Of a DNA stretch of 64,000 bases, positions 1 to 64,000 are shown in pieces. Location: contig NZ_SCTC01000077.1 of assembly GCF_004299445.1 (NCBI RefSeq), positions 1 through 64,000 on the forward strand. The letters are read 5' to 3'. A program made the translations under genes and the position numbers. Within the stretch, counting starts at the first letter, position 1. Each line of letters opens with the position of its first letter. The DNA is from Phenylobacterium sp. (lineage in GTDB: Bacteria; Pseudomonadota; Alphaproteobacteria; Caulobacterales; Caulobacteraceae). The notes below the pieces were generated by a model, which saw only the letters and a program-made list of their open reading frames with translations, made no database searches and was not told where the DNA came from.

Positions 1-2
1 CC

Positions 3-209
3 ACGCTCCAGGCCGGGACCACCGCTCTGGCGTCCGACGGCAACGGCTCCACCGTAATCATCGGCGGCGCGTCTAACCAGGCCACCCAGGTGGGCGCCAC
101 CGCCCTGCAGGCTCAGGTGAACATCCCCGATACGATCAAGGTCGCCCAGGGCGTACCGGTCCAGGTGTTCGTCGCCCGTGACCTCGACTTCGCCGCGGTC
201 ACCCGCTGA
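3..209 (+). CDS. virB10: VirB10/TrbI-family type IV secretion protein, C-terminal end (partial)
   Basis: The frame is open from the left edge and stops at 207-209. The translated tail contains NIPDTIKVAQGVPVQVFVAR followed by DLDF, which is the typical end of VirB10/TrbI/ComB10 proteins. These form the envelope-spanning scaffold of type IV secretion systems, with the C-terminal beta-barrel lining the outer-membrane pore. Only 68 residues are inside the window, so the rest cannot be judged. The next gene, a VirB11 ATPase, starts 7 bases later, which is the usual virB10-virB11 order and supports the call. The rest of the operon must lie to the left. Confidence 0.8.
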   Translation, partial: TLQAGTTALASDGNGSTVIIGGASNQATQVGATALQAQVNIPDTIKVAQGVPVQVFVARDLDFAAVTR

Positions 210-216
210 GCCGACC

Positions 217-1197
217 ATGAGCGCCAACGTCTATCTCTCGGCCTATCTGGCCCCCCTGGCGCCCTGGCTCTCGCGGCCGGACGTCACCGACGTACTGATC
301 AATCGGCCCGGCGAGGTGTGGGTCGAGACGACCGGCGGCGGCATGACCCGAGAGCCGGCCGACGAGCTGACCGAGACCGCGCTGCAGCGCCTGGCCCGCC
401 AGATCGCCGCCGCCAGCCACCAGGGCGTCAATCGCGAGCAGCCCCTGCTCTCGGCGACGCTGCCCGACGGTTCGCGCGTGCAGGTCGTTTCGCCGCCGGC
501 GACTCGCGGGGGCTTGGCGCTGGCAGTGCGCAAACACCTGATCTCGGACATGTCCGTGGGCGACCTGGCCCGCGACGGCCTGTTCGACACCGCCGCCCGC
601 ACCGACCCGGCCCGCGAGAAGGAGGTCGACGCCCAGCTCGAGGCCCTGCTGGCCGCCGGCGACATGGCCGCCTTCCTGAAGGCCGCCGTCCAGCGTCGCA
701 AGACCATCGTCATCTCGGGCGGCACCGGGAGCGGCAAGACCACCCTGCTGAACGCCCTGGTCAAGGAGATCGACCGCGGCGAGCGCCTCGTGGTGATCGA
801 GGACGCCCCCGAGGTGCGCCTGGATCATCCCAACAGCGTGGGCCTCGTGGCCGTGCGCGGCGAGCTGGGCGAGGCCAAGGTTGACGCCGACGCGCTGCTG
901 GCCGCGTCCCTTCGCTTGCGACCCGACCGCATCCTGCTGGGAGAGTTGCGCGGCAAGGAGGCCTTCGCCTTCCTTCGCGCCGTCAACAGCGGCCACCCTG
1001 GCTCGCTGACCACCATCCATGCCGACAGCCCGACCGGCGCGCTAGACCAGATCGCCCTGCTGGCCCTGACCTCCGGCGTCGACCTCGGTTGGGACAAGGT
1101 CCAGACCTACGTCAGTCGGGTGATCGATATCGTCGTTCAACTGGACCGCCTGGATGGCGCCCGCAGGGTCACCGAGGTGCTGTTCCGGCCCCGATGA
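217..1197 (+). CDS. virB11: VirB11-family type IV secretion ATPase
   Basis: This is a 326-residue cytoplasmic hexameric ATPase that would power pilus assembly and substrate transfer in a type IV secretion system. An N-terminal domain (about 1-150, with DVLINRPGEVWVE) is followed by a RecA-like domain with Walker A SGGTGSGKTTLLNAL, an Asp-box region VVIEDAPEV, Walker B-like RILLGELRG and the His-box SGHPGSLTTIHADSP. I chose the ATG at 217, not an in-frame upstream ATG at 178, because the latter lies inside the virB10 end and the family normally begins near MSANVYLSAYL. It is the last recognisable T4SS gene here. Confidence 0.93.
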   Translation: MSANVYLSAYLAPLAPWLSRPDVTDVLINRPGEVWVETTGGGMTREPADELTETALQRLARQIAAASHQGVNREQPLLSATLPDGSRVQVVSPPATRGGLALAVRKHLISDMSVGDLARDGLFDTAARTDPAREKEVDAQLEALLAAGDMAAFLKAAVQRRKTIVISGGTGSGKTTLLNALVKEIDRGERLVVIEDAPEVRLDHPNSVGLVAVRGELGEAKVDADALLAASLRLRPDRILLGELRGKEAFAFLRAVNSGHPGSLTTIHADSPTGALDQIALLALTSGVDLGWDKVQTYVSRVIDIVVQLDRLDGARRVTEVLFRPR

Positions 1198-1291
1198 CTC
1201 GCGCTTGGCGCGACTATGGGTCGCGCAAAAGATGACCCTTGGTTGCGGGAATGCGAACGAGTTCTCAACCAGACTTGCGTAAGGTTCGGGC

Positions 1292-1678
1292 ATGTCATCG
1301 CGGCCGATGCCCAATTTCTCCGAACGCAGGGTGGAGCCCCGCCTGCCGGCCAGCGCGCCTGGACGCGTCATGCACGGCGAGCGCCTCGCACTTTGGGCGG
1401 ATTGTCTGATCAAGGATCTGAGCGCGTCGGGCGCCAAGATCGAGCTTTCGCACTTCTACCGCCTCCCGCCTCGCTTCGTGCTGTTGCACTTCCACGAGGC
1501 CGTGGCGTTCGAGGTGGTGCTGAAGTGGCGTCGCGGCGACCTCGCCGGGATGGCGTTCGAGCATCGCCACCCACTGGACACCCTGGACGACCCGCGGCTT
1601 GCCCCCGTCGTCGAGGCCTGGCGGGCCCTGCAGCCCGGCCAGGGCCCCCGGCGGGGCGATCCTGGGATGATCGGCTAG
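1292..1678 (+). CDS. PilZ-domain protein (candidate c-di-GMP receptor)
   Basis: A 128-residue soluble protein. It shows the two PilZ signature elements: an arginine-rich N-terminal segment RRVEPRLPASAPGRV (RxxxR type, about residues 12-16) and the DLSASGAKIEL motif (DxSxxG type, about 43-53). PilZ domains bind cyclic di-GMP and regulate motility, polysaccharide production or the cell cycle. The gene sits alone between the T4SS end and a convergent DUF1501 gene, and its stop codon overlaps the end of that gene. What it controls cannot be told from context, although a polysaccharide locus begins a few kilobases away. Confidence 0.8.
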   Translation: MSSRPMPNFSERRVEPRLPASAPGRVMHGERLALWADCLIKDLSASGAKIELSHFYRLPPRFVLLHFHEAVAFEVVLKWRRGDLAGMAFEHRHPLDTLDDPRLAPVVEAWRALQPGQGPRRGDPGMIG

Positions 1679-3219
1679 ACGAACCCCAGGTACTTGGTCT
1701 GGAAGTTTCGCGCCCGCGGGAAGATCAGGTCGATGTCGCTGTCCGAGACCCCGAACCAGCGCCCCAGCGTCGCCCCGTACTGATCCACCGACGTTGTCGG
1801 GATCTGGGCGCCGCCCACGCCGTCCGGATTGTTGAAGCCCGCCACGTCGGCGCCGATCGTCGGATACTGTCCGTAGAAATCTCCGCCGTTCACGGCCCCA
1901 CCCATGATGAAGTGGTGGGCTCCCCAGGCGTGATCGGTGCCGTCGCCATTGGTCGCGAAGCTGCGCCCGAAGTCCGAGGCGGTGAACGTCGTCACCTGGT
2001 TGCGCCGATCGAGACCGCCCAGGTTCGCAAGCGCGCCGTCGAAATAGCTGAGCGCGTGCGCCACCTTGGCCAGCAGGTTGGGCTGGGTGGCGTTCTGGAA
2101 ATCGTGGGTGTCCCAGCCCCCCAGGCTGACGAAGAACACCTGCCGACGGACGCCCAGCGACGGCGCGGCTGCGATCATCCGCGCCACCGTCTGCAACTGC
2201 AGCGCCAGCGAATTGGTCTCGACCCGCGCCGTCAGGGGGTTGGTATACGCCGGCGCCGTCGCCACGCTCGTGACGGCCGACTGAGTGAAGGCGTTATTGA
2301 TGGTCGCCGACGCATTGAGCGAACGGGTGACCACCGATGAATAATCAGCGGCGAAGTTGCTGGTCAGGTTGGTTTCGGTGATCAGGTCCCGCACCCGAGC
2401 GGGTCCCAGGGACGAGCCGAACAGCGTCGACCCTTGCGCGCCTGTCACCACGACGGCCGGCTGCGTGCCGGTCGACAATTGGTACTGCACAACCGACTGG
2501 CCCGACAGGAACACCGCGTTTCCCGACGTCGAGATGGCGGTGAACAGTGTGTTCTGGCCGTTCATCCCCGCCATCAGGTCGGCGAACCGGCCGCCCCAGC
2601 CGGACTGGGCGCCCTCGGCGGACAGCGCCTGCCATGTCGACTGCTGGTCGTTGTGCGAGAACAGGCTGGTGGGCAGCGCGACCGACCGGGCCTGATACTG
2701 CGCCTTGGTCGTCGGCTGGATCAGCGGACCAACGTTCGCCAGGACCGCGAGCCGGTTCTGGCCGAACAGCGTCTGCAGCGACCCCATGAACGGGTGCAGG
2801 GCGAAGCTCCGGCTGGACGCGTTGGTGCCAGGCGGCACCGCCTGGGCGGTCCGAGGGGTGATCGGCAGCACCCCGCCCCAGGCCTCTGGGGAGCCCATGG
2901 TCGCGACCCGGCCCGTGACCGAATTGGTCTGCCCCACCGGCGTGGGCGCCGTGCCGACCGGCATAAGGGCGATCGGATCGGTCCCGGTGTTGCGGGTGTT
3001 AAAGTAGCGGGTCCACGAGTCCGTATCGGTCGCCAGGACCATGTTGTGGGCGTCGTTGCCGCCGAACAGGAACACGCAGACAAGGGCCTTGTAGTCCGCC
3101 GCGGACTGCCCCGCAGCCGAGCCGGCCGCCGCCAGTTGCAGGGCCAGAGGCGCGCCCACTCCCAGGGCCGAAAAGGCGCCGCCCACGCGCAGGAAGTGGC
3201 GTCGATCCATCGGGCTCAT
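1675..3219 (-). CDS. DUF1501 family exported protein
   Basis: A 514-residue protein with a twin-arginine leader (DRRHFLRVGG near residues 5-14, followed by a hydrophobic stretch ending AAAGSAAGQSA), so Tat export to the periplasm is likely. The body matches DUF1501, a family related to the alkaline phosphatase/sulfatase fold: VCVFLFGGNDAHNMV near the start and VSLGGWDTHDFQ and TASDFGRSFATNGDGTDHAWG later. Its biochemical activity is not established. The start ATG overlaps the stop of the DUF1800 gene upstream (ATGA), so the two are translationally coupled. DUF1501/DUF1800 pairs are widespread. An alternative start is three codons in (MDRRHF). Confidence 0.85.
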   Translation of the reverse strand: MSPMDRRHFLRVGGAFSALGVGAPLALQLAAAGSAAGQSAADYKALVCVFLFGGNDAHNMVLATDTDSWTRYFNTRNTGTDPIALMPVGTAPTPVGQTNSVTGRVATMGSPEAWGGVLPITPRTAQAVPPGTNASSRSFALHPFMGSLQTLFGQNRLAVLANVGPLIQPTTKAQYQARSVALPTSLFSHNDQQSTWQALSAEGAQSGWGGRFADLMAGMNGQNTLFTAISTSGNAVFLSGQSVVQYQLSTGTQPAVVVTGAQGSTLFGSSLGPARVRDLITETNLTSNFAADYSSVVTRSLNASATINNAFTQSAVTSVATAPAYTNPLTARVETNSLALQLQTVARMIAAAPSLGVRRQVFFVSLGGWDTHDFQNATQPNLLAKVAHALSYFDGALANLGGLDRRNQVTTFTASDFGRSFATNGDGTDHAWGAHHFIMGGAVNGGDFYGQYPTIGADVAGFNNPDGVGGAQIPTTSVDQYGATLGRWFGVSDSDIDLIFPRARNFQTKYLGFV

Positions 3220-4883
3220 CGCTGCACCAGGTATTCGGGCGAAGCCATCGACATATAGATCGCCAGCTTCACGCGGTTGGTTAGCGCCGTGGTCTGATTG
3301 GTCGTCGGCACGTTGATCGCGGACACCGCCTCGACGATGCGCGACCGTGTCGAGGGTGACATCCGTCCACTCAGCAGGATCAGGTTCATCCGGTCGACCA
3401 GCACGCCGGCGTCGTTGGCCAGGGCGATCTCGGCCGCGTAGTTGGGGCGCACGTCGCGGACGCCGTTCGACGCGGTCCCGATCCCGGCGTCGATCGTGGT
3501 CTGCATAGTGTTGAGATAGCCGGCGACCGTGATCTCATCGACGATCTGGAACTCGGGCGCCACGAGGCCCGCCGCACCCACCCGCGAATTCGGCGGCGAA
3601 TAGCCTGGCCGGAAGAAGTTGAACACCGAAGGCGACGTCAGTGCTGACTGGCCCAGCGATGTGTTCGCGCTGGTCGTCGTGATCAGCCAGTCGCCCGACG
3701 ACGAGGTCGCCCCGAAGGCCCGGGCCCAGTGCGCCATCCGTACGACGGGCTCGCGCACCTTTCCGAAGTTGACGCCGTTCGAGACCGTCGCGCTACGGGC
3801 CTCCTCGTCCAGTAGAATGGCGCGGACAACGGCGGCCATGTCGCCGCGCACACCCCTGCCGTTGTTGTTGAACACCGTCGCCACCCGCGCCACGTAGGCC
3901 GGGCTAGGATTGCTGGTCACCAGCCGCTGGATCAGCTGCTTGCCGATGAACGGTCCGACATTCGGGTGGTTGAACAGGGTGTCCAGGGCGATCCGCAGGT
4001 CGCCGGCCGGATCCGAGACCGTGGAGGCCGGAATCACGGTCCCCAGGAACGCCTTGCTGCTCGTCGAGTGGAACTGGGGATACGGGATCATCGAGCGCGT
4101 GACCGCTTCCGGCGGCAGGTTCCCGCCCCGGAACGTCGTGTTCGACGGCGCGCTGGAGAAATAGCTGTAGCCGGTGAACACCTTGGCCAGGCCGCTGATG
4201 TCGTCGGCGGTGTAGGTCGGGATCGGCCGGCCCGAGAGGTCTGTCTTCTGCGTGCCGTCGAGGTTCAGCTGGTAAAGCCCGATGGTCATCAACTGCATGA
4301 CCTCGCGGGCGTAGTTCTCGTCGGGCTGGCGTCCGGTGGCCGGATCCTCCTTCTGGTTGCCCAGCCACGTGAGGTAGACCCCCATCTGCGGATGGAGCGT
4401 CACCTGCTCGAGCAGGGTCCGGAAGTTCCCGAAGGCGTTGGCGCCCAGCATGTCGTAGTAGGCGCCGGCGCCGCGGTAGGACACGTTGGAGTCCGCCAGC
4501 GAGATCACGAAGATCTCGGACAGCGCCAGCTTCATCCGCTGGCGCAACTGGTCCGGCCCGGTCACCGCCTGACGCCAGTACGAATAGTAGAATTCAGAGT
4601 TGCTGGGCGACACGCCGGTCGCGACCCGAGCGTCGATCTCGGCCAGGTGGCTGGTCGGCGCCGGCGTCGTCATCTGCTGGTCGATCCACTGGGAGTATCC
4701 CAGCGCGCGCACCTTGCTGATCTCGCTCTCGGTGGGGCCGTAACTGGCCTGGGCCAGGAACCGCGAGGCCTCGACGGCTGTCGGCGGAGCGGTGTTGTCG
4801 GCGCCGGTCCCACGCGCGCCGCTGCACGCGGAGAGGGCCAGCGCCGCCAGGACGCCAAGCCCGCGCAACCACCTGCGCGGCAT
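3216..4883 (-). CDS. DUF1800 family lipoprotein
   Basis: A 555-residue protein beginning MPRRWLRGLGVLAALALSAC. The LSAC lipobox predicts a lipoprotein anchored outside the inner membrane. The DUF1800 body runs over almost the full length (ASRFLAQASYGPTESEI, QLRQRMKLALSEIFVIS, PDENYAREVMQLMTIGLYQLN, HPNVGPFIGKQLIQRLVTSNPSP). I chose the ATG at 4883 because it has GGGGGA just upstream and gives a clean signal peptide; a GTG 30 bases earlier would add a non-hydrophobic extension. It is followed directly by the overlapping DUF1501 gene. Function is unknown; the pair is presumed to act together in the periplasm. Confidence 0.85.
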   Translation of the reverse strand: MPRRWLRGLGVLAALALSACSGARGTGADNTAPPTAVEASRFLAQASYGPTESEISKVRALGYSQWIDQQMTTPAPTSHLAEIDARVATGVSPSNSEFYYSYWRQAVTGPDQLRQRMKLALSEIFVISLADSNVSYRGAGAYYDMLGANAFGNFRTLLEQVTLHPQMGVYLTWLGNQKEDPATGRQPDENYAREVMQLMTIGLYQLNLDGTQKTDLSGRPIPTYTADDISGLAKVFTGYSYFSSAPSNTTFRGGNLPPEAVTRSMIPYPQFHSTSSKAFLGTVIPASTVSDPAGDLRIALDTLFNHPNVGPFIGKQLIQRLVTSNPSPAYVARVATVFNNNGRGVRGDMAAVVRAILLDEEARSATVSNGVNFGKVREPVVRMAHWARAFGATSSSGDWLITTTSANTSLGQSALTSPSVFNFFRPGYSPPNSRVGAAGLVAPEFQIVDEITVAGYLNTMQTTIDAGIGTASNGVRDVRPNYAAEIALANDAGVLVDRMNLILLSGRMSPSTRSRIVEAVSAINVPTTNQTTALTNRVKLAIYMSMASPEYLVQR

Positions 4884-4938
4884 CGAATCCCCCACGTGTA
4901 ACGCCCCTTCCACTTAAGCTTGCCGGGCCGGCAGGCCC

Positions 4939-4964
4939 GTGTACACCCGTCTAGTATACGACGG
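4939..4964. promoter_or_regulatory. Palindromic intergenic elements between divergent genes
   Basis: The 185-base gap between the divergent DUF1800 gene and the RTX gene contains the perfect 8-base palindrome GTGTACAC (4939-4946). Directly after it is an inverted repeat with 5-base arms CCGTC (4947-4951) and GACGG (4960-4964) around an AT-rich centre. Such a layout could be an operator for the divergent pair, but no cognate regulator is adjacent and the arms are short. Confidence 0.3.
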
Positions 4965-5018
4965 ATGCGACTTATTGGCTTCCACGGCTGGTCAAGCTCT
5001 CTCCGTCGGAACTGGTGA

Positions 5019-5046
5019 TTGTGCGCGTGTAAGAGCCAGCTAGGAT
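5019..5046 (+). promoter_or_regulatory. Weak candidate promoter for the RTX gene
   Basis: TTGTGC (5019-5024) and TAGGAT (5041-5046) are separated by 16 bases and sit 22 bases upstream of the ATG at 5069. The spacing and partial match to -35/-10 consensus are suggestive only. An AGGA ribosome-binding sequence precedes the ATG. Confidence 0.25.
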
Positions 5047-5068
5047 CGCGCAGGGCAGGAAACCGGGC

Positions 5069-6085
5069 ATGGCCACATTCACCGCGGGCGCGATCGGCGT
5101 CGACTTCGACATTCTGGACCTCGGGCCCCTCGCCCTGGCCCCGATCGCCGGGGCCACCCCCACGTCGGTCGCCCTGAACCTCGCCGGCGTTTCGACCCAG
5201 CTTTATGGAGTCGGCTTCACCTTCGGCGCGTCCGGGCCGCCCACCACCGGGACGATCCAGCGAATCATCGTGGGCGTCGACGCGGGCACAGTCTACGACA
5301 TCGCCGGCGTCTCGATCTCGGCGACCACCTTCCGTAACTGGGTCGCGACAGGAGACAACGCGTCGGCCAAGGCCGGCATCTTCGCGGGCTCTGATCTGTT
5401 CACCGGTTCAGGCGTCGACGACCGCCTGAGGGCCTATGCCGGCGCCGACACCCTGAACGGCGGCGGCGGGGCCGATGTTCTCGATGGCGGCGATGGCGAC
5501 GACCAGGTTTTCGGCGGGACCGGCGCCGACACCATCGTCGATCCCACCGGCTCGAACTACCTGCGCGGCGAGGATGGCGACGACTACATCGTGGGTGGCG
5601 TTGGTTTCGACGACATCAACGGAAACATGGGCGCCGACACCGCCGATGGCGGGCCGGGCGACGACTGGGTCGTGGGCGGCAAGGACAACGACCTGCTCTA
5701 CGGCGATACCGGCAATGATCTCGTCTACGGCAACCTCGGCGACGACGTCCTGTTCGGCGGCGACGGCGCCGACACCATGCGGGGCGGCCAGGCCAATGAC
5801 AGCCTGTCGGGCGGGGCCGGCAATGACTTCGTCTCGGGCGACCGTGGCGAAGACACGATGACCGGCGGCACGGGCGCCGACATCTTCCATTCGTCGAACG
5901 AAGTCGGCACGGATCGCGTGCTCGACTTCAGCCTGGCCGAGGGCGACCGGGTTATGCTGGATCCGGGCACGACGTTCAGTGTCGCGGTCGTGGGCGGCGA
6001 CACCGTGATCACCGTCACCGGCGGGCAGATCATCCTCGTCGGCGTGACGACGCCCCTGCCGGCCGGAACCATCTTCGGCGCCTGA
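5069..6085 (+). CDS. RTX (haemolysin-type calcium-binding repeat) protein
   Basis: A 338-residue protein without a Sec signal peptide. Residues about 1-115 form a domain I do not recognise. Residues about 125-275 are a run of glycine- and aspartate-rich nonapeptides of GGxGxDxxx type (GGGGADVLDGGDGDDQVFGG, GGAGNDFVSGD). The C-terminus (DRVLDFSLAEGDRVMLDPG) is the usual cap of RTX blocks and would hold a type I secretion signal. Calcium-driven folding outside the cell is expected. No type I transporter is in the window. It could be a surface or matrix protein; no enzymatic domain is visible. Confidence 0.8.
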   Translation: MATFTAGAIGVDFDILDLGPLALAPIAGATPTSVALNLAGVSTQLYGVGFTFGASGPPTTGTIQRIIVGVDAGTVYDIAGVSISATTFRNWVATGDNASAKAGIFAGSDLFTGSGVDDRLRAYAGADTLNGGGGADVLDGGDGDDQVFGGTGADTIVDPTGSNYLRGEDGDDYIVGGVGFDDINGNMGADTADGGPGDDWVVGGKDNDLLYGDTGNDLVYGNLGDDVLFGGDGADTMRGGQANDSLSGGAGNDFVSGDRGEDTMTGGTGADIFHSSNEVGTDRVLDFSLAEGDRVMLDPGTTFSVAVVGGDTVITVTGGQIILVGVTTPLPAGTIFGA

Positions 6086-6092
6086 GGCGCCG
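6076..6092. terminator. Stem-loop spanning the RTX stop codon (possible bidirectional terminator)
   Basis: Seven-base arms CGGCGCC (6076-6082) and GGCGCCG (6086-6092) pair perfectly around a three-base loop that is exactly the TGA stop of the RTX gene. It lies between two convergent genes whose stops are 9 bases apart. There is no T-run on either side, so intrinsic termination would be weak. Confidence 0.4.
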
Positions 6093-6094
6093 CG

Positions 6095-7516
6095 CTACGC
6101 CGTTAGATGATTGGCCAGCCGCAGGCTCAACTGCACGATCGGCAAGGTCGGGTTCGAATGCCCGCCCGAGGCGAACACCGCGGCCCCCGCCACGTACAGG
6201 TTCTTCGAGCCGTAGACCTTCAGGTTGCGGTCGACCACGCCGGTGGTGGGGCTGTCTGACATCCGCGCGCCGCCCATGTGGTGGTGGCCCGCCAGTTCGT
6301 CGTCCTTCGGATAGTCGCCACGCCCCAGCACCCAGTCGTCCAGCTTCAGGCGGCCCAGCTTGCGGGCCATCAGCCACTCGTTGAACTGTCCGGTGGTGGC
6401 CGTCAGGGTCCTGCGCTCGAGCGGGCTCTTGCGCCAGGTCAGGACGGTCGACGGAATGCCGAACCGGTCGCGGGACTTGGTCGACAGCGTGATCCCGTTC
6501 TCCAGCCTGGGTCCCTGCTCCCATGCCGCGCGCAGCTTCACCCCGCACACCAGGTTCTCGCCCATCAGTTCCGACGCCCATGAGCCTACGGCCGGCGCCA
6601 CGCACATAAGGTCCTTGACCAGTCGCTTGGCTGCGCTGGGGCTCAGCGGTTCGAACCGCAGTCCGCAGTTCAGCACGCCCAGCTCGGCCTGCTTCTGCGG
6701 CGTCAGCGAGAAGAACCGGCGCTTGCCCGGCAGACCGAAGTCCACCAACGCCGCTCCGATCGTGAAATGCGGGTGTTCCATCCAGTAGCGGCCCACCGGC
6801 GCGCCCTTGGCGTACAGCTGCCCGTTGTTGCGCGAATTGTGCCACAGCAGCTGCCGGCTGTTCTCGATCCCGCCCATCGCGAAGACGTACTTTCCGGCGA
6901 CGATGTCCAGCTTCTTGCCGGTGTAGGACTGGAACGTCGCGTTGACGACCTGGCCGCCGCTCACCTTCACGTCGGTGAGGTTGGCGTTCACGAACAGGGC
7001 GATGTTCTTAGAGTCGGTCAGCGTCTTGCGGTACTTCGTCCCGAAACGGGTCGGTGGCGAGAACGAGAAGTAGACCTCCTGGATACCCTGCTTCGTCGAC
7101 AGATGCCGGGTGGCCCGCGGCGGCTTGATGTCGAGGATCGTGCAGGCCGGCGCCAGGTATGGATCCAGGTCGGACTTGCTGATCGGCCAGTGGGCCAGCG
7201 GGTTGATGCGGTCTTTCCGGCGGAAGTCGACCTCTTCCAGGGTGTGACACCACCCGGCCCAGTGGCCGCTGGTTCCGCCCAGGTAGCGCAGGCGGGTCGC
7301 CATCAGGTCGAAGTAGGGATCGCCGACGGTCTCGCCGGAATAGCAGCCCTGGGATTCCTCGCTCAGCTCGAAACCGCCGGCCTCGCAGAGCGCGACGCGC
7401 TTGCCCTTCTTCGCGAGTTCCAGCGACAGCGAGATGCCCGCCGGGCCCGACCCCACGACGCAGACATCGAACGTCTGCGCGGTCGGGGGCGCATTGATAT
7501 TCAGATCGGTCAGCAT
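6095..7516 (-). CDS. GMC family FAD-dependent oxidoreductase
   Basis: A 473-residue flavoprotein. The Rossmann FAD-binding motif is near the N-terminus (FDVCVVGSGPAGISLSLELA, about 16-36) with the following acidic residue in VALCEAGG. The GMC C-terminal domain ends with HHMGGARMSDSPTTGVVDRN and then NLYVAGAAVFASGGHSNPT, which carries the usual catalytic His region and FAD contact. It probably oxidises an alcohol or sugar; the substrate is unknown. No signal peptide is seen. A 42-codon gene lies 9 bases upstream in the same direction and is likely a small partner. Its position next to a beta-helix lipoprotein and a flippase suggests a link to polysaccharide metabolism. Confidence 0.85.
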   Translation of the reverse strand: MLTDLNINAPPTAQTFDVCVVGSGPAGISLSLELAKKGKRVALCEAGGFELSEESQGCYSGETVGDPYFDLMATRLRYLGGTSGHWAGWCHTLEEVDFRRKDRINPLAHWPISKSDLDPYLAPACTILDIKPPRATRHLSTKQGIQEVYFSFSPPTRFGTKYRKTLTDSKNIALFVNANLTDVKVSGGQVVNATFQSYTGKKLDIVAGKYVFAMGGIENSRQLLWHNSRNNGQLYAKGAPVGRYWMEHPHFTIGAALVDFGLPGKRRFFSLTPQKQAELGVLNCGLRFEPLSPSAAKRLVKDLMCVAPAVGSWASELMGENLVCGVKLRAAWEQGPRLENGITLSTKSRDRFGIPSTVLTWRKSPLERRTLTATTGQFNEWLMARKLGRLKLDDWVLGRGDYPKDDELAGHHHMGGARMSDSPTTGVVDRNLKVYGSKNLYVAGAAVFASGGHSNPTLPIVQLSLRLANHLTA

Positions 7517-7525
7517 GGCTCGCCC

Positions 7526-7654
7526 CTAGAGATCTTCAGGCTTCAGGATCCAGCCATTCTTTTCGACGTACTTGGAGCCGACGCCGAAGTGCCGAAGGAG
7601 CCCCAGCGACAGCGGGACAAGCATCGCGAACAGGAAGAACTGCCGTCGCTTCAT
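7526..7654 (-). CDS. 42-residue membrane/exported small protein upstream of the GMC oxidoreductase
   Basis: The peptide begins MKRRQFFLFAMLVPLSLGLL: two arginines followed by a hydrophobic stretch, so a membrane anchor or Tat-like leader, then a short polar tail (HFGVGSKYVEKNGWILKPEDL). The ATG at 7654 has AAAGGA at a good distance; a longer in-frame extension upstream has no such support. It is 9 bases from the oxidoreductase and so almost certainly co-transcribed. I do not recognise a family. A small membrane-tethering or leader-carrying subunit for the oxidoreductase is the simplest idea, but that is inference. Confidence 0.6.
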   Translation of the reverse strand: MKRRQFFLFAMLVPLSLGLLRHFGVGSKYVEKNGWILKPEDL

Positions 7655-7957
7655 TTCACGATTTCCTTTCGGGCTTCCACCAGGACGCTTCATGCAAACC
7701 TTCACCGGCCATCGACGATCCAGGCTCCCCGCCAACTATGAGGTCGTCGCGCTGGAAGGCTCGTCGGCCCGCCTCGGGGATACGCCTCCGTCGTCGCACC
7801 GGTCAACAACGGGCGCTCTCGACGGCCACCGCAGTAAAGGCGATTCGCGTCGGGCGCGCGCCGCCTTGAATCGGCGCCCCCTACCGGGCAGAAAGCGTCC
7901 CTGTGTCGGCGGCGCGACTCCGCGCTGGATGGCGAGCACGGGACAGGGTCCGACCCG
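7655..7957. other. 303-base divergent intergenic region
   Basis: This gap lies between the leftward small-protein/GMC operon and the rightward beta-helix gene, so it should hold both promoters. Overlapping open frames in it look like chance products of high GC. I see no convincing -35/-10 pair, terminator, repeat or RNA element. Confidence 0.5.
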
Positions 7958-9010
7958 ATGGTCTTCAGCGGCATGAGCAAGGCGTCCCGGCAAATGATGC
8001 TGTGCGGCGCGACAGTGGCCCTGGCCGTCGTCGCCGCGGGGTGCGCCCGCAGCGCGCCGCGTGAGCTCCGCGCCAACCCCGCCAACGCTGCGAACGTCCT
8101 GTCCTCGGCGCGCGATGGCGACACGGTGGTCCTCACCAAGGGCGTCTACAAGCTGCTGCGCCTGCCGAAGCGGACCTTCGCCAAGCCTCTCGTCATCGAC
8201 GCCAGCGCGGCCACCATCGAAGGCCTGTCCGGCAAGGACGTCGACGGCTTGGAGATCCGCGGCGGGACGTTCCGCCTGCCGCCGCCCTTCATCAGCCAGA
8301 AGAACGGCCGGTTGGTTTATCATCAGGGCGTCCGCCTGGATCAGGTGAAGAACATCCGCCTGGTCGGCATCACGATGATGGGTCCGGGCGCTTACCCGGA
8401 TGCACCGCCCGACACCTTCGGCGATGGCACCGGCGTCCTGATCGCGCAGAGCGAGGGCATCGAAGTGGCCGACAGCAAGTTTGCGGGCCTGAAGAACGGC
8501 GTGGTCATGAGCCGGGTCGCCAAGTTCCGCATCTTGCGCAACACGCTCGAGGGCCAGCGTTCGGACGGCATCAACGTCGGCGAAGGCCGCGAGGGCCTGA
8601 TCGAAGGCAACGAGTGCCGCGGCACCAAGATCCGCGACAACGAGCACCCCGACTGCATCCAGCTGTTCTCGCGCCCCACCTCCGCGCCGACGGCCGACAT
8701 CGTCATCCGCAAGAACCGCGTCACCGGCGACACCCAGGGCATCTTCCTGGGTAACAAGACGCGCGAGGGCGTGAACGACGGCGGGTTCGACCGCATACTC
8801 ATTGAGGATAACGACCTCAATGTCAGCTTCCCGAACGCCATCGCCCTGGTCGACGCGCGTAGCTCGACGATCCGCAACAACCGGATCGAGACCTTCCCCG
8901 GCGCAAAATGGATCGCGCGCCTGAACACGCGTGGCGAGATCGCCCTGTGTGGCAACGTCGTGAAGGCCGGAGCCGGCAAGTCCAGTATGAAGGATCCGTC
9001 GTGCAAATAG
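7958..9010 (+). CDS. Right-handed parallel beta-helix lipoprotein
   Basis: A 350-residue protein. The N-terminal signal ends in VVAAGC, a lipobox, so it is predicted to be lipid-anchored in the envelope. The body has the repeating short beta-strand pattern of right-handed beta-helix proteins (polysaccharide lyase/chondroitinase-B-like): RDGDTVVLTKGVYK, GLEIRGGTFRLP, GINVGEGREGLIEGNEC, DGGFDRILIEDNDLN, SSTIRNNRIET. Such proteins often bind, cleave or epimerise acidic polysaccharides; the catalytic residues cannot be assigned. The ATG at 7958 is weakly preferred; MSKASRQMM at 7973 is equally plausible. It precedes the flippase gene by 13 bases, so one transcript is likely. Confidence 0.75.
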   Translation: MVFSGMSKASRQMMLCGATVALAVVAAGCARSAPRELRANPANAANVLSSARDGDTVVLTKGVYKLLRLPKRTFAKPLVIDASAATIEGLSGKDVDGLEIRGGTFRLPPPFISQKNGRLVYHQGVRLDQVKNIRLVGITMMGPGAYPDAPPDTFGDGTGVLIAQSEGIEVADSKFAGLKNGVVMSRVAKFRILRNTLEGQRSDGINVGEGREGLIEGNECRGTKIRDNEHPDCIQLFSRPTSAPTADIVIRKNRVTGDTQGIFLGNKTREGVNDGGFDRILIEDNDLNVSFPNAIALVDARSSTIRNNRIETFPGAKWIARLNTRGEIALCGNVVKAGAGKSSMKDPSCK

Positions 9011-9023
9011 GCTTGTCGCGAGC

Positions 9024-10442
9024 GTGAGACGCGGCGCCAAGATCTTCCTGATCGCCTCGCTGGTGGCGCAGGCCGCGGCGCTCGTGCGCTATGTGATCCT
9101 GGCCCGGATGCTCGGGCCGGCCGAACTCGGCCTCGCCGCCACGCTGATCCTCACCGCCCAGTTCTTCGAGAGCCTCAGCGACACAGGCGCCAACCGCTAC
9201 GTGGTCCAGGACGCCCGAGGCCATACGTCCGAGGTGATGGGACTGGTCCACATGATCCTGGCCGGGCGAGGGATCCTGCTGGCAGCCGCCCTGGCCCTGA
9301 CGGCCGGCCTGGTCGCCGATCTCTACAAGGCGCCGATCCTGGCCCCCGGACTGATCGCGCTGGGGCTGACTCAGGTGATTCTGGGCTTCCAGAACCTGGA
9401 GGTGCGCCGCGTCCAGCGCGACGGGGACTTCCGTCCCGAAGCGGTGATGACCATCGCCGGCGAGGTCACGTCGGCCATCGCGATCGCCGCGGCGGCCTGG
9501 ATCGTTCGCGACCATACCGCGGTCATCTATGGCCTGACGGCGCGGGCCCTGATCATGCTGATCGTGTCGCACGTCATGGCGGAGCGACGCTATGCGTGGG
9601 CCTTCGGGAAGGCGGACGCGGTGGCCTTCTCGCGCTTCGCCTCCCCGCTCTTCCTCAACGGCTTGCTGCTGTTCTTCGGCTCGCAGGGCGACCGGATTCT
9701 GGTCGGCGCGTCGCTGGGCGCCGAGGGGCTCGGCTACTACAGCGCGATTATCCTGCTCATCTACTACCCGGCCGCCGCGCTCTCCCGGTTCGTGGCGAGC
9801 CTGCACATGCCCAACGTGGCGCGCACCCGCGACAATCCCGAGAAGTTCGCGCGCGAACGCGAGCAACTGGGCGGCCGGGCCGTGCTGTTGTCCACCGCCA
9901 TGCTGCTGGGCTTCTGCCTGGCGGGCCCCCTGTTCGCGCCGCTTCTCTATGGTCACGCGTTCGCCCAGCCGCTGCCGATGTTCGCCGCGCTGGCGCTGCT
10001 TCAGGCCGTGCGCCTGGCCCGTTGCTGGCCCACCACCCTTGCCCTGGGCACGGGTGACAGCTTCAGCGTGCTCGCCGCCAACGTGGTCAGGGTCGTCGCC
10101 CTGCCGGCCGCCATATTCGCCTACAAGGCCTGGCCGTCCGTCTACGCGATCGTCGGCGCCTTCATCCTCGGCGAACTGCTGTCGCTCGCCACCGCCCTCA
10201 TCTACCAGTGGCGCCGTCGCGTGGTGCGGGCCCGCCGCGAGTTCGTGCGCTCATTCCTGTTCACCCTCGTGGGCAGCGTCGCAGTGGCGCTCAGCGCCAC
10301 GCTGCAGGAAAGGATGTGGGCCTGGTCGGCTGGCGTGGCCGTGGTGCTTCTGGGGACCTTGGCGCTGCACGCCTGGACCGAGCGGCCGACCATCCTGCAC
10401 GCGTGGGGGCTGGTGAGATCTCGCATCTTCCGGCGCGCCTGA
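9024..10442 (+). CDS. Oligosaccharide flippase (Wzx/MATE-like)
   Basis: A 472-residue polytopic inner-membrane protein with about 12-14 hydrophobic segments and the polysaccharide-synthesis flippase profile (KIFLIASLVAQAAALVRYVI, ILARMLGPAELGLAATLILT at the N-terminus). It would move lipid-linked repeat units to the periplasmic face for polymerisation. The start is a GTG at 9024. It is the only Wzx candidate in the window, and is therefore probably the flippase for the polymer made by this locus. It is convergent with the EpsI gene. Confidence 0.85.
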   Translation: MRRGAKIFLIASLVAQAAALVRYVILARMLGPAELGLAATLILTAQFFESLSDTGANRYVVQDARGHTSEVMGLVHMILAGRGILLAAALALTAGLVADLYKAPILAPGLIALGLTQVILGFQNLEVRRVQRDGDFRPEAVMTIAGEVTSAIAIAAAAWIVRDHTAVIYGLTARALIMLIVSHVMAERRYAWAFGKADAVAFSRFASPLFLNGLLLFFGSQGDRILVGASLGAEGLGYYSAIILLIYYPAAALSRFVASLHMPNVARTRDNPEKFAREREQLGGRAVLLSTAMLLGFCLAGPLFAPLLYGHAFAQPLPMFAALALLQAVRLARCWPTTLALGTGDSFSVLAANVVRVVALPAAIFAYKAWPSVYAIVGAFILGELLSLATALIYQWRRRVVRARREFVRSFLFTLVGSVAVALSATLQERMWAWSAGVAVVLLGTLALHAWTERPTILHAWGLVRSRIFRRA

Positions 10443-10485
10443 CCTCACCGAGACGGGTCGGCCAAGTCGCGTCGACTGGGGCGGC

Positions 10486-11178
10486 CTAACCCAGTGCGTT
10501 CGAGAGCTTGGTGCCGATGAAGGCCTTGCGGCGCGCCATCGGGATCGACCGCAGAAACTGCGGGACGAACTTCTCCAGCATCTTGAAGGACTCGTTCGAG
10601 TCGTCACCCAGGGCCGAAAGACGCACCAGGATACCGTCGGGCACGATGCCTTCGATCGATTGATCGATCCGCGTCTGACGCTGCTCGCCCGCACTCTGCG
10701 GCAGCGCCTCGCCGAGGCGGGTCCAGTAGATGATGTTTTCGGTGCGCTCCTTGGTGTAGGCAATCACCTTGCGCGCCGGCAGCATCACGCCGCCACCCAG
10801 TGCAACCGTCGCCGGCTCGCTCAGGCGCACGTTGAACCCCACGGCCGGATAGCAGGACTCGGGCCTGTGCAGCTGCAGCAGGTCGCTCTGCGTGTCGCCA
10901 TAGGCCGCAAGCAGCATCACCCCGTCGCCCGTCTCGTCGTCGAAATAGGTGCGCGGAACGATCTCGCTGTAGAGCGCACGGGTCAGGCTGCCGTCGAGCT
11001 CCGGGCCGATGTAGTCGGCGCTGCGCTCGGATGACCATGTGCCGAATGACTCCGGGAGCGACTTGTCGATGGTGACGCCGCTTTGCAGAAGGCGCAGCTT
11101 GTGACGGGGACGCAGGGCCTCGGCGGCGCCCAGGGCGCCGACTCCCAGCGCGCCGAAGATGAGATATCGGCGGTTCAT
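10486..11178 (-). CDS. epsI: EpsI family exosortase-associated protein (V-type)
   Basis: A 230-residue protein with an N-terminal signal/anchor (MNRRYLIFGALGVGALGAAE) and an EpsI domain in the periplasm: PESFGTWSS, LALYSEIVPRTYFD-type region, LLAAYGDTQSDLLQLHRPES, and CYPAVGFNV. EpsI is the regular companion of exosortases, often fused to them; its exact role is not settled. Its ATG overlaps the stop of the exosortase gene by four bases. The separate, non-fused form with a V-type exosortase fits alphaproteobacterial systems. Confidence 0.88.
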   Translation of the reverse strand: MNRRYLIFGALGVGALGAAEALRPRHKLRLLQSGVTIDKSLPESFGTWSSERSADYIGPELDGSLTRALYSEIVPRTYFDDETGDGVMLLAAYGDTQSDLLQLHRPESCYPAVGFNVRLSEPATVALGGGVMLPARKVIAYTKERTENIIYWTRLGEALPQSAGEQRQTRIDQSIEGIVPDGILVRLSALGDDSNESFKMLEKFVPQFLRSIPMARRKAFIGTKLSNALG

Positions 11179-12050
11179 GCGGGGGCTCCCGAACGCACCC
11201 GCAGCAGGCGGGAGGCCACGTTGTCGATGGCGAACATCAGCACCAGGGCCACGGCGAAGAGGAACAGGCCCGCCGTCACGTGCAGGAAGCCCTGCCCCAC
11301 GGCGTCGCCGAAGTGATAGGTCAGCAGGATCAGCGTCACGATCCGCAGCACGTTGGCGGTCACCGCCACGGGGATGATCAGGCAGAGCAGGAACAGTGAG
11401 TAGCGCCAGCCGGCGTTGCGCAGCAGGTAGATGTAAAACAGCGTGATCGCGATCAGGCCGATGAGCGAGTTCAGACCCGAACAGGCGTCCTCGACCAGCA
11501 GCTGGTAGGGACCGGCCGTCATCGTGACCCCCTCGCGGACGATGGGGATGCCCATCGGCTCGACGACCCCGAAGGACAGCACCGAGACTAGCAGCTTCAG
11601 GGGCGCCGTGAACTGGTCGATGACCCAGCCAGGCAGCGGCAGCAGTAGCGCCAAGTACAGCAACGGGAACCAGTTCTTGGCCAGCGTCCGGACGCCGAAT
11701 CGGTCGTGCATCAGCGACATGGCGAAACCGTAGAGACCGGCCGCCTCAAGGCTGATGATGTCGTAGGCGCGTCCGAACACGTACATCGGAATCGACACGA
11801 GAATACCGAGGGCGGTCAGGGCGATATGGCCCGGACGCGCCTCTTCAGTCATCGAGGGAAGCTTGCGCCAGACCAGCCAGAGGCCGGTGGCCAGCACGAT
11901 GGGACCGTGCGCGCCGATATCCCTGGACCAAACCTGGACACCCAGGCGGTACAGAGTCGGCGCCGCGAGCGCCACAGCCAGCAGAATCCAGGGTCCTCGC
12001 GACAGGAGCCAAGCCCTGTCGATCGTCTGTACGTCTCCGGCGGCCGTCAC
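11175..12050 (-). CDS. xrtV: Exosortase (XrtV-type)
   Basis: A 291-residue integral membrane transpeptidase-like enzyme with about eight hydrophobic segments. The catalytic signature is clear: Cys190 in LLVEDACSGLNS, Arg236 in VTANVLRI, and a downstream His (most likely His257 in GQGFLHVTAG; His246 is also nearby). Exosortases recognise the C-terminal PEP-CTERM signal, cleave it and probably transfer the protein to an acceptor. The type V assignment rests on the alphaproteobacterial context, the separate EpsI and the PEPxxWA-CTERM protein encoded at 36542-37198. It is part of the leftward polysaccharide-export operon. Confidence 0.9.
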   Translation of the reverse strand: MTAAGDVQTIDRAWLLSRGPWILLAVALAAPTLYRLGVQVWSRDIGAHGPIVLATGLWLVWRKLPSMTEEARPGHIALTALGILVSIPMYVFGRAYDIISLEAAGLYGFAMSLMHDRFGVRTLAKNWFPLLYLALLLPLPGWVIDQFTAPLKLLVSVLSFGVVEPMGIPIVREGVTMTAGPYQLLVEDACSGLNSLIGLIAITLFYIYLLRNAGWRYSLFLLCLIIPVAVTANVLRIVTLILLTYHFGDAVGQGFLHVTAGLFLFAVALVLMFAIDNVASRLLRVRSGAPA

Positions 12051-12060
12051 GATTGCACTC

Positions 12061-12750
12061 TCAAGCCTGATTAAGGACCGCGCCGATCACACGGGCGCCA
12101 TCTTCCTGCAAGTCTCTTGCCAGATGCTCGACGTCCTTGATCCGCGTGATGTTCGTCCGCGCGACGACCAGGGCATAGCCGATGATGCTGGCGACCCGCA
12201 GCGCATCGGAGCTGTCGCTCGTGGGCGGGGTGTCGATGATGGTGAACTCGTAATCGCGCAGGCACCGGTCGATAAGCCTGCGGAAGCCGCCACCGCCCAA
12301 CAGTTCCTCGCCGATATCCATCATGCCGTCGGCATATAGGATCGACAGGTTTGGAAGGACTTCGCTGTGTACGTTTTCGGTCGGCGAAGCCCCCAGCGCC
12401 GCCTGCCGCCGGATATCGATCGGCTCTTCCGGCCGGATGAAGTCGCGCAGCCCTGGCGAGCGTAGGTTGCCGTCGATCAGCAGCGTCGAGACCCCGACCT
12501 GCGACATGGCGACAGCAAGGTTGGCGGCCGTGAAAGTGCACCCGACTCCGGGCTTCGGACCGCAGATCGCCAGGCCTCGGCGCCCGTCGTTCAGGTGTCG
12601 CGCGATCACGTGAGTCCGGATCGTGCGCACGGCCTCGGCCTCGCCGGGCCGACCCTCGGTCAGGGTGACGAGATCGGGCGAGAACGTGTACCGCCGCTCA
12701 GCAGGTTCGGCTTCGGCTCGCGGGGCGAGCTTCTGAGCTTCCTCGGACAT
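12061..12750 (-). CDS. BY-kinase-like (CpsD/CapB/Wzc-C-like) P-loop protein with degenerate Walker A
   Basis: A 229-residue cytoplasmic protein related to the ATPase half of bacterial tyrosine kinases that pair with Wzz proteins. Walker A' (LLIDGNLR, about 90-97) and Walker B (IIDTPPT, about 171-177) are present. The P-loop reads GPKPGVGCTF, so Cys71 replaces the lysine of the usual GEGKS/T, and the C-terminus (VLNQA) has no tyrosine cluster. Autophosphorylation is therefore doubtful. It overlaps the end of the Wzz-like gene by one base (TGATG), the typical arrangement of a split Wzc such as HfsA/HfsB. It may have a structural or weak ATPase role. Confidence 0.8.
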   Translation of the reverse strand: MSEEAQKLAPRAEAEPAERRYTFSPDLVTLTEGRPGEAEAVRTIRTHVIARHLNDGRRGLAICGPKPGVGCTFTAANLAVAMSQVGVSTLLIDGNLRSPGLRDFIRPEEPIDIRRQAALGASPTENVHSEVLPNLSILYADGMMDIGEELLGGGGFRRLIDRCLRDYEFTIIDTPPTSDSSDALRVASIIGYALVVARTNITRIKDVEHLARDLQEDGARVIGAVLNQA

Positions 12751-14108
12751 CAGGACTTCGCCGATTGGGGTCGGAGGCTGGGCATCGACGGCAGAGCCGG
12801 GATCAGGCTGCGCCAGCCGCGACGGGACTTGGGCTTTTCAGCCTGGATCACACCCAGCACTGGTGCGCCGATCGCCAGAGCCACATCCTCGGCGCTGCGG
12901 ACTCTGCGGCCCACCAGTTCCAAGACGAGGCCGACCAGCAGGCCGAAGATCGCGCCCAGAGGGAGGGCGCTCCCCACGATGAGGCCCTTGTTCGGGAACA
13001 CCGGGTTCTGCGGCGTCACGGCCGCGCCCAGCGGCGTGACGCCCGTCACCGCGACTTCCGCTTCCTGGCGCAGCTGGGCGGCGCGAGTGGCGGCCTGATT
13101 GTACTGGTCGCGACGAAGGTTGACGTCGGCCTGCATCAGCCGCAGGCGCTCGACTTGCTCGCGCTGCGCCATGACCTTGGCCTTCTGGGCCTCGAGCATG
13201 CCGCTGCTGGCGCGGGCGGCGCTTACAGCGGCGGCGCTCGCAGCGCCCCCGGCGTTGCGCTCACGCGCGACCTGGGCCGCAAGCAGTTCACGACGGCGAC
13301 GCATTTCCAGCAGCTGTGGGTGGTTCGGGCCCAGCGTCTTGCTCGCCTGGCTGAGTTCGGCCTCAAGCAGCGCCAGACTGTTCTCGCTCGGAGACGCGGC
13401 CCCGCCGGCGGCCGGGGCGATGATGGGCGTGGCGCCCTGCGAGGCCAACGCGGCCAGGCGGGCCGACTCCAGGTCGACCTGACCATCCTGCAGGACAATC
13501 CCCGTCTCACGTTCGAAATTCGCCTTGGCCTCCTCGGACCGCAGCAGCAACCCCTTCGCCTTCTCGGCCTGGGTCTCATACCATTCGGCGTTCCGCTTGG
13601 CCGCCTCCTGCCGTGACTGTAGCGCGAGGTCGACGTAGGCCTTGCGGAGCGCTTCGGTCACTTCCTTAGCGCGCGTAGGCGAAGCCGAGGTGTAGGTTAT
13701 TTCCAGGATATTGCTGCCTTCGATCAGGCGCGCTTTCGTCCCCTCGACGATCTCCTTCGAGGCCCACGAACGGAAATCGATGTGGCTGTCCTTGACCTGA
13801 TTCTTGAACCAATTCTGGACCGCCGGGTTCGTCGCCCACCCCAGATTGTCGACCACGCGGCCCGCCACCTGATAGTCCTTCACCAGCTCGACCTGCGTCT
13901 TCGAATAGGCGCGCACGAACGGCGAGGAGATCACCTGACCTGTAACCGGGTCAGGCTTGACGATGTCGAGCATCACACGCGACTGGGCCTCGTAGCGAGG
14001 CGTCGCCAGCTGGACGAACACCACGGCGCCGATCAAGGCCACAGCGGCGCAGCCGCTGATGATCAGCCGATAAGCCCAAAGGATTCGGAGGAACTGAAAG
14101 ACGTTCAT
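12750..14108 (-). CDS. Wzz/GumC-family polysaccharide co-polymerase
   Basis: A 452-residue inner-membrane protein. An N-terminal transmembrane helix (about 15-36) leads to a Wzz domain with YEAQSRVMLDIVKPDPVTGQ and the typical GSNILEITYTS element. A long coiled-coil region (about 170-360) includes LGPNHPQLLEMRRRRE. A second helix (about 375-400, LPLGAIFGLLVGLVLELVG) is followed by a short cytoplasmic tail. Such proteins set chain length and link polymerisation to export. There is no fused kinase; the ATPase-like partner is the next gene. A close paralogue with the same layout is encoded at 34953-36332. Confidence 0.88.
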   Translation of the reverse strand: MNVFQFLRILWAYRLIISGCAAVALIGAVVFVQLATPRYEAQSRVMLDIVKPDPVTGQVISSPFVRAYSKTQVELVKDYQVAGRVVDNLGWATNPAVQNWFKNQVKDSHIDFRSWASKEIVEGTKARLIEGSNILEITYTSASPTRAKEVTEALRKAYVDLALQSRQEAAKRNAEWYETQAEKAKGLLLRSEEAKANFERETGIVLQDGQVDLESARLAALASQGATPIIAPAAGGAASPSENSLALLEAELSQASKTLGPNHPQLLEMRRRRELLAAQVARERNAGGAASAAAVSAARASSGMLEAQKAKVMAQREQVERLRLMQADVNLRRDQYNQAATRAAQLRQEAEVAVTGVTPLGAAVTPQNPVFPNKGLIVGSALPLGAIFGLLVGLVLELVGRRVRSAEDVALAIGAPVLGVIQAEKPKSRRGWRSLIPALPSMPSLRPQSAKS

Positions 14109-14118
14109 GGCGCTCTCG

Positions 14119-14958
14119 TCAGAATAGCCGTTCGCCGATTTCGATCACGTCGCCCGGCTCGACCTTGGAATCGAGATCGACCTTCGTCTTCTTGCCCCCG
14201 CGGCTGACGGTGACTTTCTTGTCCGAGCCGGACTCGGCCAGGCCGCCCGCCCGCGCGATCGCAGTACGAACCGTCGTATCGCCGGTCAGCGTCAGCTGCC
14301 CCGGGGAATTGACCTTGCCGGAAACGTAGAACGTCTCGGCCAGAGGTGCGAAGATCTTGTCGCCAGCCCGAACGAACGGATCCTGCGCGTCGCCGCCGGT
14401 CGAAAGCTCGCGGATCGGATACTTGCGCTCTTCGCCGTTGGCCGAACGGACCAGTAGGTAGTCGGCCGCGGTGTCCCGCACCCCGCCCACACGGGCCAGA
14501 ATTTCGGAAAGACGATAGGGCCGGTTGATCGGGATAAGGCCGGGCGAACCGATGGAGCCCAGGACGGTCACGTAGCGGCTGGCGTATCCGACCACCTCGA
14601 CGGTGACCACCGGATCCGAGAAGAACCCGCCCGAGACCAGCGCCTTGCGAACAGCTTCAGAGACCTCCGCGGTCGTGCGATCGGCCACCGGCACCTTGCC
14701 GATGAGCGGGAGCTGGATCGTCCCGTCAGCCTGAACGCGCGTGCGGCCGCTGAAGTCCTGGCGCCCTAGCAGCCCGACCTCGATCACGTCGTCACGGCCC
14801 AGGATGTAGGCGGACGATGCGGAGTCTGCGATGCCCGCCGCCGGCGGCGGGCTGGTGGCGTTCGTCGTGGAGGCGGCAGGTTGTTGCGCCTGCGCGCTCG
14901 CGCTCGCCGCGGCAAAAAGGCCGGCAGCAAGGACAGCGCAGAAGGTACGAGTGCTCAT
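14119..14958 (-). CDS. Polysaccharide export (OPX/Wza-like) protein, short form
   Basis: A 279-residue periplasmic protein with a Sec signal peptide (cleavage near SASAQAQ) and no lipobox cysteine. A Poly_export domain (about 45-130, YILGRDDVIEVGLLGRQDFS) is followed by two SLBB-like domains (about 130-210, RYVTVLGSIGSPGLI; about 210-279, TFYVSGKVNSPGQLTL). The protein ends directly after the last SLBB at EIGERLF, so it lacks the C-terminal outer-membrane helix of classical Wza. It probably needs a separate outer-membrane barrel, and the gene just upstream encodes one. Confidence 0.87.
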   Translation of the reverse strand: MSTRTFCAVLAAGLFAAASASAQAQQPAASTTNATSPPPAAGIADSASSAYILGRDDVIEVGLLGRQDFSGRTRVQADGTIQLPLIGKVPVADRTTAEVSEAVRKALVSGGFFSDPVVTVEVVGYASRYVTVLGSIGSPGLIPINRPYRLSEILARVGGVRDTAADYLLVRSANGEERKYPIRELSTGGDAQDPFVRAGDKIFAPLAETFYVSGKVNSPGQLTLTGDTTVRTAIARAGGLAESGSDKKVTVSRGGKKTKVDLDSKVEPGDVIEIGERLF

Positions 14959-14969
14959 GTTCGCCTCTT

Positions 14970-16190
14970 CTAGAAACTCGTCTGGGCCGAGACCCCGATG
15001 CGGGTGGCAGTATAGGTGAATTGCGGCAGGTTCGCGTTTCGATCCTCGTACCGAATGTTGAGCGCGACGCTCACCCTGTCGTTCGGCGAGAATGATACGT
15101 TGCCATATATGGCGCCGGTTTCAGCGTTCGTGACGACCAGCAGCGCCGAGGCAGTGTCGGCGTTTGAATTGATCTTCTGCCACGAATAACCAGCTTCAAA
15201 GCCCAAGCGATCGCCCGCTTGATACCGGACGATAGCGTCGGCCTTAGTCGCCTTGTCGAACGTCTTGCCCACCTGCTGCGACGGCGTGATGTTGCGGCTT
15301 CCGCGCACCTCGAACTCGATGCGCTCGCCCAGGCCGTAGGTCACGTCTGCGCTGTAGGTTTTGGAATTGAAGCTCTGGTCCACGCCCGGTGGCGAGAACT
15401 CGCGCTTGAAGTGGGTCAGGCCGCCCTGCCCCGTCACCGTCAGACGCTGGCCGAACTTGCGGCTGTAGCCCACGAAGTACGACTGGGTGAAGAATCCATC
15501 TCCCACCGGTCGGGTCGGAATGATGCGATTTGGGAACTCGGTGCTGCTGTAGGCGAAGCCCGCCGAAAACGTGCCGAGCGACGGGCGCGTGTAGAGAAGC
15601 TGGACATTGGCCAGTTCGGTGGTCGTGTCCGACTCCTTCACGGTTCGGGCCGAGTTCTTCACATCCGAACGCTGAACCATGAACGAGGCCCCCGGGCCGG
15701 ACGACCGCGCGCATTGCGCGCCGACCCCGGTGGCGACCACCTGCTGAAGGTTCTTCGTCGTACCCACATCGAGGCTGGCCAGATCTGATTGGGCGGCCTG
15801 GTAGCTTCCGAACAGGACCGGACGACAGGGTCCGAGCACGCCCCCGACGCCGCCCGAAACCTTGGCGCGTCGGCGGTCCAACTCGTCGTTGTAGCGGTGG
15901 AAGGCATAGCCCACATCGCCGTTCAGGAATACCGATTGGCGGCCGAAGGGTTGCACGAGCGCGACGGTCACCGCCGGCAGGAGCACATAGTCGTCCTTCG
16001 ACAGATTGCGCTGGGCCGTGAGCGCGGAACTCGAGCGTGATATATTGTTGTCGTAGTAGGCCTCGGCGCGCGCGCCGACTTTCCACTCACGCTTGTTCTG
16101 AACGACCGGCATCTCCTGCGCCGTCGCCAGCGCAGGCAGAAGAGTCCCAAGAGTTAATGCGGCTCCTCGGGCCAGCGCCTTCAATCTCAT
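14970..16190 (-). CDS. Outer-membrane beta-barrel protein of the exopolysaccharide/exosortase locus
   Basis: A 406-residue protein with a signal peptide (cleavage near ALATAQ). Nearly the whole mature part is alternating amphipathic strands rich in aromatic residues (WKVGARAEAYYDNN, GFAYSSTEF, YFVGYSRKFGQRL, VALNIRYEDRNANLP), and it ends in a C-terminal phenylalanine (VSAQTSF), which is the signature of outer-membrane barrels. Related barrels are regular members of exosortase-linked polysaccharide loci. It is the first gene of the leftward operon and is 11 bases upstream of the OPX gene, so a joint role in carrying the polymer across the outer membrane is likely. Confidence 0.8.
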   Translation of the reverse strand: MRLKALARGAALTLGTLLPALATAQEMPVVQNKREWKVGARAEAYYDNNISRSSSALTAQRNLSKDDYVLLPAVTVALVQPFGRQSVFLNGDVGYAFHRYNDELDRRRAKVSGGVGGVLGPCRPVLFGSYQAAQSDLASLDVGTTKNLQQVVATGVGAQCARSSGPGASFMVQRSDVKNSARTVKESDTTTELANVQLLYTRPSLGTFSAGFAYSSTEFPNRIIPTRPVGDGFFTQSYFVGYSRKFGQRLTVTGQGGLTHFKREFSPPGVDQSFNSKTYSADVTYGLGERIEFEVRGSRNITPSQQVGKTFDKATKADAIVRYQAGDRLGFEAGYSWQKINSNADTASALLVVTNAETGAIYGNVSFSPNDRVSVALNIRYEDRNANLPQFTYTATRIGVSAQTSF

Positions 16191-16280
16191 GTTATAGAGC
16201 CCTCGGGTTCACGCGTGTTTGACCCATCAGTTGCTAACTATCAACTAAGGCGAGAACGTGTATAGGCGTCGGCCTCGAAC

Positions 16281-17516
16281 CTAGAGCCGGCTCCGCCGAC
16301 CCTGGATCGTGCGGCGCACGGTGCCCAAAAGGTTCTTCAGCGCCTCGACCGACGGCGCCTTTCGGGCGGCCTCCACCACCTTCAGTCCCCCCATCCGCGG
16401 ACGCGGCTGCGCCACCAGCGGTAGCGCTGCCGTGCGCGCCAGGACCAGCCGCTTCCGCCGCGCCTGAGAGGGCTGCATCTTGTCGATCTCGCCAGGGGCA
16501 AGCGGCTCGACCTCAAGGGCGCGGGCGCCCAGAGCGCTCTTCAGCAGGGCCTCGCCGGCGTCGGTCCGCGCGATGATGAGGCTGCGGCCCTCTTCTTCCT
16601 CGAAGCTGGGATAGCCGGAATCGTCTCCGTACCAGGCGTCGGCGCAGGCGATGTCGGCGACGCCGCCCACCGCATCAGGACAGATCTTGCACCGGAATTG
16701 CACCTCCTTGGAGAGGTGGGCGCCCCAGCTGTCGGCGTACGACATCTCGCCCACCCGCCCATCGGGTGTTTCGGCGGCGCAGTTGCCGGGCCAGCCTCGG
16801 CCCCGGAACCGGAATGCCGAGAGCGGCTCGCCCGCCAGGCCCATGGCGCTCAGGATCCGGCCTACGCCGTCATGGCTGGGTATGCCGCCACAGAAGAACG
16901 ACAGCACGATCGGCACATGGGCGGCGACCCGCGGATCGTGGCGGGCAAGGCGGCGCAGCGCCGAGGCGTCGCACGGCTTTCCCACGAACGCCGCCTTGCC
17001 GCCCTCGGCCACCAGGGCCTCGATGTCGGCCAGCGGCGACGAGGCCGTGTATCGCGAACCCGCCGCGGCCAGCACCTCCGCGGGCGAGCGCGAGACGACC
17101 GTGATGTTGCGCGTCGGCTGGGCGGGGTCGGCGGCGATGTGGACGACCCGGTCGACGAGACCTGTCTCCAGGGCATGGATCAGCAAGCCGGAGATGGCCC
17201 CCCCGGAAGAACCTTCGAACCGCGTGTGCTCGTTCGTGGCCGCCCCGGTCAGCACCTGGCGCAATGGCCCCCAATAGGGATGTATCTCGGGCGCGCCCGC
17301 CCACGGCTCGACCACGGCGCCGGGGCACGTGTCGGCGATGGTCCGCTCGGCCTCGCGGCTCACCGGGCCTAGGACCACGGGACGGTTATATCCGGGTGGC
17401 GTCGACTCCATGCGGATGGCGCCTCCGGACACGCCGGCGCACAGGCCGCAGCCGGTGCACAGCTCTCCGGCAAGGACCCGGCGGACGGTCGGCGAATCGG
17501 GAAGGTTCTCGGACAT
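16281..17516 (-). CDS. FrhB-like (coenzyme F420 hydrogenase beta-subunit family) Fe-S protein
   Basis: A 411-residue cytoplasmic protein. An N-terminal ferredoxin-like motif CTGCGLC (Cys20, Cys23, Cys26) is followed by the FrhB N-terminal and C-terminal domains (FEGSSGGAISGLLIHALE; AFVGKPCDASALRRLA; FFCGGIPS) and a second cysteine pair near 276-279 with a later Cys in DIACADAW. The family includes flavin/Fe-S oxidoreductases and is often found in polysaccharide loci beside pyruvyl-transferase-family genes, one of which is at 25129. The substrate is unknown. I chose the ATG at 17516 because GGAG lies just upstream; a GTG at 17561 would add 15 residues. Confidence 0.78.
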   Translation of the reverse strand: MSENLPDSPTVRRVLAGELCTGCGLCAGVSGGAIRMESTPPGYNRPVVLGPVSREAERTIADTCPGAVVEPWAGAPEIHPYWGPLRQVLTGAATNEHTRFEGSSGGAISGLLIHALETGLVDRVVHIAADPAQPTRNITVVSRSPAEVLAAAGSRYTASSPLADIEALVAEGGKAAFVGKPCDASALRRLARHDPRVAAHVPIVLSFFCGGIPSHDGVGRILSAMGLAGEPLSAFRFRGRGWPGNCAAETPDGRVGEMSYADSWGAHLSKEVQFRCKICPDAVGGVADIACADAWYGDDSGYPSFEEEEGRSLIIARTDAGEALLKSALGARALEVEPLAPGEIDKMQPSQARRKRLVLARTAALPLVAQPRPRMGGLKVVEAARKAPSVEALKNLLGTVRRTIQGRRSRL

Positions 17517-17671
17517 CGGGCTCCGCTTCGAGGCGGCTTGGACCTCTATGGTCTCCGCCACCGGCTGTCATCTGCGCCAAACAACCCTCGGTTAGACGGC
17601 ATAAGGTTCACCGGTCCTTTACGCTGTCGCGGTCGATAGATAGGCGGACAAACAACGGGGCGGCTTCGGCG

Positions 17672-18748
17672 ATGGCGAATTCAGGCGAGAGGGACGCGGT
17701 CCAGACCCCGGAAAAGGGGCGGCGGCTGCGTCTTTGCCTGGCCGCGTCGGGCGGCGGTCATGTGCGCCAGCTGCTCGACCTGCAGCCGGTCTGGTCTCGG
17801 CACGACTACTTCTTCATCACCGAGGATACGGCTCTCGGCCAGACCCTGAAAAACGACCACCGCACCTACTTCGTCCCGCACTATGCCTGGGGCCAGGTCA
17901 AGTTCGGCACACCATTCAAGATGATCGGCCGGGCCATCGCCAGCTTCTTTCGCACCGCCGGCATCATGCTACGCGAGCGCCCCGACTTCGTGATCAGCTC
18001 GGGGGCCGGCGCCGTGTTCTTCGCCGTGCTCTGGGGCCGGCTGCTGGGCGCGCGGATCGTCATCATCGAAAGCTTCGCGCGTTTCGAGAAGCCGTCGCTG
18101 TTCGGCCGGATCGCCGCGCCCTTCGCCCACGACATGGTCATCCAGTCGGCCAAGCTGGCGTCCATCTATCCGAAGGCCCGCGTCTACGACCCGCTGAAGT
18201 ATCCGGACACCGAGCCGCCCGCGAAGCAGTCGCTGCTGTTCGCCACGGTGGGCGCCACCCTGCCCTTCGACCGCCTCGTGGACTCGGTCGCCCAACTGCA
18301 CGCCGAAGGCGCGATTCCCGAGAGAATCCTGATCCAGACCGGAATCGGCGGTCGCGCGCCCGAGGGGCTCGAGGTGCATGAGACCCTCCCCTTCGACCAG
18401 ATGCAGGCGCTGCAGCGCGACGCCTCGATCGTGATCTGCCACGGCGGGACCGGCTCGCTGATCACGGCGCTCCGCCAGGGCTGCCATGTCATCGCGATGC
18501 CGCGCCTGTTCGCGCAGGGCGAGCACTACGACGACCACCAGCTCGAAATCACCGAGGCCTTCGAGGTCCGCGGCCTGGTCAAGGTGGCTCGCTCGGTCGA
18601 CGAGTTGCGCACGGCCCTGGCCGAGATCCGCGACCGTCCCCGTCGTCAGGCGACCACCGATCCGCGCGAGCTGATCGACTTCCTGAACGGCCTGATCGCC
18701 GACAAGGCAGGGGCCCCGAACCCACCGATCCCCGCGGGGGCGTCGTGA
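17672..18748 (+). CDS. Fused PssD/PssE (Alg14-Alg13)-type glycosyltransferase
   Basis: A 358-residue protein combining two functions that are usually separate. Residues about 20-170 resemble PssD/Alg14, the membrane-binding half (LCLAASGGGHVRQLLDL; DFVISSGAGAVFFAVLWGRLLG; IIESFARFEKPS). Residues about 185-340 resemble PssE/Alg13 and the GT28 C-terminal domain (LLFATVGATLPFDRLVDSV; ASIVICHGGTGSLITALRQG). Together they would transfer a sugar from a nucleotide donor to a lipid-linked acceptor at the cytosolic face. The start ATG at 17672 is chosen because the frame upstream is antisense to the FrhB-like gene. It opens the rightward operon. Confidence 0.82.
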   Translation: MANSGERDAVQTPEKGRRLRLCLAASGGGHVRQLLDLQPVWSRHDYFFITEDTALGQTLKNDHRTYFVPHYAWGQVKFGTPFKMIGRAIASFFRTAGIMLRERPDFVISSGAGAVFFAVLWGRLLGARIVIIESFARFEKPSLFGRIAAPFAHDMVIQSAKLASIYPKARVYDPLKYPDTEPPAKQSLLFATVGATLPFDRLVDSVAQLHAEGAIPERILIQTGIGGRAPEGLEVHETLPFDQMQALQRDASIVICHGGTGSLITALRQGCHVIAMPRLFAQGEHYDDHQLEITEAFEVRGLVKVARSVDELRTALAEIRDRPRRQATTDPRELIDFLNGLIADKAGAPNPPIPAGAS

Positions 18749-18936
18749 CCAGGTTCACCCTGCACCGGATCGGCGCCGAACCCTCGAACGGGTTCTATTT
18801 CAACCCCCCCGCCTTTCGGGTAATGACCCGCCGACGCGCGCGCCTCGGGCTGGCGCGGCGCTTGCAAGCAAACCCGGCCGCTCGCGGCGGCCACATCCTC
18901 CTGTCCGCGCCTGGCGCAATCGAAATGGTGGTTTGA
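18745..18936 (+). CDS. Possible 63-residue ORF, coupled to both neighbours
   Basis: A GTG start overlaps the stop of the glycosyltransferase gene (GTGA at 18745-18748), and its stop overlaps the ATG of the acyl carrier protein gene (TGATG at 18934-18938). The codons keep the high third-position GC of the region. The peptide is basic and proline-rich (FYFNPPAFR, RRRARLGLARRLQANPAARG), with no family I recognise. If it is not translated, the 187 bases are an intercistronic leader, and GGGTT...AACCC near 18792-18808 could form a small hairpin. The double coupling argues for translation, but the sequence itself is not convincing. Confidence 0.35.
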   Translation: MTRFTLHRIGAEPSNGFYFNPPAFRVMTRRRARLGLARRLQANPAARGGHILLSAPGAIEMVV

Positions 18937-19178
18937 TGTCCCAAGAGAGCATTCTCGGCGAACTGCGTGAGATCATGATCGACGTGTTCGACGTCGACGA
19001 CCTCGAGATCACCCGCGCCACCACGGCCGAAGACGTCGAGGAGTGGGACAGCCTCAGCCACGTGCGTCTGGTCGTGGCCGTCGAACGTAAGTTCGGTTTC
19101 AAGTTCAAGAACTCTGAGATCGAAGGTCTGAAGACCGTTGGCGACCTCGCCGACGTGATCGCCGCCAAGACCGCCTGA
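18936..19178 (+). CDS. Acyl carrier protein
   Basis: An 80-residue acidic four-helix carrier protein. The phosphopantetheine attachment site is Ser39 in WDSLSHVRL. Helix-rich flanks (LGELREIMIDVFDVDDLEI; VGDLADVIAAKTA) fit the family. It lies 24 bases upstream of an FkbH-like gene, so it probably carries the acyl unit made by that enzyme and is not the housekeeping fatty-acid ACP. The start is the ATG at 18936; an in-frame TTG lies one codon earlier. Confidence 0.9.
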   Translation: MSQESILGELREIMIDVFDVDDLEITRATTAEDVEEWDSLSHVRLVVAVERKFGFKFKNSEIEGLKTVGDLADVIAAKTA

Positions 19179-19202
19179 GGCTCACGCGCAAACGGTACCC
19201 AC

Positions 19203-21128
19203 ATGCTTTCGGACCTGGCCTGGCTGCCCGCCGCTGCTCCTGACTTCCGCGAACGCGTCCGCGCCCTGCGCGCAGAGGCCGCCGCGCCCGGCGAGCAGTA
19301 CTTCGAACGCGCCGTGGCGCTGGCCACGGCGGCGCTCGACGAGAACCAGCTGGGTCAGCTCGCCAGGGTGGCCCGCGACGTCGCGCCGGCCGCGCCCGCG
19401 GCGTTCTCGAAGGTCAGGCTGGGCCTGATCGGCGACGGCACGCTGTCGCTGCTGGCCCCGGTTATCTCCGGCTCCGGCGTCCGCCACGGCCTGCTGATCG
19501 ATGTGGTCGAAGGCGCCTACGGCAGCGGCGTGCAGCAGGCCATGGACCCTACCAGTCCGCTGCACGGCGCCGGTCTGGACATGTTGCTCATCGCCTCGGA
19601 CGCCCGGTCGCTGGGTCTCCACCGGGCCGCCGACTCCCTTGAGGACGCCGACGCCCGCGTCGAGGCGGCCCTCGCCCAGCTCAAGCTGGTGGTCCAGGGC
19701 TTCAAGCCCGCCGTGGCCGCCGCAATCCTGGTGCAGACCGTCGCGCCGCCGCTGGAGCCCCTGTTCGGCAGCTTCGACCGCGTCGAGCAGACCTCGGCCT
19801 TCGCCATGGTCGAGGCCCTGAACCGGCGCATCGGCGAATGGGCGGCCGAGGGCCAGATCGTGGTCGTCGACATCGCCCGCCTGGCGCTCTCGATCGGCCT
19901 GGAACGCTGGGACGCGCCGCGTCACTGGCACGCCTCGAAACTCTCGTTTGCGCCCGAGATGGCGCCGATCTACGGCGACGTCGTCGCCCGCACCGTGGCG
20001 GCCCTGCGCGGCCGGGCGAAGAAGTGCCTGGTGCTCGACCTCGACAACACGCTGTGGGGCGGCGTCATCGGCGACGACGGCGTGGCCGGCATCGCGCTGG
20101 GCCAGGGATCGGCGGCGGGCGAGGCCTTCCTGGCCATCCAGCATACCGCCTTGGAATTGCGCCGCCGCGGCGTCGTCCTCGCCGTCTGTTCCAAGAACGA
20201 AGAGGCCGCCGCCCTCCTGCCCTTCCGCGAGCATCCCGAGATGGTGCTCAAGGAGGACCACATCGCCGTCTTCCAGGCGAACTGGACCGACAAGGCCGCC
20301 AATCTGCGCGCCATCGCCGAGACCCTGAACATCGGCATCGACGCCCTCGTGTTCCTCGACGACAACCCCGCTGAGCGCGAGCAGGTGCGTCGCGAGTTGC
20401 CGCTGGTGGGCGTGCCCGAGCTGCCCGAGGAGCCGGCCCTCTATCCCCGGATGCTGATGGCCGCCGGCTACTTCGAGGCGGTCGCCTTCACCCAGGACGA
20501 CCGCGACCGCGCCGGCATGTACCAGGCGAACGCCGCCCGCGCCGCCGCCGTCAACGCCTCGGGCGACCTCGACAGCTACCTGGCCTCGCTGGACATGGTC
20601 TGCACCATCGCGCCGGTCGACAGCGTCTCGCGACCCCGCGTCGCCCAGCTGATCAACAAGTCGAACCAGTTCAACCTGACCACCCGCCGCTACACAGAGG
20701 CCCAGGTCGAGGCCGCCGAGAGCGATCCGCGCCGCCACATCAGCCAGGCGCGCCTGGTCGACAAGTTCGGCGACAACGGGATCATCTGCGTGATGGTCGC
20801 CGATCGCCAGGGCGAGGCCTGGGAGATCGACACCTGGCTGATGAGCTGCCGAGTGCTGGGCCGGCGGGTTCAGGAGGCCTGCCTCGACCATCTGGCGCGC
20901 GCCGCGCGGGCCGACGGCGCACAGCGGCTGATCGGCCGCTACATCCCGTCCCCCAAAAACGCGATGGTCCGCGACCACTACGCTAAGCTTGGATTTACGT
21001 TGCTGAGCGAAGAAGCCAGCGGCGAGACGCTCTGGACGCTCGACCTTGCCGCCTACGCCAGCCCGGAGCTTCCGATGCTGGTCGACGACAAGGCCGTCGC
21101 CGGCGCCGCCCTGGAGCTGCAGCAATGA
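19203..21128 (+). CDS. FkbH-like HAD-IIIC protein with C-terminal acetyltransferase-like domain
   Basis: A 641-residue multidomain enzyme. Residues about 1-265 are an N-terminal domain common in large FkbH-like proteins. Residues about 275-430 are the HAD-IIIC/FkbH domain with motif I CLVLDLDNTLWGGVIGDDG and the later VFLDDNPAEREQVR. Residues about 440-610 resemble a GNAT acyltransferase (LINKSNQFNLTTRRYTEAQV, IDTWLMSCRVLGRRVQEACL). Known FkbH enzymes take a three-carbon unit from 1,3-bisphosphoglycerate and load it as glyceryl onto an acyl carrier protein. The ACP gene immediately upstream supports that reaction here; the final acceptor may be a polysaccharide. Whether glyceryl is the actual group is inference. 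Confidence 0.85.
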   Translation: MLSDLAWLPAAAPDFRERVRALRAEAAAPGEQYFERAVALATAALDENQLGQLARVARDVAPAAPAAFSKVRLGLIGDGTLSLLAPVISGSGVRHGLLIDVVEGAYGSGVQQAMDPTSPLHGAGLDMLLIASDARSLGLHRAADSLEDADARVEAALAQLKLVVQGFKPAVAAAILVQTVAPPLEPLFGSFDRVEQTSAFAMVEALNRRIGEWAAEGQIVVVDIARLALSIGLERWDAPRHWHASKLSFAPEMAPIYGDVVARTVAALRGRAKKCLVLDLDNTLWGGVIGDDGVAGIALGQGSAAGEAFLAIQHTALELRRRGVVLAVCSKNEEAAALLPFREHPEMVLKEDHIAVFQANWTDKAANLRAIAETLNIGIDALVFLDDNPAEREQVRRELPLVGVPELPEEPALYPRMLMAAGYFEAVAFTQDDRDRAGMYQANAARAAAVNASGDLDSYLASLDMVCTIAPVDSVSRPRVAQLINKSNQFNLTTRRYTEAQVEAAESDPRRHISQARLVDKFGDNGIICVMVADRQGEAWEIDTWLMSCRVLGRRVQEACLDHLARAARADGAQRLIGRYIPSPKNAMVRDHYAKLGFTLLSEEASGETLWTLDLAAYASPELPMLVDDKAVAGAALELQQ

Positions 21129-22072
21129 CGACCACCGCCAACGACGCCCTCTCCGACATGCTGGCCAGCCGGCCGCACACTCGGGCGGTGATCGACAGCG
21201 TGCTCGAGGCCTGGCCCGAACACGCCGGCTATCTGCAGAAGAGCCTGGCCGCCCGCTCGCCTGAGATGATGCGGGCGACCGAGGCCGTGGCAGAGGCCGT
21301 GCGCCGGCTGTCCAAGGGTTCGGAACGCCAGGTCGCTGAAGACTATCGCTGGACCTGCGACCGCCTGCGGGAAGAGGAGCTCTTCTTCCACCGTGAGGGC
21401 CGCTACCGCCTGTCGACGTTCGAGGCGGCGATGGCCGAGGTCTACTCGAACCACGACTACATGGCCCGCTACGTCAATGGACTGCTGCTGACCCAGGTGC
21501 TCTGGTACAACCACATCGGCACCTTCGAGCAGTTCCTGCACCGCGTTCTGGGCGCCGCCACCCAGCCCTTCGACTATCTGGAAGTGGGCCCGGGCCACGG
21601 CCTGGCGGTCTACTTCGCCGCCGCCTCAGCGCACTCCAAGAGCCTCGAGGCCTGGGACGTCAGCGCCGTGTCGCTGCGCGAGACCCGCGCCGCCCTCGAC
21701 AAGCTGGGCGTCGACAAGCCGGTCAGCCTGACCGAAGTCGACATCCTAAAGGCCGAGAAGTCTGACCGCCGATACGACCTGATCGTCATCTCCGAGGTGC
21801 TGGAGCATCTCGAGCGCCCCGACGTGGCGCTGAAGTTCCTGCACACCGCTCTGCGCCCCGACGGCCGCATCTTCATCAACGTGCCGCTCAACAGCCCCTC
21901 GCCCGACCACATCTACCTGTTCTCCACGCCCGACGACGTGAAGGCGCTGGTCAACGCGGCCGGGTTCGAGATCGAGTCCATGGAGATGTACGCGACGCAG
22001 GCCAAGCGCCTGGAGTTCGCGCTCTCGAATCGCATCACCGTGTCCGCTGGCGTCATTGCGCGTCCGGTCTGA
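21125..22072 (+). CDS. Class I SAM-dependent methyltransferase
   Basis: A 315-residue protein. An N-terminal helical region (about 1-130) precedes a Rossmann methyltransferase domain: motif I FDYLEVGPGHGLAVYFA (about 145-160), an acidic post-I region (AWDVSAVS), and the motif IV/post-IV region LIVISEVLEHLERPDVALKF. The ATG overlaps the FkbH-like stop (ATGA), so it is coupled to that gene. It could methylate the ACP-bound unit (as O-methyl transfer does in FkbH pathways of polyketide synthesis) or a sugar of the repeat unit; the sequence does not decide. Confidence 0.85.
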   Translation: MTTTANDALSDMLASRPHTRAVIDSVLEAWPEHAGYLQKSLAARSPEMMRATEAVAEAVRRLSKGSERQVAEDYRWTCDRLREEELFFHREGRYRLSTFEAAMAEVYSNHDYMARYVNGLLLTQVLWYNHIGTFEQFLHRVLGAATQPFDYLEVGPGHGLAVYFAAASAHSKSLEAWDVSAVSLRETRAALDKLGVDKPVSLTEVDILKAEKSDRRYDLIVISEVLEHLERPDVALKFLHTALRPDGRIFINVPLNSPSPDHIYLFSTPDDVKALVNAAGFEIESMEMYATQAKRLEFALSNRITVSAGVIARPV

Positions 22073-22136
22073 GGCCAAGAGCGGGGGACGGGTGTTGGTA
22101 CGGCGAGGCGCAACTCAGCGGCTGAGAGGCCTGTAA

Positions 22137-23699
22137 GTGCTTTTCAGCTCCTACATCTTCATCTTCGGCTTTCTGCCGCTCGCGCTGGTGGCGACCTACC
22201 TGGCCGGCTGGCGCATGCAGCCGCTCGCCAAGCTGGTGCTTACGGTCCTGTCGCTGGGCTTCTACGCTTGGTGGCGTCCGGCGCACCTGCCGCTGCTGCT
22301 GTTCTCGATCGTCTTCAACTATGCGGTCGGCGGCATCATCCAGAAGGCCCATGAACGCCAGCGAGACCGTGCGGTAAAGTTCTGGCTAGTCTTCGGTCTG
22401 GTCGTCGACGTCGCCCTCCTGGGCTACTTCAAGTACGCGAATTTCCTCGCCGACAATCTCAGCGGCCTGTTCGGCTTCGAGAGTACGCTGCCGCCGATCA
22501 TCCTGCCGCTGGCGATCTCGTTCTTCACCTTCCAGAAGGTCGCCTATCTCATCGACTCCGCACGCGGCGACGCGCGCAAGATGAGCCTGCTCGACTTCTC
22601 GCTCTTCGCGTCCTTCTTCCCGCAGCTGATCGCGGGCCCGATCGTCCACTACAAGGAGGTCGTCCCCCAGATCCAGACCCGCCGGTTTGGCAAGCTGATC
22701 TGGCGCAACATGCTGATCGGCCTGACGATCTTTGCCATCGGCCTGTTCAAGAAGGTGGTCATCGCCGACACGCTGGCGGTCGAAGCCAACGCCCTGTTCG
22801 ATGCGGGGCGGCAGGCGCACGAGTTCACCTTGGCGTCCGGCTGGATGGCCGCGCTGTTGTTCACCTTCCAGCTCTACTTCGACTTCTCTGGCTACTCCGA
22901 CATGGCCATCGGCCTGGCGCGGATGTTCGGCGTGAAGTTACCGCTCAACTTCCACTCGCCGCTGCGTGCGGCGAGCGTCATCGAGTACTGGCGCCGCTGG
23001 CACATGACGTTGCAGCGTTTCATCGTGGCCTACATCTTCCAGCCGCTTTCGGTGCCGCTGAACCGCCTGGCCGCCGAGAAGGGCCTGGACGGCTGGAGCG
23101 CCTTCGGGGTCGCGATCGCCATTCCCACCTTCATCACCTTCGTCGTGGTGGGCATCTGGCACGGCGCGGGCTGGACGTTCGTCGCCTTCGGGGTGATGCA
23201 CGCCATCTACATCTGCACGAACGAGGCTTGGCGCGAGCGCCGCAAGCAGCTTCGCAAGAAGCTCCGCAAGGCGGGCAAGAAGCTGGCCGATCCGGGCGCG
23301 CTCGAGATTTTCGGCTATCACGCGATCACCCTGATCGCCGTGATCTACGCCAACGTAATGTTCCGCGCCGCGACGGTCCCTGACGCCCTGGACGTCTGGT
23401 CGGGCATGACCGCGCTCCGCGGCTTCGATTTCACCCTGCCGATCGAGATCGGCTGGGGCGTCTACCTGACGCTGCTGCTCAGCATCGCCATCGCCTTCCT
23501 GGCGCCCAACACTCAGCAGATCATGTCGCGGTTCGACCCGGCGTATAACTGGCGTGAGTGGCGCGACGTGGCCAAGGCGCCGATCTCGTGGACGTGGAAG
23601 CCCGACACCAAGGGCCTGATCTTCGTCGCGGTCATATTGCTGGCCGGCGTCCTGCTGGTGCAGCGCGGCCGCGCTATCTTCCTTTACTTCAACTTCTAG
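22137..23699 (+). CDS. MBOAT family membrane-bound O-acyltransferase
   Basis: A 520-residue polytopic membrane protein of the AlgI/DltB type, with a GTG start at 22137. The active-site His342 lies in VGIWHGAGWTFVAFG, and the family features PQLIAGPIVHYKE, FDFSGYSDMAIGLARMFG and EYWRRWHMTLQRFI are present. MBOAT proteins of this class pass an acyl group across the inner membrane to a periplasmic polysaccharide acceptor. In alginate acetylation AlgI works with SGNH-fold partners, and a SGNH-like protein is encoded next door. The ACP and FkbH-like gene upstream suggest a non-acetate acyl donor. Confidence 0.9.
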   Translation: MLFSSYIFIFGFLPLALVATYLAGWRMQPLAKLVLTVLSLGFYAWWRPAHLPLLLFSIVFNYAVGGIIQKAHERQRDRAVKFWLVFGLVVDVALLGYFKYANFLADNLSGLFGFESTLPPIILPLAISFFTFQKVAYLIDSARGDARKMSLLDFSLFASFFPQLIAGPIVHYKEVVPQIQTRRFGKLIWRNMLIGLTIFAIGLFKKVVIADTLAVEANALFDAGRQAHEFTLASGWMAALLFTFQLYFDFSGYSDMAIGLARMFGVKLPLNFHSPLRAASVIEYWRRWHMTLQRFIVAYIFQPLSVPLNRLAAEKGLDGWSAFGVAIAIPTFITFVVVGIWHGAGWTFVAFGVMHAIYICTNEAWRERRKQLRKKLRKAGKKLADPGALEIFGYHAITLIAVIYANVMFRAATVPDALDVWSGMTALRGFDFTLPIEIGWGVYLTLLLSIAIAFLAPNTQQIMSRFDPAYNWREWRDVAKAPISWTWKPDTKGLIFVAVILLAGVLLVQRGRAIFLYFNF

Positions 23700-23711
23700 C
23701 GGAGGCGACCG

Positions 23712-24731
23712 ATGCGAACCCTGCACGCCCTCCGCGGAACCCTGGTGATCCTGGGCGTCGCCGTGGCCCTCGCCGTGGGCCTGAGCGTCCTGCCCGAGCG
23801 CGAATACCAGCGCTGGCAGCTTCTCGAGGGCACAATCCATGCCCGTTCGAAATGGATCTACGAGCGGATCAATTTCGATCCGGAACCGATTGATGTTGTG
23901 TTCGTCGGCCCGTCACGCGTCGGCGCCGCGATCGATGCGCCGCGGATCGGCGCGGCCCTTGCACAGCGCGGCCTGCCCAGCAATGTCGTGAACTTCTCAC
24001 TTCCCGAGACCGGGCGGAACATCAACTACACGATCATCGACGAACTGCTCAGCAAGAAGCAGCCCAAACTGATCGTCATCGGCGTGGTGGAGAAGCCCAG
24101 CCGCCTGGGCCACCCCACCTTCAAGTTCCTCGCGCCGCGCGAGCAGATCGTGCATCCCGGCTATCCGGCCGACATCAACTACCTGTCCGACCTGGTCTAC
24201 CTGCCGTTCCGCCAGGCGCAGCTGTTCGCCGCCTATGTGGCGCCGGGCGTCCTGGGTCCGCCGGCCGAGTTCCAGCCCGAGACCTATCGGGGCCACTCGG
24301 TCGACACGACCGGCGACGTCGCGCTTCCCGACGGCCGCATCCTCAACGCCACCCATCCCGGCGCGCCGGATGAGATCGAGCGCGGCGTGCGCAAGTTGGA
24401 GGCCCGTTCACGGCCGCCCATCCTGCCGGCGGAGTACGCGGAGTGGGAGTTCGGCGACGAGCGGCACTACATTCGCGAGATCGCCAAGCTGGCAAAGGCC
24501 CGCGGCGTGAAGCTCGCCTTCCTGTTCCTGCCCTATTACTCGGGCCCCTCGGCCATTCAGGAAGAGGCGCTCTACCGCCAGTATGGGCCGATCTGGATGG
24601 GCGATTTCACCGCCTTCCAGCCCGATCTCTATGCAGACTACGCCCACCTCACCAGCACGGGCGCAGACCAGATGAGCGACTTCCTGGTCGACCCGATCGC
24701 CCAGCAGCTTCAGAGCAAGGCCAAGCCGTGA
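23712..24731 (+). CDS. SGNH-hydrolase-like membrane-anchored protein, partner of the MBOAT
   Basis: A 339-residue protein with an uncleaved or cleaved N-terminal hydrophobic segment (about 8-26), so it is predicted periplasmic. It shows SGNH-like elements: Ser68 in DVVFVGPSRVGAA (block I), an Asn-rich segment LPETGRNINYT, and a C-terminal DxxH pair (Asp309, His312) in YADYAHLTSTG (block V). Proteins of this type next to MBOAT genes accept the acyl group from the MBOAT and place it on the polymer (AlgJ/AlgX, PatB, DltD roles). It starts 12 bases after the MBOAT stop, in one operon. Confidence 0.72.
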   Translation: MRTLHALRGTLVILGVAVALAVGLSVLPEREYQRWQLLEGTIHARSKWIYERINFDPEPIDVVFVGPSRVGAAIDAPRIGAALAQRGLPSNVVNFSLPETGRNINYTIIDELLSKKQPKLIVIGVVEKPSRLGHPTFKFLAPREQIVHPGYPADINYLSDLVYLPFRQAQLFAAYVAPGVLGPPAEFQPETYRGHSVDTTGDVALPDGRILNATHPGAPDEIERGVRKLEARSRPPILPAEYAEWEFGDERHYIREIAKLAKARGVKLAFLFLPYYSGPSAIQEEALYRQYGPIWMGDFTAFQPDLYADYAHLTSTGADQMSDFLVDPIAQQLQSKAKP

Positions 24732-25129
24732 AATTCCCTGCGCTCCACCACGTCGGCATCGTCCAGCCCTCGGAAGAGGACGCTCAGACGCTGATGGCGG
24801 TCATGGGCCTGGAGGAAGACTACCGCGGCTATGTCCCGCAATGGTCGGCGCTGTGTATCTTCACCAAGCGCGAAACGGGCTCGCCCATCGAGTTCGTAGT
24901 GCCCGACGGCGGCCCCCTGCTGCGTTTCAACAAGGGCGCCGGTGGCCTGCACCACATCGCCCTTGAGGTGCCCGACCTGGACCAGCTGGCCCGCGACCTG
25001 GAAGCCCAGGAGATGAAGCTTCTGGAGCCCGAGCACGTCAAAGGCGCTGGGCCCTTCCTCTGCAACTTCCTGAGCCCGGTCTACACGCGGGGCATCACCA
25101 TCGAATACGTCCAGTTGCTGGCAGACTGA
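24728..25129 (+). CDS. VOC family (glyoxalase/methylmalonyl-CoA-epimerase-like) protein
   Basis: A 133-residue protein with a GTG start that overlaps the preceding stop (GTGA). The paired beta-alpha-beta-beta-beta modules of the vicinal-oxygen-chelate fold are seen in ALHHVGIVQPSEEDAQTLM and GGLHHIALEVPDLDQLARDL, with a C-terminal acidic residue in TIEYVQLL. His8, His75-type and the final Glu would form the metal site. The fold includes glyoxalases and acyl-CoA epimerases. In this operon it could epimerise or isomerise the ACP-bound unit, or act on a sugar intermediate; neither is demonstrated. Confidence 0.75.
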   Translation: MKFPALHHVGIVQPSEEDAQTLMAVMGLEEDYRGYVPQWSALCIFTKRETGSPIEFVVPDGGPLLRFNKGAGGLHHIALEVPDLDQLARDLEAQEMKLLEPEHVKGAGPFLCNFLSPVYTRGITIEYVQLLAD

Positions 25130-26322
25130 TGGCAGCACCCCGCGAAATCCGCATTGGACTTCTCTGGCACGGCCGCGGCTCGGGCAACCTGGGCATCGGC
25201 GCGCTGACGGTCGGCAACATCCTGTGCGCACGCGCGGCCGCCGAGGCGCTGGGCCTCACGCCACGCTTCACGCTGCTGGAGTTCGCCAACGATTTCGACG
25301 AGCCCTATGTCGAGGGCCCCGACATCGACGCCTTCGAGATCACCACGAAGTCGATGCTGTCGCCCGCGGGCTACTGGTCGCGCATCGGCAAGCTGGACTG
25401 CATTCTCGACATCGGCGCGGGCGACAGCTTCACCGACATCTATTCGTCCAAGCGCTTCGGCTTCCTCTGGTTGTCGAAGGCGATGGCCTGGCTGCGCGGC
25501 GTGCCGCTGCTGTTCAGCCCGCAGACGATCGGGCCCTTCAAGCGCCAGCCGCACACGGCGCTGGCCAGCTGGGCCATGAAGCGCGCCTTCGCCGTCGTCG
25601 CGCGCGACCCGCAATCGTTCGCCGCCATCGGCCAGATGGCCCCGGGCGCCAAGGCCGTACAGGCCGTGGACGTGGCGTTCCGCCTGCCCTTCGACCGACC
25701 GGCCCGCGCGGCGGGCGGCCCGCTCGAGATCGGCGTCAATGTGTCTGGCCTGCTGTTCAACGGCGGCTACACAGGCGGCAACGAGTTCGGGCTGCAGGTC
25801 GACTACGCCGACCTGATGCGCCGCTTCATCGCTGAGATGCTCGCCCGTCCGGGCGTGCGGGTGCACCTGATCACCCACGCCACCGGCGACAAGCTGCCCA
25901 TGGACGACGACGGCCGCGTCGCCGACCGATTGGCCGCCGAGTTCCCCGCCGCCGTGCGCCCGCCGAACTTCCCCTCGCCGTCCGCGGCCAAGTCCTACAT
26001 CGCCGGCATGGACTTCCTGGTGGCCGGGCGCATGCACGCCTGCATCGGCGCCTACTCCGCCGGCGTTCCGGTGGTCCCCATCGCCTACAGTCGGAAGTTC
26101 TCGGGTCTCTTCCAGGGCGTCCTCGGCTATGATTTCGGCGTGCCGGTCTCTGGCATGAGCACGGAGGAAGCCTTGGGCTACCTGCGGACCTGCGTCGATG
26201 ATCGCGCCCGCCTGGCCGAGGCGGTTCGCGCCGGACAGGCTGTGGTCGAGGGCGCGCTCGCGGCCTACGACACCGAGCTGCGCGCGCTGTTCACCTCCGC
26301 CACGGAGAGGAAGGCCCGGTGA
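25129..26322 (+). CDS. Polysaccharide pyruvyl transferase family protein
   Basis: A 397-residue protein of the CsaB/WcaK-like family. The N-terminus has IGLLWHGRGSGNLGIGALTV, similar to the G-rich N-terminal element of the family, and CILDIGAGDSFTDIY; the C-terminal part carries VAGRMHACIGAYSAGVPVVPIAYSRKF, the conserved HxxI-type donor-binding region. Members add a ketal pyruvate from phosphoenolpyruvate to a sugar, giving the polymer negative charge, although some act as glycosyltransferases. The ATG overlaps the VOC stop (TGATG). The FrhB-like gene at 16281 often accompanies this family. Confidence 0.85.
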   Translation: MAAPREIRIGLLWHGRGSGNLGIGALTVGNILCARAAAEALGLTPRFTLLEFANDFDEPYVEGPDIDAFEITTKSMLSPAGYWSRIGKLDCILDIGAGDSFTDIYSSKRFGFLWLSKAMAWLRGVPLLFSPQTIGPFKRQPHTALASWAMKRAFAVVARDPQSFAAIGQMAPGAKAVQAVDVAFRLPFDRPARAAGGPLEIGVNVSGLLFNGGYTGGNEFGLQVDYADLMRRFIAEMLARPGVRVHLITHATGDKLPMDDDGRVADRLAAEFPAAVRPPNFPSPSAAKSYIAGMDFLVAGRMHACIGAYSAGVPVVPIAYSRKFSGLFQGVLGYDFGVPVSGMSTEEALGYLRTCVDDRARLAEAVRAGQAVVEGALAAYDTELRALFTSATERKAR

Positions 26323-28010
26323 GCGCCCGCGCCAAGAGCAAGGCGGCGGTCGCCAAGAGGGACAAGCCGCCGAAAGCGCGGCGGGTGAAGGAAGATCGCC
26401 CGCGCCGGCCGGCCCTATTCTCGCGCCGCAGCCCGGCGCCGCCGCCGACCTACGACGGCGCCCTCCTTGCCGGCTATCGTCGCCCGCCCCTCTCGAACGG
26501 GAAGCGGACCCTGCTCTACCTGCTGCTGGCGGCCATCTGCATCGGCTGGGGGGTCATGTTCGGCCTCGCCGCGCCCTTCAAGATCATGCCGTTGCTGGCG
26601 CCTCTGCCGCTTTTGGCGCTGCTTCTCGTCTGGGTCTTGCCGCAGGGCGAGTACGCACCGACCGGCGCTTTAGAGCCACTCTTCCTCGCATTCTTCGCGG
26701 CCCTGTTCGTCTGGCCCAATTACATCGCGATCACGATCCCGCACCTGCCTTGGCTCACGATGCTGCGGATCTTCGCCGCACCCCTGATCTTCGTGCTGCT
26801 GATCTGCATCTCGGTCTCACCGAACTTCCGCAAGGCGATCGGGGACCCGATGCGGTCGGATCCCTACATCTGGAAGCTGGTGGTCGCCTTCGTCGTGATC
26901 CAGACGGTGTCGCTGCTGTTCACCAACCGTCTGAACATCTCGCTGAACAAGTACATCGTCGCGCAGATGAACCACACGGCCATCTTCTTCGTCAGCTGCT
27001 ATCTGTTCACCCGGCCGGGTCTCGCAACGCGTTGGGCCGGCGCCTACCTCGCCATGGCCTACGTCATCTGCTTCGTCGGCATCTGGCAGATGCTGATCGG
27101 GAAAGTCCCCTGGGTGGGACACATCCCACCCCTTCTGAAGGTCGACAGCGCCCTGATCGACAACGTGCTCGACGGGATCGAGCGTTCCGCTATCGGCAAG
27201 CAGCGGGTTCAAAGCCTTCTCACGTCGCCCCTGGGGTTGGCGGAAGTGCTCGGACTGGCCGCGCCGTTCGCGATCCATTTCGCGGTCGCCCAGGGCAGCA
27301 GGCTGTTTACCCGCATCGTCTCGGTGCTCTACCTGCCGCTGGCCCTGTACGTGATCCTGCTCAGCGACTCCCGCCTGGGCATCGTTGTGCTGATGGGCGC
27401 AGCCTTGTTCTACGTCCTGATCTGGGCCTCGCTGCGCTGGCGGTCCGACCAGCGCAGCCTGATCGCTCCGGCGATGGTGCTGGCCTATCCCGCCGTACTC
27501 ATGGGCACCTTTGTGGCCAGCTTCTTTGTGGGCTTCCTGCGGCGCGCGGTCTGGGGCAGCGGCGCCGAGGCGTCCAGCACCACGGCCAGGCTCACGCAGT
27601 GGGAAATGGCCAAGCCACACCTGTTCTCGCACCCCTGGGGCTTCGGGATCGGTGAAGCGGCCCGGACCGTCGGGTTCCGCAGCCCGAACGGGCAGATGAC
27701 GCTGGATTCCTATTACATCCAGCTGCTCATGGACTACGGCTTCCTGGGCTTCATCGTCTACATGGCCATCTTCATCCGCGCCTCGTGGGTCGCGGGCAGC
27801 AGCGTGGTGAAGTACAAGCCGACCGGTGACCTCACGATCCTTCTGCCGATCGCCGTCGCCCTGATGAACTTCGTTGTGGCGAAGATGGTTTTCATCCTCG
27901 ACTCCAACCATCCACTCATCTTCATGATGCTGGGCGGCGCGTTGGCCCTGTCCTGGCGCCTCAAAAACAAGGCTGAGGCCGAAGCCCGCGGAGCCCCGGT
28001 GGGGGCCTAG
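26319..28010 (+). CDS. O-antigen ligase/polymerase family membrane protein (Wzy candidate)
   Basis: A 563-residue polytopic membrane protein. A basic, disordered N-terminus of about 60 residues (KSKAAVAKRDKPPKARRVKE) precedes about 12 hydrophobic segments. The O-antigen ligase/Wzy_C domain has its large periplasmic loop around residues 240-330 and the region SDSRLGIVVLMGAALFYVL. It is the only polymerase/ligase candidate in the window, so it probably joins repeat units delivered by the flippase at 9024. The start is a GTG overlapping the previous stop (GTGA). Its end overlaps the end of a convergent glycosyltransferase gene by four bases. Confidence 0.8.
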   Translation: MSARAKSKAAVAKRDKPPKARRVKEDRPRRPALFSRRSPAPPPTYDGALLAGYRRPPLSNGKRTLLYLLLAAICIGWGVMFGLAAPFKIMPLLAPLPLLALLLVWVLPQGEYAPTGALEPLFLAFFAALFVWPNYIAITIPHLPWLTMLRIFAAPLIFVLLICISVSPNFRKAIGDPMRSDPYIWKLVVAFVVIQTVSLLFTNRLNISLNKYIVAQMNHTAIFFVSCYLFTRPGLATRWAGAYLAMAYVICFVGIWQMLIGKVPWVGHIPPLLKVDSALIDNVLDGIERSAIGKQRVQSLLTSPLGLAEVLGLAAPFAIHFAVAQGSRLFTRIVSVLYLPLALYVILLSDSRLGIVVLMGAALFYVLIWASLRWRSDQRSLIAPAMVLAYPAVLMGTFVASFFVGFLRRAVWGSGAEASSTTARLTQWEMAKPHLFSHPWGFGIGEAARTVGFRSPNGQMTLDSYYIQLLMDYGFLGFIVYMAIFIRASWVAGSSVVKYKPTGDLTILLPIAVALMNFVVAKMVFILDSNHPLIFMMLGGALALSWRLKNKAEAEARGAPVGA

Positions 28011-29149
28011 CCCCCCGTCACCTTCTCGATGACGCCCCGATAGGTCGCCACCACGCCGGCGCGCTTGTAGGGGTCCAGTCCGCCGTCAGCATGCAGCTTG
28101 GCGATGTCGGCCTTCAGTCGTGCTTCCTCGGCAAGCAGGTACTTCAACGCCGCCTGGACGTCGGCGTTGTCTTGGCTGCGGCAGGCATAGCCCACCTGGC
28201 CATGCTCGAAGAGGCCGTCGACGCTCCATTCGCGGGTGTAAAGGATCGGCAGGCCCGAGAAGAGCGCCTCGATGAAAACCATGCCGAAGGTCTCGCGCAA
28301 GGTCGGCATCACGAAGGCCACATAGCCGCCCAGGATGCTCTCGAACTCGCCCTCGGGCAGTGGCCCCTTCATGAACACCCGCTGGCCCGCGCCCGCGGCG
28401 GTGATGATCTCGGCGACCTCGGTGATCGCCTCCGGACCACCCTTGCCCCAGACGTCGAGCGTGACGTCAGGGGTGGTCTTGGCCACCTCCATGATCGCCT
28501 GCACCAGGCCCACGAAGTTTTTCCGCTTGTGGACGTCCAGGTTGAACAGGGTGACGAACCGCGGCGCGCCGGCCGGCTTCGAGGGCGTGAACTTGTCGTG
28601 CCACACGATGGGCGGCAGCACCGTGGCCTTGCCGCGGTCCAAGCCATAGCCGGCCTCGAACTTGTCGGTGGCCCACGGCGCGCAGGGAAAGACCTGGGCC
28701 GCGTCGGCCACGATCTGGCGCCACTTGGGCATCAGGTCCTTGCGGGCGCCGGCGATCTTCAGGTCGGTGTCGCCCCAGATGTCGCAGACGTACGGCGCGC
28801 CCAGCGCCTTGGTGAGGTCCAGCGCGATCAGCCCCTCGACCGACAGCTTGTGGGCGTGGATCACGTCGGGCTGGATCCCGGCGGCGCGGACATCCTTCAG
28901 GATCCAGTCGGCCACCGGCTTGAGGCGGGAGGCGTGGAACAGTCCCTTGGGCGGCGCGCCATAGGCCAGCGCCGTCCGGTCGGTCCCAAAGCGGAGGGCA
29001 TGCACGCCCGTCTTCCAGTTCGCCCGGTTCAGCGAATAGACGACGTGGCGGTACTCGGGCGTGTTCTCCACCAGGTTCTGCACCGACCGGGTCTTGGCCC
29101 CCACCATCGGGTCGGGGAAATCGCACGTGATGTGGAGGATCGTCTTCAT
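28007..29149 (-). CDS. Glycosyltransferase family 4 (GT-B fold)
   Basis: A 380-residue cytoplasmic enzyme. The N-terminal half has a GT4-type acceptor domain with ITCDFPDPMVGAKTRSVQNL and VIHAHKLSVEGLIALDL. The C-terminal donor domain has RFVTLFNLDVHKRKNFVGLV, LDVWGKGG and the EX7E-type element PTLRETFGMVFIEALFSGLP. It would transfer a nucleotide-activated sugar with retention of configuration; the sugar is unknown. It is the only leftward gene between two rightward operons and begins 194 bases from the epimerase start. Confidence 0.85.
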   Translation of the reverse strand: MKTILHITCDFPDPMVGAKTRSVQNLVENTPEYRHVVYSLNRANWKTGVHALRFGTDRTALAYGAPPKGLFHASRLKPVADWILKDVRAAGIQPDVIHAHKLSVEGLIALDLTKALGAPYVCDIWGDTDLKIAGARKDLMPKWRQIVADAAQVFPCAPWATDKFEAGYGLDRGKATVLPPIVWHDKFTPSKPAGAPRFVTLFNLDVHKRKNFVGLVQAIMEVAKTTPDVTLDVWGKGGPEAITEVAEIITAAGAGQRVFMKGPLPEGEFESILGGYVAFVMPTLRETFGMVFIEALFSGLPILYTREWSVDGLFEHGQVGYACRSQDNADVQAALKYLLAEEARLKADIAKLHADGGLDPYKRAGVVATYRGVIEKVTGG

Positions 29150-29343
29150 GCGCGCGCGTCGGCCCCTGGAGTTCTGCCCGCCCCTTATTCCCGCCCAGTC
29201 CCTACAGGGTCCTTAAGCACGAGGCCGCGCAAGGAAGCCCACGCGACCGGCAGGGTCAATGCGGCTCCGGTCACCCGTTGGGGTTCTCTTTACGCCCCAC
29301 GGGATACCTGCTTAGGGCAGGTCGCGAAGCAGGGTGTGTGCGA
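29150..29343. promoter_or_regulatory. Divergent promoter region between GT4 and epimerase genes
   Basis: The 194-base gap separates the leftward glycosyltransferase from the rightward heptose operon. A short hairpin with arms CCTGC and GCAGG (about 29307-29321) lies just before the epimerase start. No clear -35/-10 pair was recognised. Confidence 0.3.
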
Positions 29344-30297
29344 ATGACGATGATTGTGACGGGCGCCGCCGGCTTCATAGGCAGCCAGCTGGTTGACCGC
29401 CTCCTCGCCGACGGCCACCGGGTGGTGGGCGTGGACAACATGAGCCGGGGCACGCGCGAGAACCTGGCAATGGCCCTGCCGCACAAGGACTTCACCCTCA
29501 TCGAGGGCGACTGCGCCGAGCCCGCGAGCCTCACCGCCGCTCTCGCCGCGCACGGCACCGCGGACATCGTCTGGCACCTGGCCGCCAACTCCGACATCGC
29601 CGCGGGCGTCGCCGACACCCGCATCGACATGCGCGACACCTTCATGACCACCTGGGGCGCGGTTGAGATCGCCAAGGCGGCGGGCGCGGCGAAGATCGCC
29701 TTCGCCTCCACATCGGCCGTCTACGGCGCCCATCCCGACCCGCTGGTCGAGACCCACGGGCCGATGCTGCCCATCTCCAACTACGGCGCCATGAAGCTGG
29801 CCGGCGAGGCGCTGATCAGCGCCGCGGTCGAGTCCCACCTGAAGCAGGCCTGGATCTTCCGCTTCCCCAACGTGGTCGGCGACCGCGCCACGCACGGCGT
29901 CATCAACGACCTGTTCCTGAAGCTGAAGCGCGACCCCACCGAGCTCGAGGTCCTGGGCGACGGCAAGCAGCAGAAGCCCTACCTGCATGCGTCCGACCTG
30001 ATCGAGGCCATGCTCTACATCGTCGACAAGGCCGACGAGCCACGGGCTCTGTACAATATCGGCCCGGAGGACGAAGGCTTCGACGTCGCCGGCATCGCAG
30101 CCGGCGTCATCGCCGCGTCGAAAACCGGCGCCAGGATCCGCTACACGGGCGGCGATCGCGGCTGGGTAGGCGACGTGCCGAAGTTCTCCTACTCGGTCGA
30201 CAAGCTGGCCCGTCTGGGTTGGCGGCCGTCCATGTCGTCGGCGCAGGCCGTGGCGCGGGCGATCCAGGAAGTGGCTGTTCAGCGGGGATTTGCTTGA
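29344..30297 (+). CDS. NAD-dependent epimerase/dehydratase (SDR)
   Basis: A 317-residue extended short-chain dehydrogenase. The NAD-binding motif GAAGFIGS is at the N-terminus, the YxxxK pair is in SNYGAMKLAGE, and KQQKPYLHASDLIEAM is the usual substrate-side segment. It begins a four-gene set for GDP-heptose synthesis and may convert GDP-heptose further, for example by 4,6-dehydration or epimerisation, but the exact sugar cannot be read. I chose ATG 29344 because it starts directly before the Rossmann motif; GTG 29338 is possible. Its stop overlaps the next start (TTGA). Confidence 0.8.
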   Translation: MTMIVTGAAGFIGSQLVDRLLADGHRVVGVDNMSRGTRENLAMALPHKDFTLIEGDCAEPASLTAALAAHGTADIVWHLAANSDIAAGVADTRIDMRDTFMTTWGAVEIAKAAGAAKIAFASTSAVYGAHPDPLVETHGPMLPISNYGAMKLAGEALISAAVESHLKQAWIFRFPNVVGDRATHGVINDLFLKLKRDPTELEVLGDGKQQKPYLHASDLIEAMLYIVDKADEPRALYNIGPEDEGFDVAGIAAGVIAASKTGARIRYTGGDRGWVGDVPKFSYSVDKLARLGWRPSMSSAQAVARAIQEVAVQRGFA

Positions 30298-31613
30298 CCC
30301 AGGTCGTCATCCTGGCCGGGGGCATGGGCACCCGGCTGAAAGAGATCACCGGCGACCTGCCGAAACCCCTGGCCCCCATCGACGGGACCACCCTGCTCGG
30401 CCGCCAGCTCGAGCTGGTGGCGGCCTCGGCCATGACGGACGTCGTGATCCTCTGCGGCTACAAGGCCGACGTGATCGCCGAGTACTGCGGCGATGGCTCC
30501 AAGTGGGGCCTGAACGTCCGCTGCGTCGTCGAGGCCGGCCCGCGCGGCACCGCCGGCGCCGTTCTGGACGCCATGGGCGAGCTGCAGGACCGCTTCATCG
30601 TCATGTATGGCGACGTGGTGCTGGACGTGGACCTCGACCGCCTGGTCGCCATCCACGAAAAACACGCGCCCGCCGCGACTCTGCTGGTGCACCCCAACGA
30701 CCACCCCTTCGATTCCGACATCGTCGAAGTCGACCGCCAGGGCTTCGTCACGCAGATCCGCGGCTATCCGCACCCGCCGGGTCTGGACCTGCCCAACCTG
30801 GTCAATGCGGGCCTCTATGTGCTGGAGCGCGACGCGCTACAGGGCTTGCAGGGCCTCCCCGAAAAGCCCGACTTCGGCAAGCACGTCTTCGCCGCGATGG
30901 TGGCCCAGGGCCTGCGCCTCTACGGCTACCGCAGCCCCGAGTACATCAAGGACGCAGGAACGCCGGAGCGCCTGGTCAAGACCGGGCGCGACATCGCCAG
31001 CGGCAAGGTCGCCGGCCTGTCCCTGCGCAACCTGGCCCCGGCCATCTTCCTGGACCGCGACGGCGTGCTCAACGAGGAGGTCGGCCTGATCTCCAGGCCT
31101 GAGAACCTGCGCCTGATCCCGGGCGTGGGCGAGGCCGTGGTGCGGATCAACCGTTCCGCCTACCGCTCGGTGATCATCACCAACCAGCCGGTCATCGCCC
31201 GCGGCGACTGCACCGAAGACGAACTGCAGGCTATCCACAATCGCCTCGACACCCTGCTGGCCGCCGAGCACGCCTACGTCGACGCGCTCTACTACTGCCC
31301 GCACCACCCGGACAAAGGCTTTCCCGGCGAAGTGCCCGAGCTGAAGTTCGCCTGCGAATGCCGCAAGCCCGAGCCCGGGATGATCCGCAAGGCCGCCGAG
31401 GAGCTGCGCATCGACCTTTCCCGCTCCTGGTACATCGGAGACACGACGACCGACATGGAGCTGGCGCGGCGCTGCGGCCTCAACTTCATCCTCGTCGAGA
31501 CCGGCCACGCGGGCCGGGACGGCAAGTTCCCCGGCGAACCGCAGCATCGCGTCCGCGACCTGGCGGCGGCCGTAAATCTCATTCTGGGAGAGCCTGTTGC
31601 GGTCGCCGGGTAA
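30294..31613 (+). CDS. HddC-GmhB fusion: heptose 1-phosphate nucleotidyltransferase and heptose bisphosphate phosphatase
   Basis: A 439-residue bifunctional protein. Residues about 1-235 are a sugar-phosphate nucleotidyltransferase (VVILAGGMGTRLKEITGDLP, KPLAPIDG, MYGDVVLDVDLD, KDAGTPERL). Residues about 248-430 are a HAD-IIIA phosphatase with D254 and D256 in IFLDRDGVLNEE, the Zn-binding YYCPHHPDKG...CECRKPEPG of GmhB, and YIGDTTTDMELA. The two would remove the C7 phosphate and then form GDP-heptose. The start is a TTG at 30294 with AGCGGGGA upstream and a four-base overlap; longer in-frame starts lie inside the epimerase gene. The nucleotide specificity is inferred from the neighbours. Confidence 0.85.
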   Translation: MTQVVILAGGMGTRLKEITGDLPKPLAPIDGTTLLGRQLELVAASAMTDVVILCGYKADVIAEYCGDGSKWGLNVRCVVEAGPRGTAGAVLDAMGELQDRFIVMYGDVVLDVDLDRLVAIHEKHAPAATLLVHPNDHPFDSDIVEVDRQGFVTQIRGYPHPPGLDLPNLVNAGLYVLERDALQGLQGLPEKPDFGKHVFAAMVAQGLRLYGYRSPEYIKDAGTPERLVKTGRDIASGKVAGLSLRNLAPAIFLDRDGVLNEEVGLISRPENLRLIPGVGEAVVRINRSAYRSVIITNQPVIARGDCTEDELQAIHNRLDTLLAAEHAYVDALYYCPHHPDKGFPGEVPELKFACECRKPEPGMIRKAAEELRIDLSRSWYIGDTTTDMELARRCGLNFILVETGHAGRDGKFPGEPQHRVRDLAAAVNLILGEPVAVAG

Positions 31614-31697
31614 GGCGGCGGCTTCAGAGGAAAGTAACGTTAGCTGGCCTAAGCCGAAACGAGACGCCGGCCGCAGGGCCAGCGAGGGGTGCGAGCG

Positions 31698-32678
31698 ATG
31701 ATCATCTCGAAGACGCCGCTGCGGCTGAGCTTTGTGGGGGGCGGCAGCGACCTGCCGGCCTTCTATCGCGATGGCGTGGGCGCGGTGCTCTCCACCTCGA
31801 TCAACAAGTTCGTCTACGTGACGATCAACAAGCGCTTCGAGCCGGGTATCCGCCTCAGCTACTCCAAGACCGAGGAAGTGTTGTCGGTCGCCGAGATCGA
31901 GCACCGGATCGTCAAGGCCACCCTGGGCAAGCTGGGCGTCGATGGCGGGGTCGAGATCACCTCGGTGGCCGACATCCCCTCGCGCGGCAGCGGATTGGGC
32001 TCGTCCAGTTCCTTCACCGTGGGCCTGTTGCACGCCCTGTACGCCTACCTGGGCCAGTACCGGCCCAAGCTGGACCTGGGCCGCGAGGCCTGCGAGGTCG
32101 AGATCGACCTATGCGGCGAGCCGATCGGCAAGCAGGACCAGTACGCCGCCGCCGCCGGCGGCCTCAACATCATCAAGTTCTATCCGGACGAGACCGTGAC
32201 CGTGGAGCCGGTGATCGCGCCGGCGGGCGTGACCGACACCATCGAGTCCGAGATGCTCATGTTCTACACGGGCATTGTCCGCTCGGCCTCGGGCGTGTTG
32301 CAGCAGCAGTCCGACGCGGTGGCGGCCGACAAGGCCAAGAAGCAAGCGCTGGTGCGGATGACCGAGCTGGTCGACGTGCTGCGCGATGAGATCTCCCGCG
32401 GGAACACCGACGCGCTGGGCGAGATCCTCCACGAGAACTGGATGCTGAAGAAGGGGCTGACCGCCGCCATCTCCAGCGGCGACATCGACGACTACTACGA
32501 CGCCGCCCGCAAGGCAGGCGCCCGTGGCGGCAAGCTGCTGGGGGCCGGCGGCGGGGGCTTCATGGTGTTCTCTGCGCCAAAAGAGCGCCACGCCGACATC
32601 AAGGCTGCACTCTCGCACCTGCGTCATGTGGACTTCGGGTTCGAGAACATGGGCACCAGCATCGTGTTCTATCAGTGA
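31698..32678 (+). CDS. hddA: D-glycero-D-manno-heptose 7-phosphate kinase (HddA-like GHMP kinase)
   Basis: A 326-residue GHMP kinase. The N-terminus IISKTPLRLSFVGGGSDLPAFY is characteristic of HddA-type sugar kinases. The ATP-binding motif is PSRGSGLGSSSSFTVGLLHAL, and the third motif is KLLGAGGGGFMVF. It phosphorylates the anomeric position of heptose 7-phosphate, the step between GmhA and GmhB; both partner functions are encoded on either side. I chose the ATG at 31698; a GTG at 31689 would add three residues. Confidence 0.87.
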   Translation: MIISKTPLRLSFVGGGSDLPAFYRDGVGAVLSTSINKFVYVTINKRFEPGIRLSYSKTEEVLSVAEIEHRIVKATLGKLGVDGGVEITSVADIPSRGSGLGSSSSFTVGLLHALYAYLGQYRPKLDLGREACEVEIDLCGEPIGKQDQYAAAAGGLNIIKFYPDETVTVEPVIAPAGVTDTIESEMLMFYTGIVRSASGVLQQQSDAVAADKAKKQALVRMTELVDVLRDEISRGNTDALGEILHENWMLKKGLTAAISSGDIDDYYDAARKAGARGGKLLGAGGGGFMVFSAPKERHADIKAALSHLRHVDFGFENMGTSIVFYQ

Positions 32679-32727
32679 CGTTGTCCGGAGCGGCCAGGCC
32701 GCGACGAACATCTGAAAGGGGCTGCGC

Positions 32728-33354
32728 ATGACCTTCTTCCCCGACCGCCTGTTCGACGGCGCCGGCGCCTACGCGGCGGCCTATTTCGAGCAGTACAGCC
32801 ACGCGGCGGCCACCCTCGACCAGGACGCCCTGAAGCGCGCCGGCGAGCTCGTGGGCGACGTGATCGCCCGCGGTGGCACGATCTACTCCTGCGGCAACGG
32901 TGGGTCGGCCGCGATCGCCAACCACCTGGCCTGCGACTGCCTGAAAGGCATCCGCGCTGGCACTTCGATCCGGCCCAAGGTGTGCAGCCTGTCGACCACG
33001 GTCGAGCTGATCACCGCTATCGCCAACGACATCAGCTATGACGACGTCTTCTCGTACCAGCTGGACTCGCTGGGCCAGCCCGGCGACCTGCTGATCGCCA
33101 TCAGCTCGTCCGGGTCGTCGCCCAACATCGTCAAGGCGCTGAAGTTGGCGAAGGAGAAGGGCCTGAAAACGCTGGCCTTCACGGGCTTCGGCGGCGGTGA
33201 GTCCGCCAAGGTCGCAGATGTCAGCCTGCACGTTCAGGCCGAGAACTACGGCGTCGTCGAAGACGTGCACCAGTCGCTGATGCACCTTCTGGCCCAGTAC
33301 ACCCGCCACCGGAACCTGGACGACACGTCCACGCTCGGCAGCGTGAAGTTCTGA
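32728..33354 (+). CDS. gmhA: Sedoheptulose 7-phosphate isomerase (GmhA-like SIS protein)
   Basis: A 208-residue SIS-domain protein. The sugar-binding segments IYSCGNGGSAAIANHLACDC (about 52-71) and ISSSGSSPNIVKALKLAKEKG (about 127-147) and the C-terminal acidic/His motif VEDVHQSLMHLL match GmhA. It converts sedoheptulose 7-phosphate to D-glycero-D-manno-heptose 7-phosphate, the first step of ADP- or GDP-heptose synthesis. With the kinase and the fused phosphatase/transferase it completes the pathway in three genes. A second, housekeeping copy may exist elsewhere. Confidence 0.88.
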   Translation: MTFFPDRLFDGAGAYAAAYFEQYSHAAATLDQDALKRAGELVGDVIARGGTIYSCGNGGSAAIANHLACDCLKGIRAGTSIRPKVCSLSTTVELITAIANDISYDDVFSYQLDSLGQPGDLLIAISSSGSSPNIVKALKLAKEKGLKTLAFTGFGGGESAKVADVSLHVQAENYGVVEDVHQSLMHLLAQYTRHRNLDDTSTLGSVKF

Positions 33355-33368
33355 GCGGACCCGCGCCG

Positions 33369-34280
33369 TTGCACGTCTCGATCTCGATCGTCGGCTACCG
33401 CAATGCGGACGACATCGCCGCGTGCCTGCGCGCGCTCGAGGCCGGGACCTACGCCGATTTCTCGGTCTTCATCTGCGAGAACGGCGGAGACGACGCGTTC
33501 CGGCGGCTGGTTGCGGCCGTACCGACCAGGCTGGCCGGCGGCCAGACCGTCACGACGCACCAGGCCGGCGGAAATCTGGGCTTTGCTGGCGGGGTCAACG
33601 TCTGTCTCAGGAGCACGCCCGACGCCGACGCATGGTGGGTCCTCAATCCCGACACCCAACCTGATCCGGACGCGCTGGGCGCCATGGTCGCGCGGCTGAA
33701 CGTCGGCGATGTCGACGCCGTCGGTTGCACGCTCTATCGCGAGACCGGGGAGGTGCAGTCGCACGGGGGCCGCTGGCGCGCCTGGCTGGCCCGGGCCGAG
33801 TCCATCGGCAACGGCTCACGGCTGGAGGCGCCGGTGGACGGCGGCGCCGTAGAGCGGGCCCAGTCCTTCCTGAACGGGGCCTCGATGCTGGTCGGCCGCC
33901 GGTTCCTCGAGACCGTCGGCCCCATGCGCGAGGACTATTTCCTGTATGCCGAAGAGAGCGAGTGGTTCCTGCGGGCCGCGCGCCACGGCATGCGGCTGGG
34001 CTTCGCGCCGGGCGCCCGGGTCAAGCACGCGCACGGCGCCACCACCGGCTCCAACGCCGGACTGAAGAGCCGCCCGCGCCTGCCGATCTACCTGGACGAA
34101 CGCAACCGCATGCTGCTGACCCGCGACCTCTTCCCGGGCCGCCTGCCCGTGGCCGCGATGGCCGCGCTGGGGCAGCTCTTCATGCGCTACGGACGGCGCG
34201 GCGCGTGGACCCAGTTCAACTACGGACTCTCGGGCTGGGCCGCCGGCCTGCGCAACGAACGCGGTCCCCCCGCCAGCTGA
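33369..34280 (+). CDS. Glycosyltransferase family 2
   Basis: A 303-residue GT-A enzyme of the rhamnosyltransferase-like type. The N-terminus has VSISIVGYRNADDIAACLRAL; the metal-binding region is WWVLNPDTQPDPDAL; MREDYFLYAEESEWFLRAAR is the typical acceptor/catalytic segment with the ED-like acidic residues. It would add one sugar, possibly heptose given the neighbours. The start is a TTG at 33369, giving a compact start at the first strand, 14 bases after the gmhA stop. It ends just before a convergent gene. Confidence 0.83.
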   Translation: MHVSISIVGYRNADDIAACLRALEAGTYADFSVFICENGGDDAFRRLVAAVPTRLAGGQTVTTHQAGGNLGFAGGVNVCLRSTPDADAWWVLNPDTQPDPDALGAMVARLNVGDVDAVGCTLYRETGEVQSHGGRWRAWLARAESIGNGSRLEAPVDGGAVERAQSFLNGASMLVGRRFLETVGPMREDYFLYAEESEWFLRAARHGMRLGFAPGARVKHAHGATTGSNAGLKSRPRLPIYLDERNRMLLTRDLFPGRLPVAAMAALGQLFMRYGRRGAWTQFNYGLSGWAAGLRNERGPPAS

Positions 34281-34284
34281 GGGC

Positions 34285-34956
34285 TCAGCCCTCGTTGAAG
34301 ATCGATCCGATGACTTCTGTCCGGTCGAGGCGAAGATCCTTGATCAGCGTCCCGAGGTCGTCAGCCATGGTCACGTCACGCCGCGCCACCAGGACGGCAT
34401 ACCCCGCCACCGCTGCGATCCGCCTCGTCTCGGCGCAGCGGTTGGCCGGCGGCGTGTCGATCAGGGTCAGGTCATAGGTGCGCAGCGCATACTGCATCAC
34501 CTGCTCGAACCGTTCGGTGTCGAAGAGGTCCTGGACGTCTTCGCCCGCACCGCCGGCGTAGATCGCCGACAGATTGTATTCGACGTCGGCCTGCACCAGC
34601 GCGCTCGGGTCGTCGAGTTCACCTCGAAGGTACTGCAGGAGCCCATGCGACGGCGTGGACGGCGGGGGGATCATGTCGGCCAGCGCCGGCGCCCGCAGGT
34701 TCGCGTCGATGACCAGCGTGCGAAGCCCGCTCTGAGCGACGGTCAACGCAAGGCCGGCGGTCACGAAGCTCACACCGGCGCCTTTGGCCGCCGCGCAGAC
34801 GGCCAGACCCCGGCGACCGCTGATGGCGTGCTGCTGAACGGCTGCGGCCGAGCCTTGCAGCAGCGAGGCGGCGCGCGAGTCGACGCCCAGCTTCGCGATT
34901 CGCGTCAGCAGGCTCTCCGGGGCGGACGCGTCGGAAGGCTCGGTGCGGTCCATCAC
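34285..34956 (-). CDS. BY-kinase-like P-loop protein, second copy, degenerate Walker A
   Basis: A 223-residue paralogue of the protein at 12061. Walker A' (LVIDANLR, about 81-88) and Walker B (LIDTPPA, about 165-171) are intact. The P-loop reads AAKGAGVSF, so Val62 takes the place of the Walker A lysine, and there is no tyrosine-rich tail. The ATG overlaps the stop of the Wzz-like gene by four bases. It probably forms a Wzc-like pair with that gene but is unlikely to be an active autokinase by the usual mechanism. Confidence 0.78.
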   Translation of the reverse strand: MMDRTEPSDASAPESLLTRIAKLGVDSRAASLLQGSAAAVQQHAISGRRGLAVCAAAKGAGVSFVTAGLALTVAQSGLRTLVIDANLRAPALADMIPPPSTPSHGLLQYLRGELDDPSALVQADVEYNLSAIYAGGAGEDVQDLFDTERFEQVMQYALRTYDLTLIDTPPANRCAETRRIAAVAGYAVLVARRDVTMADDLGTLIKDLRLDRTEVIGSIFNEG

Positions 34957-36332
34957 GCCGCGGCGGGCTTGAGCTTGCGCAGGCGAATCCGGCGTCGCTG
35001 GCGTTTCACGGGCGGGTCGCGAAGCGCCGGGATCGAACCCAGCACCGGGATCGGCGCGGCGGTGCGCAGACCACCCAGCGTGCGGACACGCAGGTTGAAC
35101 ATCTCTGTCAGCAACGCCGCGATCACGCCCGCAACGAAGCCAAGCCCCCCCGTCCCGCCCAGGATCAGGGCGGTGTTCGGAAATGCGACGCCGGGAACGT
35201 TCTTCACATCGCCCATCGACGTCAGACCGCTCTCCGTCGTGGTCGTCAGCTGGCGCAGGTAGGCGACCTGCTTCAGCGACGCCTCCAAAGCCTTGGCCTT
35301 CAGGTTGATCTGATCCTGGAGGAGACGCAGACGCAGCGCGTCCTGGCGCTGGCTCAGAACCCGCTCGCGCTGGGCGTTGAAGGCCGCGGCCTTCGAGCGT
35401 TCGTTCGCGGTGACCACCGCGGCGACACCGCCTGCCTCGCGGTCCTCCGCATCCGCACGCGTCGCCAGCTGCGCCCGCATCCGGCGCATCTCCACGATCC
35501 GCGGGTGATTGGGCCCCAGAGTCTGGCTGGCCTGGTTCAGCTCGGAATCGAGCACCGCCAGCTGACCGCGCAGGGTTGCAGGCGTTGCGATGACCGGGAG
35601 GTTGTTCATCATGGACGCGCGCGACGGCGGCTGCGCCAGCGCCATCAGGCGTTCGCTGTCCAAGTCGGCCCCGTTCGGCGTCAGGATCACGCCCGTCGCC
35701 TGCTCCATGGCGAACTTCCTGGTCTGAAGGGCGAGGAGTTCGGCTCGCAGGCGCTCCGCTCGCTCGGCCTGAGCCGTCGCGTCGCTCTCCGAGGAGTTCC
35801 GCCGCTCGGCGATGCTGCCCGCGATGTAGGCGTCCCGCACCGCGCCGGCCACCAGGGCTGCCAGCTCCGGCGACGCCCCGCGATAGCGGATTTCGATGAT
35901 GTTGCTGCCTTCCACCAGCGACGTGTCGAGAGCCGCGGCGACGGTCTGCGCCAACCAGAGAATAAGCGGCCGCGTGTCACCGGCCGGCCGCGACGCGTAG
36001 GCGTTCAGAATTTCCGGATCGTCCAGCCACCCCACCGCCTCGACAGCCGGCGCGACGACCTGGGGCTCACGGATGAACGCGAGCTGCGATTCGAGGTAGG
36101 GGTCGATCTGCCTGCGACCGATGACGGCGCCGGTGATCGGGTCTGGCTTGTAGATGTTCAAGAGCACGCGGGCCGTCGCGTCGTACTGGCGATCGGCCGT
36201 AGCCACCACCCCGGCTCCGCCGGCCAGGGCGCCCAGGGTCACGATCGCGATGATGAGCCATCGCGCCCAGAGGATCCTGCCGACCGTAAGCCAGAACATC
36301 TCGAGATTCGCCGCCTCTTGAATCGCGGACAT
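34953..36332 (-). CDS. Wzz/GumC-family polysaccharide co-polymerase, second copy
   Basis: A protein of about 459 residues with the same plan as the one at 12750. A membrane helix (about 25-45, WLIIAIVTLGALAGGAGVVA) is followed by YDATARVLLNIYKPDPITG, GSNIIEIRYRG, a coiled-coil section with LGPNHPRIVEMRRMRAQ, and a second helix (LILGGTGGLGFVAGVIAALL). Start choice is uncertain: ATG 36332 (MSAIQEA) or ATG 36299 (MFWLTVGRILWA), the latter aligning with the start of the paralogue. Neither has a strong ribosome-binding site. It could set the length of a second polymer or act in a mixed complex with the first pair. Confidence 0.83.
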   Translation of the reverse strand: MSAIQEAANLEMFWLTVGRILWARWLIIAIVTLGALAGGAGVVATADRQYDATARVLLNIYKPDPITGAVIGRRQIDPYLESQLAFIREPQVVAPAVEAVGWLDDPEILNAYASRPAGDTRPLILWLAQTVAAALDTSLVEGSNIIEIRYRGASPELAALVAGAVRDAYIAGSIAERRNSSESDATAQAERAERLRAELLALQTRKFAMEQATGVILTPNGADLDSERLMALAQPPSRASMMNNLPVIATPATLRGQLAVLDSELNQASQTLGPNHPRIVEMRRMRAQLATRADAEDREAGGVAAVVTANERSKAAAFNAQRERVLSQRQDALRLRLLQDQINLKAKALEASLKQVAYLRQLTTTTESGLTSMGDVKNVPGVAFPNTALILGGTGGLGFVAGVIAALLTEMFNLRVRTLGGLRTAAPIPVLGSIPALRDPPVKRQRRRIRLRKLKPAAA

Positions 36333-36478
36333 GCAGACCGCCGCTCGGGTCCGCACGCAACCCTGGCAGGGTATCTACCGGACCTCACCAAAATGCAAAG
36401 CGCCGCCACAGAAGGCGGTGCCGCGCGAGGGCCCGCCCCCCACGCGCTCCAAGGCGCGCCTGTTACAAATCAGGACGC

Positions 36479-36516
36479 GAAAACGCAAAAGGCCGCCGAC
36501 CCGAGGGTCGGCGGCC
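36479..36516 (-). terminator. Intrinsic terminator of the PEPxxWA-CTERM gene
   Basis: A perfect 12-base stem (arms 36491-36502 and 36505-36516, loop GA) is followed on the minus strand by TTTTGCGTTTT (36479-36490). It lies 25 bases beyond the stop of the leftward PEPxxWA-CTERM gene, so that gene is probably transcribed alone. Confidence 0.85.
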
Positions 36517-36541
36517 TCCGCAATTCAGGCTTGGTTGTCGC

Positions 36542-37198
36542 TTAGGCGAAAACCGCGCGGCGACGACGGATCATCGCACCGGCAGCGCCGAAGCCCATGA
36601 TCATCAGAGCCCAGGTGCCGGGTTCCGGAACCGCAACGGCTTGAGCGGTCGCCGAAGCCGAACGCTGAGCGGCGCCGGAGTTCGCCGTGATCGTGTACTT
36701 CTGGGTCCAGGAGTACACACCGCCGCCACCGATGTTGAAGACACCATCGATGCCGTTCTGGCCGAGGCCGACCTTGGTGACCGAACCCAGCGACGTGCCG
36801 CCGTACTTCTGGTTCGCCCCACCGAAGAACTGCTCGATCTTCGAGGTCAGGCCGTTGGCGTTGTTGTTGTTGGTCGAAGACCAGAAGGCCTTGTAGTCAC
36901 TGGTCAGGCCCGTCCGCGTAACCCAGACGGTCAGGTTGGCGGCGGTGCTGGCGGCCGTCACGTCGACCGAGGTCGTGTGCAGGATACCTTGACCGACGGT
37001 GTCGGCGTTGCCTTGGACGAGCACGGAGGCGAAGCCACCCAGCGAGCCAAAGCCCTGATTGATCAGGCCGTCGTCGAGATCGACGAAGGCGTCGGTCACG
37101 CCGTCGAACGAGATGTAGACGGCCGCGCTGGCCGAACCGGCCGTCGCGAGAGTGGCAGTGGCCGCAGCGACCGCCAGAGCCTTAGAAAACACGTTCAT
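36542..37198 (-). CDS. PEPxxWA-CTERM sorting-domain protein (exosortase substrate)
   Basis: A 218-residue exported protein. A signal peptide ends near SASA (residues 22-25). The mature part is low-complexity and rich in Gly, Ser, Thr and Asn with no enzymatic motif. The C-terminal sorting signal starts at about residue 190: VPEPGTWALMIMGFGAAGA, then the basic end MIRRRR. This tripartite PEP motif, hydrophobic helix and arginine cluster is what exosortases process, and the W-A after PEP is the form seen with V-type exosortases. I chose ATG 37198 for its AGGGG and the clean signal peptide. It is the only such substrate in the window. Confidence 0.9.
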   Translation of the reverse strand: MNVFSKALAVAAATATLATAGSASAAVYISFDGVTDAFVDLDDGLINQGFGSLGGFASVLVQGNADTVGQGILHTTSVDVTAASTAANLTVWVTRTGLTSDYKAFWSSTNNNNANGLTSKIEQFFGGANQKYGGTSLGSVTKVGLGQNGIDGVFNIGGGGVYSWTQKYTITANSGAAQRSASATAQAVAVPEPGTWALMIMGFGAAGAMIRRRRAVFA

Positions 37199-37545
37199 TT
37201 GTGCACCCCTATTTAACTTGCGATTCACCCTAGAGGTCCGGAAATAGCCTGTCATCCGGGTTCCCCTTAGGGGCGAGTAAGCCTTGCCTCTCGCCTGAAA
37301 TTTCGCTGGCCGGGCCGTCTGGCGACCCATAGCTGCAACGAAATCCGAGCGACCACCATGGCGCTGCAAACTCCGGGCCAACACATAGCACTCGCGGTTA
37401 ACGGGAGCCAGAACCTTTGCCGCACCGCGGCATGAAAAGATGTCGGGGCGCCCTAGAATCGACTTCAGGGGGTGGTTAAGCAAACAGAAGGTAGAAGGCG
37501 TGCACCCTGCGCGTCCAAGTGCGGAACGCGCGCGTACGCGTCTGT
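37199..37545. other. 347-base divergent intergenic region
   Basis: This gap separates the leftward PEPxxWA-CTERM gene from the rightward ATPase gene. It must contain both promoters and a long leader for the PEP-CTERM gene. I looked for a -24/-12 (sigma-54) element on the minus strand, as some exosortase systems use one, and did not see it. CCCCTTAGGGG (37264-37274) is a small palindrome. No RNA family was recognised. Confidence 0.4.
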
Positions 37546-38952
37546 ATGACACCTGACGAACCGACGATGGAGCACGAGTTGGCCGGCTGGAACCCGTTCA
37601 AGCGAAAGCCGCCCGCAGCAGCGAAGGCGCCGCGCCAGCAGGCGGCCCCGACGGCCGTCGTGAAGCCGCTGGTCCGCGAGGCGCATCGCCGCGCGCCCGA
37701 AAGCGGCACGCTGCCCCGATTCAATACAACCGCCAGCGATCAGATGAGCGGCCGCAGCGCCGATCGGTTCTCCGCCGTGCGGGCCAAGCTGCGCCACGCC
37801 TTCACGCCCTCGCAGCCGGTCGCCGACCGCCGCCTGTTTGCGGGGCGTGACGACGTGCTCAAGACGATCATCCGCTCGATCGAGGACCAGCGCCTGCACG
37901 TCGTGCTCTACGGCGAGCGCGGCATCGGCAAGACCTCGCTCCTGCACATCCTCACGCAGGCCGCGACCGAGGCGCGCTATATCGTCGTCTATACGTCGTG
38001 CGGCGCAAACTCGAACTTCGACGAGACCTTCCGCGCGGCAGCCGCCGAGATCCCCCTGCTGTTCCACTCGGGTTTCTCGCCCACGGGCTCCGAGGCCGAA
38101 AAGGGCGCGTCGCTGGCCGACCTGCTCCCCAACGAGCCGCTGACGCCGCGCAAGTTCGGCGATCTTTCCGCGCGCCTCACGGGCACCCGCGTGCTGATCA
38201 TCCTTGACGAGTTCGACCGCGCCGAATCCAGCGCGTTCCGCCGGGACGTGGCCGAGGTGATCAAGAATCTCTCCGACCGCCTGGGCCGGGTGCAGCTGGT
38301 GCTGGCCGGCGTCGCCGCCGACCTGACCGAACTGGTCGAGCACATCCCGTCGATCCGACGCAACATCTTCGCCCTGCGCGTCCCCAAGATGTCCGAGTCC
38401 GAGGTCCTGGAAATCGTCGCCAACGGCGAGCGCGAAGCCGACCTCAAGTTCGACAGCCAGGCCAGCGCCTTCGTGGTCGAAGTGGCCCGGGGCTCGCCCT
38501 ATATCGCCAACCTGATCTGCCACCACGCCGGCCATGCGGCGCTGGACGCCGGTCGCAGCACGGTGACGCCGGCCGACGTCGCCAGCGCTGTGGATCGCAC
38601 GATCCAGGAGTTCCAGGGTCGGATCGCCACGCCGGCGCAGCAGCATGTGCGCCGCCTGTTCGATCAGGGCCGCCAGGACGTGCTGGCCATGACCTCGCGC
38701 GCCTCGCTTTCCGCCGACGGCGTCTTCGATGCGCACGACGTTGAGACGGTCAACACCATCTCGGCCCGCAAGGCGCAGGACGCCATCGAGGTGCTGCTGA
38801 GCGAGAATCTTCTGAAGCCCATGGCCGGCGGCGAGAGCGGCGCACGCTACGCCTTCGTCGAGGAAGGCCTGCCGACCCTGATCTGGATGATCTGGGCCCA
38901 GCGCAATCTCAATCGCGAGGCCACGGCGCCCCGCGCGGCGACCGCTTCGTAG
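37546..38952 (+). CDS. AAA-type ATP-binding protein next to the PEP-CTERM gene
   Basis: A 468-residue protein. A basic, proline/alanine-rich N-terminus (about 1-75) precedes an ATPase domain with Walker A LYGERGIGKTSLLHIL, Walker B VLIILDEFDRAE and the region QLVLAGVAADLTELVEHIP like sensor 1. The C-terminal part (about 300-450) is helical with a winged-helix-like section. Exosortase A loci contain a system-associated AAA ATPase, and this could be the functional equivalent, but its family is not certain. Start choice among ATG 37546, ATG 37567 and a further upstream GTG cannot be settled from ribosome-binding sites. Confidence 0.7.
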   Translation: MTPDEPTMEHELAGWNPFKRKPPAAAKAPRQQAAPTAVVKPLVREAHRRAPESGTLPRFNTTASDQMSGRSADRFSAVRAKLRHAFTPSQPVADRRLFAGRDDVLKTIIRSIEDQRLHVVLYGERGIGKTSLLHILTQAATEARYIVVYTSCGANSNFDETFRAAAAEIPLLFHSGFSPTGSEAEKGASLADLLPNEPLTPRKFGDLSARLTGTRVLIILDEFDRAESSAFRRDVAEVIKNLSDRLGRVQLVLAGVAADLTELVEHIPSIRRNIFALRVPKMSESEVLEIVANGEREADLKFDSQASAFVVEVARGSPYIANLICHHAGHAALDAGRSTVTPADVASAVDRTIQEFQGRIATPAQQHVRRLFDQGRQDVLAMTSRASLSADGVFDAHDVETVNTISARKAQDAIEVLLSENLLKPMAGGESGARYAFVEEGLPTLIWMIWAQRNLNREATAPRAATAS

Positions 38953-38991
38953 GCACAGTCGGTCGACGTCCTCGGACGCCGGCCCTCCACA

Positions 38992-39027
38992 AAACAGAAG
39001 GGCCGGCGCTGAGCGCCGGCCCTTTTT
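38992..39027. terminator. Strong bidirectional intrinsic terminator
   Basis: A GC-rich stem of 10 bases (arms about 39000-39010 and 39012-39022) is followed by TTTTT on the plus strand (39023-39027) and by a T-rich stretch (TTCTGTTTT, 38992-39000) on the minus strand. It sits between the convergent ATPase and EpsD-like genes and can end both. Confidence 0.85.
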
Positions 39028-39049
39028 CGTGACCCGATGACGCCGCGAT

Positions 39050-39982
39050 CTATTTCGCGGCGGGTTCAGCCGGGGCCGCCGCAGGGGCGGAAGCGGCGGG
39101 AGCCGCAGGCGCCTTGGCTGCTGGCGCCGCCTTCTTTTCAGGCGGCGGCTTGAACGCCGGGTTGTAGACGATCTTCGATTCGGCGGCCTTGCGCATGTCG
39201 GTGATCTGCTTCGTCACCACCTCGCCGGCCTTCTGTTGCCGCAGCGCGTTCATCGCATAGGCCGTGGCCATGTCGCCCGTGAACGGCACCGAGCGAGACG
39301 CGCTCACGTTGTTGAACAGGATCGCGCCGCCCTGCGGGATCACGAAGATCTCGCCCGGCGGCAGGTTGGCGATGCCCTGAACCAGCCGGGGGTCGGCCGA
39401 CAGCGTGTCGAGCACCACCGCGTTGGTCTGGTACTGGACGCCTTCCGAGTCGAGCAGCGCTTTGACCTGGTCGAGGGTCTGCAGCGGCCGCAGGCGTTCC
39501 GGCGAGATCTTGTTCGGCGCGGCGATCACCTGGTCGACGAAGAGCACCTTGCGCTGGAAGAAGCGCGCGGGATTGGCCGCCACATAGGCTTCGGCCTCGG
39601 CCTTGGTCGGCTGGGCGGCCTTCGAGGCCAGCTTGCGCTGATACAGCTGAGCCAGCAGGGCTTCCTGGCCGCGCTCGACCTGCAGCGTGTAGTCTGTGCC
39701 CTTGTCCAGCTTCTCCTCGCGGGCCTTCTTCGCGATCAGCTTGCGCATGATGATGCGCTGCAGCGCCTGCTGCTGGGCGGCCTTCATCACCTCCGGGTCG
39801 CGCGACCCGAAGTTGCCCAGCTCGGTCCGGAGCTGCAGGCTGGTGATCTCTTCGCCGTCGACGGTGGCGACGACCTGGCCGCTCGCTTTTCCGCCGCCCA
39901 TGAGCTTCTTGACCTGATCGCAGCCGGACAAGCTGAGCCCGGCGCTGACAGCGGCCACAATAACAAGTGCTCTGATCTTCAA
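39050..39982 (-). CDS. EpsD-like peptidyl-prolyl cis-trans isomerase lipoprotein
   Basis: A 310-residue envelope protein. The signal ends in LSLSGC, a lipobox. A SurA-type N-terminal helical domain (about 35-130, VVATVDGEEITSLQLRTEL; QALQRIIMRKLIAKKAREE) leads to a parvulin-like region (about 150-250) and an Ala/Pro-rich tail. EpsD-type isomerases accompany exosortase/exopolysaccharide systems and probably help fold exported proteins such as the barrel or the OPX protein. No second gene is coupled to it; a strong terminator follows. Confidence 0.82.
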   Translation of the reverse strand: MKIRALVIVAAVSAGLSLSGCDQVKKLMGGGKASGQVVATVDGEEITSLQLRTELGNFGSRDPEVMKAAQQQALQRIIMRKLIAKKAREEKLDKGTDYTLQVERGQEALLAQLYQRKLASKAAQPTKAEAEAYVAANPARFFQRKVLFVDQVIAAPNKISPERLRPLQTLDQVKALLDSEGVQYQTNAVVLDTLSADPRLVQGIANLPPGEIFVIPQGGAILFNNVSASRSVPFTGDMATAYAMNALRQQKAGEVVTKQITDMRKAAESKIVYNPAFKPPPEKKAAPAAKAPAAPAASAPAAAPAEPAAK

Positions 39983-40174
39983 GGGCCCCTCCCTAGAACC
40001 GCGCCGCGCTCTGCGGCCTCGGCGGGTAGATGATGCGAAATTCCTTACGAAACTCAGACCGGCGCGGATGCCGACGTCGCCGCCGGTCGGCCTTGCCGCC
40101 GAATTTTCCAGAGTAGATGCCTAACAGTCTCCGCCGATCCTGGCGAGTACCGCCGATAGCGTCCACCTCCGGTG

Positions 40175-41050
40175 TTAAGCCCCTCGATCGGCAAGGTCGC
40201 GAAGATAGCGGCCGTACTCGCTCTTTCCCTGAGCATCGCCCTGCTTCATCAGCTCGTCGCGGCTGATCCAGCCGTTCTCGAAGGCAATCTCCTCGAGACA
40301 GCCGATCCGCAGGCCCTGGCGCTGCTCGTAGGTGCGGATCAGCTCGCCGGCCTGGATCAGGCTGTCGTGCGTGCCGGCGTCCTCCCAGGCGAAACCGCGT
40401 CCCAGCAGCTCGACGTGCAGTTCGCCCCGCTGGAGATAGAGGTCGTTCAGCGCCGTGATCTCGAGCTCGCCGCGCGCCGAGCGCTCCAGAGTCTTCGACA
40501 TCTCGCTGGCGCGCCCGTCGTAGAAGTAGAGGCCGGTCACGGCGTAGTTCGACTTCGGCTTGGCGGGCTTCTCCTCGATGGAGAGCGCCTTGTTGTCGGG
40601 CGACAGCTCGACCACGCCATAGCGTTCGGGGTCGTGCACCGGATAGCCGAAGACCGTCGCGCCCTCCTGGCGGGCGTCGGCCGACTTCAGCATCTGCACG
40701 AAGTTCTGCCCGAAGAAGATATTGTCGCCGAGGATCAGCACGCTGGGCTCGCCGCCGACGAAGTCCTCGCCCAGCAGATAGGCCTCGGCCAGGCCGCCCG
40801 GCGTGGGCTGGATCACATACTCGAAACGCGCGCCGAACCGCGAGCCGTCGCCCAGCAGGCGCTTGAAGCCCGCCTGGTCCTCGGCGGTGGTGATGATCAG
40901 GATCTCGCGCACGCCCGCCAGGAACAGCACCGACAGCGGGTAGTAGATCATCGGCTTGTCGTAGACCGGCAGAAGTTGCTTCGAGACCGCAATGGTCAAC
41001 GGGTGCAGCCGGGTGCCGGCCCCGCCGGCGAGGACGATGCCCTTTCTCAC
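40175..41050 (-). CDS. rfbA: Glucose-1-phosphate thymidylyltransferase
   Basis: A 291-residue nucleotidyltransferase. The G-rich signature [20 protein letters not shown] is at the N-terminus, followed by [45 protein letters not shown] and [15 protein letters not shown]. It makes dTDP-glucose from dTTP and glucose 1-phosphate. It overlaps rfbB by four bases. Length and motifs are fully typical. Confidence 0.95.
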
Positions 41051-42096
41051 GCTTTCACCAGCCCCAGACGGTCGGAATGGAAGCCGCGGGTCCGGATGCC
41101 CTCGACCCAGGCGTAGTTGTCGACGTACCAGCGCACGGTGTCCTCAAGACCCGCATCCAGCGGCATCCGCGCCTTCCACCCCAGTTCGCGCTCGAGCTTG
41201 GAAGCATCGATGGAATAGCGGAAGTCGTGGCCGGGACGGTCGGTGACGAACTTGATCTTGTCGGCATGCGGCGTGTTGGCCGGCGCCATCTTGTCGAGGT
41301 GGGCGCAGATGATCTTCACCACCTCGAGGTTCCGCTTCGTGGCGTCGCCGCCGATGCAATAGGTCTCGCCCAGGAGACCCTTCTGCAGCACCAGCAGCAG
41401 CGCCTCGGCGTGATCGTCCACATGCAGCCAGTCGCGCACCTGCCGGCCGTCGCCGTAGACAGGGATTTCCTTCCCCTCCATCGCGCGCGTGATCACCGTC
41501 GGGATCAGCTTCTCGGGGAACTGGTAGGGCCCGTAATTGTTCGAGCAGTTCGTGATGACCACCGGGAACTTGTAGGTGTGGCCCCAGGCCCGCACGAGGT
41601 GGTCGGACGAGGCCTTTGACGCCGAATAGGGCGAACGCGGGTCGTAGGGCGTCTCCTCGGTGAAGTCGCCGTCCTCGCCCAGGGCCCCGAACACCTCGTC
41701 GGTCGAGATGTGGTGGAAGCGGAAAGCGGCCTTCTTTGCGGGTTCCAGCTTGCCCCAGTAGTCCCGGGCGGCTTCCAGCAGGATCGCCGTGCCCAGGATG
41801 TTGGACTTCACGAAGTCCAGGGGCCCCTCGATGGCGCGGTCGTTGTGGCTCTCGGCCGCCAGATGCATCACCGCGTCAGGCTGGTGGCGCGCGAAAACCG
41901 CCTCCACCCTGGCGCGGTCGCAAATGTCGACATGCTCGAACGCATACCCCGGATCGTCGGCCACGCCGGCCACGTTCTCCAGGTTGGCCGAGTAGGTCAG
42001 CGCATCGAGATTCACCACCTGGTGGCCGTCTGCGATGGCGCGCCGCACAACGGCCGAGCCGATGAAGCCGGCGCCGCCGGTAATCAGGATCTTCAT
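41047..42096 (-). CDS. rfbB: dTDP-glucose 4,6-dehydratase
   Basis: A 349-residue extended SDR. The NAD motif [14 protein letters not shown] is at the start, with [25 protein letters not shown] and the catalytic YSASK in [14 protein letters not shown]. It converts dTDP-glucose to dTDP-4-keto-6-deoxyglucose. I chose ATG 42096 because AGGAAGG precedes it; a longer frame to 42144 has no support. rfbC and rfbD are not in the window, so the final sugar (L-rhamnose or another 6-deoxy sugar) depends on genes elsewhere. Confidence 0.95.
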
Positions 42097-42186
42097 GCTG
42101 GCCTTCCTGTGGGGGACTTCCGCCGCCGTCAACCGTCTCGGCATGGAGAATCCATGCAGACGAGGCGTTTACAGGCCGTTGCTGAG

Positions 42187-42606
42187 CTATCCGACAATCC
42201 CGCCTGGCGGCGTCTGAGGCGTCCCTTGCGCCATCGGCGCCTCGACCGCGGGCTTTCCATGCCGGCGCTCGATGTCCTTTTGCAGGGCGCGCGCGGCGAA
42301 GGCATGCCCGGTGAAGACCGTATCGACCACCCAGCCCACGATCGGCACGCCGGAACTGAGGCTGTCGGCGCCGAGATAGGCGGCCATCCGCAGGAGCGTG
42401 GCTCGCGAGGCGCCAGCCTGGAACGCCTCATGCAGCAGGATGCCGGCCGCGCCGACCGAGTACACGGTCCCGGCCACCGGAACCCACGCCAGCACGCCGT
42501 CTATGCCCAGGCCCCACGGGCCCACGCCGATCAGCCGGTCGGAGAGTTTGCGGATCCGTTCGGCCCGGCGCCACGCGATGTGGGCGCGCTCAGTTTGAGT
42601 GTCCAT
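42187..42606 (-). CDS. DUF4112 family protein
   Basis: A 139-residue protein with two hydrophobic stretches around residues 38-62 (GVLAWVPVAGTVYSVGAAGILL) and 82-105 (SSGVPIVGWVVDTVFTGHAF), separated by an amphipathic helix, and an Arg-rich N-terminus. This is the DUF4112 layout of small bacterial membrane proteins of unknown function. It lies 36 bases downstream of the TipN-like gene in the same direction, so it may share its transcript. Confidence 0.8.
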   Translation of the reverse strand: MDTQTERAHIAWRRAERIRKLSDRLIGVGPWGLGIDGVLAWVPVAGTVYSVGAAGILLHEAFQAGASRATLLRMAAYLGADSLSSGVPIVGWVVDTVFTGHAFAARALQKDIERRHGKPAVEAPMAQGTPQTPPGGIVG

Positions 42607-42642
42607 GTCGCCTCAACGCCGCTGCGGGCGGCTCGGGTTCCC

Positions 42643-45132
42643 CTAGACGGTGTCGCCGGCCGCCGCATCCAGAAGCAGGAAGGTTCGCCCGCCCTCGGCC
42701 TCCAGCAGGCTGGCCAGGGCCAGGCCTCCTGGATCGCGCGCCGCGGCGTCGTCGGTCAGCGTGCGGAAACGACGGACGAAGATCTCGGTGCGGCGGCGGA
42801 TGTCCTCGTCGGTGAACAGCCGCCGGGCGATCCGCCGGGTGGCGGCGGGCGCAAGCTTGCGGACAACCTCCCTCGCCCCGTCCAGGTCGCCGGTCTGGAG
42901 GGCCGCGGCGATCTCCTCGACGCGCCCCGGCGGCAGCAGCCTGACCGGATCGACACCCATCTGGGCCAGTTCGCCCGCCAGGGTCTCCTCCAGGCGCTCG
43001 CCGTCAGTGTCGGAACCGTCCAGCGACGCCAGGAGGTCTTTCCAGGTCCACGGCTCGCCCGCAGCCTCCTCCCCGTCGTCCCCCTCGGGCGGCGCGGCGG
43101 GGGGCGGCGCGCCTGCAGCCGTCTCGAAGACGGCGGAAAACTCGCGGTCCGTGGCGGTCGGCGTAAAGCGGATGCGGTTGCGCAGGCCGATACGGTCGGC
43201 CAGGTCGCCGGGCTCTTCGACGGGCAAGACAGCCTCAGGCTCGGCGGCGCGGCGGGGCTTGGGGGGCGGCGCCGACGCGGCGGGCGGCGGCGGCGCGACG
43301 GCCAGCGGCGCGATCGGAGGCGGCGGCGCGGCGGCCGCGACGCCCATGATCCGGACCGCCTCCGACAGCATCTGGAAATTGCGTCGGACCCGCTCCTGGA
43401 AGGCCGCGTCGATCGCTTCGGCCTCCTGGGCCGTACGCCGCGCCTGCGCCATCAGTTCGTCCATGCCGTCGGCGACGATGGCCCGCACCTGGTCGGCCTG
43501 GCCCGCGGCGGCGGCAGGCAGTTCCCTCGCCCGCGCCTCCAGGTCCGAGAGCATGGCGGCCAGTTCGTCCATGGCGGCGCGGGCCGAGGCGGCCCCCTGC
43601 TCGAGCTTGCGCGCCGTGTTCTGCCCGGCGGTCTCGACCAGCTTCGAGGATTCCTCGATCAGCGCGCGGGCTTCCTCAAGACGGGCCTCGAACACCTGGT
43701 TGGCCTTCTGACCGGCGCCGAAGGCGGCCTCGGACAGGTGATCGACCTGCTCGCGCGCGGCCGCGGCGTGGCGGGCGGCGGCCTCGCGGGTCTCTTCGGC
43801 GGCCTTCGCCAGCGCCGTGATCGCCGAGCGGGTCTGCGCGTCGAGTTGGGCCCGCTGTTCGGCCGCCGCGGCCGAGACCGCTTCGAGCGACTGCAGCGTC
43901 GACTGCCCGAACTCCTCGCGCTCGGCCTTGGCGGTCTCGGCCAGGTCCCGGAACTGCAGGGCCGCATCGCTCATCAGGCGTCGCAGCTGCTCGCCGCCCG
44001 CCGAAGCGCGCTCGCCCATCTCGGCCGCCGACGTGCGCGCCTCGTCGATGAAGGCGGCCAGCTTGGCGGCGTGCGCCTCGGCCTCGCCGGCGAAGACATC
44101 CTGATCGGTCCTGAGCGACTGGCTGAGCGCGACCAGCGCCGAACGCTGCTCGGACAAGCCCGCCTCGACGGCCCGCACCTGCTCGGCCACGCCCGTTCCG
44201 GCGTTTTCCAGACGGGCGATGTGCCGGGTCAGATCCTCACCGGCCGTGCGCGCGGCGCTGCTGGCTTCGCCGGCGGCGGCGGCAAGGTCGGCGGCGCGAG
44301 CCGAAAGCGCGGCTTCGGCCTCCCGGATCTGGGCTTCGGCGACTCCGGTAGCGTCGGCGACCATGCGGGCCTGAAGCGTGATGGCGTCGGCGACCTTCGT
44401 CGCCTGCGCGTCCAGGGTCTGGGCCAGGACGCTCATTTCCGAGCGCTCGCGGCCCAGCGTGCCGGCAAGTTCGCCGGCCGTGCGCACGGTCTGGGCGGTC
44501 GCCCCGGTCAGTTTGTCGGTCTCGAAGGCCAGGGCGTCGCGCATCGCCAGCAGCGTCTCGCGCGCCTCCTCCGCCGCGGCGCCGGCCCGCGCGATCTCGT
44601 CCCTGACGGCCTGGGTCACATCGCCGGCGCGCGCGGCGGCTACGAGAGCGGGCGACAGCATATCCTCGGCCATGGCGCGGCCGCGGCGGGCTTCGAACGC
44701 CAGTTTCTGAGCCTGGCGGATCATGTAGGCGGCCAGCAGGACGAAGACGGCGGGACCGATCGACAGCAGCGCGAACACGCCCAATGCGAAGGGGTCATAC
44801 TGCAGCGGAGCGATGTTGGCGCGGTAGCCCACCGCGAACGCGATCGGCGCGGCCGCCCACAGAACCGCCACGGCCGCAGCGGTCAGCCAGATCGGCCAGC
44901 CGGCCGGCGGGGTCTCCTCGTACTCGAGGACATGGGCGTGGGCGTCATCCGCCGCAGGCTCGAGCTCGGCGCGATGGGCGCGCAGAGCTGGCGACCGTTC
45001 GGCCGCTGGGTCGATCCGGCGAAAGCCCACGGACTCGGCGTCCAGCATGGGGGGGTCATGATCGTCGTTGTTAGGCGCGTCCTCGACGGGGCGCCCGAAG
45101 TCCATCGGTTGCGGCCGCTTCGAGAACTTCAT
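42643..45132 (-). CDS. Two-TM, long coiled-coil protein, TipN-like polarity factor candidate
   Basis: An 829-residue protein. Residues about 1-78 are polar; two transmembrane helices lie near 79-102 and 115-138. Residues about 140-610 are a very long Ala/Glu/Arg-rich coiled coil (ETREAAARHAAAAREQV), then a proline-rich linker and a C-terminal domain ending LLEAEGGRTFLLLD. Length and order match TipN, the new-pole marker of Caulobacter, but other coiled-coil membrane proteins look similar, so the identification needs an alignment. I chose ATG 45132 because GGAAGGA lies about 10 bases before it; ATG 45168 would add 12 residues. Confidence 0.65.
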   Translation of the reverse strand: MKFSKRPQPMDFGRPVEDAPNNDDHDPPMLDAESVGFRRIDPAAERSPALRAHRAELEPAADDAHAHVLEYEETPPAGWPIWLTAAAVAVLWAAAPIAFAVGYRANIAPLQYDPFALGVFALLSIGPAVFVLLAAYMIRQAQKLAFEARRGRAMAEDMLSPALVAAARAGDVTQAVRDEIARAGAAAEEARETLLAMRDALAFETDKLTGATAQTVRTAGELAGTLGRERSEMSVLAQTLDAQATKVADAITLQARMVADATGVAEAQIREAEAALSARAADLAAAAGEASSAARTAGEDLTRHIARLENAGTGVAEQVRAVEAGLSEQRSALVALSQSLRTDQDVFAGEAEAHAAKLAAFIDEARTSAAEMGERASAGGEQLRRLMSDAALQFRDLAETAKAEREEFGQSTLQSLEAVSAAAAEQRAQLDAQTRSAITALAKAAEETREAAARHAAAAREQVDHLSEAAFGAGQKANQVFEARLEEARALIEESSKLVETAGQNTARKLEQGAASARAAMDELAAMLSDLEARARELPAAAAGQADQVRAIVADGMDELMAQARRTAQEAEAIDAAFQERVRRNFQMLSEAVRIMGVAAAAPPPPIAPLAVAPPPPAASAPPPKPRRAAEPEAVLPVEEPGDLADRIGLRNRIRFTPTATDREFSAVFETAAGAPPPAAPPEGDDGEEAAGEPWTWKDLLASLDGSDTDGERLEETLAGELAQMGVDPVRLLPPGRVEEIAAALQTGDLDGAREVVRKLAPAATRRIARRLFTDEDIRRRTEIFVRRFRTLTDDAAARDPGGLALASLLEAEGGRTFLLLDAAAGDTV

Positions 45133-45293
45133 TACGCCCATTCCTTCCCGTCCGAGGGACCGGCGCATCCAGCCCCGCCCGGCCCCCGAAGTCCCCGCTA
45201 GAACCTAGCCGGGCGAGCGGCGCACGCAAACAGGCGCGCGCTCGATTCGCGTGTTCTTGGGCGGAATGTCGCGCTGAGCGACCAACGCGCCGA

Positions 45294-45512
45294 TCAGGCG
45301 CGGACGATCCGGGCCCTGGCGTCTTCCGGACAGTTCGAGGTCCGCTCAATGCGATCCGGGGCCTTGCGGGGCGTGCGAGCCACAATGCGCTGGTCGACTG
45401 GAACGGCCGGGCGCTCGACGCGCGGCGGCTCCAGGGTGACGCCGAAATGCGAGAAGGCGGCGGCCGAGGAATGCACGACCACAGCGGCCACCATTTCCGT
45501 CAACGACGCCAT
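45294..45512 (-). CDS. Hypothetical small protein (72 residues)
   Basis: The peptide begins MASLTEMVAAVVVHSSAAAF, then GVTLEPPRVERPAVP and a basic C-terminus. GGGGAAGGG immediately before the ATG at 45512 favours this start over a longer frame to 45623, which would run through a likely terminator. A membrane-associated N-terminal helix is possible. No family is recognised. It stands alone between the RTX/beta-helix gene and the TipN-like gene, and it may not be real. Confidence 0.4.
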   Translation of the reverse strand: MASLTEMVAAVVVHSSAAAFSHFGVTLEPPRVERPAVPVDQRIVARTPRKAPDRIERTSNCPEDARARIVRA

Positions 45513-45613
45513 GGGCCCTTCCCCGACGATTCCACCTGCGGTCGCTATACGCTGCAGCCTGCCGCGACGCGAGCGAGGCATCGTGAAATCTTCGTCATGT
45601 TCGTGAAGGCGCC

Positions 45614-45651
45614 GAAAATGCAAAGCGCGGCGCCCCTGGGGGACGCCGCGC
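45614..45651 (-). terminator. Intrinsic terminator of the beta-helix/RTX gene
   Basis: Arms GCGCGGCG (45625-45632) and CGCCGCGC (45644-45651) pair perfectly, with a further C/G-rich inner pairing, and are followed on the minus strand by TTTGCATTTT (45614-45624). It lies 26 bases beyond the stop of the leftward gene at 45677. Confidence 0.7.
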
Positions 45652-45676
45652 CGCGCTCGACCCCGAAGGGGACCGG

Positions 45677-47620
45677 TCAGAGCATGAAGTCGCTCGCCTG
45701 GAAGCTCGTGACGTTTTTCATCAGGAGCCGGAAGTCCGCCACGCCGTCGCCGTTCAGGTCGCCCATCACGTAGGAGTCGGCGCCCGAGACCTCGTACCGG
45801 AGCTGGCCCGCCACCTTCGAGAAGGCCGCCGTGCCGATGAAGGCGAACGCCTGGTTGCCGTCCATCACCGTGTTCGCATCCAGCGCCGTCAGGATCACCT
45901 TGTCGCCTTCGGCGCGGTTGAAGTCGAAGATGACTTCGCCCGAGGCCTCGATGTTGTTGTAGGTGAACTGGTCGGCGCCGAGGCCGCCGGCCATCACGTC
46001 CTGGCCGAGGCTGCCGTCAAGGACGTCGTTCCCCGCCCCGCCCGACAGCGAGTCGTTGCCGGCGTCGCCGCGCAGGCGGTCGTTGCCGGCCTCGCCGGCG
46101 ATCGTGTCGTTTCCGTTGCCGCCGAAGACCGAGTCGGCGCCTTCGCCGCCAAAGACGCGGTCGTCGCCATCGTTGCTCTGGATGTTGTCGTCGCCGCCCA
46201 TCCCGGAGATGGTGTCGCCGCCGATCGAGCCACCGATGCTGTTGCCCAGCGCGTTGCCGACACCGACCCGCGCATCACCGATCATCGAGAGTTTCTCGAT
46301 GTTCTCGGACAACGTGACGTTCACCGACGAGATCACCTGGTCGTTGCCGCCATTTGCGCCTTCGACGACCACGTCGTTCAGCGAAGTCAGACGATAGGTG
46401 TCGTCGCCGGCGCCGCCGACGAGCGTGTTGTGGCCCACGCCCACGCTGTCCAGCAGGTCGTTGCCGTCGCCGCCTTCAACGCGGGTATTGCGGTCCGCCA
46501 ACGTCTTCAACTGGTCGTTGCCCGCCGTGCCCGTGACGATCGCCGACTGGATGCGGGTCGCCTCGATCACGGCCAGGGACTTCGAAATAAGGCTCTGGAG
46601 CTCGGTGGTCGTCGAAAGCGCAAGGAGCTGGGGGTGCACGGCGAGGTAGGCCTTTACCAGCGCCGCCCCGCCGTCGGTCACGGCGCCCAGCGTGGTGCTG
46701 GTGTTGCTCATGTTGGTGACCGTGCTGTCGAACGAATACTGGCTCGACTGATTGCCGGTCAGCTGGATGTTCGTAGCCTTCGTGAGGCCGATGCCGGCGG
46801 TCTGACCCGGCAGAGCGACCACGGTGTTGTTCAGGATCTTCACGCCGTCGCCGCCGTTGACCATCACACCGTTGGCCATCGTGCCCACGATCATGTTGTC
46901 CTGAACCAGCACGTTCTTGAACGGCATGGTGCCGACCTGGTCGCGGAAGAAGATGCCCTGGGTCGCGGCGCCCTCGCCACGCAGGATCAGGTTGCCGCTC
47001 ACCGTGATGTCGCTCGCCTGGGCCAGCGTGCCCTTGGTCCAGAACTGGATCGCGTCCGGATGATCGCCGTCGACCGGGTCGAAGTTCGAGAAGGTGTTGT
47101 TGGTGACCTTGATGTTCGAGGTGCCGCCGCCGCGAACGCCGTCTTCCTGGATTTCGGTGAACTTGTTGGCGTTGATGGTGACGGCCTTGGAGTCGACGTG
47201 GGCGATGCCGTACTCCAGCTGGTGGAATTCCGAGTTCGTCACCGTGACGTCGCTGCTGAGACGGATCAGAATGCCGCCGCCGTCGTTCTGGGCGTCACCG
47301 TCCAGCGAGCCGTGGACGTTCACGTTGTTGAGCACGATCCGCGAGGACTCGATCACCTGGTAAGGATTGACCTGGGTTTGCGCGACTTTCAGCTCGAGCG
47401 CCTGGAAATTGAGGCCCTCGCAGCCACGCAGTTCGAAGCCGTTGAGGCTGGCCTCTTTCGCCGGATCCAGCGACGTGATGGTGACGCCTGCGCCGCCGAA
47501 CTTGACGCCGTTGAGCGAGAAGGATGAGTAGTCGCCGGCCGCCAGCTTGATGATGTCGCCGGCCTGGGCGCTCTTCAGCGCGGTCGTCAGGCCGGTCGTA
47601 TCTTTGACGATAATAGTAGC
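45677..47620 (-). CDS. Secreted right-handed beta-helix protein with RTX repeats
   Basis: A 647-residue protein. Residues about 1-310 are a right-handed parallel beta-helix (IIKLAAGDYSSFSLNGV; VTVTNSEFHQLEYGIAHVD; VTNNTFSNFDPVDGDHPDAI). After a linker, residues about 360-560 carry RTX calcium-binding repeats (GGEGADSVFGGNGNDTIAGE). The end, DLNGDGVADFRLLMKNV, is the C-terminal cap used by type I secreted proteins. The plan resembles extracellular alginate C5-epimerases and lyases, so it may act on the polymer of this locus. No Sec signal. I chose the GTG at 47620 because GGAG lies upstream; a TTG is five codons earlier. Confidence 0.8.
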   Translation of the reverse strand, partial: ATIIVKDTTGLTTALKSAQAGDIIKLAAGDYSSFSLNGVKFGGAGVTITSLDPAKEASLNGFELRGCEGLNFQALELKVAQTQVNPYQVIESSRIVLNNVNVHGSLDGDAQNDGGGILIRLSSDVTVTNSEFHQLEYGIAHVDSKAVTINANKFTEIQEDGVRGGGTSNIKVTNNTFSNFDPVDGDHPDAIQFWTKGTLAQASDITVSGNLILRGEGAATQGIFFRDQVGTMPFKNVLVQDNMIVGTMANGVMVNGGDGVKILNNTVVALPGQTAGIGLTKATNIQLTGNQSSQYSFDSTVTNMSNTSTTLGAVTDGGAALVKAYLAVHPQLLALSTTTELQSLISKSLAVIEATRIQSAIVTGTAGNDQLKTLADRNTRVEGGDGNDLLDSVGVGHNTLVGGAGDDTYRLTSLNDVVVEGANGGNDQVISSVNVTLSENIEKLSMIGDARVGVGNALGNSIGGSIGGDTISGMGGDDNIQSNDGDDRVFGGEGADSVFGGNGNDTIAGEAGNDRLRGDAGNDSLSGGAGNDVLDGSLGQDVMAGGLGADQFTYNNIEASGEVIFDFNRAEGDKVILTALDANTVMDGNQAFAFIGTAAFSKVAGQLRYEVSGADSYVMGDLNGDGVADFRLLMKNVTSFQASDFML

Positions 47621-47742
47621 CACCCGTATCTCCAAATTCTCACGACCCGGGTGCGCTCGACAACTTAGGTGCGTCGAATGTCGTCACCCCACCAACGGTC
47701 GTGAGAATGTGGAACGCCGGTTCCGATCGGATTAATCTGGGT

Positions 47743-47755
47743 GGTTAACTTAACC
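47743..47755. promoter_or_regulatory. AT-rich palindrome upstream of the beta-helix/RTX gene
   Basis: GGTTAACTTAACC (47743-47755) is a perfect inverted repeat around a central C, with a further ATTAACC at about 47771. It lies in the AT-rich 247-base gap between the leftward RTX gene and the rightward small gene. It may be an operator. The spacing does not match the TTAA-N7-TTAA form of a CtrA site. Confidence 0.4.
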
Positions 47756-47867
47756 TTATGATATTACCTCATTAACCAAGGCACATAGAGACTGGATATA
47801 CTTGAAATGCCGTATTGGCCGAGGCGCAGACCTTGACTCCCCACGGGAGCAGCCGCATGCACGAGGC

Positions 47868-48014
47868 ATGGAGCAGTACTCTCTCCTCATCCTGTTTGTG
47901 ACCATGATCGCCGTCTGGCTGTTCGCCTGGCAGCCCTGGGCGAAGCGCCCTGACGACGAACTGTCGCAGGACGCGCCCGACCCCAATGATCAGGACAACG
48001 GCCGACGGCGCTGA
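47868..48014 (+). CDS. Small single-pass membrane protein (48 residues)
   Basis: The peptide has an N-terminal hydrophobic helix (EQYSLLILFVTMIAVWLFAW) followed by an acidic, polar tail (PDDELSQDAPDPNDQ) and a basic end. GAGG just before the ATG at 47868 supports this start; the in-frame extension to 47802 is less likely. I recognise no family. The clean membrane helix and the good ribosome-binding site argue for a real gene. Confidence 0.5.
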   Translation: MEQYSLLILFVTMIAVWLFAWQPWAKRPDDELSQDAPDPNDQDNGRRR

Positions 48015-48036
48015 CCGCCGGCCCTGTGCGCAACCG

Positions 48037-48564
48037 TTAAGCCGCGGCGCGGGCCCGCGCGCCTTCATGCTCCAACAGCCAGCGTTTGCGGTGCAGGCCT
48101 CCGCCGTAGCCGGTGAGCGAGCCGTTCGACCCGATTACCCGGTGGCACGGAACCACCAGCGCGACAGGGTTTGACCCGTTGGCGAGGCCTACGGCGCGCA
48201 CCGCCGTCGGGCGACCGATGCGCTCGGCCAGCTGGGCGTAAGTCCAGGTTTCTCCGGCAGGGATCGAACAAAGGGTCTTCCAGACGGTTCGCTGAAACGC
48301 TGTGCCCGCGCCGTCCCAGGCGATGTCGTCGAAGGCGTCGGTCTGGCCGGCGAAGTAGGCGTCGAACTTCGCGCGTAGCGGCCCCTGCCCCTCGACCAGC
48401 TTCGCCTTGGGATAGCGGCGGCCGATCCACTTCAGCATCGCGGGCTCGTAATCCGTCCAGTTGAAGGCCCGCAGGACGCCGGCTTCGTCGGTGACGACGA
48501 GGGCCGTGCCGATCGGGGTCGGCGTGCGATCCAGCGTCAGGGTTTCAGGCAGCTTGGCGGTCAT
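48037..48564 (-). CDS. ogt: Methylated-DNA-protein-cysteine methyltransferase
   Basis: A 175-residue suicide repair protein that removes alkyl groups from O6-alkylguanine. The active-site motif PCHRVIGSNGSLTGYGGG and the preceding LANGSNPVALVV are clear; TVWKTLCSIPAGETWTYAQLA is the helix-turn-helix part. The first 20 codons-worth of overlap is small: its start lies 20 bases inside the end of the Ada/AlkA gene, so they are coupled and likely respond together to alkylation. Confidence 0.93.
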   Translation of the reverse strand: MTAKLPETLTLDRTPTPIGTALVVTDEAGVLRAFNWTDYEPAMLKWIGRRYPKAKLVEGQGPLRAKFDAYFAGQTDAFDDIAWDGAGTAFQRTVWKTLCSIPAGETWTYAQLAERIGRPTAVRAVGLANGSNPVALVVPCHRVIGSNGSLTGYGGGLHRKRWLLEHEGARARAAA

Positions 48565-50068
48565 CGGGCTTGTCCTTCTTGGATGGGGTCGTCTCGGCGC
48601 CCGCCGGCGCCAGGCCAGGATCGTGCGCCCAGAGATGCTGGGCGGCGTAGGCGCGCCAGGGCGTCCAGGCGGCGCTGCGGGCGAGCAGCTGATCGGCCGT
48701 GGGGCGCACCCCGTTCTGGTCGGCCATCGCCCGCATCAGGCCGATATCGGCCTGCGGGAACGCGTCGGGTTCGCGCAGTTCGCGCAGCGCGATGTACTGC
48801 GCCGTCCACTCGCCCACGCCCGGCAGGGCCTTCAGAGCATCGATGGCGCTTCGCAGGTCGCCGCGCGGGGTGAAGATGCTGCGATCGGCGGCGACCGTCC
48901 GAGCCAGGCCCTCCAGGGCCGCGCCGCGGGCCCGGGGCATGCCCAGGGCGGCGATGTCTTCGCCCACCAGGCGCTCGGGCGTCGGGAACACGCGGGTCAG
49001 GCCCAGGTCTGCCGCGGCGCGGTCCTCGATCGGCTCGCCGTAGCGCTCCACCAGCTTGGCCGCGAGGTTGCGGGCGGCTGTGACGGTGATCTGCTGGCCC
49101 AGGATCGCCCGGACCGCCAACTCGAAGCCGTCCCAGGCGCCCGGCGCCCGCAGACCCGGCCGGGCCGCGACCAGCGGGGCCAGCGCCGGGTCCTGCGACA
49201 GATGCGCCCCAATCAGTATCGGATCCGCCGAGAGGTCGAAGACGCGGCGGATGCGCGCGATCACCGCCGGCAGGGCGTTCATCTTCGGGAAGCGGATTTC
49301 GGCCGAGAGCGCCCCGTCCTTGCGGGGCGTGACGATCACCACGCCGGTGGCGCCGTCCACCGACAGCGTCCGGGCATAGCGCCCAGGTTCGACGAGCTCG
49401 ACTCCGGGAATCGCCCGATCAGCCAGGAAGCGGATGATCGCCTCCCAGTCGTAGGGCGGCTTGTAGGGCAGCCGCACCGTGATGCCGTCAGCGGCCGGGA
49501 TCTCGGCCTGGCGCGAGCGGCGCAGCTCGCCGGGCGGGCGGCCGAACAGCTGCTGGAAGGTCTCGTTGAAGCGCCGCACGCTGCCGAAGCCGGACGCCAG
49601 CGCCACCTCGCCCATCGGCAGGCGGGTTTCCTGGATGAGCTGCTTGGCCAACAGCACCCGGCGGGTCTGCGCCACCGAAACCGGCGAGGCGCCCAGATGC
49701 TGGCGGAACAGCCGTCGCAGCTGGCGCTCACCGACCCCCAGTCGCGAGGCCAGGGCGTCCACGTCGCCGCTGTCCATCGCCCCGGCCTCGATCAGGGCCA
49801 GCGCCCGAGAGACGGTGTTCGAAGTGCCCCGCCAGGCGCCCAGATCGGGCGAGGCCTCGGGGCGGCAGCGCAGGCAGGGGCGATAGCCCGCCTCCTGCGC
49901 CGCGGCCGCCGTCGGGTAGAACGTCATGTTCTGCGGCTTAGGCGTGCGCGCGGGACAGATCGGCCGGCAGTAGATGCCGGTCGTCTTCACGGCGCCGAAG
50001 ATGCGCCCGTCGAACCGCGCATCGCGGGTCTGGAAGGCGCGCCGGCAGGCTTCGAAATCCATGTCCAT
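48545..50068 (-). CDS. Ada-like regulator fused to AlkA-type 3-methyladenine DNA glycosylase
   Basis: A 507-residue three-part protein. Residues about 1-80 are the Ada N-terminal Zn/methyl-acceptor domain (TTGIYCRPICPARTPK and YRPCLRCRPEA). Residues about 85-185 are an AraC-type helix-turn-helix (LGVGERQLRRLFRQHLGASP; VALASGFGSVRRFNETFQ). Residues about 195-490 are AlkA with HhH LPGVGEWTAQYIALREL and the catalytic Asp in FPQADIGLM. It would sense methyl phosphotriesters, activate the response and excise alkylated bases. The gene before the ogt overlap is typical of a compact adaptive response. Confidence 0.93.
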   Translation of the reverse strand: MDMDFEACRRAFQTRDARFDGRIFGAVKTTGIYCRPICPARTPKPQNMTFYPTAAAAQEAGYRPCLRCRPEASPDLGAWRGTSNTVSRALALIEAGAMDSGDVDALASRLGVGERQLRRLFRQHLGASPVSVAQTRRVLLAKQLIQETRLPMGEVALASGFGSVRRFNETFQQLFGRPPGELRRSRQAEIPAADGITVRLPYKPPYDWEAIIRFLADRAIPGVELVEPGRYARTLSVDGATGVVIVTPRKDGALSAEIRFPKMNALPAVIARIRRVFDLSADPILIGAHLSQDPALAPLVAARPGLRAPGAWDGFELAVRAILGQQITVTAARNLAAKLVERYGEPIEDRAAADLGLTRVFPTPERLVGEDIAALGMPRARGAALEGLARTVAADRSIFTPRGDLRSAIDALKALPGVGEWTAQYIALRELREPDAFPQADIGLMRAMADQNGVRPTADQLLARSAAWTPWRAYAAQHLWAHDPGLAPAGAETTPSKKDKPDDRQAA

Positions 50069-50152
50069 GCCTCGAAGAATGAGGCTTCAGCCGCCGATAG
50101 TCTCGCGGTTTTCGGACACGGATCGTGGCGCGATGGCGGTTTTCGGACGGCC

Positions 50153-51457
50153 TTAGAGGGCAGCCGCCAGGCGCTTGTCCCGGGCGATCGAGTACGACGC
50201 CGCAAGGTGAGCGACCACCGTCAGCAGCACGAACGGGATCACGCCGGCATAGCCGTAGACCAGCGCCTGGTCGCCGTGAGCGGGCTCCATCCGGTCAGCG
50301 ATCCAGCCCACGTAGACGGGGCCTACGCCCAGACCCACGAGGTTGAGGACGAACAGCAGGATCGCCCCGGTCATGGTGCGCTGCGCCGGCGGCACGGCGT
50401 TCTGGGCCACCGTCAGGGCCGGCGCCAGATAGGCCTGGTTCATCAGCATCGGGCCCAGCAGGAACAGCATCGCGATCTGCCAGGTCGGCGCCCAGAGCAT
50501 GCCGAACCAGAACGGGATCGAGAGCGTGAACGCGATGGCCGGAACCCAGGCGAACCAGCGACGGTCCTTGTGGCCCAACCGGTCGACAAGCCAACCCGAC
50601 ACGACCGTGCCAACGATGCCGGTCACGCCCAGGGCCAGCGCGTAGTAGGTGGCGACGTCGGCTGCGGCCATGCCCTTGGTCGTCTCGAGGAACTGCGGGT
50701 TCCAGACCAGGCCGGCATAGCCCACGAAGGCCGACATGGCGCTTGAGACCGCGGTGAGCACCAGCGTTCGGTTGGCGAAGAAGGCCGCGATGGCCTTGAG
50801 GATCGGCGGCGCCGGCGGATGCTCGGTCGCCCCATCCACGAAGGCGTCCAGGCCGCCCCGCTTGGGTTCGCGCACCACGATCAGCATCAGAATGCCCAGG
50901 ATGATGCCCGGCAGGCCGATGATCACGAAGGCCGTCCGCCATCCGTACTCCAGGGCCAGCTTGCCGCCGAAGAACGCGCCCAGCATCGAGCCCACGGGCA
51001 CGCCCAACGAATAGATCGCCAGCGCCGTGCCGCGTTTCGCCGCCGGAAAATAGTCCGAGATCAGCGAATACGAGGGCGGCGAACCGCCCGCCTCGCCGAA
51101 GCCGACGCCCATCCGGTAGAGCAGGATCTGCGTGAAGTTCTGCGCCGTGCCACAGAGCGCGGTGAACACGCTCCAGATCGCGCAGGCCACGCCGATGATC
51201 CATTTGCGGCTGACCCGGTCGGCCAGGTACGCCACGCCGATGCCGCAGGTCGTGTACAGCAGCGCGAAAGACGTGCCGCCCAGGAGGCCGAACTCGGTTT
51301 TCGACAGGTTGAGATCCGCCGAGATCTGCTTGCCCAGGATCGAGACGATCTGCCGATCGAGGAAATTCAGGGTGTAGATGAGCGCCAGGAACCAGACGAC
51401 GAACCAGCTGTAGCCCGCGGACGCCTGTTTCGGCGCCGTCGCTGCCTGCTCACTCAT
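50153..51457 (-). CDS. MFS transporter (spinster-like)
   Basis: A 434-residue protein with 12 predicted membrane helices. MFS motifs are present in the first half (LYTLNFLDRQIVSILGKQIS; YLADRVSRKWIIGVACAIW) and in the central loop. The family is often annotated as transporter of organic acids or lipids; the substrate cannot be told. I chose ATG 51457 (MSEQAAT) with GGGGG upstream; ATG 51472 would add five residues. It stands alone, separated by 296 bases from cysD. Confidence 0.82.
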   Translation of the reverse strand: MSEQAATAPKQASAGYSWFVVWFLALIYTLNFLDRQIVSILGKQISADLNLSKTEFGLLGGTSFALLYTTCGIGVAYLADRVSRKWIIGVACAIWSVFTALCGTAQNFTQILLYRMGVGFGEAGGSPPSYSLISDYFPAAKRGTALAIYSLGVPVGSMLGAFFGGKLALEYGWRTAFVIIGLPGIILGILMLIVVREPKRGGLDAFVDGATEHPPAPPILKAIAAFFANRTLVLTAVSSAMSAFVGYAGLVWNPQFLETTKGMAAADVATYYALALGVTGIVGTVVSGWLVDRLGHKDRRWFAWVPAIAFTLSIPFWFGMLWAPTWQIAMLFLLGPMLMNQAYLAPALTVAQNAVPPAQRTMTGAILLFVLNLVGLGVGPVYVGWIADRMEPAHGDQALVYGYAGVIPFVLLTVVAHLAASYSIARDKRLAAAL

Positions 51458-51753
51458 ACCGATAGCCCCCAACCTGATCCGCCTCCGGCCGGTGTTCCGG
51501 CTCGAAAGACGGGTATGCGCTTCCGTCGCTTGCTTGTGCCACGCCGTGGCGGCCTATTCAAAGCGGCATTGCATTGCAGGCCTGACGCCTTGTTGCAGAG
51601 AGTCGGCGCCGGCCAGAGGGGCTGGACGCCCGTCGAGAAATCCTGGGGTCGGCTCGCCTTGCGCCCCCAGAAGCCGACCGCTAACTCATCGCCCGGGCCG
51701 ACCCCGCACGCATCCGCGAGCGGGTTTCATCAGCATTGTGTAGGGTCCGTCCC
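51458..51753. other. 296-base divergent gap between MFS gene and cysD
   Basis: Promoters for both genes are expected here. A GCCACGCCGTGGC palindrome lies near 51538-51550. I see no SAM riboswitch-like core, no clear -35/-10 pair and no terminator. A small open frame (51492-51743) has no ribosome-binding site and a Cys/Arg/Pro-rich composition of non-coding type. Confidence 0.4.
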
Positions 51754-52707
51754 ATGGACGTCAGCGTCCTTCCCCGAACATCCGCCAAAGAGCCGGCCTT
51801 GTTGTCCCCCAAGACCCTGACCCACCTGCAGCGGCTCGAAGCCGAGAGCATCCAGATCTTCCGCGAGGTCGTGGCCGAGTGCGAGCGCCCGGTGATGCTC
51901 TACTCCATCGGCAAGGACTCGGCGGTGATGCTGCGCCTGGCGCAGAAGGCCTTCTATCCGTCCAAGCCGCCCTTCCCGCTGCTCCACATCGATACGACCT
52001 GGAAGTTCCGGGCCATGTACGAGATGCGCGAACGGATGGCCCGCGAGAGCGGCATGGAACTGCTCATCCACCAGAACCCCGAAGCCAAGGCCAAGGGCAT
52101 CAACCCTTTCGACCATGGCAGCGTCCACACCGACATGTGGAAGACCGAGGGACTGAAGCAGGCGCTCGACAAGTACGGCTTCGATGCGGCCTTCGGCGGG
52201 GGCCGGCGCGACGAAGAGAAGTCCCGCGCCAAGGAGCGGATCCTCAGCTTCCGCACCTCCGAACATCGCTGGGATCCCAAGAACCAGCGCCCCGAACTCT
52301 GGCGGCTCTACAATACCCGCAAGGCCAAGGGTGAGAGCCTCCGCGCCTTCCCGATCTCCAACTGGACCGAGCTCGACATCTGGCAATACATCTACCTGGA
52401 GGACATCCCCATCGTGCCGCTCTACTTCGCCGGCGTCCGGCCGGTGGTGGAGCGCGACGGCGTCCTGATCATGGTCGATGACGACCGCATGCGCCTGCGG
52501 CCGGGCGAAGTCCCGATGATGAAGTCGATCCGCTTCCGGACCCAGGGCTGCTACCCGCTCACCGGCGCCGTCGAGAGCACCGCCGCCACCCTGCCCGAGA
52601 TCATCCAGGAGATGCTGCTGGCGACGACGTCCGAGCGCCAGGGCCGGGTAATCGATCACGACCAGTCGGCGTCGATGGAGAAGAAAAAGCAGGAGGGCTA
52701 CTTCTGA
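51754..52707 (+). CDS. cysD: Sulfate adenylyltransferase subunit 2
   Basis: A 317-residue PP-loop ATP pyrophosphatase. The PP-loop [20 protein letters not shown] and the segments [41 protein letters not shown] and [16 protein letters not shown] are standard. With CysN it makes adenosine 5'-phosphosulfate. I chose ATG 51754 with AGGG upstream; an earlier in-frame start at 51736 has no support. It overlaps cysNC by one base. Confidence 0.96.
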
Positions 52708-54611
52708 TGTCGCACCAGTCCGCCCTCATCGCTGAAGACATCGAGGCCTACCTCAAGGCCCACGAGACCAAGAGCCTGCTGCGCTTCCTCACCTGCGGCT
52801 CGGTGGACGACGGCAAGTCCACCCTGATCGGCCGCCTGCTCTACGATTCGAAGATGATCTTCGAGGACCAGCTGGCCGCCCTCGAAGCCGACTCCAAGAA
52901 GGTGGGCACGCAAGGGGGCGATATCGACTTCGCGCTTCTGGTCGATGGCCTCGCCGCCGAGCGCGAGCAGGGCATCACGATCGACGTCGCCTACCGGTTC
53001 TTCTCGACCGACAAGCGCAAGTTCATCGTCGCCGACACGCCCGGCCACGAGCAGTACACGCGCAACATGGTCACGGGCGCCTCGACGGCCGACGCGGCGA
53101 TCATCCTCATCGACGCGCGCAAGGGCGTGCTCACCCAGACGCGCCGCCACAGCTATCTCGTCAGCCTGCTGGGCATCCGTCACGTGGTCTTGGCGGTCAA
53201 CAAGATGGACCTGGTGGGCTGGAGCCAGGAGACCTTCGACACGATCGTGGCCGAGTACCACGACTTCGCCGCCCAGATCGGGATCAAGGATTTCACGGCC
53301 ATCCCGATGTCGGCGCTGAAGGGCGACAACATCACCGAGCCGTCCGACAAGGCGCCCTGGTACACCGGCCCGGCGCTGATGCGCTGGCTCGAGAACGCGC
53401 CGGTCGAGGACGACCTGCAGGGCAAGCCGTTCCGGATGCCCGTCCAGTGGGTGAACCGGCCGAACCTGGACTTCCGCGGCTTCTCGGGTCTGATCGCGTC
53501 AGGCGTGATCCGGCCGGGCGACAAGGTGAAGGCGCTGCCGTCCGGCCGCGAGAGCACCGTCGAACGGATCGTCACCTTCAACCGCGACCTGGACGAGGCC
53601 GTCGCCGGCCAGTCCGTGACCCTGACGCTGAAGGACGAGATCGACATCAGCCGGGGCGACGTCCTGGCCCTGGCCGGCCGGCCGCCCGAGGTGGCCGACC
53701 AGTTCGAGGCCACGATCGTCTGGTTCGACGACGAGAGCCTGCTGCCCGGCCGCCCCTACCTGCTGAAGGTGGGCGCGCGCACCGTCCAGGCCCAGGTCCA
53801 CGAGCCCAAGTACAAGGTCAACGTCAACACGCTGGAGAAGCTGGCGGCCAAGAAGCTCGAGCTGAACGAGATCGGGGTCTGCAACCTCTCGCTCGCGGCC
53901 CCCATCGCCTTCGACGCCTACGCCGACAACAAGGACCTGGGCGGCTTCATCCTCATCGACCGGATCACCAACCGCACGGTCGGCGCCGGGATGCTGCACT
54001 TCGCGCTGCGCCGCAGCCAGAACATCCACTGGCAGGCGATGGACGTGGACAAGCAGACGCGCTCGTTCGCGAAGGGCCAGGTGGCCCGCGTGGTGTGGTT
54101 CACCGGCCTTTCGGGCTCGGGCAAGTCGACGATCGCGAACCTCCTGGAAAAGCGGCTGCACGCCGAGGGCCGCCACACCTATGCGCTGGACGGCGACAAT
54201 GTCCGCCATGGCCTGAACAAGGACCTGGGCTTCACCGACGCCGACCGGGTGGAGAACATCCGCCGGGTGGCCGAGGTGTCAAAGCTGATGGTCGACGCCG
54301 GCCTGATCGTTCTGGTCAGCTTTATCAGCCCGTTCCGGGCCGAGCGGCAGATGGCGCGCGAGCTGATGGGCGAAGGCGAGTTCGTGGAGGTGTTCGTCGA
54401 CACCCCCCTGGCCGAGGCCGAGGCGCGCGACGTCAAGGGCCTCTACAAGAAGGCCCGCGCCGGGGATCTCAAGAACTTCACCGGGATCGACAGCCCCTAC
54501 GAGGCCCCGGAGAACCCCGAGATCCGCATCGACACCACCGCGCTCACCGCCGAACAGGCGGCCGAGCAGATCTTCGAGTGGCTGGAACGCGGCTTCGATC
54601 CGGGGATCTGA
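52707..54611 (+). CDS. cysNC: Bifunctional sulfate adenylyltransferase GTPase subunit / APS kinase
   Basis: A 634-residue fusion. Residues about 1-430 are the CysN GTPase with G1 [15 protein letters not shown]3 DTPGHEQY and G4 NKMD. Residues about 450-630 are APS kinase with P-loop [33 protein letters not shown] and [17 protein letters not shown]. It couples GTP hydrolysis to APS formation and then phosphorylates APS to PAPS. The fused form is common in alphaproteobacteria. The ATG overlaps the cysD stop (TGATG). It might also supply PAPS for sulfation, but no sulfotransferase is seen here. Confidence 0.96.
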
Positions 54612-54615
54612 CGCG

Positions 54616-55146
54616 CTACTCCGCCGGCTCGAGGGCGCGGGCGGGCTCGTGCGCCACGTCCTCGGGCCGGAAGTCCCGGAGCGTGGCGGCGAACTCCAGC
54701 ATCACGCCGTTGGGGTCGCGGAAGTAGACCGAGCGCACCCACACGCCGTCGTGCATGTCGCGGGCGACGCCCATCGGGCTGTCGTCGTGGTTCACGACGA
54801 TCGGCACAGACACATGCACGCCGTTCGCCTGCAGCCGCGCGATCGAGGCGTCCAGCTGGTCCTCGTCCATGTGGAACGCCACGTGATTCATCGAGCCGAC
54901 CGCCGTCTTCGGCTTGGACGGGAAATCGGCGACCGAGGCGATGCCGGGCGCCGCCGGCGGGGCGTCGCCCCACCAGAAGAACGCCAGCAGCGAGCCGCCG
55001 CCGCAGTCGAAGAAGAAGTGCTGCCCGCCATCCGGCAGGACCACCGTCTTCACCAGCGGCATGCCCAAGGCCTCGGTGTAGAACTTCACCGTCTCGGCCA
55101 TGTCGCGGCACACGAGCGCCAGGTGGTTGATCCCCTTGGTCTGCAT
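54616..55146 (-). CDS. VOC family protein (glyoxalase/dioxygenase superfamily)
   Basis: A 176-residue protein with two VOC modules: INHLALVCRDMAETVKFYTE at the start with His in NHLAL, and SMNHVAFHMDEDQLDASI further on; RDPNGVMLEFAA carries the Glu of the metal site. It could be a ring-cleavage or glyoxalase-type enzyme; the substrate is unknown. It is not closely similar to the VOC protein at 24728. It is convergent with cysNC and probably in one transcript with the dehydrogenase upstream. Confidence 0.8.
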   Translation of the reverse strand: MQTKGINHLALVCRDMAETVKFYTEALGMPLVKTVVLPDGGQHFFFDCGGGSLLAFFWWGDAPPAAPGIASVADFPSKPKTAVGSMNHVAFHMDEDQLDASIARLQANGVHVSVPIVVNHDDSPMGVARDMHDGVWVRSVYFRDPNGVMLEFAATLRDFRPEDVAHEPARALEPAE

Positions 55147-55169
55147 CGCGCCCTCCCTTCGTCAGCTTT

Positions 55170-56189
55170 CTAGAATTCCAGCACGATCTTGCCGAAGTGC
55201 TCGCCGGCCGCCATGGCCGCGAAGGCCGCCTTAGCTTCGGTGAACGGGAACACCTTGTCGACGACCGGGGAAATCTTCCTCAGGTCAATCATCCGCCCCA
55301 TGGCCTCGAACATGTCGCGCGACCCCACCGACAGGCCCTGCAGCTTGGCCGAGTTGCCGATCAGGGCCGCGGGGTTGAACGGCTCGCCAGCCCCGGCCAC
55401 CACCCCGATGATCGCGATATGGCCGCCGATCTTGATGGCCTTCATGCTCTCCTGGATCGTGCCGCCGCCGCCCACTTCCATGATGAAGTCCGCGCCGCGG
55501 CCGTTCGTGGCGGCGCGCACCGGTCCCGACCAGCCGGGCGTGGTCTTGTAGTTGACGACGTGATCGGCCCCCAGCGCCTTGGCCCGCTCCAGCTTCTCGT
55601 CGGACGACGACGTGATCACCGTGCGCAGGCCCGCGGCATGCGCGAACTGCAGCCCGAAGATCGAGACGCCGCCCGTCCCCTGCAGCACCACCGTGTCGCC
55701 GGGCTCCAGCCGGGCGTCGACGAACAGTCCGCGCCAGGCGGTCAGCGCCGCGCACGGCAACGTCGCCACCTGATGGTCGGTCAGGAAGTCCGGGACCTTC
55801 GACAGGCCCTCCTCGGTGAAGGTCTGCAGCTCCGAACCCGCGCCGGGGATCGGGAAGCCCAGGGCGGTGACCAGCTTCTCCAGGGTCGGCGGGCCCGAGA
55901 CCCAGCCCTGGAAGAACAGCGTGGCGACGCGATCGCCGGCCTTGAAGCGGGTGACGCCCTCGCCCACCGCCTCGACGACGCCGCAGCCGTCCGAGAAGGG
56001 CGTGATCACGTCGGTCGTGGACGCCGGCCCGCGGCCGTACATCCCGTTGACCATCAACAGGTCGCGATAGTTCAGCGACACCGCCTTCATGCGCACAAGC
56101 ACCTGCCCCGGCCCGGGCTTCGGGTCCGGCAGATCCACCACCTTGATGGCATCCAGGCCCCACGGGGCCGCGACGTTCAGAGCACGCAT
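55170..56189 (-). CDS. NAD(P)-dependent alcohol dehydrogenase (MDR family)
   Basis: A 339-residue medium-chain dehydrogenase/reductase. The N-terminal GroES-like domain (GPGQVLVRMKAVSLNYRDLL) lacks the usual catalytic Cys/His zinc ligands, so it is a quinone-oxidoreductase-type enzyme. The nucleotide-binding motif is VVLQGTGGVSIFGLQFA (about 170-186), and the end FTEAKAAFAAMAAGEHFGKIV is typical. It reduces or oxidises an unknown alcohol, aldehyde or enone. Confidence 0.87.
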   Translation of the reverse strand: MRALNVAAPWGLDAIKVVDLPDPKPGPGQVLVRMKAVSLNYRDLLMVNGMYGRGPASTTDVITPFSDGCGVVEAVGEGVTRFKAGDRVATLFFQGWVSGPPTLEKLVTALGFPIPGAGSELQTFTEEGLSKVPDFLTDHQVATLPCAALTAWRGLFVDARLEPGDTVVLQGTGGVSIFGLQFAHAAGLRTVITSSSDEKLERAKALGADHVVNYKTTPGWSGPVRAATNGRGADFIMEVGGGGTIQESMKAIKIGGHIAIIGVVAGAGEPFNPAALIGNSAKLQGLSVGSRDMFEAMGRMIDLRKISPVVDKVFPFTEAKAAFAAMAAGEHFGKIVLEF

Positions 56190-56264
56190 GACTTTCCTCC
56201 TGCGCCCATCTGGCTCCGGCGCCCCGCCGGCCGCAAGCGTGTCGCCACGTCAGCCGACGCGAGG

Positions 56265-57023
56265 TCAGGGCCTCGCGACAGGCAGCACCGGCTGGTCGCC
56301 CCACTGATCCGGGTCATGGCCCCAGACCATCACGGTCTCAGGCCCGCGCAGGGCCAGGAGCGCATCCAGCGCGCGGTTCATGGCCGCGTGGTCCGCATGC
56401 GGGGGAAACCGCCGGGTCTCGACCACCCCGCAGTGGTAGCAGGCGTCCCCCACCAGCAGGTGGTCGCCCTGCTCGCCCCTGACCCGCAGCGACTGGTGGC
56501 CCGGCGTGTGGCCGTGGCTGGGGATCAGCACCGCTGAGCCGTCGCCGAAAAGGTCGTGCTCGCCGTCCACCAGGGTGACCGGATGTCCGAGATCGAAGTA
56601 GCGTTTCCGCAGGCCATACCGGTTGGCGACCTCCTTCTCGAAGCCGGCTTTCCATTCGCGGCGCTGGACCACGATGGTGGCGTTGGGCAACTCGCTGAGG
56701 CCGCCCGCGTGATCGAAATGCAGGTGCGAGAGGGCGACGAACCGCACGCGGCCGGGATCGATGTCCAGCCGCTCGAGGTTGGCCGTCAACGTCTCCTCGG
56801 CGGAAAGCGTCGCGTCCATGTCCTGGGTCCGCAGCGCCGCGCGATAGGTGTCATCGTAGTCGATCATCGCCGCCGGCAGGCCGCAGTCGAACAGCGCCAC
56901 GCCGTCCGGATGCTCCAGGACATAGAAGGGGATCGGCACGGCCACCCGGTCGCCGTCCATGCCCATGCCCGCGCCGGAGCTGTGGAACTGGCCGCAAAGA
57001 CAGCCGAACAGATGCAGGCTCAT
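56265..57023 (-). CDS. N-acyl homoserine lactonase-like metallo-beta-lactamase-fold hydrolase
   Basis: A 252-residue MBL-fold protein. The metal motif SHLHFDHAGG is near residues 99-108, with IPSHGHTPGHQSL, LLVGDACYH and a final VWGHDPDQW. This pattern is shared with AHL lactonases that open quorum-sensing lactones, but many other hydrolases share it. I chose ATG 57023 with GGGGAGGG upstream. The frame stays open for about 2.2 kb beyond that start, antisense to other genes, which is a GC artefact. Confidence 0.82.
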   Translation of the reverse strand: MSLHLFGCLCGQFHSSGAGMGMDGDRVAVPIPFYVLEHPDGVALFDCGLPAAMIDYDDTYRAALRTQDMDATLSAEETLTANLERLDIDPGRVRFVALSHLHFDHAGGLSELPNATIVVQRREWKAGFEKEVANRYGLRKRYFDLGHPVTLVDGEHDLFGDGSAVLIPSHGHTPGHQSLRVRGEQGDHLLVGDACYHCGVVETRRFPPHADHAAMNRALDALLALRGPETVMVWGHDPDQWGDQPVLPVARP

Positions 57024-57037
57024 GCTCGCCCTCCCCT

Positions 57038-58201
57038 TCACGCCGGATCCAACCGGCGCACGCCATACAGACGCGCCGCGCAGATTACGCCTGCAACGCT
57101 CATCGCCGACATCAACAGATATCCGTGGGCGCCGAAGTGGTCGAACAGCGGGCCCGAGGCCATGGTGGCGACGCCCATCAGCACGCCGGCCGACAGCGCC
57201 GAGTTGATCGTCTGGGCCGCCGAGGCGTTGCGCGGCGTCGACAGCCGTTCGATCAGCTGCAGCGAGGCCAGGAACGTCGCCGCATAGCTCAGCACGTGCA
57301 GGGGCTGCAGCAGGAACAGCGCCCACAGCGGCGGCGAGAACGCCATCACCGTCCAGCGCAGCACCGCCGCCAGCCCGCCCAGCACCAGCAGGTTGCGGGG
57401 GCCCACCCGCCGCCGCCACGGCTCCATGAACCACATAAACGCCACCTCGACCGCCACCCCCACCCCCCACAGGACGCCGGTCAGGCTCTCGGGGATGCCC
57501 TGCTGCTTCCAGGCCAGGGTCGAGAACCCATAGTAGAACGCGTGCGCCGACTGGATCAGGCCGGCCGCCGCCGCCGCGGTCATGAACGCCGGATCGCGCA
57601 ACAGCTCTCCGATGCCGGCGAACCGGTCCGAGACCTTGGCCGTGTGGCCCTCCTCGTGAACGGGGTCGGGCGGCAGCAGCAGGCGCGCGCCCAGCGCCGT
57701 GAGCGCCACCGCCGCGGTGATCCAGACCAGCACCAGGTCGGGTGAGCCCCAGGTCAGCACCGCGCCCATGCCGATGTTCGCGACGATGAAGGCCGCCGAG
57801 CCGATGCCGCGTGGCCAGCCGTAGTTGAACCCGTCGCGGCGCGCCCGGTTGAGCACGATCACGTCGGTCAGCGGCGAGACCGTGGAAAACGCCGACGAGG
57901 CCGCGAACCACACCACGGTCCAGCCTGCGAACCCCAGCGGCAGGGCCATCAGGATGTAGGCCGCCATCACCGCCAGGCTCAGGAACGCCAGCGCCGTCCG
58001 CCGCAGCTTGAAGCTGTCGGCCCAGACCGCGATCAGGGGGGCGGTGAACACCCGCGCCAGCATGGGCAACGACAGGATGAGCCCGATCTGCGCGCCCGAC
58101 AGGCCGCGCTCGGCGAACCACACCGGCATGTAGGGCGAGCTGGCGCCGGTCCCGACAAAGATCGCCGAGTAGAACAGCCCGAGCCGGACGGGGAGCGACA
58201 T
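57038..58201 (-). CDS. MFS transporter (PPP/HcaT-like)
   Basis: A 387-residue protein with about 12 helices. The start LGLFYSAIFVGTGASSPYMP followed by WFAERGLSGAQIGLILSLP is the pattern of the 3-phenylpropionate permease (HcaT)-like MFS branch, and the centre has FMWFMEPWRRRVGPRNLLVLG. Substrate unknown; an aromatic or organic acid is possible. Fifteen bases separate it from the lactonase-like gene, so they are probably co-transcribed. Confidence 0.82.
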   Translation of the reverse strand: MSLPVRLGLFYSAIFVGTGASSPYMPVWFAERGLSGAQIGLILSLPMLARVFTAPLIAVWADSFKLRRTALAFLSLAVMAAYILMALPLGFAGWTVVWFAASSAFSTVSPLTDVIVLNRARRDGFNYGWPRGIGSAAFIVANIGMGAVLTWGSPDLVLVWITAAVALTALGARLLLPPDPVHEEGHTAKVSDRFAGIGELLRDPAFMTAAAAAGLIQSAHAFYYGFSTLAWKQQGIPESLTGVLWGVGVAVEVAFMWFMEPWRRRVGPRNLLVLGGLAAVLRWTVMAFSPPLWALFLLQPLHVLSYAATFLASLQLIERLSTPRNASAAQTINSALSAGVLMGVATMASGPLFDHFGAHGYLLMSAMSVAGVICAARLYGVRRLDPA

Positions 58202-58277
58202 GGCCCCGCCTTACAGGAGTCGCCGTGACAGACGCCAGCCCAGCGCCTAGCGTTTGGGCCAACAAGGTGCGGGGGGA

Positions 58278-59141
58278 ATGACGATGCTCAGCTGGAAGAT
58301 CGGCGACGTGAAGATTACGCGGGTGGTGGAGATGGAGATGCCCATCCCCTACAGCCCCGACACCGTCTTCCTGAAGGAGGCCACGCCGGCCGAGCTGCGA
58401 AAGCTGCCGTGGCTCTACCCGAACTTCGTCAGCGCCGACGACCACCTGCTGCTGTCGATCCACGCCTTGCTGGTCGAGGCGCCGGGCCTGCGCCTGGTGG
58501 TCGACACCTGCATCGGCAACGACAAGCCGCGCGGCATGACCGGCCCGGGCGGCCTGCAGACCAAGTTCCTGGAGGCGTTCGAAGCCGCCGGCTGGACGCG
58601 CGAGAGCGTGGATGCGGTGGTGTGCACGCATCTCCACGTGGACCACGTCGGCTGGAACACCATGCTGGTCGACGGCAAGTGGGTCCCCACCTTCCCGAAC
58701 GCCCGCTACCTCATCGGCCGCACCGAGTTCGAGCACTGGACCGCCGAGGGCGACGACGAGCAGCAGGCGATCCTGTCCGACTCCGTGCAGCCGATCCTGG
58801 ACGCAGGCCTGGCCGAGTTCGTGGGCCTGGATCACGTGATCTCGCCCAACGTGCGGCTGACCCCCACCACCGGCCACACGCCCGGCCACGTCAGCGTCGC
58901 CATCGAGTCCAATGGCGAGAAGGCGGTGATCACCGGCGACATGACCCACCATCCCTGCCAGCTCGCCCACCCGCACTGGTCCCCCTCGTTCGACAGCGAT
59001 CCCAAGGCGGCGGCGGCGACGCGGGCCAGGATGTTCGCCGAATGGGCCGACCAGCCGATCCTGGTCATCGGCACCCACTACGCCGCGCCCACGGCCGGCC
59101 ATGTGAAGCGCGACGGCGACGCGTTCCGGTTCGACGCTTGA
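58278..59141 (+). CDS. MBL-fold metallo-hydrolase
   Basis: A 287-residue MBL-fold protein. The metal motif CTHLHVDHVGWNTM is near residues 115-128, followed by PTTGHTPGHVSVAI, TGDMTHHPCQ and a final GTHYAAPTAGHV. Function within the superfamily is not resolved; lactonase, thioesterase or aryl-ester hydrolysis are possible. ATG 58278 is chosen because GGGGGG precedes it. It opens a rightward stretch with the aminotransferase and amidase genes. Confidence 0.85.
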   Translation: MTMLSWKIGDVKITRVVEMEMPIPYSPDTVFLKEATPAELRKLPWLYPNFVSADDHLLLSIHALLVEAPGLRLVVDTCIGNDKPRGMTGPGGLQTKFLEAFEAAGWTRESVDAVVCTHLHVDHVGWNTMLVDGKWVPTFPNARYLIGRTEFEHWTAEGDDEQQAILSDSVQPILDAGLAEFVGLDHVISPNVRLTPTTGHTPGHVSVAIESNGEKAVITGDMTHHPCQLAHPHWSPSFDSDPKAAAATRARMFAEWADQPILVIGTHYAAPTAGHVKRDGDAFRFDA

Positions 59142-59196
59142 GGCTTTCCGCGCGCGCTGCGTAAACTCTCCTGAACAACGATAAGGGAGAGGCGCG

Positions 59197-60474
59197 ATGG
59201 ACCGGACGAACAGCCGCGACCGGGAGCTGCGCGACCGCGCCGCGGCGGTGATCCCGGGCGGCATGTACGGTCACCAGTCTGTGGGCCTGCTGCCCGACGA
59301 CTATCCGCAGTTCTTCGAACGCGGCGAAGGCGCCCACCTGTGGGACGCCGACGGCAACCGCTACCTCGACTTCATGTGCGCCTACGGGCCCAACCTGTTC
59401 GGCTACGCCCACCCCGAGATCGACGCGGCCTTCGTGCGTCAGCTCGAGAAGGGCGACACCCTGACCGGCCCGACCGCCCTGATGGTGGAACTGGCCGAGG
59501 CGCTGACCGGCATGGTCACGCATGCCGACTGGGCGATCTTCTGCAAGAACGGCTCTGACGCCACGACCATGGCGCTGACCACGGCGCGGGCGCACACCAG
59601 ACGCCGGATCGTCGTGCGGGCGAAGGGGGCCTATCACGGCGCCCTGCCCTGGTGCACGCCCCGGCCGGCGGGGGTGATCGACACCGACCGCAGCCACCAG
59701 ATCTTCTACGACTACAACGACGTGGCCAGCCTTGAGGCCGCCGTGGCCGAGGCCGGCGACGACCTGGCCGCCGTCTTCGCCGCGCCCTTCAAGCACGACG
59801 CCTTCATCGACCAGTCCGACCCGACGCCGGAGTACGCCCGGAAGGCCCGCGAGCTCTGCGACCGCACAGGCGCCCTGCTGGTCGTCGACGAGGTCCGCGC
59901 CGGCTTCCGCCTGGACCGCGACTGTTCCTGGAGCCGTCTCGGCGTGCAGCCGGATCTGTCGTCGTGGGGCAAATGCGTCGCCAACGGCCACCCGCTGTCG
60001 ATCCTGCTGGGGAACGACAAGGCCCGCGCCGCAGCCGCCTCGATCTATGTGACCGGCTCGTTCTGGTATCAGGCCGCGACCATGGCCGCGGCGCTGGAGA
60101 CGCTCCGGCTCATCCGCGAGACCGACTACCTCGAGCGCATCACCGCCCTGGGCCAGCGCCTGCGGGATGGTCTGGCCGAGCGCGCGTCCGCCGCCGGCTT
60201 CGGCCTTCGCCAGACCGGCCCCGGCGTCATGCCGCTGTTCCTGTTCGACGACGACCCCGACCTGCGAAAGGGCTTCTGCTGGTCCTCCGAGATGCTCAGC
60301 CGCGGCGTCTACGTGCACCCCTGGCACAACATGTTCCTCTGCGCGGCCATGACCGAAGCCGACATCGACGGCGCGCTCGACGCCGCCGAGGCCTCGTTCG
60401 GCGCCCTCAAGCGCCAGGTCCGCGACCTGACCCCCGTCGAGAAGCTCGCCTTCCTCTCCGCCGGAGCCCGCTGA
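59197..60474 (+). CDS. Class III aminotransferase (glutamate-1-semialdehyde aminomutase-like)
   Basis: A 425-residue PLP enzyme. The segments GEGAHLWDADGNRYLDFMCA, CKNGSDATTMALTTARAHT, VDEVRAGFR and the PLP-lysine region SSWGKCVANGHPLS are present. The family spans GSA aminomutases and omega-transaminases. The housekeeping HemL is usually longer and elsewhere, so an omega-amino-acid or amine catabolic role with the following amidase is more likely. The stop overlaps the amidase start (TGATG). Confidence 0.87.
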   Translation: MDRTNSRDRELRDRAAAVIPGGMYGHQSVGLLPDDYPQFFERGEGAHLWDADGNRYLDFMCAYGPNLFGYAHPEIDAAFVRQLEKGDTLTGPTALMVELAEALTGMVTHADWAIFCKNGSDATTMALTTARAHTRRRIVVRAKGAYHGALPWCTPRPAGVIDTDRSHQIFYDYNDVASLEAAVAEAGDDLAAVFAAPFKHDAFIDQSDPTPEYARKARELCDRTGALLVVDEVRAGFRLDRDCSWSRLGVQPDLSSWGKCVANGHPLSILLGNDKARAAAASIYVTGSFWYQAATMAAALETLRLIRETDYLERITALGQRLRDGLAERASAAGFGLRQTGPGVMPLFLFDDDPDLRKGFCWSSEMLSRGVYVHPWHNMFLCAAMTEADIDGALDAAEASFGALKRQVRDLTPVEKLAFLSAGAR

Positions 60475-61904
60475 TGCCCAAGATGACCACCTTCTCCGAG
60501 TACGACGGCCTGGGCCTGGCCGAACTGGTCGCCAAGAAGGCGGTGACACCGGGCGAGCTGGTCGAAGCGGCGATCGACCGGATCGAGGACCACAACCCCA
60601 CCCTGAACGCCGTGGTCTACAAAGGCTTCGACGACGCGCGCCGCCAGGCCACCGAGCCGCTGCCGGACGGGCCGTTCAAGGGCGTGCCGTTCCTGATCAA
60701 GGACCTGGGCATCTCGGTCGCCGGCTGGCCCCGCACCCACGGCAGCCGGTTCGGCAACCTGGTCGATTCCGCCGACAGCGGCCTGATGGCCCGCTATCGC
60801 AGCTCGGGCATCATCGCGCTGGGCAAGACCAACACACCCGAATACGGCATCACCGGCACCACCGAGGGCGCGCGCCTGGGCCCCTGCCGCAACCCGTGGA
60901 ATCCCAACCACATCGCCGGCGGCTCGTCGGGCGGGTCGGCCTCGGCGGTGGCGGCGGGCATGGTCCCGCTGGCGCACGCCTCGGACGGCCTGGGCTCGAT
61001 CCGCATCCCCGCCGCCTGCTGCGGGCTGGTAGGCCTGAAGGTCACCCGCGACCGCAATCCCAACCTGCCCGACGGCTACGACTACGCCATGGGCAACGTG
61101 GTGGACCACGTCGTCAGCCGGACGGTCCGGGACTCCGCCGCCATGCTGGACGTGACCGGCGTGCCCGAGCCGGGCGCGCCCTACCCCGCCCCGCCCAAGG
61201 ACCGGCCCTATCTGGAAGAAGTGAGCCGCAGTCCGGGCAAGCTGCGCATCGCATGGTCCAGCGAGACGCCCTCGGGCCGGCCCATCGACGCCGAGATCCA
61301 GGCGGCGCTGGAGCGAACCGTCACGCTGCTGAAGGGCCTGGGCCACGAGGTGTTCGAGCGCGGCCTGGGCGTCGACTACCGCGCCCTCTACGCCTCGCGC
61401 GGCGCCGCGGCCGCCGCCAACTTCGCCGCCGGCATGGCGCGGCTTATCGAGGAGGTCGGCCGTGAGCCCGAGCCGGACGAGCTGGAGCCCCTGACCTGGG
61501 CCTCGCTGAAGGCCGGCCGCCGCCAGACCGGCGCCGACGTCATGCGTTCGCTGCAGGAGACGCGGATGCTCAACTACAAGACGCTCGCGGCCTTCGAGGA
61601 CATCGACGTCTACCTGTCGCCGGTCATGGGCACGACCGTTCCCGAGATCGGCCACATCGACCCGGTGAATCTGGAGCCCAAGGAGGTGAACCGCCGCCAG
61701 GGCCGCGTCTTCCCCTTCACCCCGCCGTTCAATTTCTCGGGCCAGCCCTCGATGAGCCTGCCGCTGGAGATGTCCGAGAACGGCCTGCCCATCGGCATGA
61801 TGTTCACCGCCAAGTTCGCCGACGAAGCCACGCTGTTCCGCCTGGCCGGCCAGCTGGAGAAGGAAGCCCCCTGGGCGGGCCGCCGCCCGCGGGTCTGGGG
61901 CTGA
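60474..61904 (+). CDS. Amidase (amidase-signature family)
   Basis: A 476-residue hydrolase. The Ser-cisSer-Lys triad is recognisable: Lys in VPFLIKDLG (about residue 78), the cis-Ser and nucleophile Ser in AGGSSGGSASAVAAGMVPLA (about 147-170). The downstream SIRIPAACCGLVGLK is standard. It hydrolyses an amide of unknown nature. A 4-base or smaller overlap on both sides makes it the middle of an aminotransferase-amidase-DUF423 operon. Confidence 0.9.
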   Translation: MPKMTTFSEYDGLGLAELVAKKAVTPGELVEAAIDRIEDHNPTLNAVVYKGFDDARRQATEPLPDGPFKGVPFLIKDLGISVAGWPRTHGSRFGNLVDSADSGLMARYRSSGIIALGKTNTPEYGITGTTEGARLGPCRNPWNPNHIAGGSSGGSASAVAAGMVPLAHASDGLGSIRIPAACCGLVGLKVTRDRNPNLPDGYDYAMGNVVDHVVSRTVRDSAAMLDVTGVPEPGAPYPAPPKDRPYLEEVSRSPGKLRIAWSSETPSGRPIDAEIQAALERTVTLLKGLGHEVFERGLGVDYRALYASRGAAAAANFAAGMARLIEEVGREPEPDELEPLTWASLKAGRRQTGADVMRSLQETRMLNYKTLAAFEDIDVYLSPVMGTTVPEIGHIDPVNLEPKEVNRRQGRVFPFTPPFNFSGQPSMSLPLEMSENGLPIGMMFTAKFADEATLFRLAGQLEKEAPWAGRRPRVWG

Positions 61905-62284
61905 TGGGGTTCTGGACGCGACGCAACTGGATGACGCTGGCCGCCATCGGCGGCTTCGTGGCCGTGGCCGTGGGCGCCTTTGCGGCCCATGGCGTGAAGG
62001 ATCCCAAGGCGGCGGAATGGCTGCGGACCGGGTCCACCTACGGATTCATGCACACCATGGCGACGTTCGCCTGCGCCACCTTCATGAACATCGGCGCGCG
62101 CCGCGCCCGGCTGGCCCCGGCGTTCTTCCTGTCGGGCGTGGTGCTGTTCTCGGGCTCGCTCTACGCCATGGCCGCCGGCGCGCCGCGGTGGCTTGGGATG
62201 GTGACGCCGTTGGGCGGCCTGATGTTCCTGACCGGCTGGGCCATCCTGGCCTGGGCCGCCCGCGGGGTCGATCCGCAGACCTGA
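61904..62284 (+). CDS. DUF423 family membrane protein
   Basis: A 126-residue protein with four predicted transmembrane helices. The family pattern AVAVGAFAAHGVKD followed by WLRTGSTYGFMHTMA is present, and VTPLGGLMFLTGWAILAWAA closes it. DUF423 proteins are small inner-membrane proteins of unknown function. The ATG overlaps the amidase stop (TGATG). Confidence 0.88.
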   Translation: MGFWTRRNWMTLAAIGGFVAVAVGAFAAHGVKDPKAAEWLRTGSTYGFMHTMATFACATFMNIGARRARLAPAFFLSGVVLFSGSLYAMAAGAPRWLGMVTPLGGLMFLTGWAILAWAARGVDPQT

Positions 62285-63520
62285 TCAGCCGCGCCGCAGG
62301 GCCAGCGCCCGCAGGCTCACCGCCGAGCCCACCAGTGCGATCAGCATCACCACCGCCATCGTCCGCGGCGTGCCGTCGTGGAACAGCGCCGCCAGGCTGG
62401 CCGCCGCGGCCCCCGTGGCGAACGACAGCGTGCCCATCAGCGCCGAGATCGCGCCCGCCCGCGTCGGGTCGACGTTGAGCGCGCCGGCCATGGTGTTGCC
62501 CTGCATGAAGCCATAGCTGGACAGCAGCAGGAACAGCAGCGGCAGCACGGTCCACTGCCCGCCGATCCCGGTCGCCGCCGCGAGGGCCAGGCCCAGGCCG
62601 AAGATCGAGGCGACGAGGCTGGCGCGCAGCAGCACCTGGTCGGGCGTGGCGTAGCGCAGCACCATCCGGTTCACCTGCCCCGCGCCGATCACGCCCAGGG
62701 CGTTCAGGCCGAAGATCCACGGATAGACCGCCGACGAGTAGCCGTACGTTCCCATGATCAGGCCGGGCGACGCGGAGATGTAGGTGAACAGCGTCGCCCC
62801 GTTCAGCGCGCCGCACAGCGCATAGCCGATCAGCCGCCGGTTCTTCAGCACCGCCGCATACGACTGGAACGGATTCTCCTGGGACGCCTGCAGGGCCGTG
62901 GCCTCCGACCGCGTCTCCTTGAGCCGGACAAGCGCCGCGATGCAGATCGCCACCCCGAAGGCGGTCATGAACCAGAAGTTCCACTGCCAGCCGCCAAGCG
63001 CCAGCAGCGCGCTGCCCAGGATCGGCGCCAGGATGGGCGCCAGGCCCATGATCAGCATCATCAGGCTGAGCATTCGGGCCGTCTCGGTGTGGTCGAACCG
63101 GTCGCGGATCACCGCGCGCGACACCACCCCGCCGGCGCACGCGCCCAGCGCCTGAAGAAAGCGTGCGGCCAGCATCAGCTCGATCGAGGTCGCCAGGGCG
63201 CACGCGATAGACCCTGCGATGAAGATCAGCGCGCCCAGGATCAGCGGAACCCGACGCCCGATCCGGTCCGACCAGGGGCCGTAGATAGGCTGCCCCACCG
63301 CCATGCCCGCCAGGAACGCGGCCACCGTGGTCTGCGCCTGCGCCGGATCCGCCTTCAGCCCGGCGGCGATGGCCGGCAGGCTGGGGAGGTACATGTCGAT
63401 GGCCAGCGGGCCCATGCCCGTCAGCGCGCCCAGCAGGATCACCAGGCCCCAGGGGGTCGCGACCGGCGCGGGGGCGGGCGATCCCGGGTCGGGCGCCGAA
63501 GCAGGATTGGCGGACGTCAC
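62285..63520 (-). CDS. Bcr/CflA-type multidrug efflux MFS transporter
   Basis: A 411-residue, 12-helix transporter. The family start LGALTGMGPLAIDMYLPSLP and QTTVAAFLAGMAVGQPIYGP, then WSDRIGRRVPLILGALIF, match the Bcr/CflA drug:proton antiporter group. The start is a GTG at 63520. It is convergent with the DUF423 gene and divergent from the alpha/beta hydrolase gene. Confidence 0.88.
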   Translation of the reverse strand: MTSANPASAPDPGSPAPAPVATPWGLVILLGALTGMGPLAIDMYLPSLPAIAAGLKADPAQAQTTVAAFLAGMAVGQPIYGPWSDRIGRRVPLILGALIFIAGSIACALATSIELMLAARFLQALGACAGGVVSRAVIRDRFDHTETARMLSLMMLIMGLAPILAPILGSALLALGGWQWNFWFMTAFGVAICIAALVRLKETRSEATALQASQENPFQSYAAVLKNRRLIGYALCGALNGATLFTYISASPGLIMGTYGYSSAVYPWIFGLNALGVIGAGQVNRMVLRYATPDQVLLRASLVASIFGLGLALAAATGIGGQWTVLPLLFLLLSSYGFMQGNTMAGALNVDPTRAGAISALMGTLSFATGAAAASLAALFHDGTPRTMAVVMLIALVGSAVSLRALALRRG

Positions 63521-63572
63521 GGCGCCTGCCCTACTGGTTCACGCGACAGGCAACAACCCAAGGGAGTCGGAA

Positions 63573-64000
63573 ATGTCGGCGCTGGAGACCATGATGCCGC
63601 CGGTGCGGCGCGCCGCGGTGAACGGCGTCGAGATCGCCTGGTACGAAGCCGGCCCCCGGACGGGCGTGCCCGTCGTCCTCTGCCACGGCTTTCCCGAGCT
63701 GGCGTTCTCCTGGCGCCACCAGATCAAGGCCCTGGCCGACGCCGGCCGCTGGGTGATCGCCCCCGACCAGCGCGGCTACGGCGCCTCGGGAAAGCCCGCC
63801 AACGTCACCGACTACGACATCGACCACCTGACCGGCGACATGGCCGCCCTGCTCGACCACCTGGGCGTCGAGAAGGCGATCTTCTGCGGCCACGACTGGG
63901 GCGGCATCGTGGTGTGGCAGATGCCGCTGATCCACCCCAGCCGGGTGGCGGGCGTCATCGGCCTGAACACGCCCTTCATGCCGCGCGCCCCGGCCGACCC
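63573..64000 (+). CDS. Alpha/beta hydrolase, epoxide-hydrolase-like (partial, right edge)
   Basis: The frame begins with an ATG at 63573 behind AAGGGAG and runs off the window after 142 codons. Visible motifs are the oxyanion-hole HGFPE, PDQRGYGASGKP and the nucleophile elbow GHDWGG, in which Asp takes the nucleophile position. That is the mark of epoxide hydrolases and related dehalogenases. The acid and His of the triad lie beyond the window. Confidence 0.85.
   Translation, partial: MSALETMMPPVRRAAVNGVEIAWYEAGPRTGVPVVLCHGFPELAFSWRHQIKALADAGRWVIAPDQRGYGASGKPANVTDYDIDHLTGDMAALLDHLGVEKAIFCGHDWGGIVVWQMPLIHPSRVAGVIGLNTPFMPRAPAD

Follow-up and report, generated by a model that had tools for sequence, protein, structure and literature searches.

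In the Dlt pathway (DltA, DltC, DltB, DltX and DltD), which D-alanylates teichoic acids, the adenylating enzyme DltA loads D-alanine, and the pathway includes a carrier protein, an MBOAT, an FXYXXF-like shuttle tyrosine and an SGNH serine enzyme. Passages of PMC12148441 treat the feeding of the MBOAT by the carrier protein as established, and they report that acetyl-CoA has been shown to be the donor for PatA. The AlgI/AlgJ/AlgX and PatA/PatB systems act on a polymer acceptor and pair an SGNH protein with an MBOAT that has a catalytic histidine and a shuttle motif fused to its C-terminus; they have no carrier protein and take acetyl-CoA as donor. To our knowledge, FkbH is not a part of these acetylation systems. 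FkbH enzymes are found with a stand-alone acyl carrier protein (ACP) in the tetronate and methoxymalonyl polyketide pathways, with a methyltransferase in the methoxymalonyl case (passages of PMC7489565), and according to passages of PMC7489565 and PMC4979870, FkbH plus ACP make glyceryl-ACP in the tetronate case.

Passages of PMC9104527 and PMC4432689 credit Kuo with locating L-glycerate on gellan in 1986, and passages of PMC6796983 draw its carbon from glyceraldehyde-3-phosphate; the passages of these three papers name no carrier or transferase for it. For sanxan, the mechanism by which acyl groups are added is called unclear in a passage of a 2017 study (PMC5399355).

Here we describe a gene run in a stretch of 64,000 nucleotides from Phenylobacterium sp. 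(the window). We propose, with a probability of roughly 0.7, that it encodes a Dlt-like module in which an exopolysaccharide is acylated from a carrier protein, with a glyceryl group loaded by FkbH.

A run of eight genes

Eight co-directional genes on the + strand encode, in order, an ACP, an FkbH-like enzyme, a methyltransferase, an MBOAT, an SGNH protein, a VOC protein, a pyruvyltransferase and Wzy. The first five had been listed in the earlier note, and all are present and in place. Their tight spacing is confirmed: the ACP and FkbH genes are 24 bp apart, the methyltransferase and MBOAT genes 64 bp, and the MBOAT and SGNH genes 12 bp, while the FkbH and methyltransferase genes overlap by 4 bp. 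The run continues past 24731, however, with three more overlapping genes. The VOC gene overlaps the SGNH gene upstream by 4 bp and the pyruvyltransferase gene downstream by 1 bp, and the genes of the polysaccharide pyruvyltransferase (25129–26322; Pfam PS_pyruv_trans, 101 bits) and the Wzy-type polymerase (26319–28010; Pfam Wzy_C) overlap by 4 bp. Upstream on the same strand lies a gene for a WelK-type beta-1,4-glucuronosyltransferase of the sphingan type (17672–18748; NCBIfam NF046028, 484.6 bits, cut-off 400); its frame was scanned from 17636, and 17672 is the first ATG of the matching part.

The stand-alone ACP (18936–19178; Pfam PP-binding, 35 bits) has its phosphopantetheine site, Ser39, within a WDSL motif, and W37-D38-S39 is kept in 73/73 aligned rows. 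Its gene adjoins that of the FkbH-like enzyme (19203–21128), which consists of FkbH_N, HAD-IIIC and a C-terminal acyltransferase-like part. The matches to TIGR01686 (298 bits, curated cut-off 146.65), TIGR01681 and FkbH_N are all above cut-off. The catalytic residues are intact, with the HAD nucleophile motif DxDxT (D279, D281, T283) in place; these three positions, a conserved cysteine (C549), K331, K364, D386 and E391 are invariant in 91/91 rows, while C329 is found in only 42/91. The acetyltransferase-like domain, taken earlier for an extra one, is a normal part of FkbH, since TIGR01686 spans residues 272–599. From its sequence, we propose that the enzyme is a glyceryl-ACP synthase.

The class I methyltransferase (21125–22072; Pfam Methyltransf_23) was found in 7/299 genomes of the order, and ACP-type FkbH is present in all seven. 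This co-occurrence lends support to the earlier guess of an O-methyl group, and the enzyme may O-methylate the ACP-bound acyl group. The gene differs from the methyltransferase gene of methoxymalonyl pathways in being placed with MBOAT and SGNH genes.

The SGNH protein (23712–24731) has no Pfam or NCBIfam match at E 0.001. Its AlphaFold model (pLDDT 94) shows an N-terminal helix and a DltD-like acyltransferase fold with Ser68 and His312; S68 and H312 are kept in 30/30 rows and D309 in 25/30. When the model was compared with the PDB using Foldseek, the five best rows were DltD or D-alanyl-lipoteichoic acid synthetase entries (E 4e-5 to 4e-4), yet with TM scores of only 0.37–0.41 and an rmsd of 12–14. 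Among the matches is 3bma, which we take to be DltD.

The VOC gene (24728–25129; Glyoxalase_4 above cut-off) was overlooked in the earlier gene list. The model of its product shares its fold with the methylmalonyl-CoA epimerases 1jc4, 6bu2, 6wf6 and 3rmu (query-normalised TM 0.78–0.87), and the four metal ligands common to both, H8, E55, H76 and E126, are invariant in 24/24 rows. The two differ in that the VOC protein scores 47.4 bits against the epimerase family, below the cut-off of 114.95, and has Gln38 in the position of the base Glu. This position varies among its relatives, which leaves catalysis by a Glu pair unsupported; Cys43, which is invariant, could be a second base. A housekeeping role as methylmalonyl-CoA epimerase was rejected because a true epimerase is encoded elsewhere in the genome (L180, 152 bits, above cut-off) and because the window-type VOC is rare, being found in 1/398 genomes of the order at E 1e-15, namely this one. 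Judging by the model, the protein may be a C2 epimerase of glyceryl-ACP, inverting carbon 2.

Conservation of the gene neighbourhood

The earlier note had suggested looking for this gene neighbourhood across genomes. The search was run on the best 80 of 368 loci by similarity to the window FkbH, some of them ended by contig ends; neighbours within 7 kb were counted on either strand, with distances taken from stop-to-stop frames. In this sample, which leans to the window type because it was chosen by similarity to the window FkbH, FkbH has an ACP no further than 7 kb away in 72/80 loci and an MBOAT also in 72/80, the other eight being without an MBOAT at this distance. An SGNH-like protein is within the same distance in 62/80, each with a match at E 1e-10 or better, and in 54/80 when the protein must also be encoded on the FkbH strand and have GxS and DxxH. 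The ACP frame is no more than 100 bp from the FkbH frame in 51/72 loci, and the ACP-FkbH-MBOAT loci span several phyla. The frequency of MBOATs exceeds chance, as genomes have only one to three of them (16 FkbH-bearing genomes, E 1e-8) and a random 15-kb stretch would rarely contain one. The FkbH-linked MBOAT is the sole MBOAT in 7/16 genomes searched, including that of the window. Regions with ACP-type FkbH from genomes of the order contain an ACP in 10/10 cases and an MBOAT in 6/10. Control regions with FkbH of the other clade, drawn from 23 genomes with only such FkbH at E 1e-40, contain an ACP or MBOAT in 0/4.

The MBOAT and the shuttle motif

The MBOAT (22137–23699; Pfam MBOAT) carries His289 and His342, and H342 is kept in 73/73 rows. 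Its final six residues, FLYFNF (codons 23679–23696, + strand), form an acyl-shuttle motif of the type FXYXXF given in passages of PMC12148441, with the shuttle tyrosine. By sequence, DltB proteins (6bug and its set) are the only solved MBOAT relatives at E 0.1; the score against the NCBIfam DltB family TIGR04091 is 163.6 bits, below the cut-off of 375. Of the 72 MBOATs counted at the best 80 of 368 FkbH loci, 65 have [FIVL]xYxxF as their C-terminus. In five of the seven loci whose MBOAT has no such motif, we find a separate hydrophobic frame ending in YQxF, a DltX-like microprotein. Only six such frames occur across the 1.46 Mb of these loci: those five and one MBOAT. The motif does not set FkbH-linked MBOATs apart, as 11/12 unlinked ones have it. 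Among the FkbH-linked MBOATs of the tree comparison, 3/15 are without it; two of these are accompanied by a small frame ending in LVYQGY or FVLYQGF, and a search of the third locus (G059) for a small shuttle-type frame found none.

The central idea of the earlier note, that FkbH and ACP act jointly with the MBOAT and SGNH protein, is well supported: the conserved neighbourhood, the shuttle motif and the DltX-like microproteins all speak for it.

The main doubt about the relay reading comes from the MBOAT phylogeny. In a tree of 46 rows, the window-type MBOATs group with MBOATs unlinked to FkbH, which we labelled AlgI-like, and apart from the other FkbH-linked type; these AlgI-like MBOATs are the nearest ones in the tree, and no donor switch is visible. 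The MBOAT and SGNH protein could then carry out ordinary AlgI-type O-acetylation from acetyl-CoA, with FkbH and ACP serving another purpose in the same locus. According to passages of PMC12148441, MBOAT/SGNH pathways besides Dlt use acyl-CoA without a carrier protein. This explanation is at odds with the occurrence of ACP, FkbH and MBOAT together in most of the best 80 loci and in several phyla, with the tree itself, in which the same ACP/FkbH pair is joined to two distinct MBOAT types, and with the DltX-like microprotein in five loci. A carrier gene is linked to the window MBOAT. We regard AlgI-type acetylation as unlikely.

It is less likely again that the ACP-bound and transferred group is another C3 acid, such as lactyl or methoxymalonyl, derived from the glyceryl primer. 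A MaoC dehydratase and an SDR reductase, which could convert glyceryl-ACP into lactyl-ACP, lie near FkbH on the same strand in 9/80 loci, and lactyl is listed among exopolysaccharide substituents in passages of PMC4432689. Across the loci, however, VOC (38/80) and MaoC plus SDR are mutually exclusive, never both occurring in one locus, and the ten window genes of 16281–28010 include neither MaoC/SDR nor the dehydrogenases FkbI and FkbK of the FK520-type methoxymalonyl-ACP operon. The MaoC and SDR counts come from searches with domain slices run in a single pass; the 47/80 loci given by an iterated MaoC profile were discarded because the profile had drifted into unrelated frames.

Membership of the FkbH/ACP pair in a small-molecule or lipid (polyketide-like) pathway, placed in a polysaccharide locus by accident, is very improbable: passages of PMC7489565 make polyketide clusters the best-known setting of FkbH, and 4/10 regions from the order have ACP and FkbH without an MBOAT, but no ketosynthase is among the matches listed in scans of 37 different proteins from the window, and the surrounding genes encode export proteins, glycosyltransferases, Wzy and a pyruvyltransferase.

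Proposed acyl relay

We therefore return to the carrier-dependent relay. Glyceraldehyde-3-phosphate is one step from 1,3-bisphosphoglycerate. From D-1,3-bisphosphoglycerate, FkbH would strip the phosphates and place D-glyceryl on the ACP, as expected from its family. Linkage and fold suggest two possible steps while the group is carrier-bound: inversion at carbon 2 by the VOC protein, which may yield the L form, and O-methylation by the methyltransferase. At the cytoplasmic face, the MBOAT would receive the acyl group from the carrier and attach it to the tyrosine within the FLYFNF motif at its C-terminus. The loaded motif would swing to the SGNH protein, whose Ser68 would accept the group and transfer it to the polymer being exported; this acceptor is probably a sphingan-like gum with glucuronate.

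The earlier note overlooked Dlt, in which passages of PMC12148441 describe the carrier-fed MBOAT as established; transfer from ACP to MBOAT therefore has a precedent. What is new relative to Dlt is the FkbH loader, the C3 group, probably a hydroxy acid, and the Gram-negative exopolysaccharide setting. FkbH stands in the place of DltA, and the ten window genes of 16281–28010 include no DltA-type adenylating enzyme. DltX is a separate protein, whereas the shuttle motif is fused to the MBOAT here (with a separate small frame in 5/80 related loci).

We give even odds to a broader reading, in which the module represents a widespread and apparently undescribed Dlt-like relay with a changeable head. 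FkbH would prime the ACP with glyceryl; the group would be tailored on the carrier by VOC inversion, by O-methylation or by MaoC and SDR to lactyl; and MBOAT-tyrosine-SGNH machines, apparently recruited twice, would put C3 acids on exopolysaccharides, making the relay a likely source of gellan-type glycerate. As far as the open-access literature was searched, exopolysaccharide acylation that depends on a carrier would here be described for the first time. Searches of titles and abstract beginnings found no open-access paper joining FkbH and MBOAT in polysaccharide acylation; an aeruginosin review (PMC10143770) has both words. The proposal bears on the statement in passages of PMC12148441 that, among MBOAT/SGNH pathways, only Dlt has a carrier protein. 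The module is a concrete, testable candidate gene set for glycerate addition. If the proposal is true, it could explain the puzzling glycerate groups of gums such as gellan, give genetic access to the way industrial gums are acylated and hence to their gel strength, and make C3-acid decorations readable from genomes.

Relation to sphingan loci

The window locus resembles sphingan (gellan/welan) clusters, and its WelK is above cut-off. WelK occurs in 2/385 genomes of the class, this one included. S. trueperi has both WelK and the FkbH module, and its WelK locus contains relatives of the window exosortase V (49% identity), EpsI (39%), EpsE (46%), EpsF (43%), EpsG (41%), outer-membrane protein (25%), Wzy (30%) and beta-helix protein; WelK itself is 49% identical. 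The acylation module lies inside the sphingan-like locus here, whereas in S. trueperi it is on another contig than the WelK locus. The window-type VOC is absent from S. trueperi, where the sole match is an ordinary methylmalonyl-CoA epimerase.

WelK and FkbH were rejected as a general pair: in Sphingomonadaceae, with S. trueperi left out of the counts, FkbH at E 1e-20 is found in 3/25 WelK genomes and 4/20 WelK-free genomes, and at E 1e-100 in 1/25 and 2/20. Among 38 FkbH-bearing genomes picked from the 80 loci, six have WelK, comprising five Caulobacteraceae-type records and Sphingomonas sp. NFR04.

Gene organization and recurrence of the module

The five genes that the earlier note grouped into a module are all present on the forward strand: ACP (18936–19178), FkbH (19203–21128), methyltransferase (21125–22072), MBOAT (22137–23699) and SGNH (23712–24731). 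They belong to one co-directional run, ACP-FkbH-methyltransferase-MBOAT-SGNH-VOC-pyruvyltransferase-Wzy, spanning 18936–28010. The VOC gene (24728–25129, 133 residues) overlaps the SGNH gene by 4 bp; the polysaccharide pyruvyltransferase gene overlaps the VOC gene by 1 bp and also overlaps the Wzy gene. A WelK-type glucuronosyltransferase (NF046028, 484.6 bits against a cut-off of 400) ends 187 bp upstream. Two residues singled out previously are invariant: Ser39 of the ACP lies in a W37-D38-S39 motif found in 73/73 aligned rows, and His342 of the MBOAT, together with His289, is likewise present in 73/73. The acetyltransferase-like domain of FkbH, described as extra, is in fact standard for the family, TIGR01686 covering residues 272–599.

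Using FkbH as query on genome contigs, we obtained 368 relatives and retained the best 80 as loci, counting neighbors within 7 kb on either strand. ACP and MBOAT genes each occur in 72 of these best 80, and an SGNH-like protein, detected with four seed profiles, in 62. By record title the loci come from Caulobacterales, sphingomonads, Ruegeria, Roseibium, Bradyrhizobium, Burkholderiales, Acidobacteria, Myxococcales and others. Among the eight ACP-less loci, FkbH lies at the very contig end in three (L064, L075, L094) and its frame is less than 1 kb from a contig end in L058 and L095. Among 398 genomes of the order to which the window belongs, an FkbH match at E 1e-40 is present in 40, and in 17 of those it reaches E 1e-70; the wider regions retrieved for 10 of the 17 contain an ACP in every case and an MBOAT in six. 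No ACP, MBOAT or SGNH match was found in four control regions of another FkbH clade of about 700 residues.

Variants were also observed. Four loci (L159, L160, L161, L168) contain ACP and FkbH with no MBOAT inside the 20 kb retrieved, L159 and L161 having the methyltransferase; another transferase or another use of the ACP/FkbH pair is likely there. In L037 (15224–16696), L038, L042, L072 and L091, an acyltransferase-3 gene lies between the SGNH and VOC genes.

The MBOAT ends in a putative acyl-shuttle motif

According to PMC12148441, PatA acetylates the tyrosine of its own C-terminal FXYXXF motif, the Dlt system places this motif on a microprotein, DltX, and MBOAT/SGNH pathways other than Dlt work without a carrier protein. 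In the window, the last six MBOAT residues are FLYFNF. An [FIVL]xYxxF ending is found in 65 of the 72 FkbH-near MBOATs from the best 80 of 368 loci, and in just 67 of the 1314 frames of at least 300 residues in the same loci. Five of the seven exceptions (L050, L063, L069, L082, L104) have a separate YQxF-ending frame in the same locus; L092 ends in FVYQTY, and L101 shows neither the motif nor a separate YQxF-ending frame in its locus. The loose motif alone also matches by chance in three further frames, of which L069 holds two and L082 one. Requiring YQxF plus a hydrophobic stretch leaves six frames in 1.46 Mb, namely the five small ones and one MBOAT (L081). The start of the L063 small frame is unsure because it ends a 641-codon open frame. 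From whole genomes, 12 of 15 FkbH-linked MBOATs have the motif; among the motif-less ones, a small frame with the ending LVYQGY or FVLYQGF is present in G127 and G085, and no small shuttle-type frame was found in G059. Judged by sequence, the small hydrophobic frames beside motif-less FkbH-linked MBOATs, which end in YQxF or YQGY/YQGF and include those at L157 7249–7473 and L208 1233–1466, are DltX-like microproteins.

The only solved MBOAT relative detected by sequence at E 0.1 is DltB (8jem, 6bug; E about 1e-30). The predicted SGNH model (pLDDT 94) has DltD-type proteins as its five best structure matches; the TM-scores are modest (0.37–0.41). In a midpoint-rooted tree of 46 MBOAT rows with several long branches, the window type falls among AlgI-like MBOATs unlinked to FkbH, while those of S. 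trueperi, Acidobacteria and Bradyrhizobium form a separate group. Given this placement, the window-type MBOAT may derive from enzymes that use acetyl-CoA and have changed its donor since, or acetyl-CoA may be its donor even now. In 7 of 16 genomes (G000, G127, G033, G778, G1194, G1178, G1191), no MBOAT besides the FkbH-linked one was detected at E 1e-8.

We found no open-access paper, judged by title and abstract start, that joins FkbH and MBOAT in polysaccharide acylation. The components of the proposed glyceryl-ACP relay are each known; what is new is their combination, a form of carrier-to-MBOAT acylation.

Proposed tailoring of the acyl group

The glyceryl product of FkbH would be the D form and gellan, as described in PMC9104527, carries L-glycerate; an inversion is therefore to be expected at some point in the pathway. 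The VOC protein is the proposed C2 epimerase. Its predicted model (pLDDT 94) has methylmalonyl-CoA epimerases as 19 of its 20 best structure matches; the top-ranked match, 3oa4, bears the title hypothetical. The metal ligands H8, E55, H76 and E126 are invariant in 24/24 rows, as are C43 and R33, but the second base Glu of methylmalonyl-CoA epimerase is not conserved. A glyceryl thioester, being an alpha-hydroxy thioester, would be suited to metal-aided enolisation.

Of the best 80 loci, 38 have a VOC gene near FkbH and nine have MaoC plus SDR, never in the same locus (Fisher p 0.003, ignoring relatedness of loci). The bryostatin loading module provides an analogue for formation of lactyl-ACP by MaoC and SDR, and such a branch could exist in loci that have both genes. 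MaoC dehydratase and SDR genes were seen close to FkbH in L055, L057, L061, L063, L069, L076, L082, L085 and L098.

The methyltransferase is near FkbH in 29 of the best 80 loci. Of 299 order genomes, seven have it, and each of the seven is among the 17 with ACP-type FkbH. Two of these genomes (G265, G147) have no MBOAT in the 20 kb retrieved, indicating that the methyltransferase is tied to the ACP/FkbH pair and not to the MBOAT.

The polymer and neighboring genes

The S. trueperi genome contains both an ACP-FkbH-SGNH-MBOAT set and WelK. Its WelK region encodes sense-strand relatives of the window WelK (49%), exosortase V (49%), Wzy (30%), EpsI, EpsE, EpsF, EpsG, an outer-membrane protein and the 37465–38736 protein (37.5%); the window beta-helix protein with RTX repeats (45677–47635) also has a relative in that locus, sharing 31% identity across 273 residues. 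WelK and these relatives make a sphingan-like, glucuronate-containing polymer likely from sequence comparison. No window-type VOC was found in S. trueperi, the sole match being an ordinary methylmalonyl-CoA epimerase whose gene neighbors one of carboxylase type; by this model any glycerate in S. trueperi would have the D form unless inverted by another enzyme. Of 385 class genomes, two have WelK, as do 25 of 397 Sphingomonadaceae-type genomes. As a general predictor of FkbH, WelK was rejected, showing no such relationship across the genomes compared.

Within the polysaccharide locus, an FrhB-like protein of the F420 hydrogenase beta-subunit family (16281–17561) is divergent from WelK. Exosortase V (NF035943) and V-type EpsI, both over cut-off, are encoded at 10486–12050 adjoining EpsE/EpsF/EpsG-like export genes, and a PEPxxWA-CTERM protein at 36542–37552. 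The genes at 29314–34280 encode an SDR, a nucleotidyltransferase fused to a GmhB-like phosphatase, a GmhA-like isomerase and a glycosyltransferase-like protein, a set resembling the nucleotide-heptose synthesis type. Near the locus, a CysN/CysC-like fusion of an elongation-factor-type GTPase and APS kinase (52707–54611) possibly serves sulfate activation.
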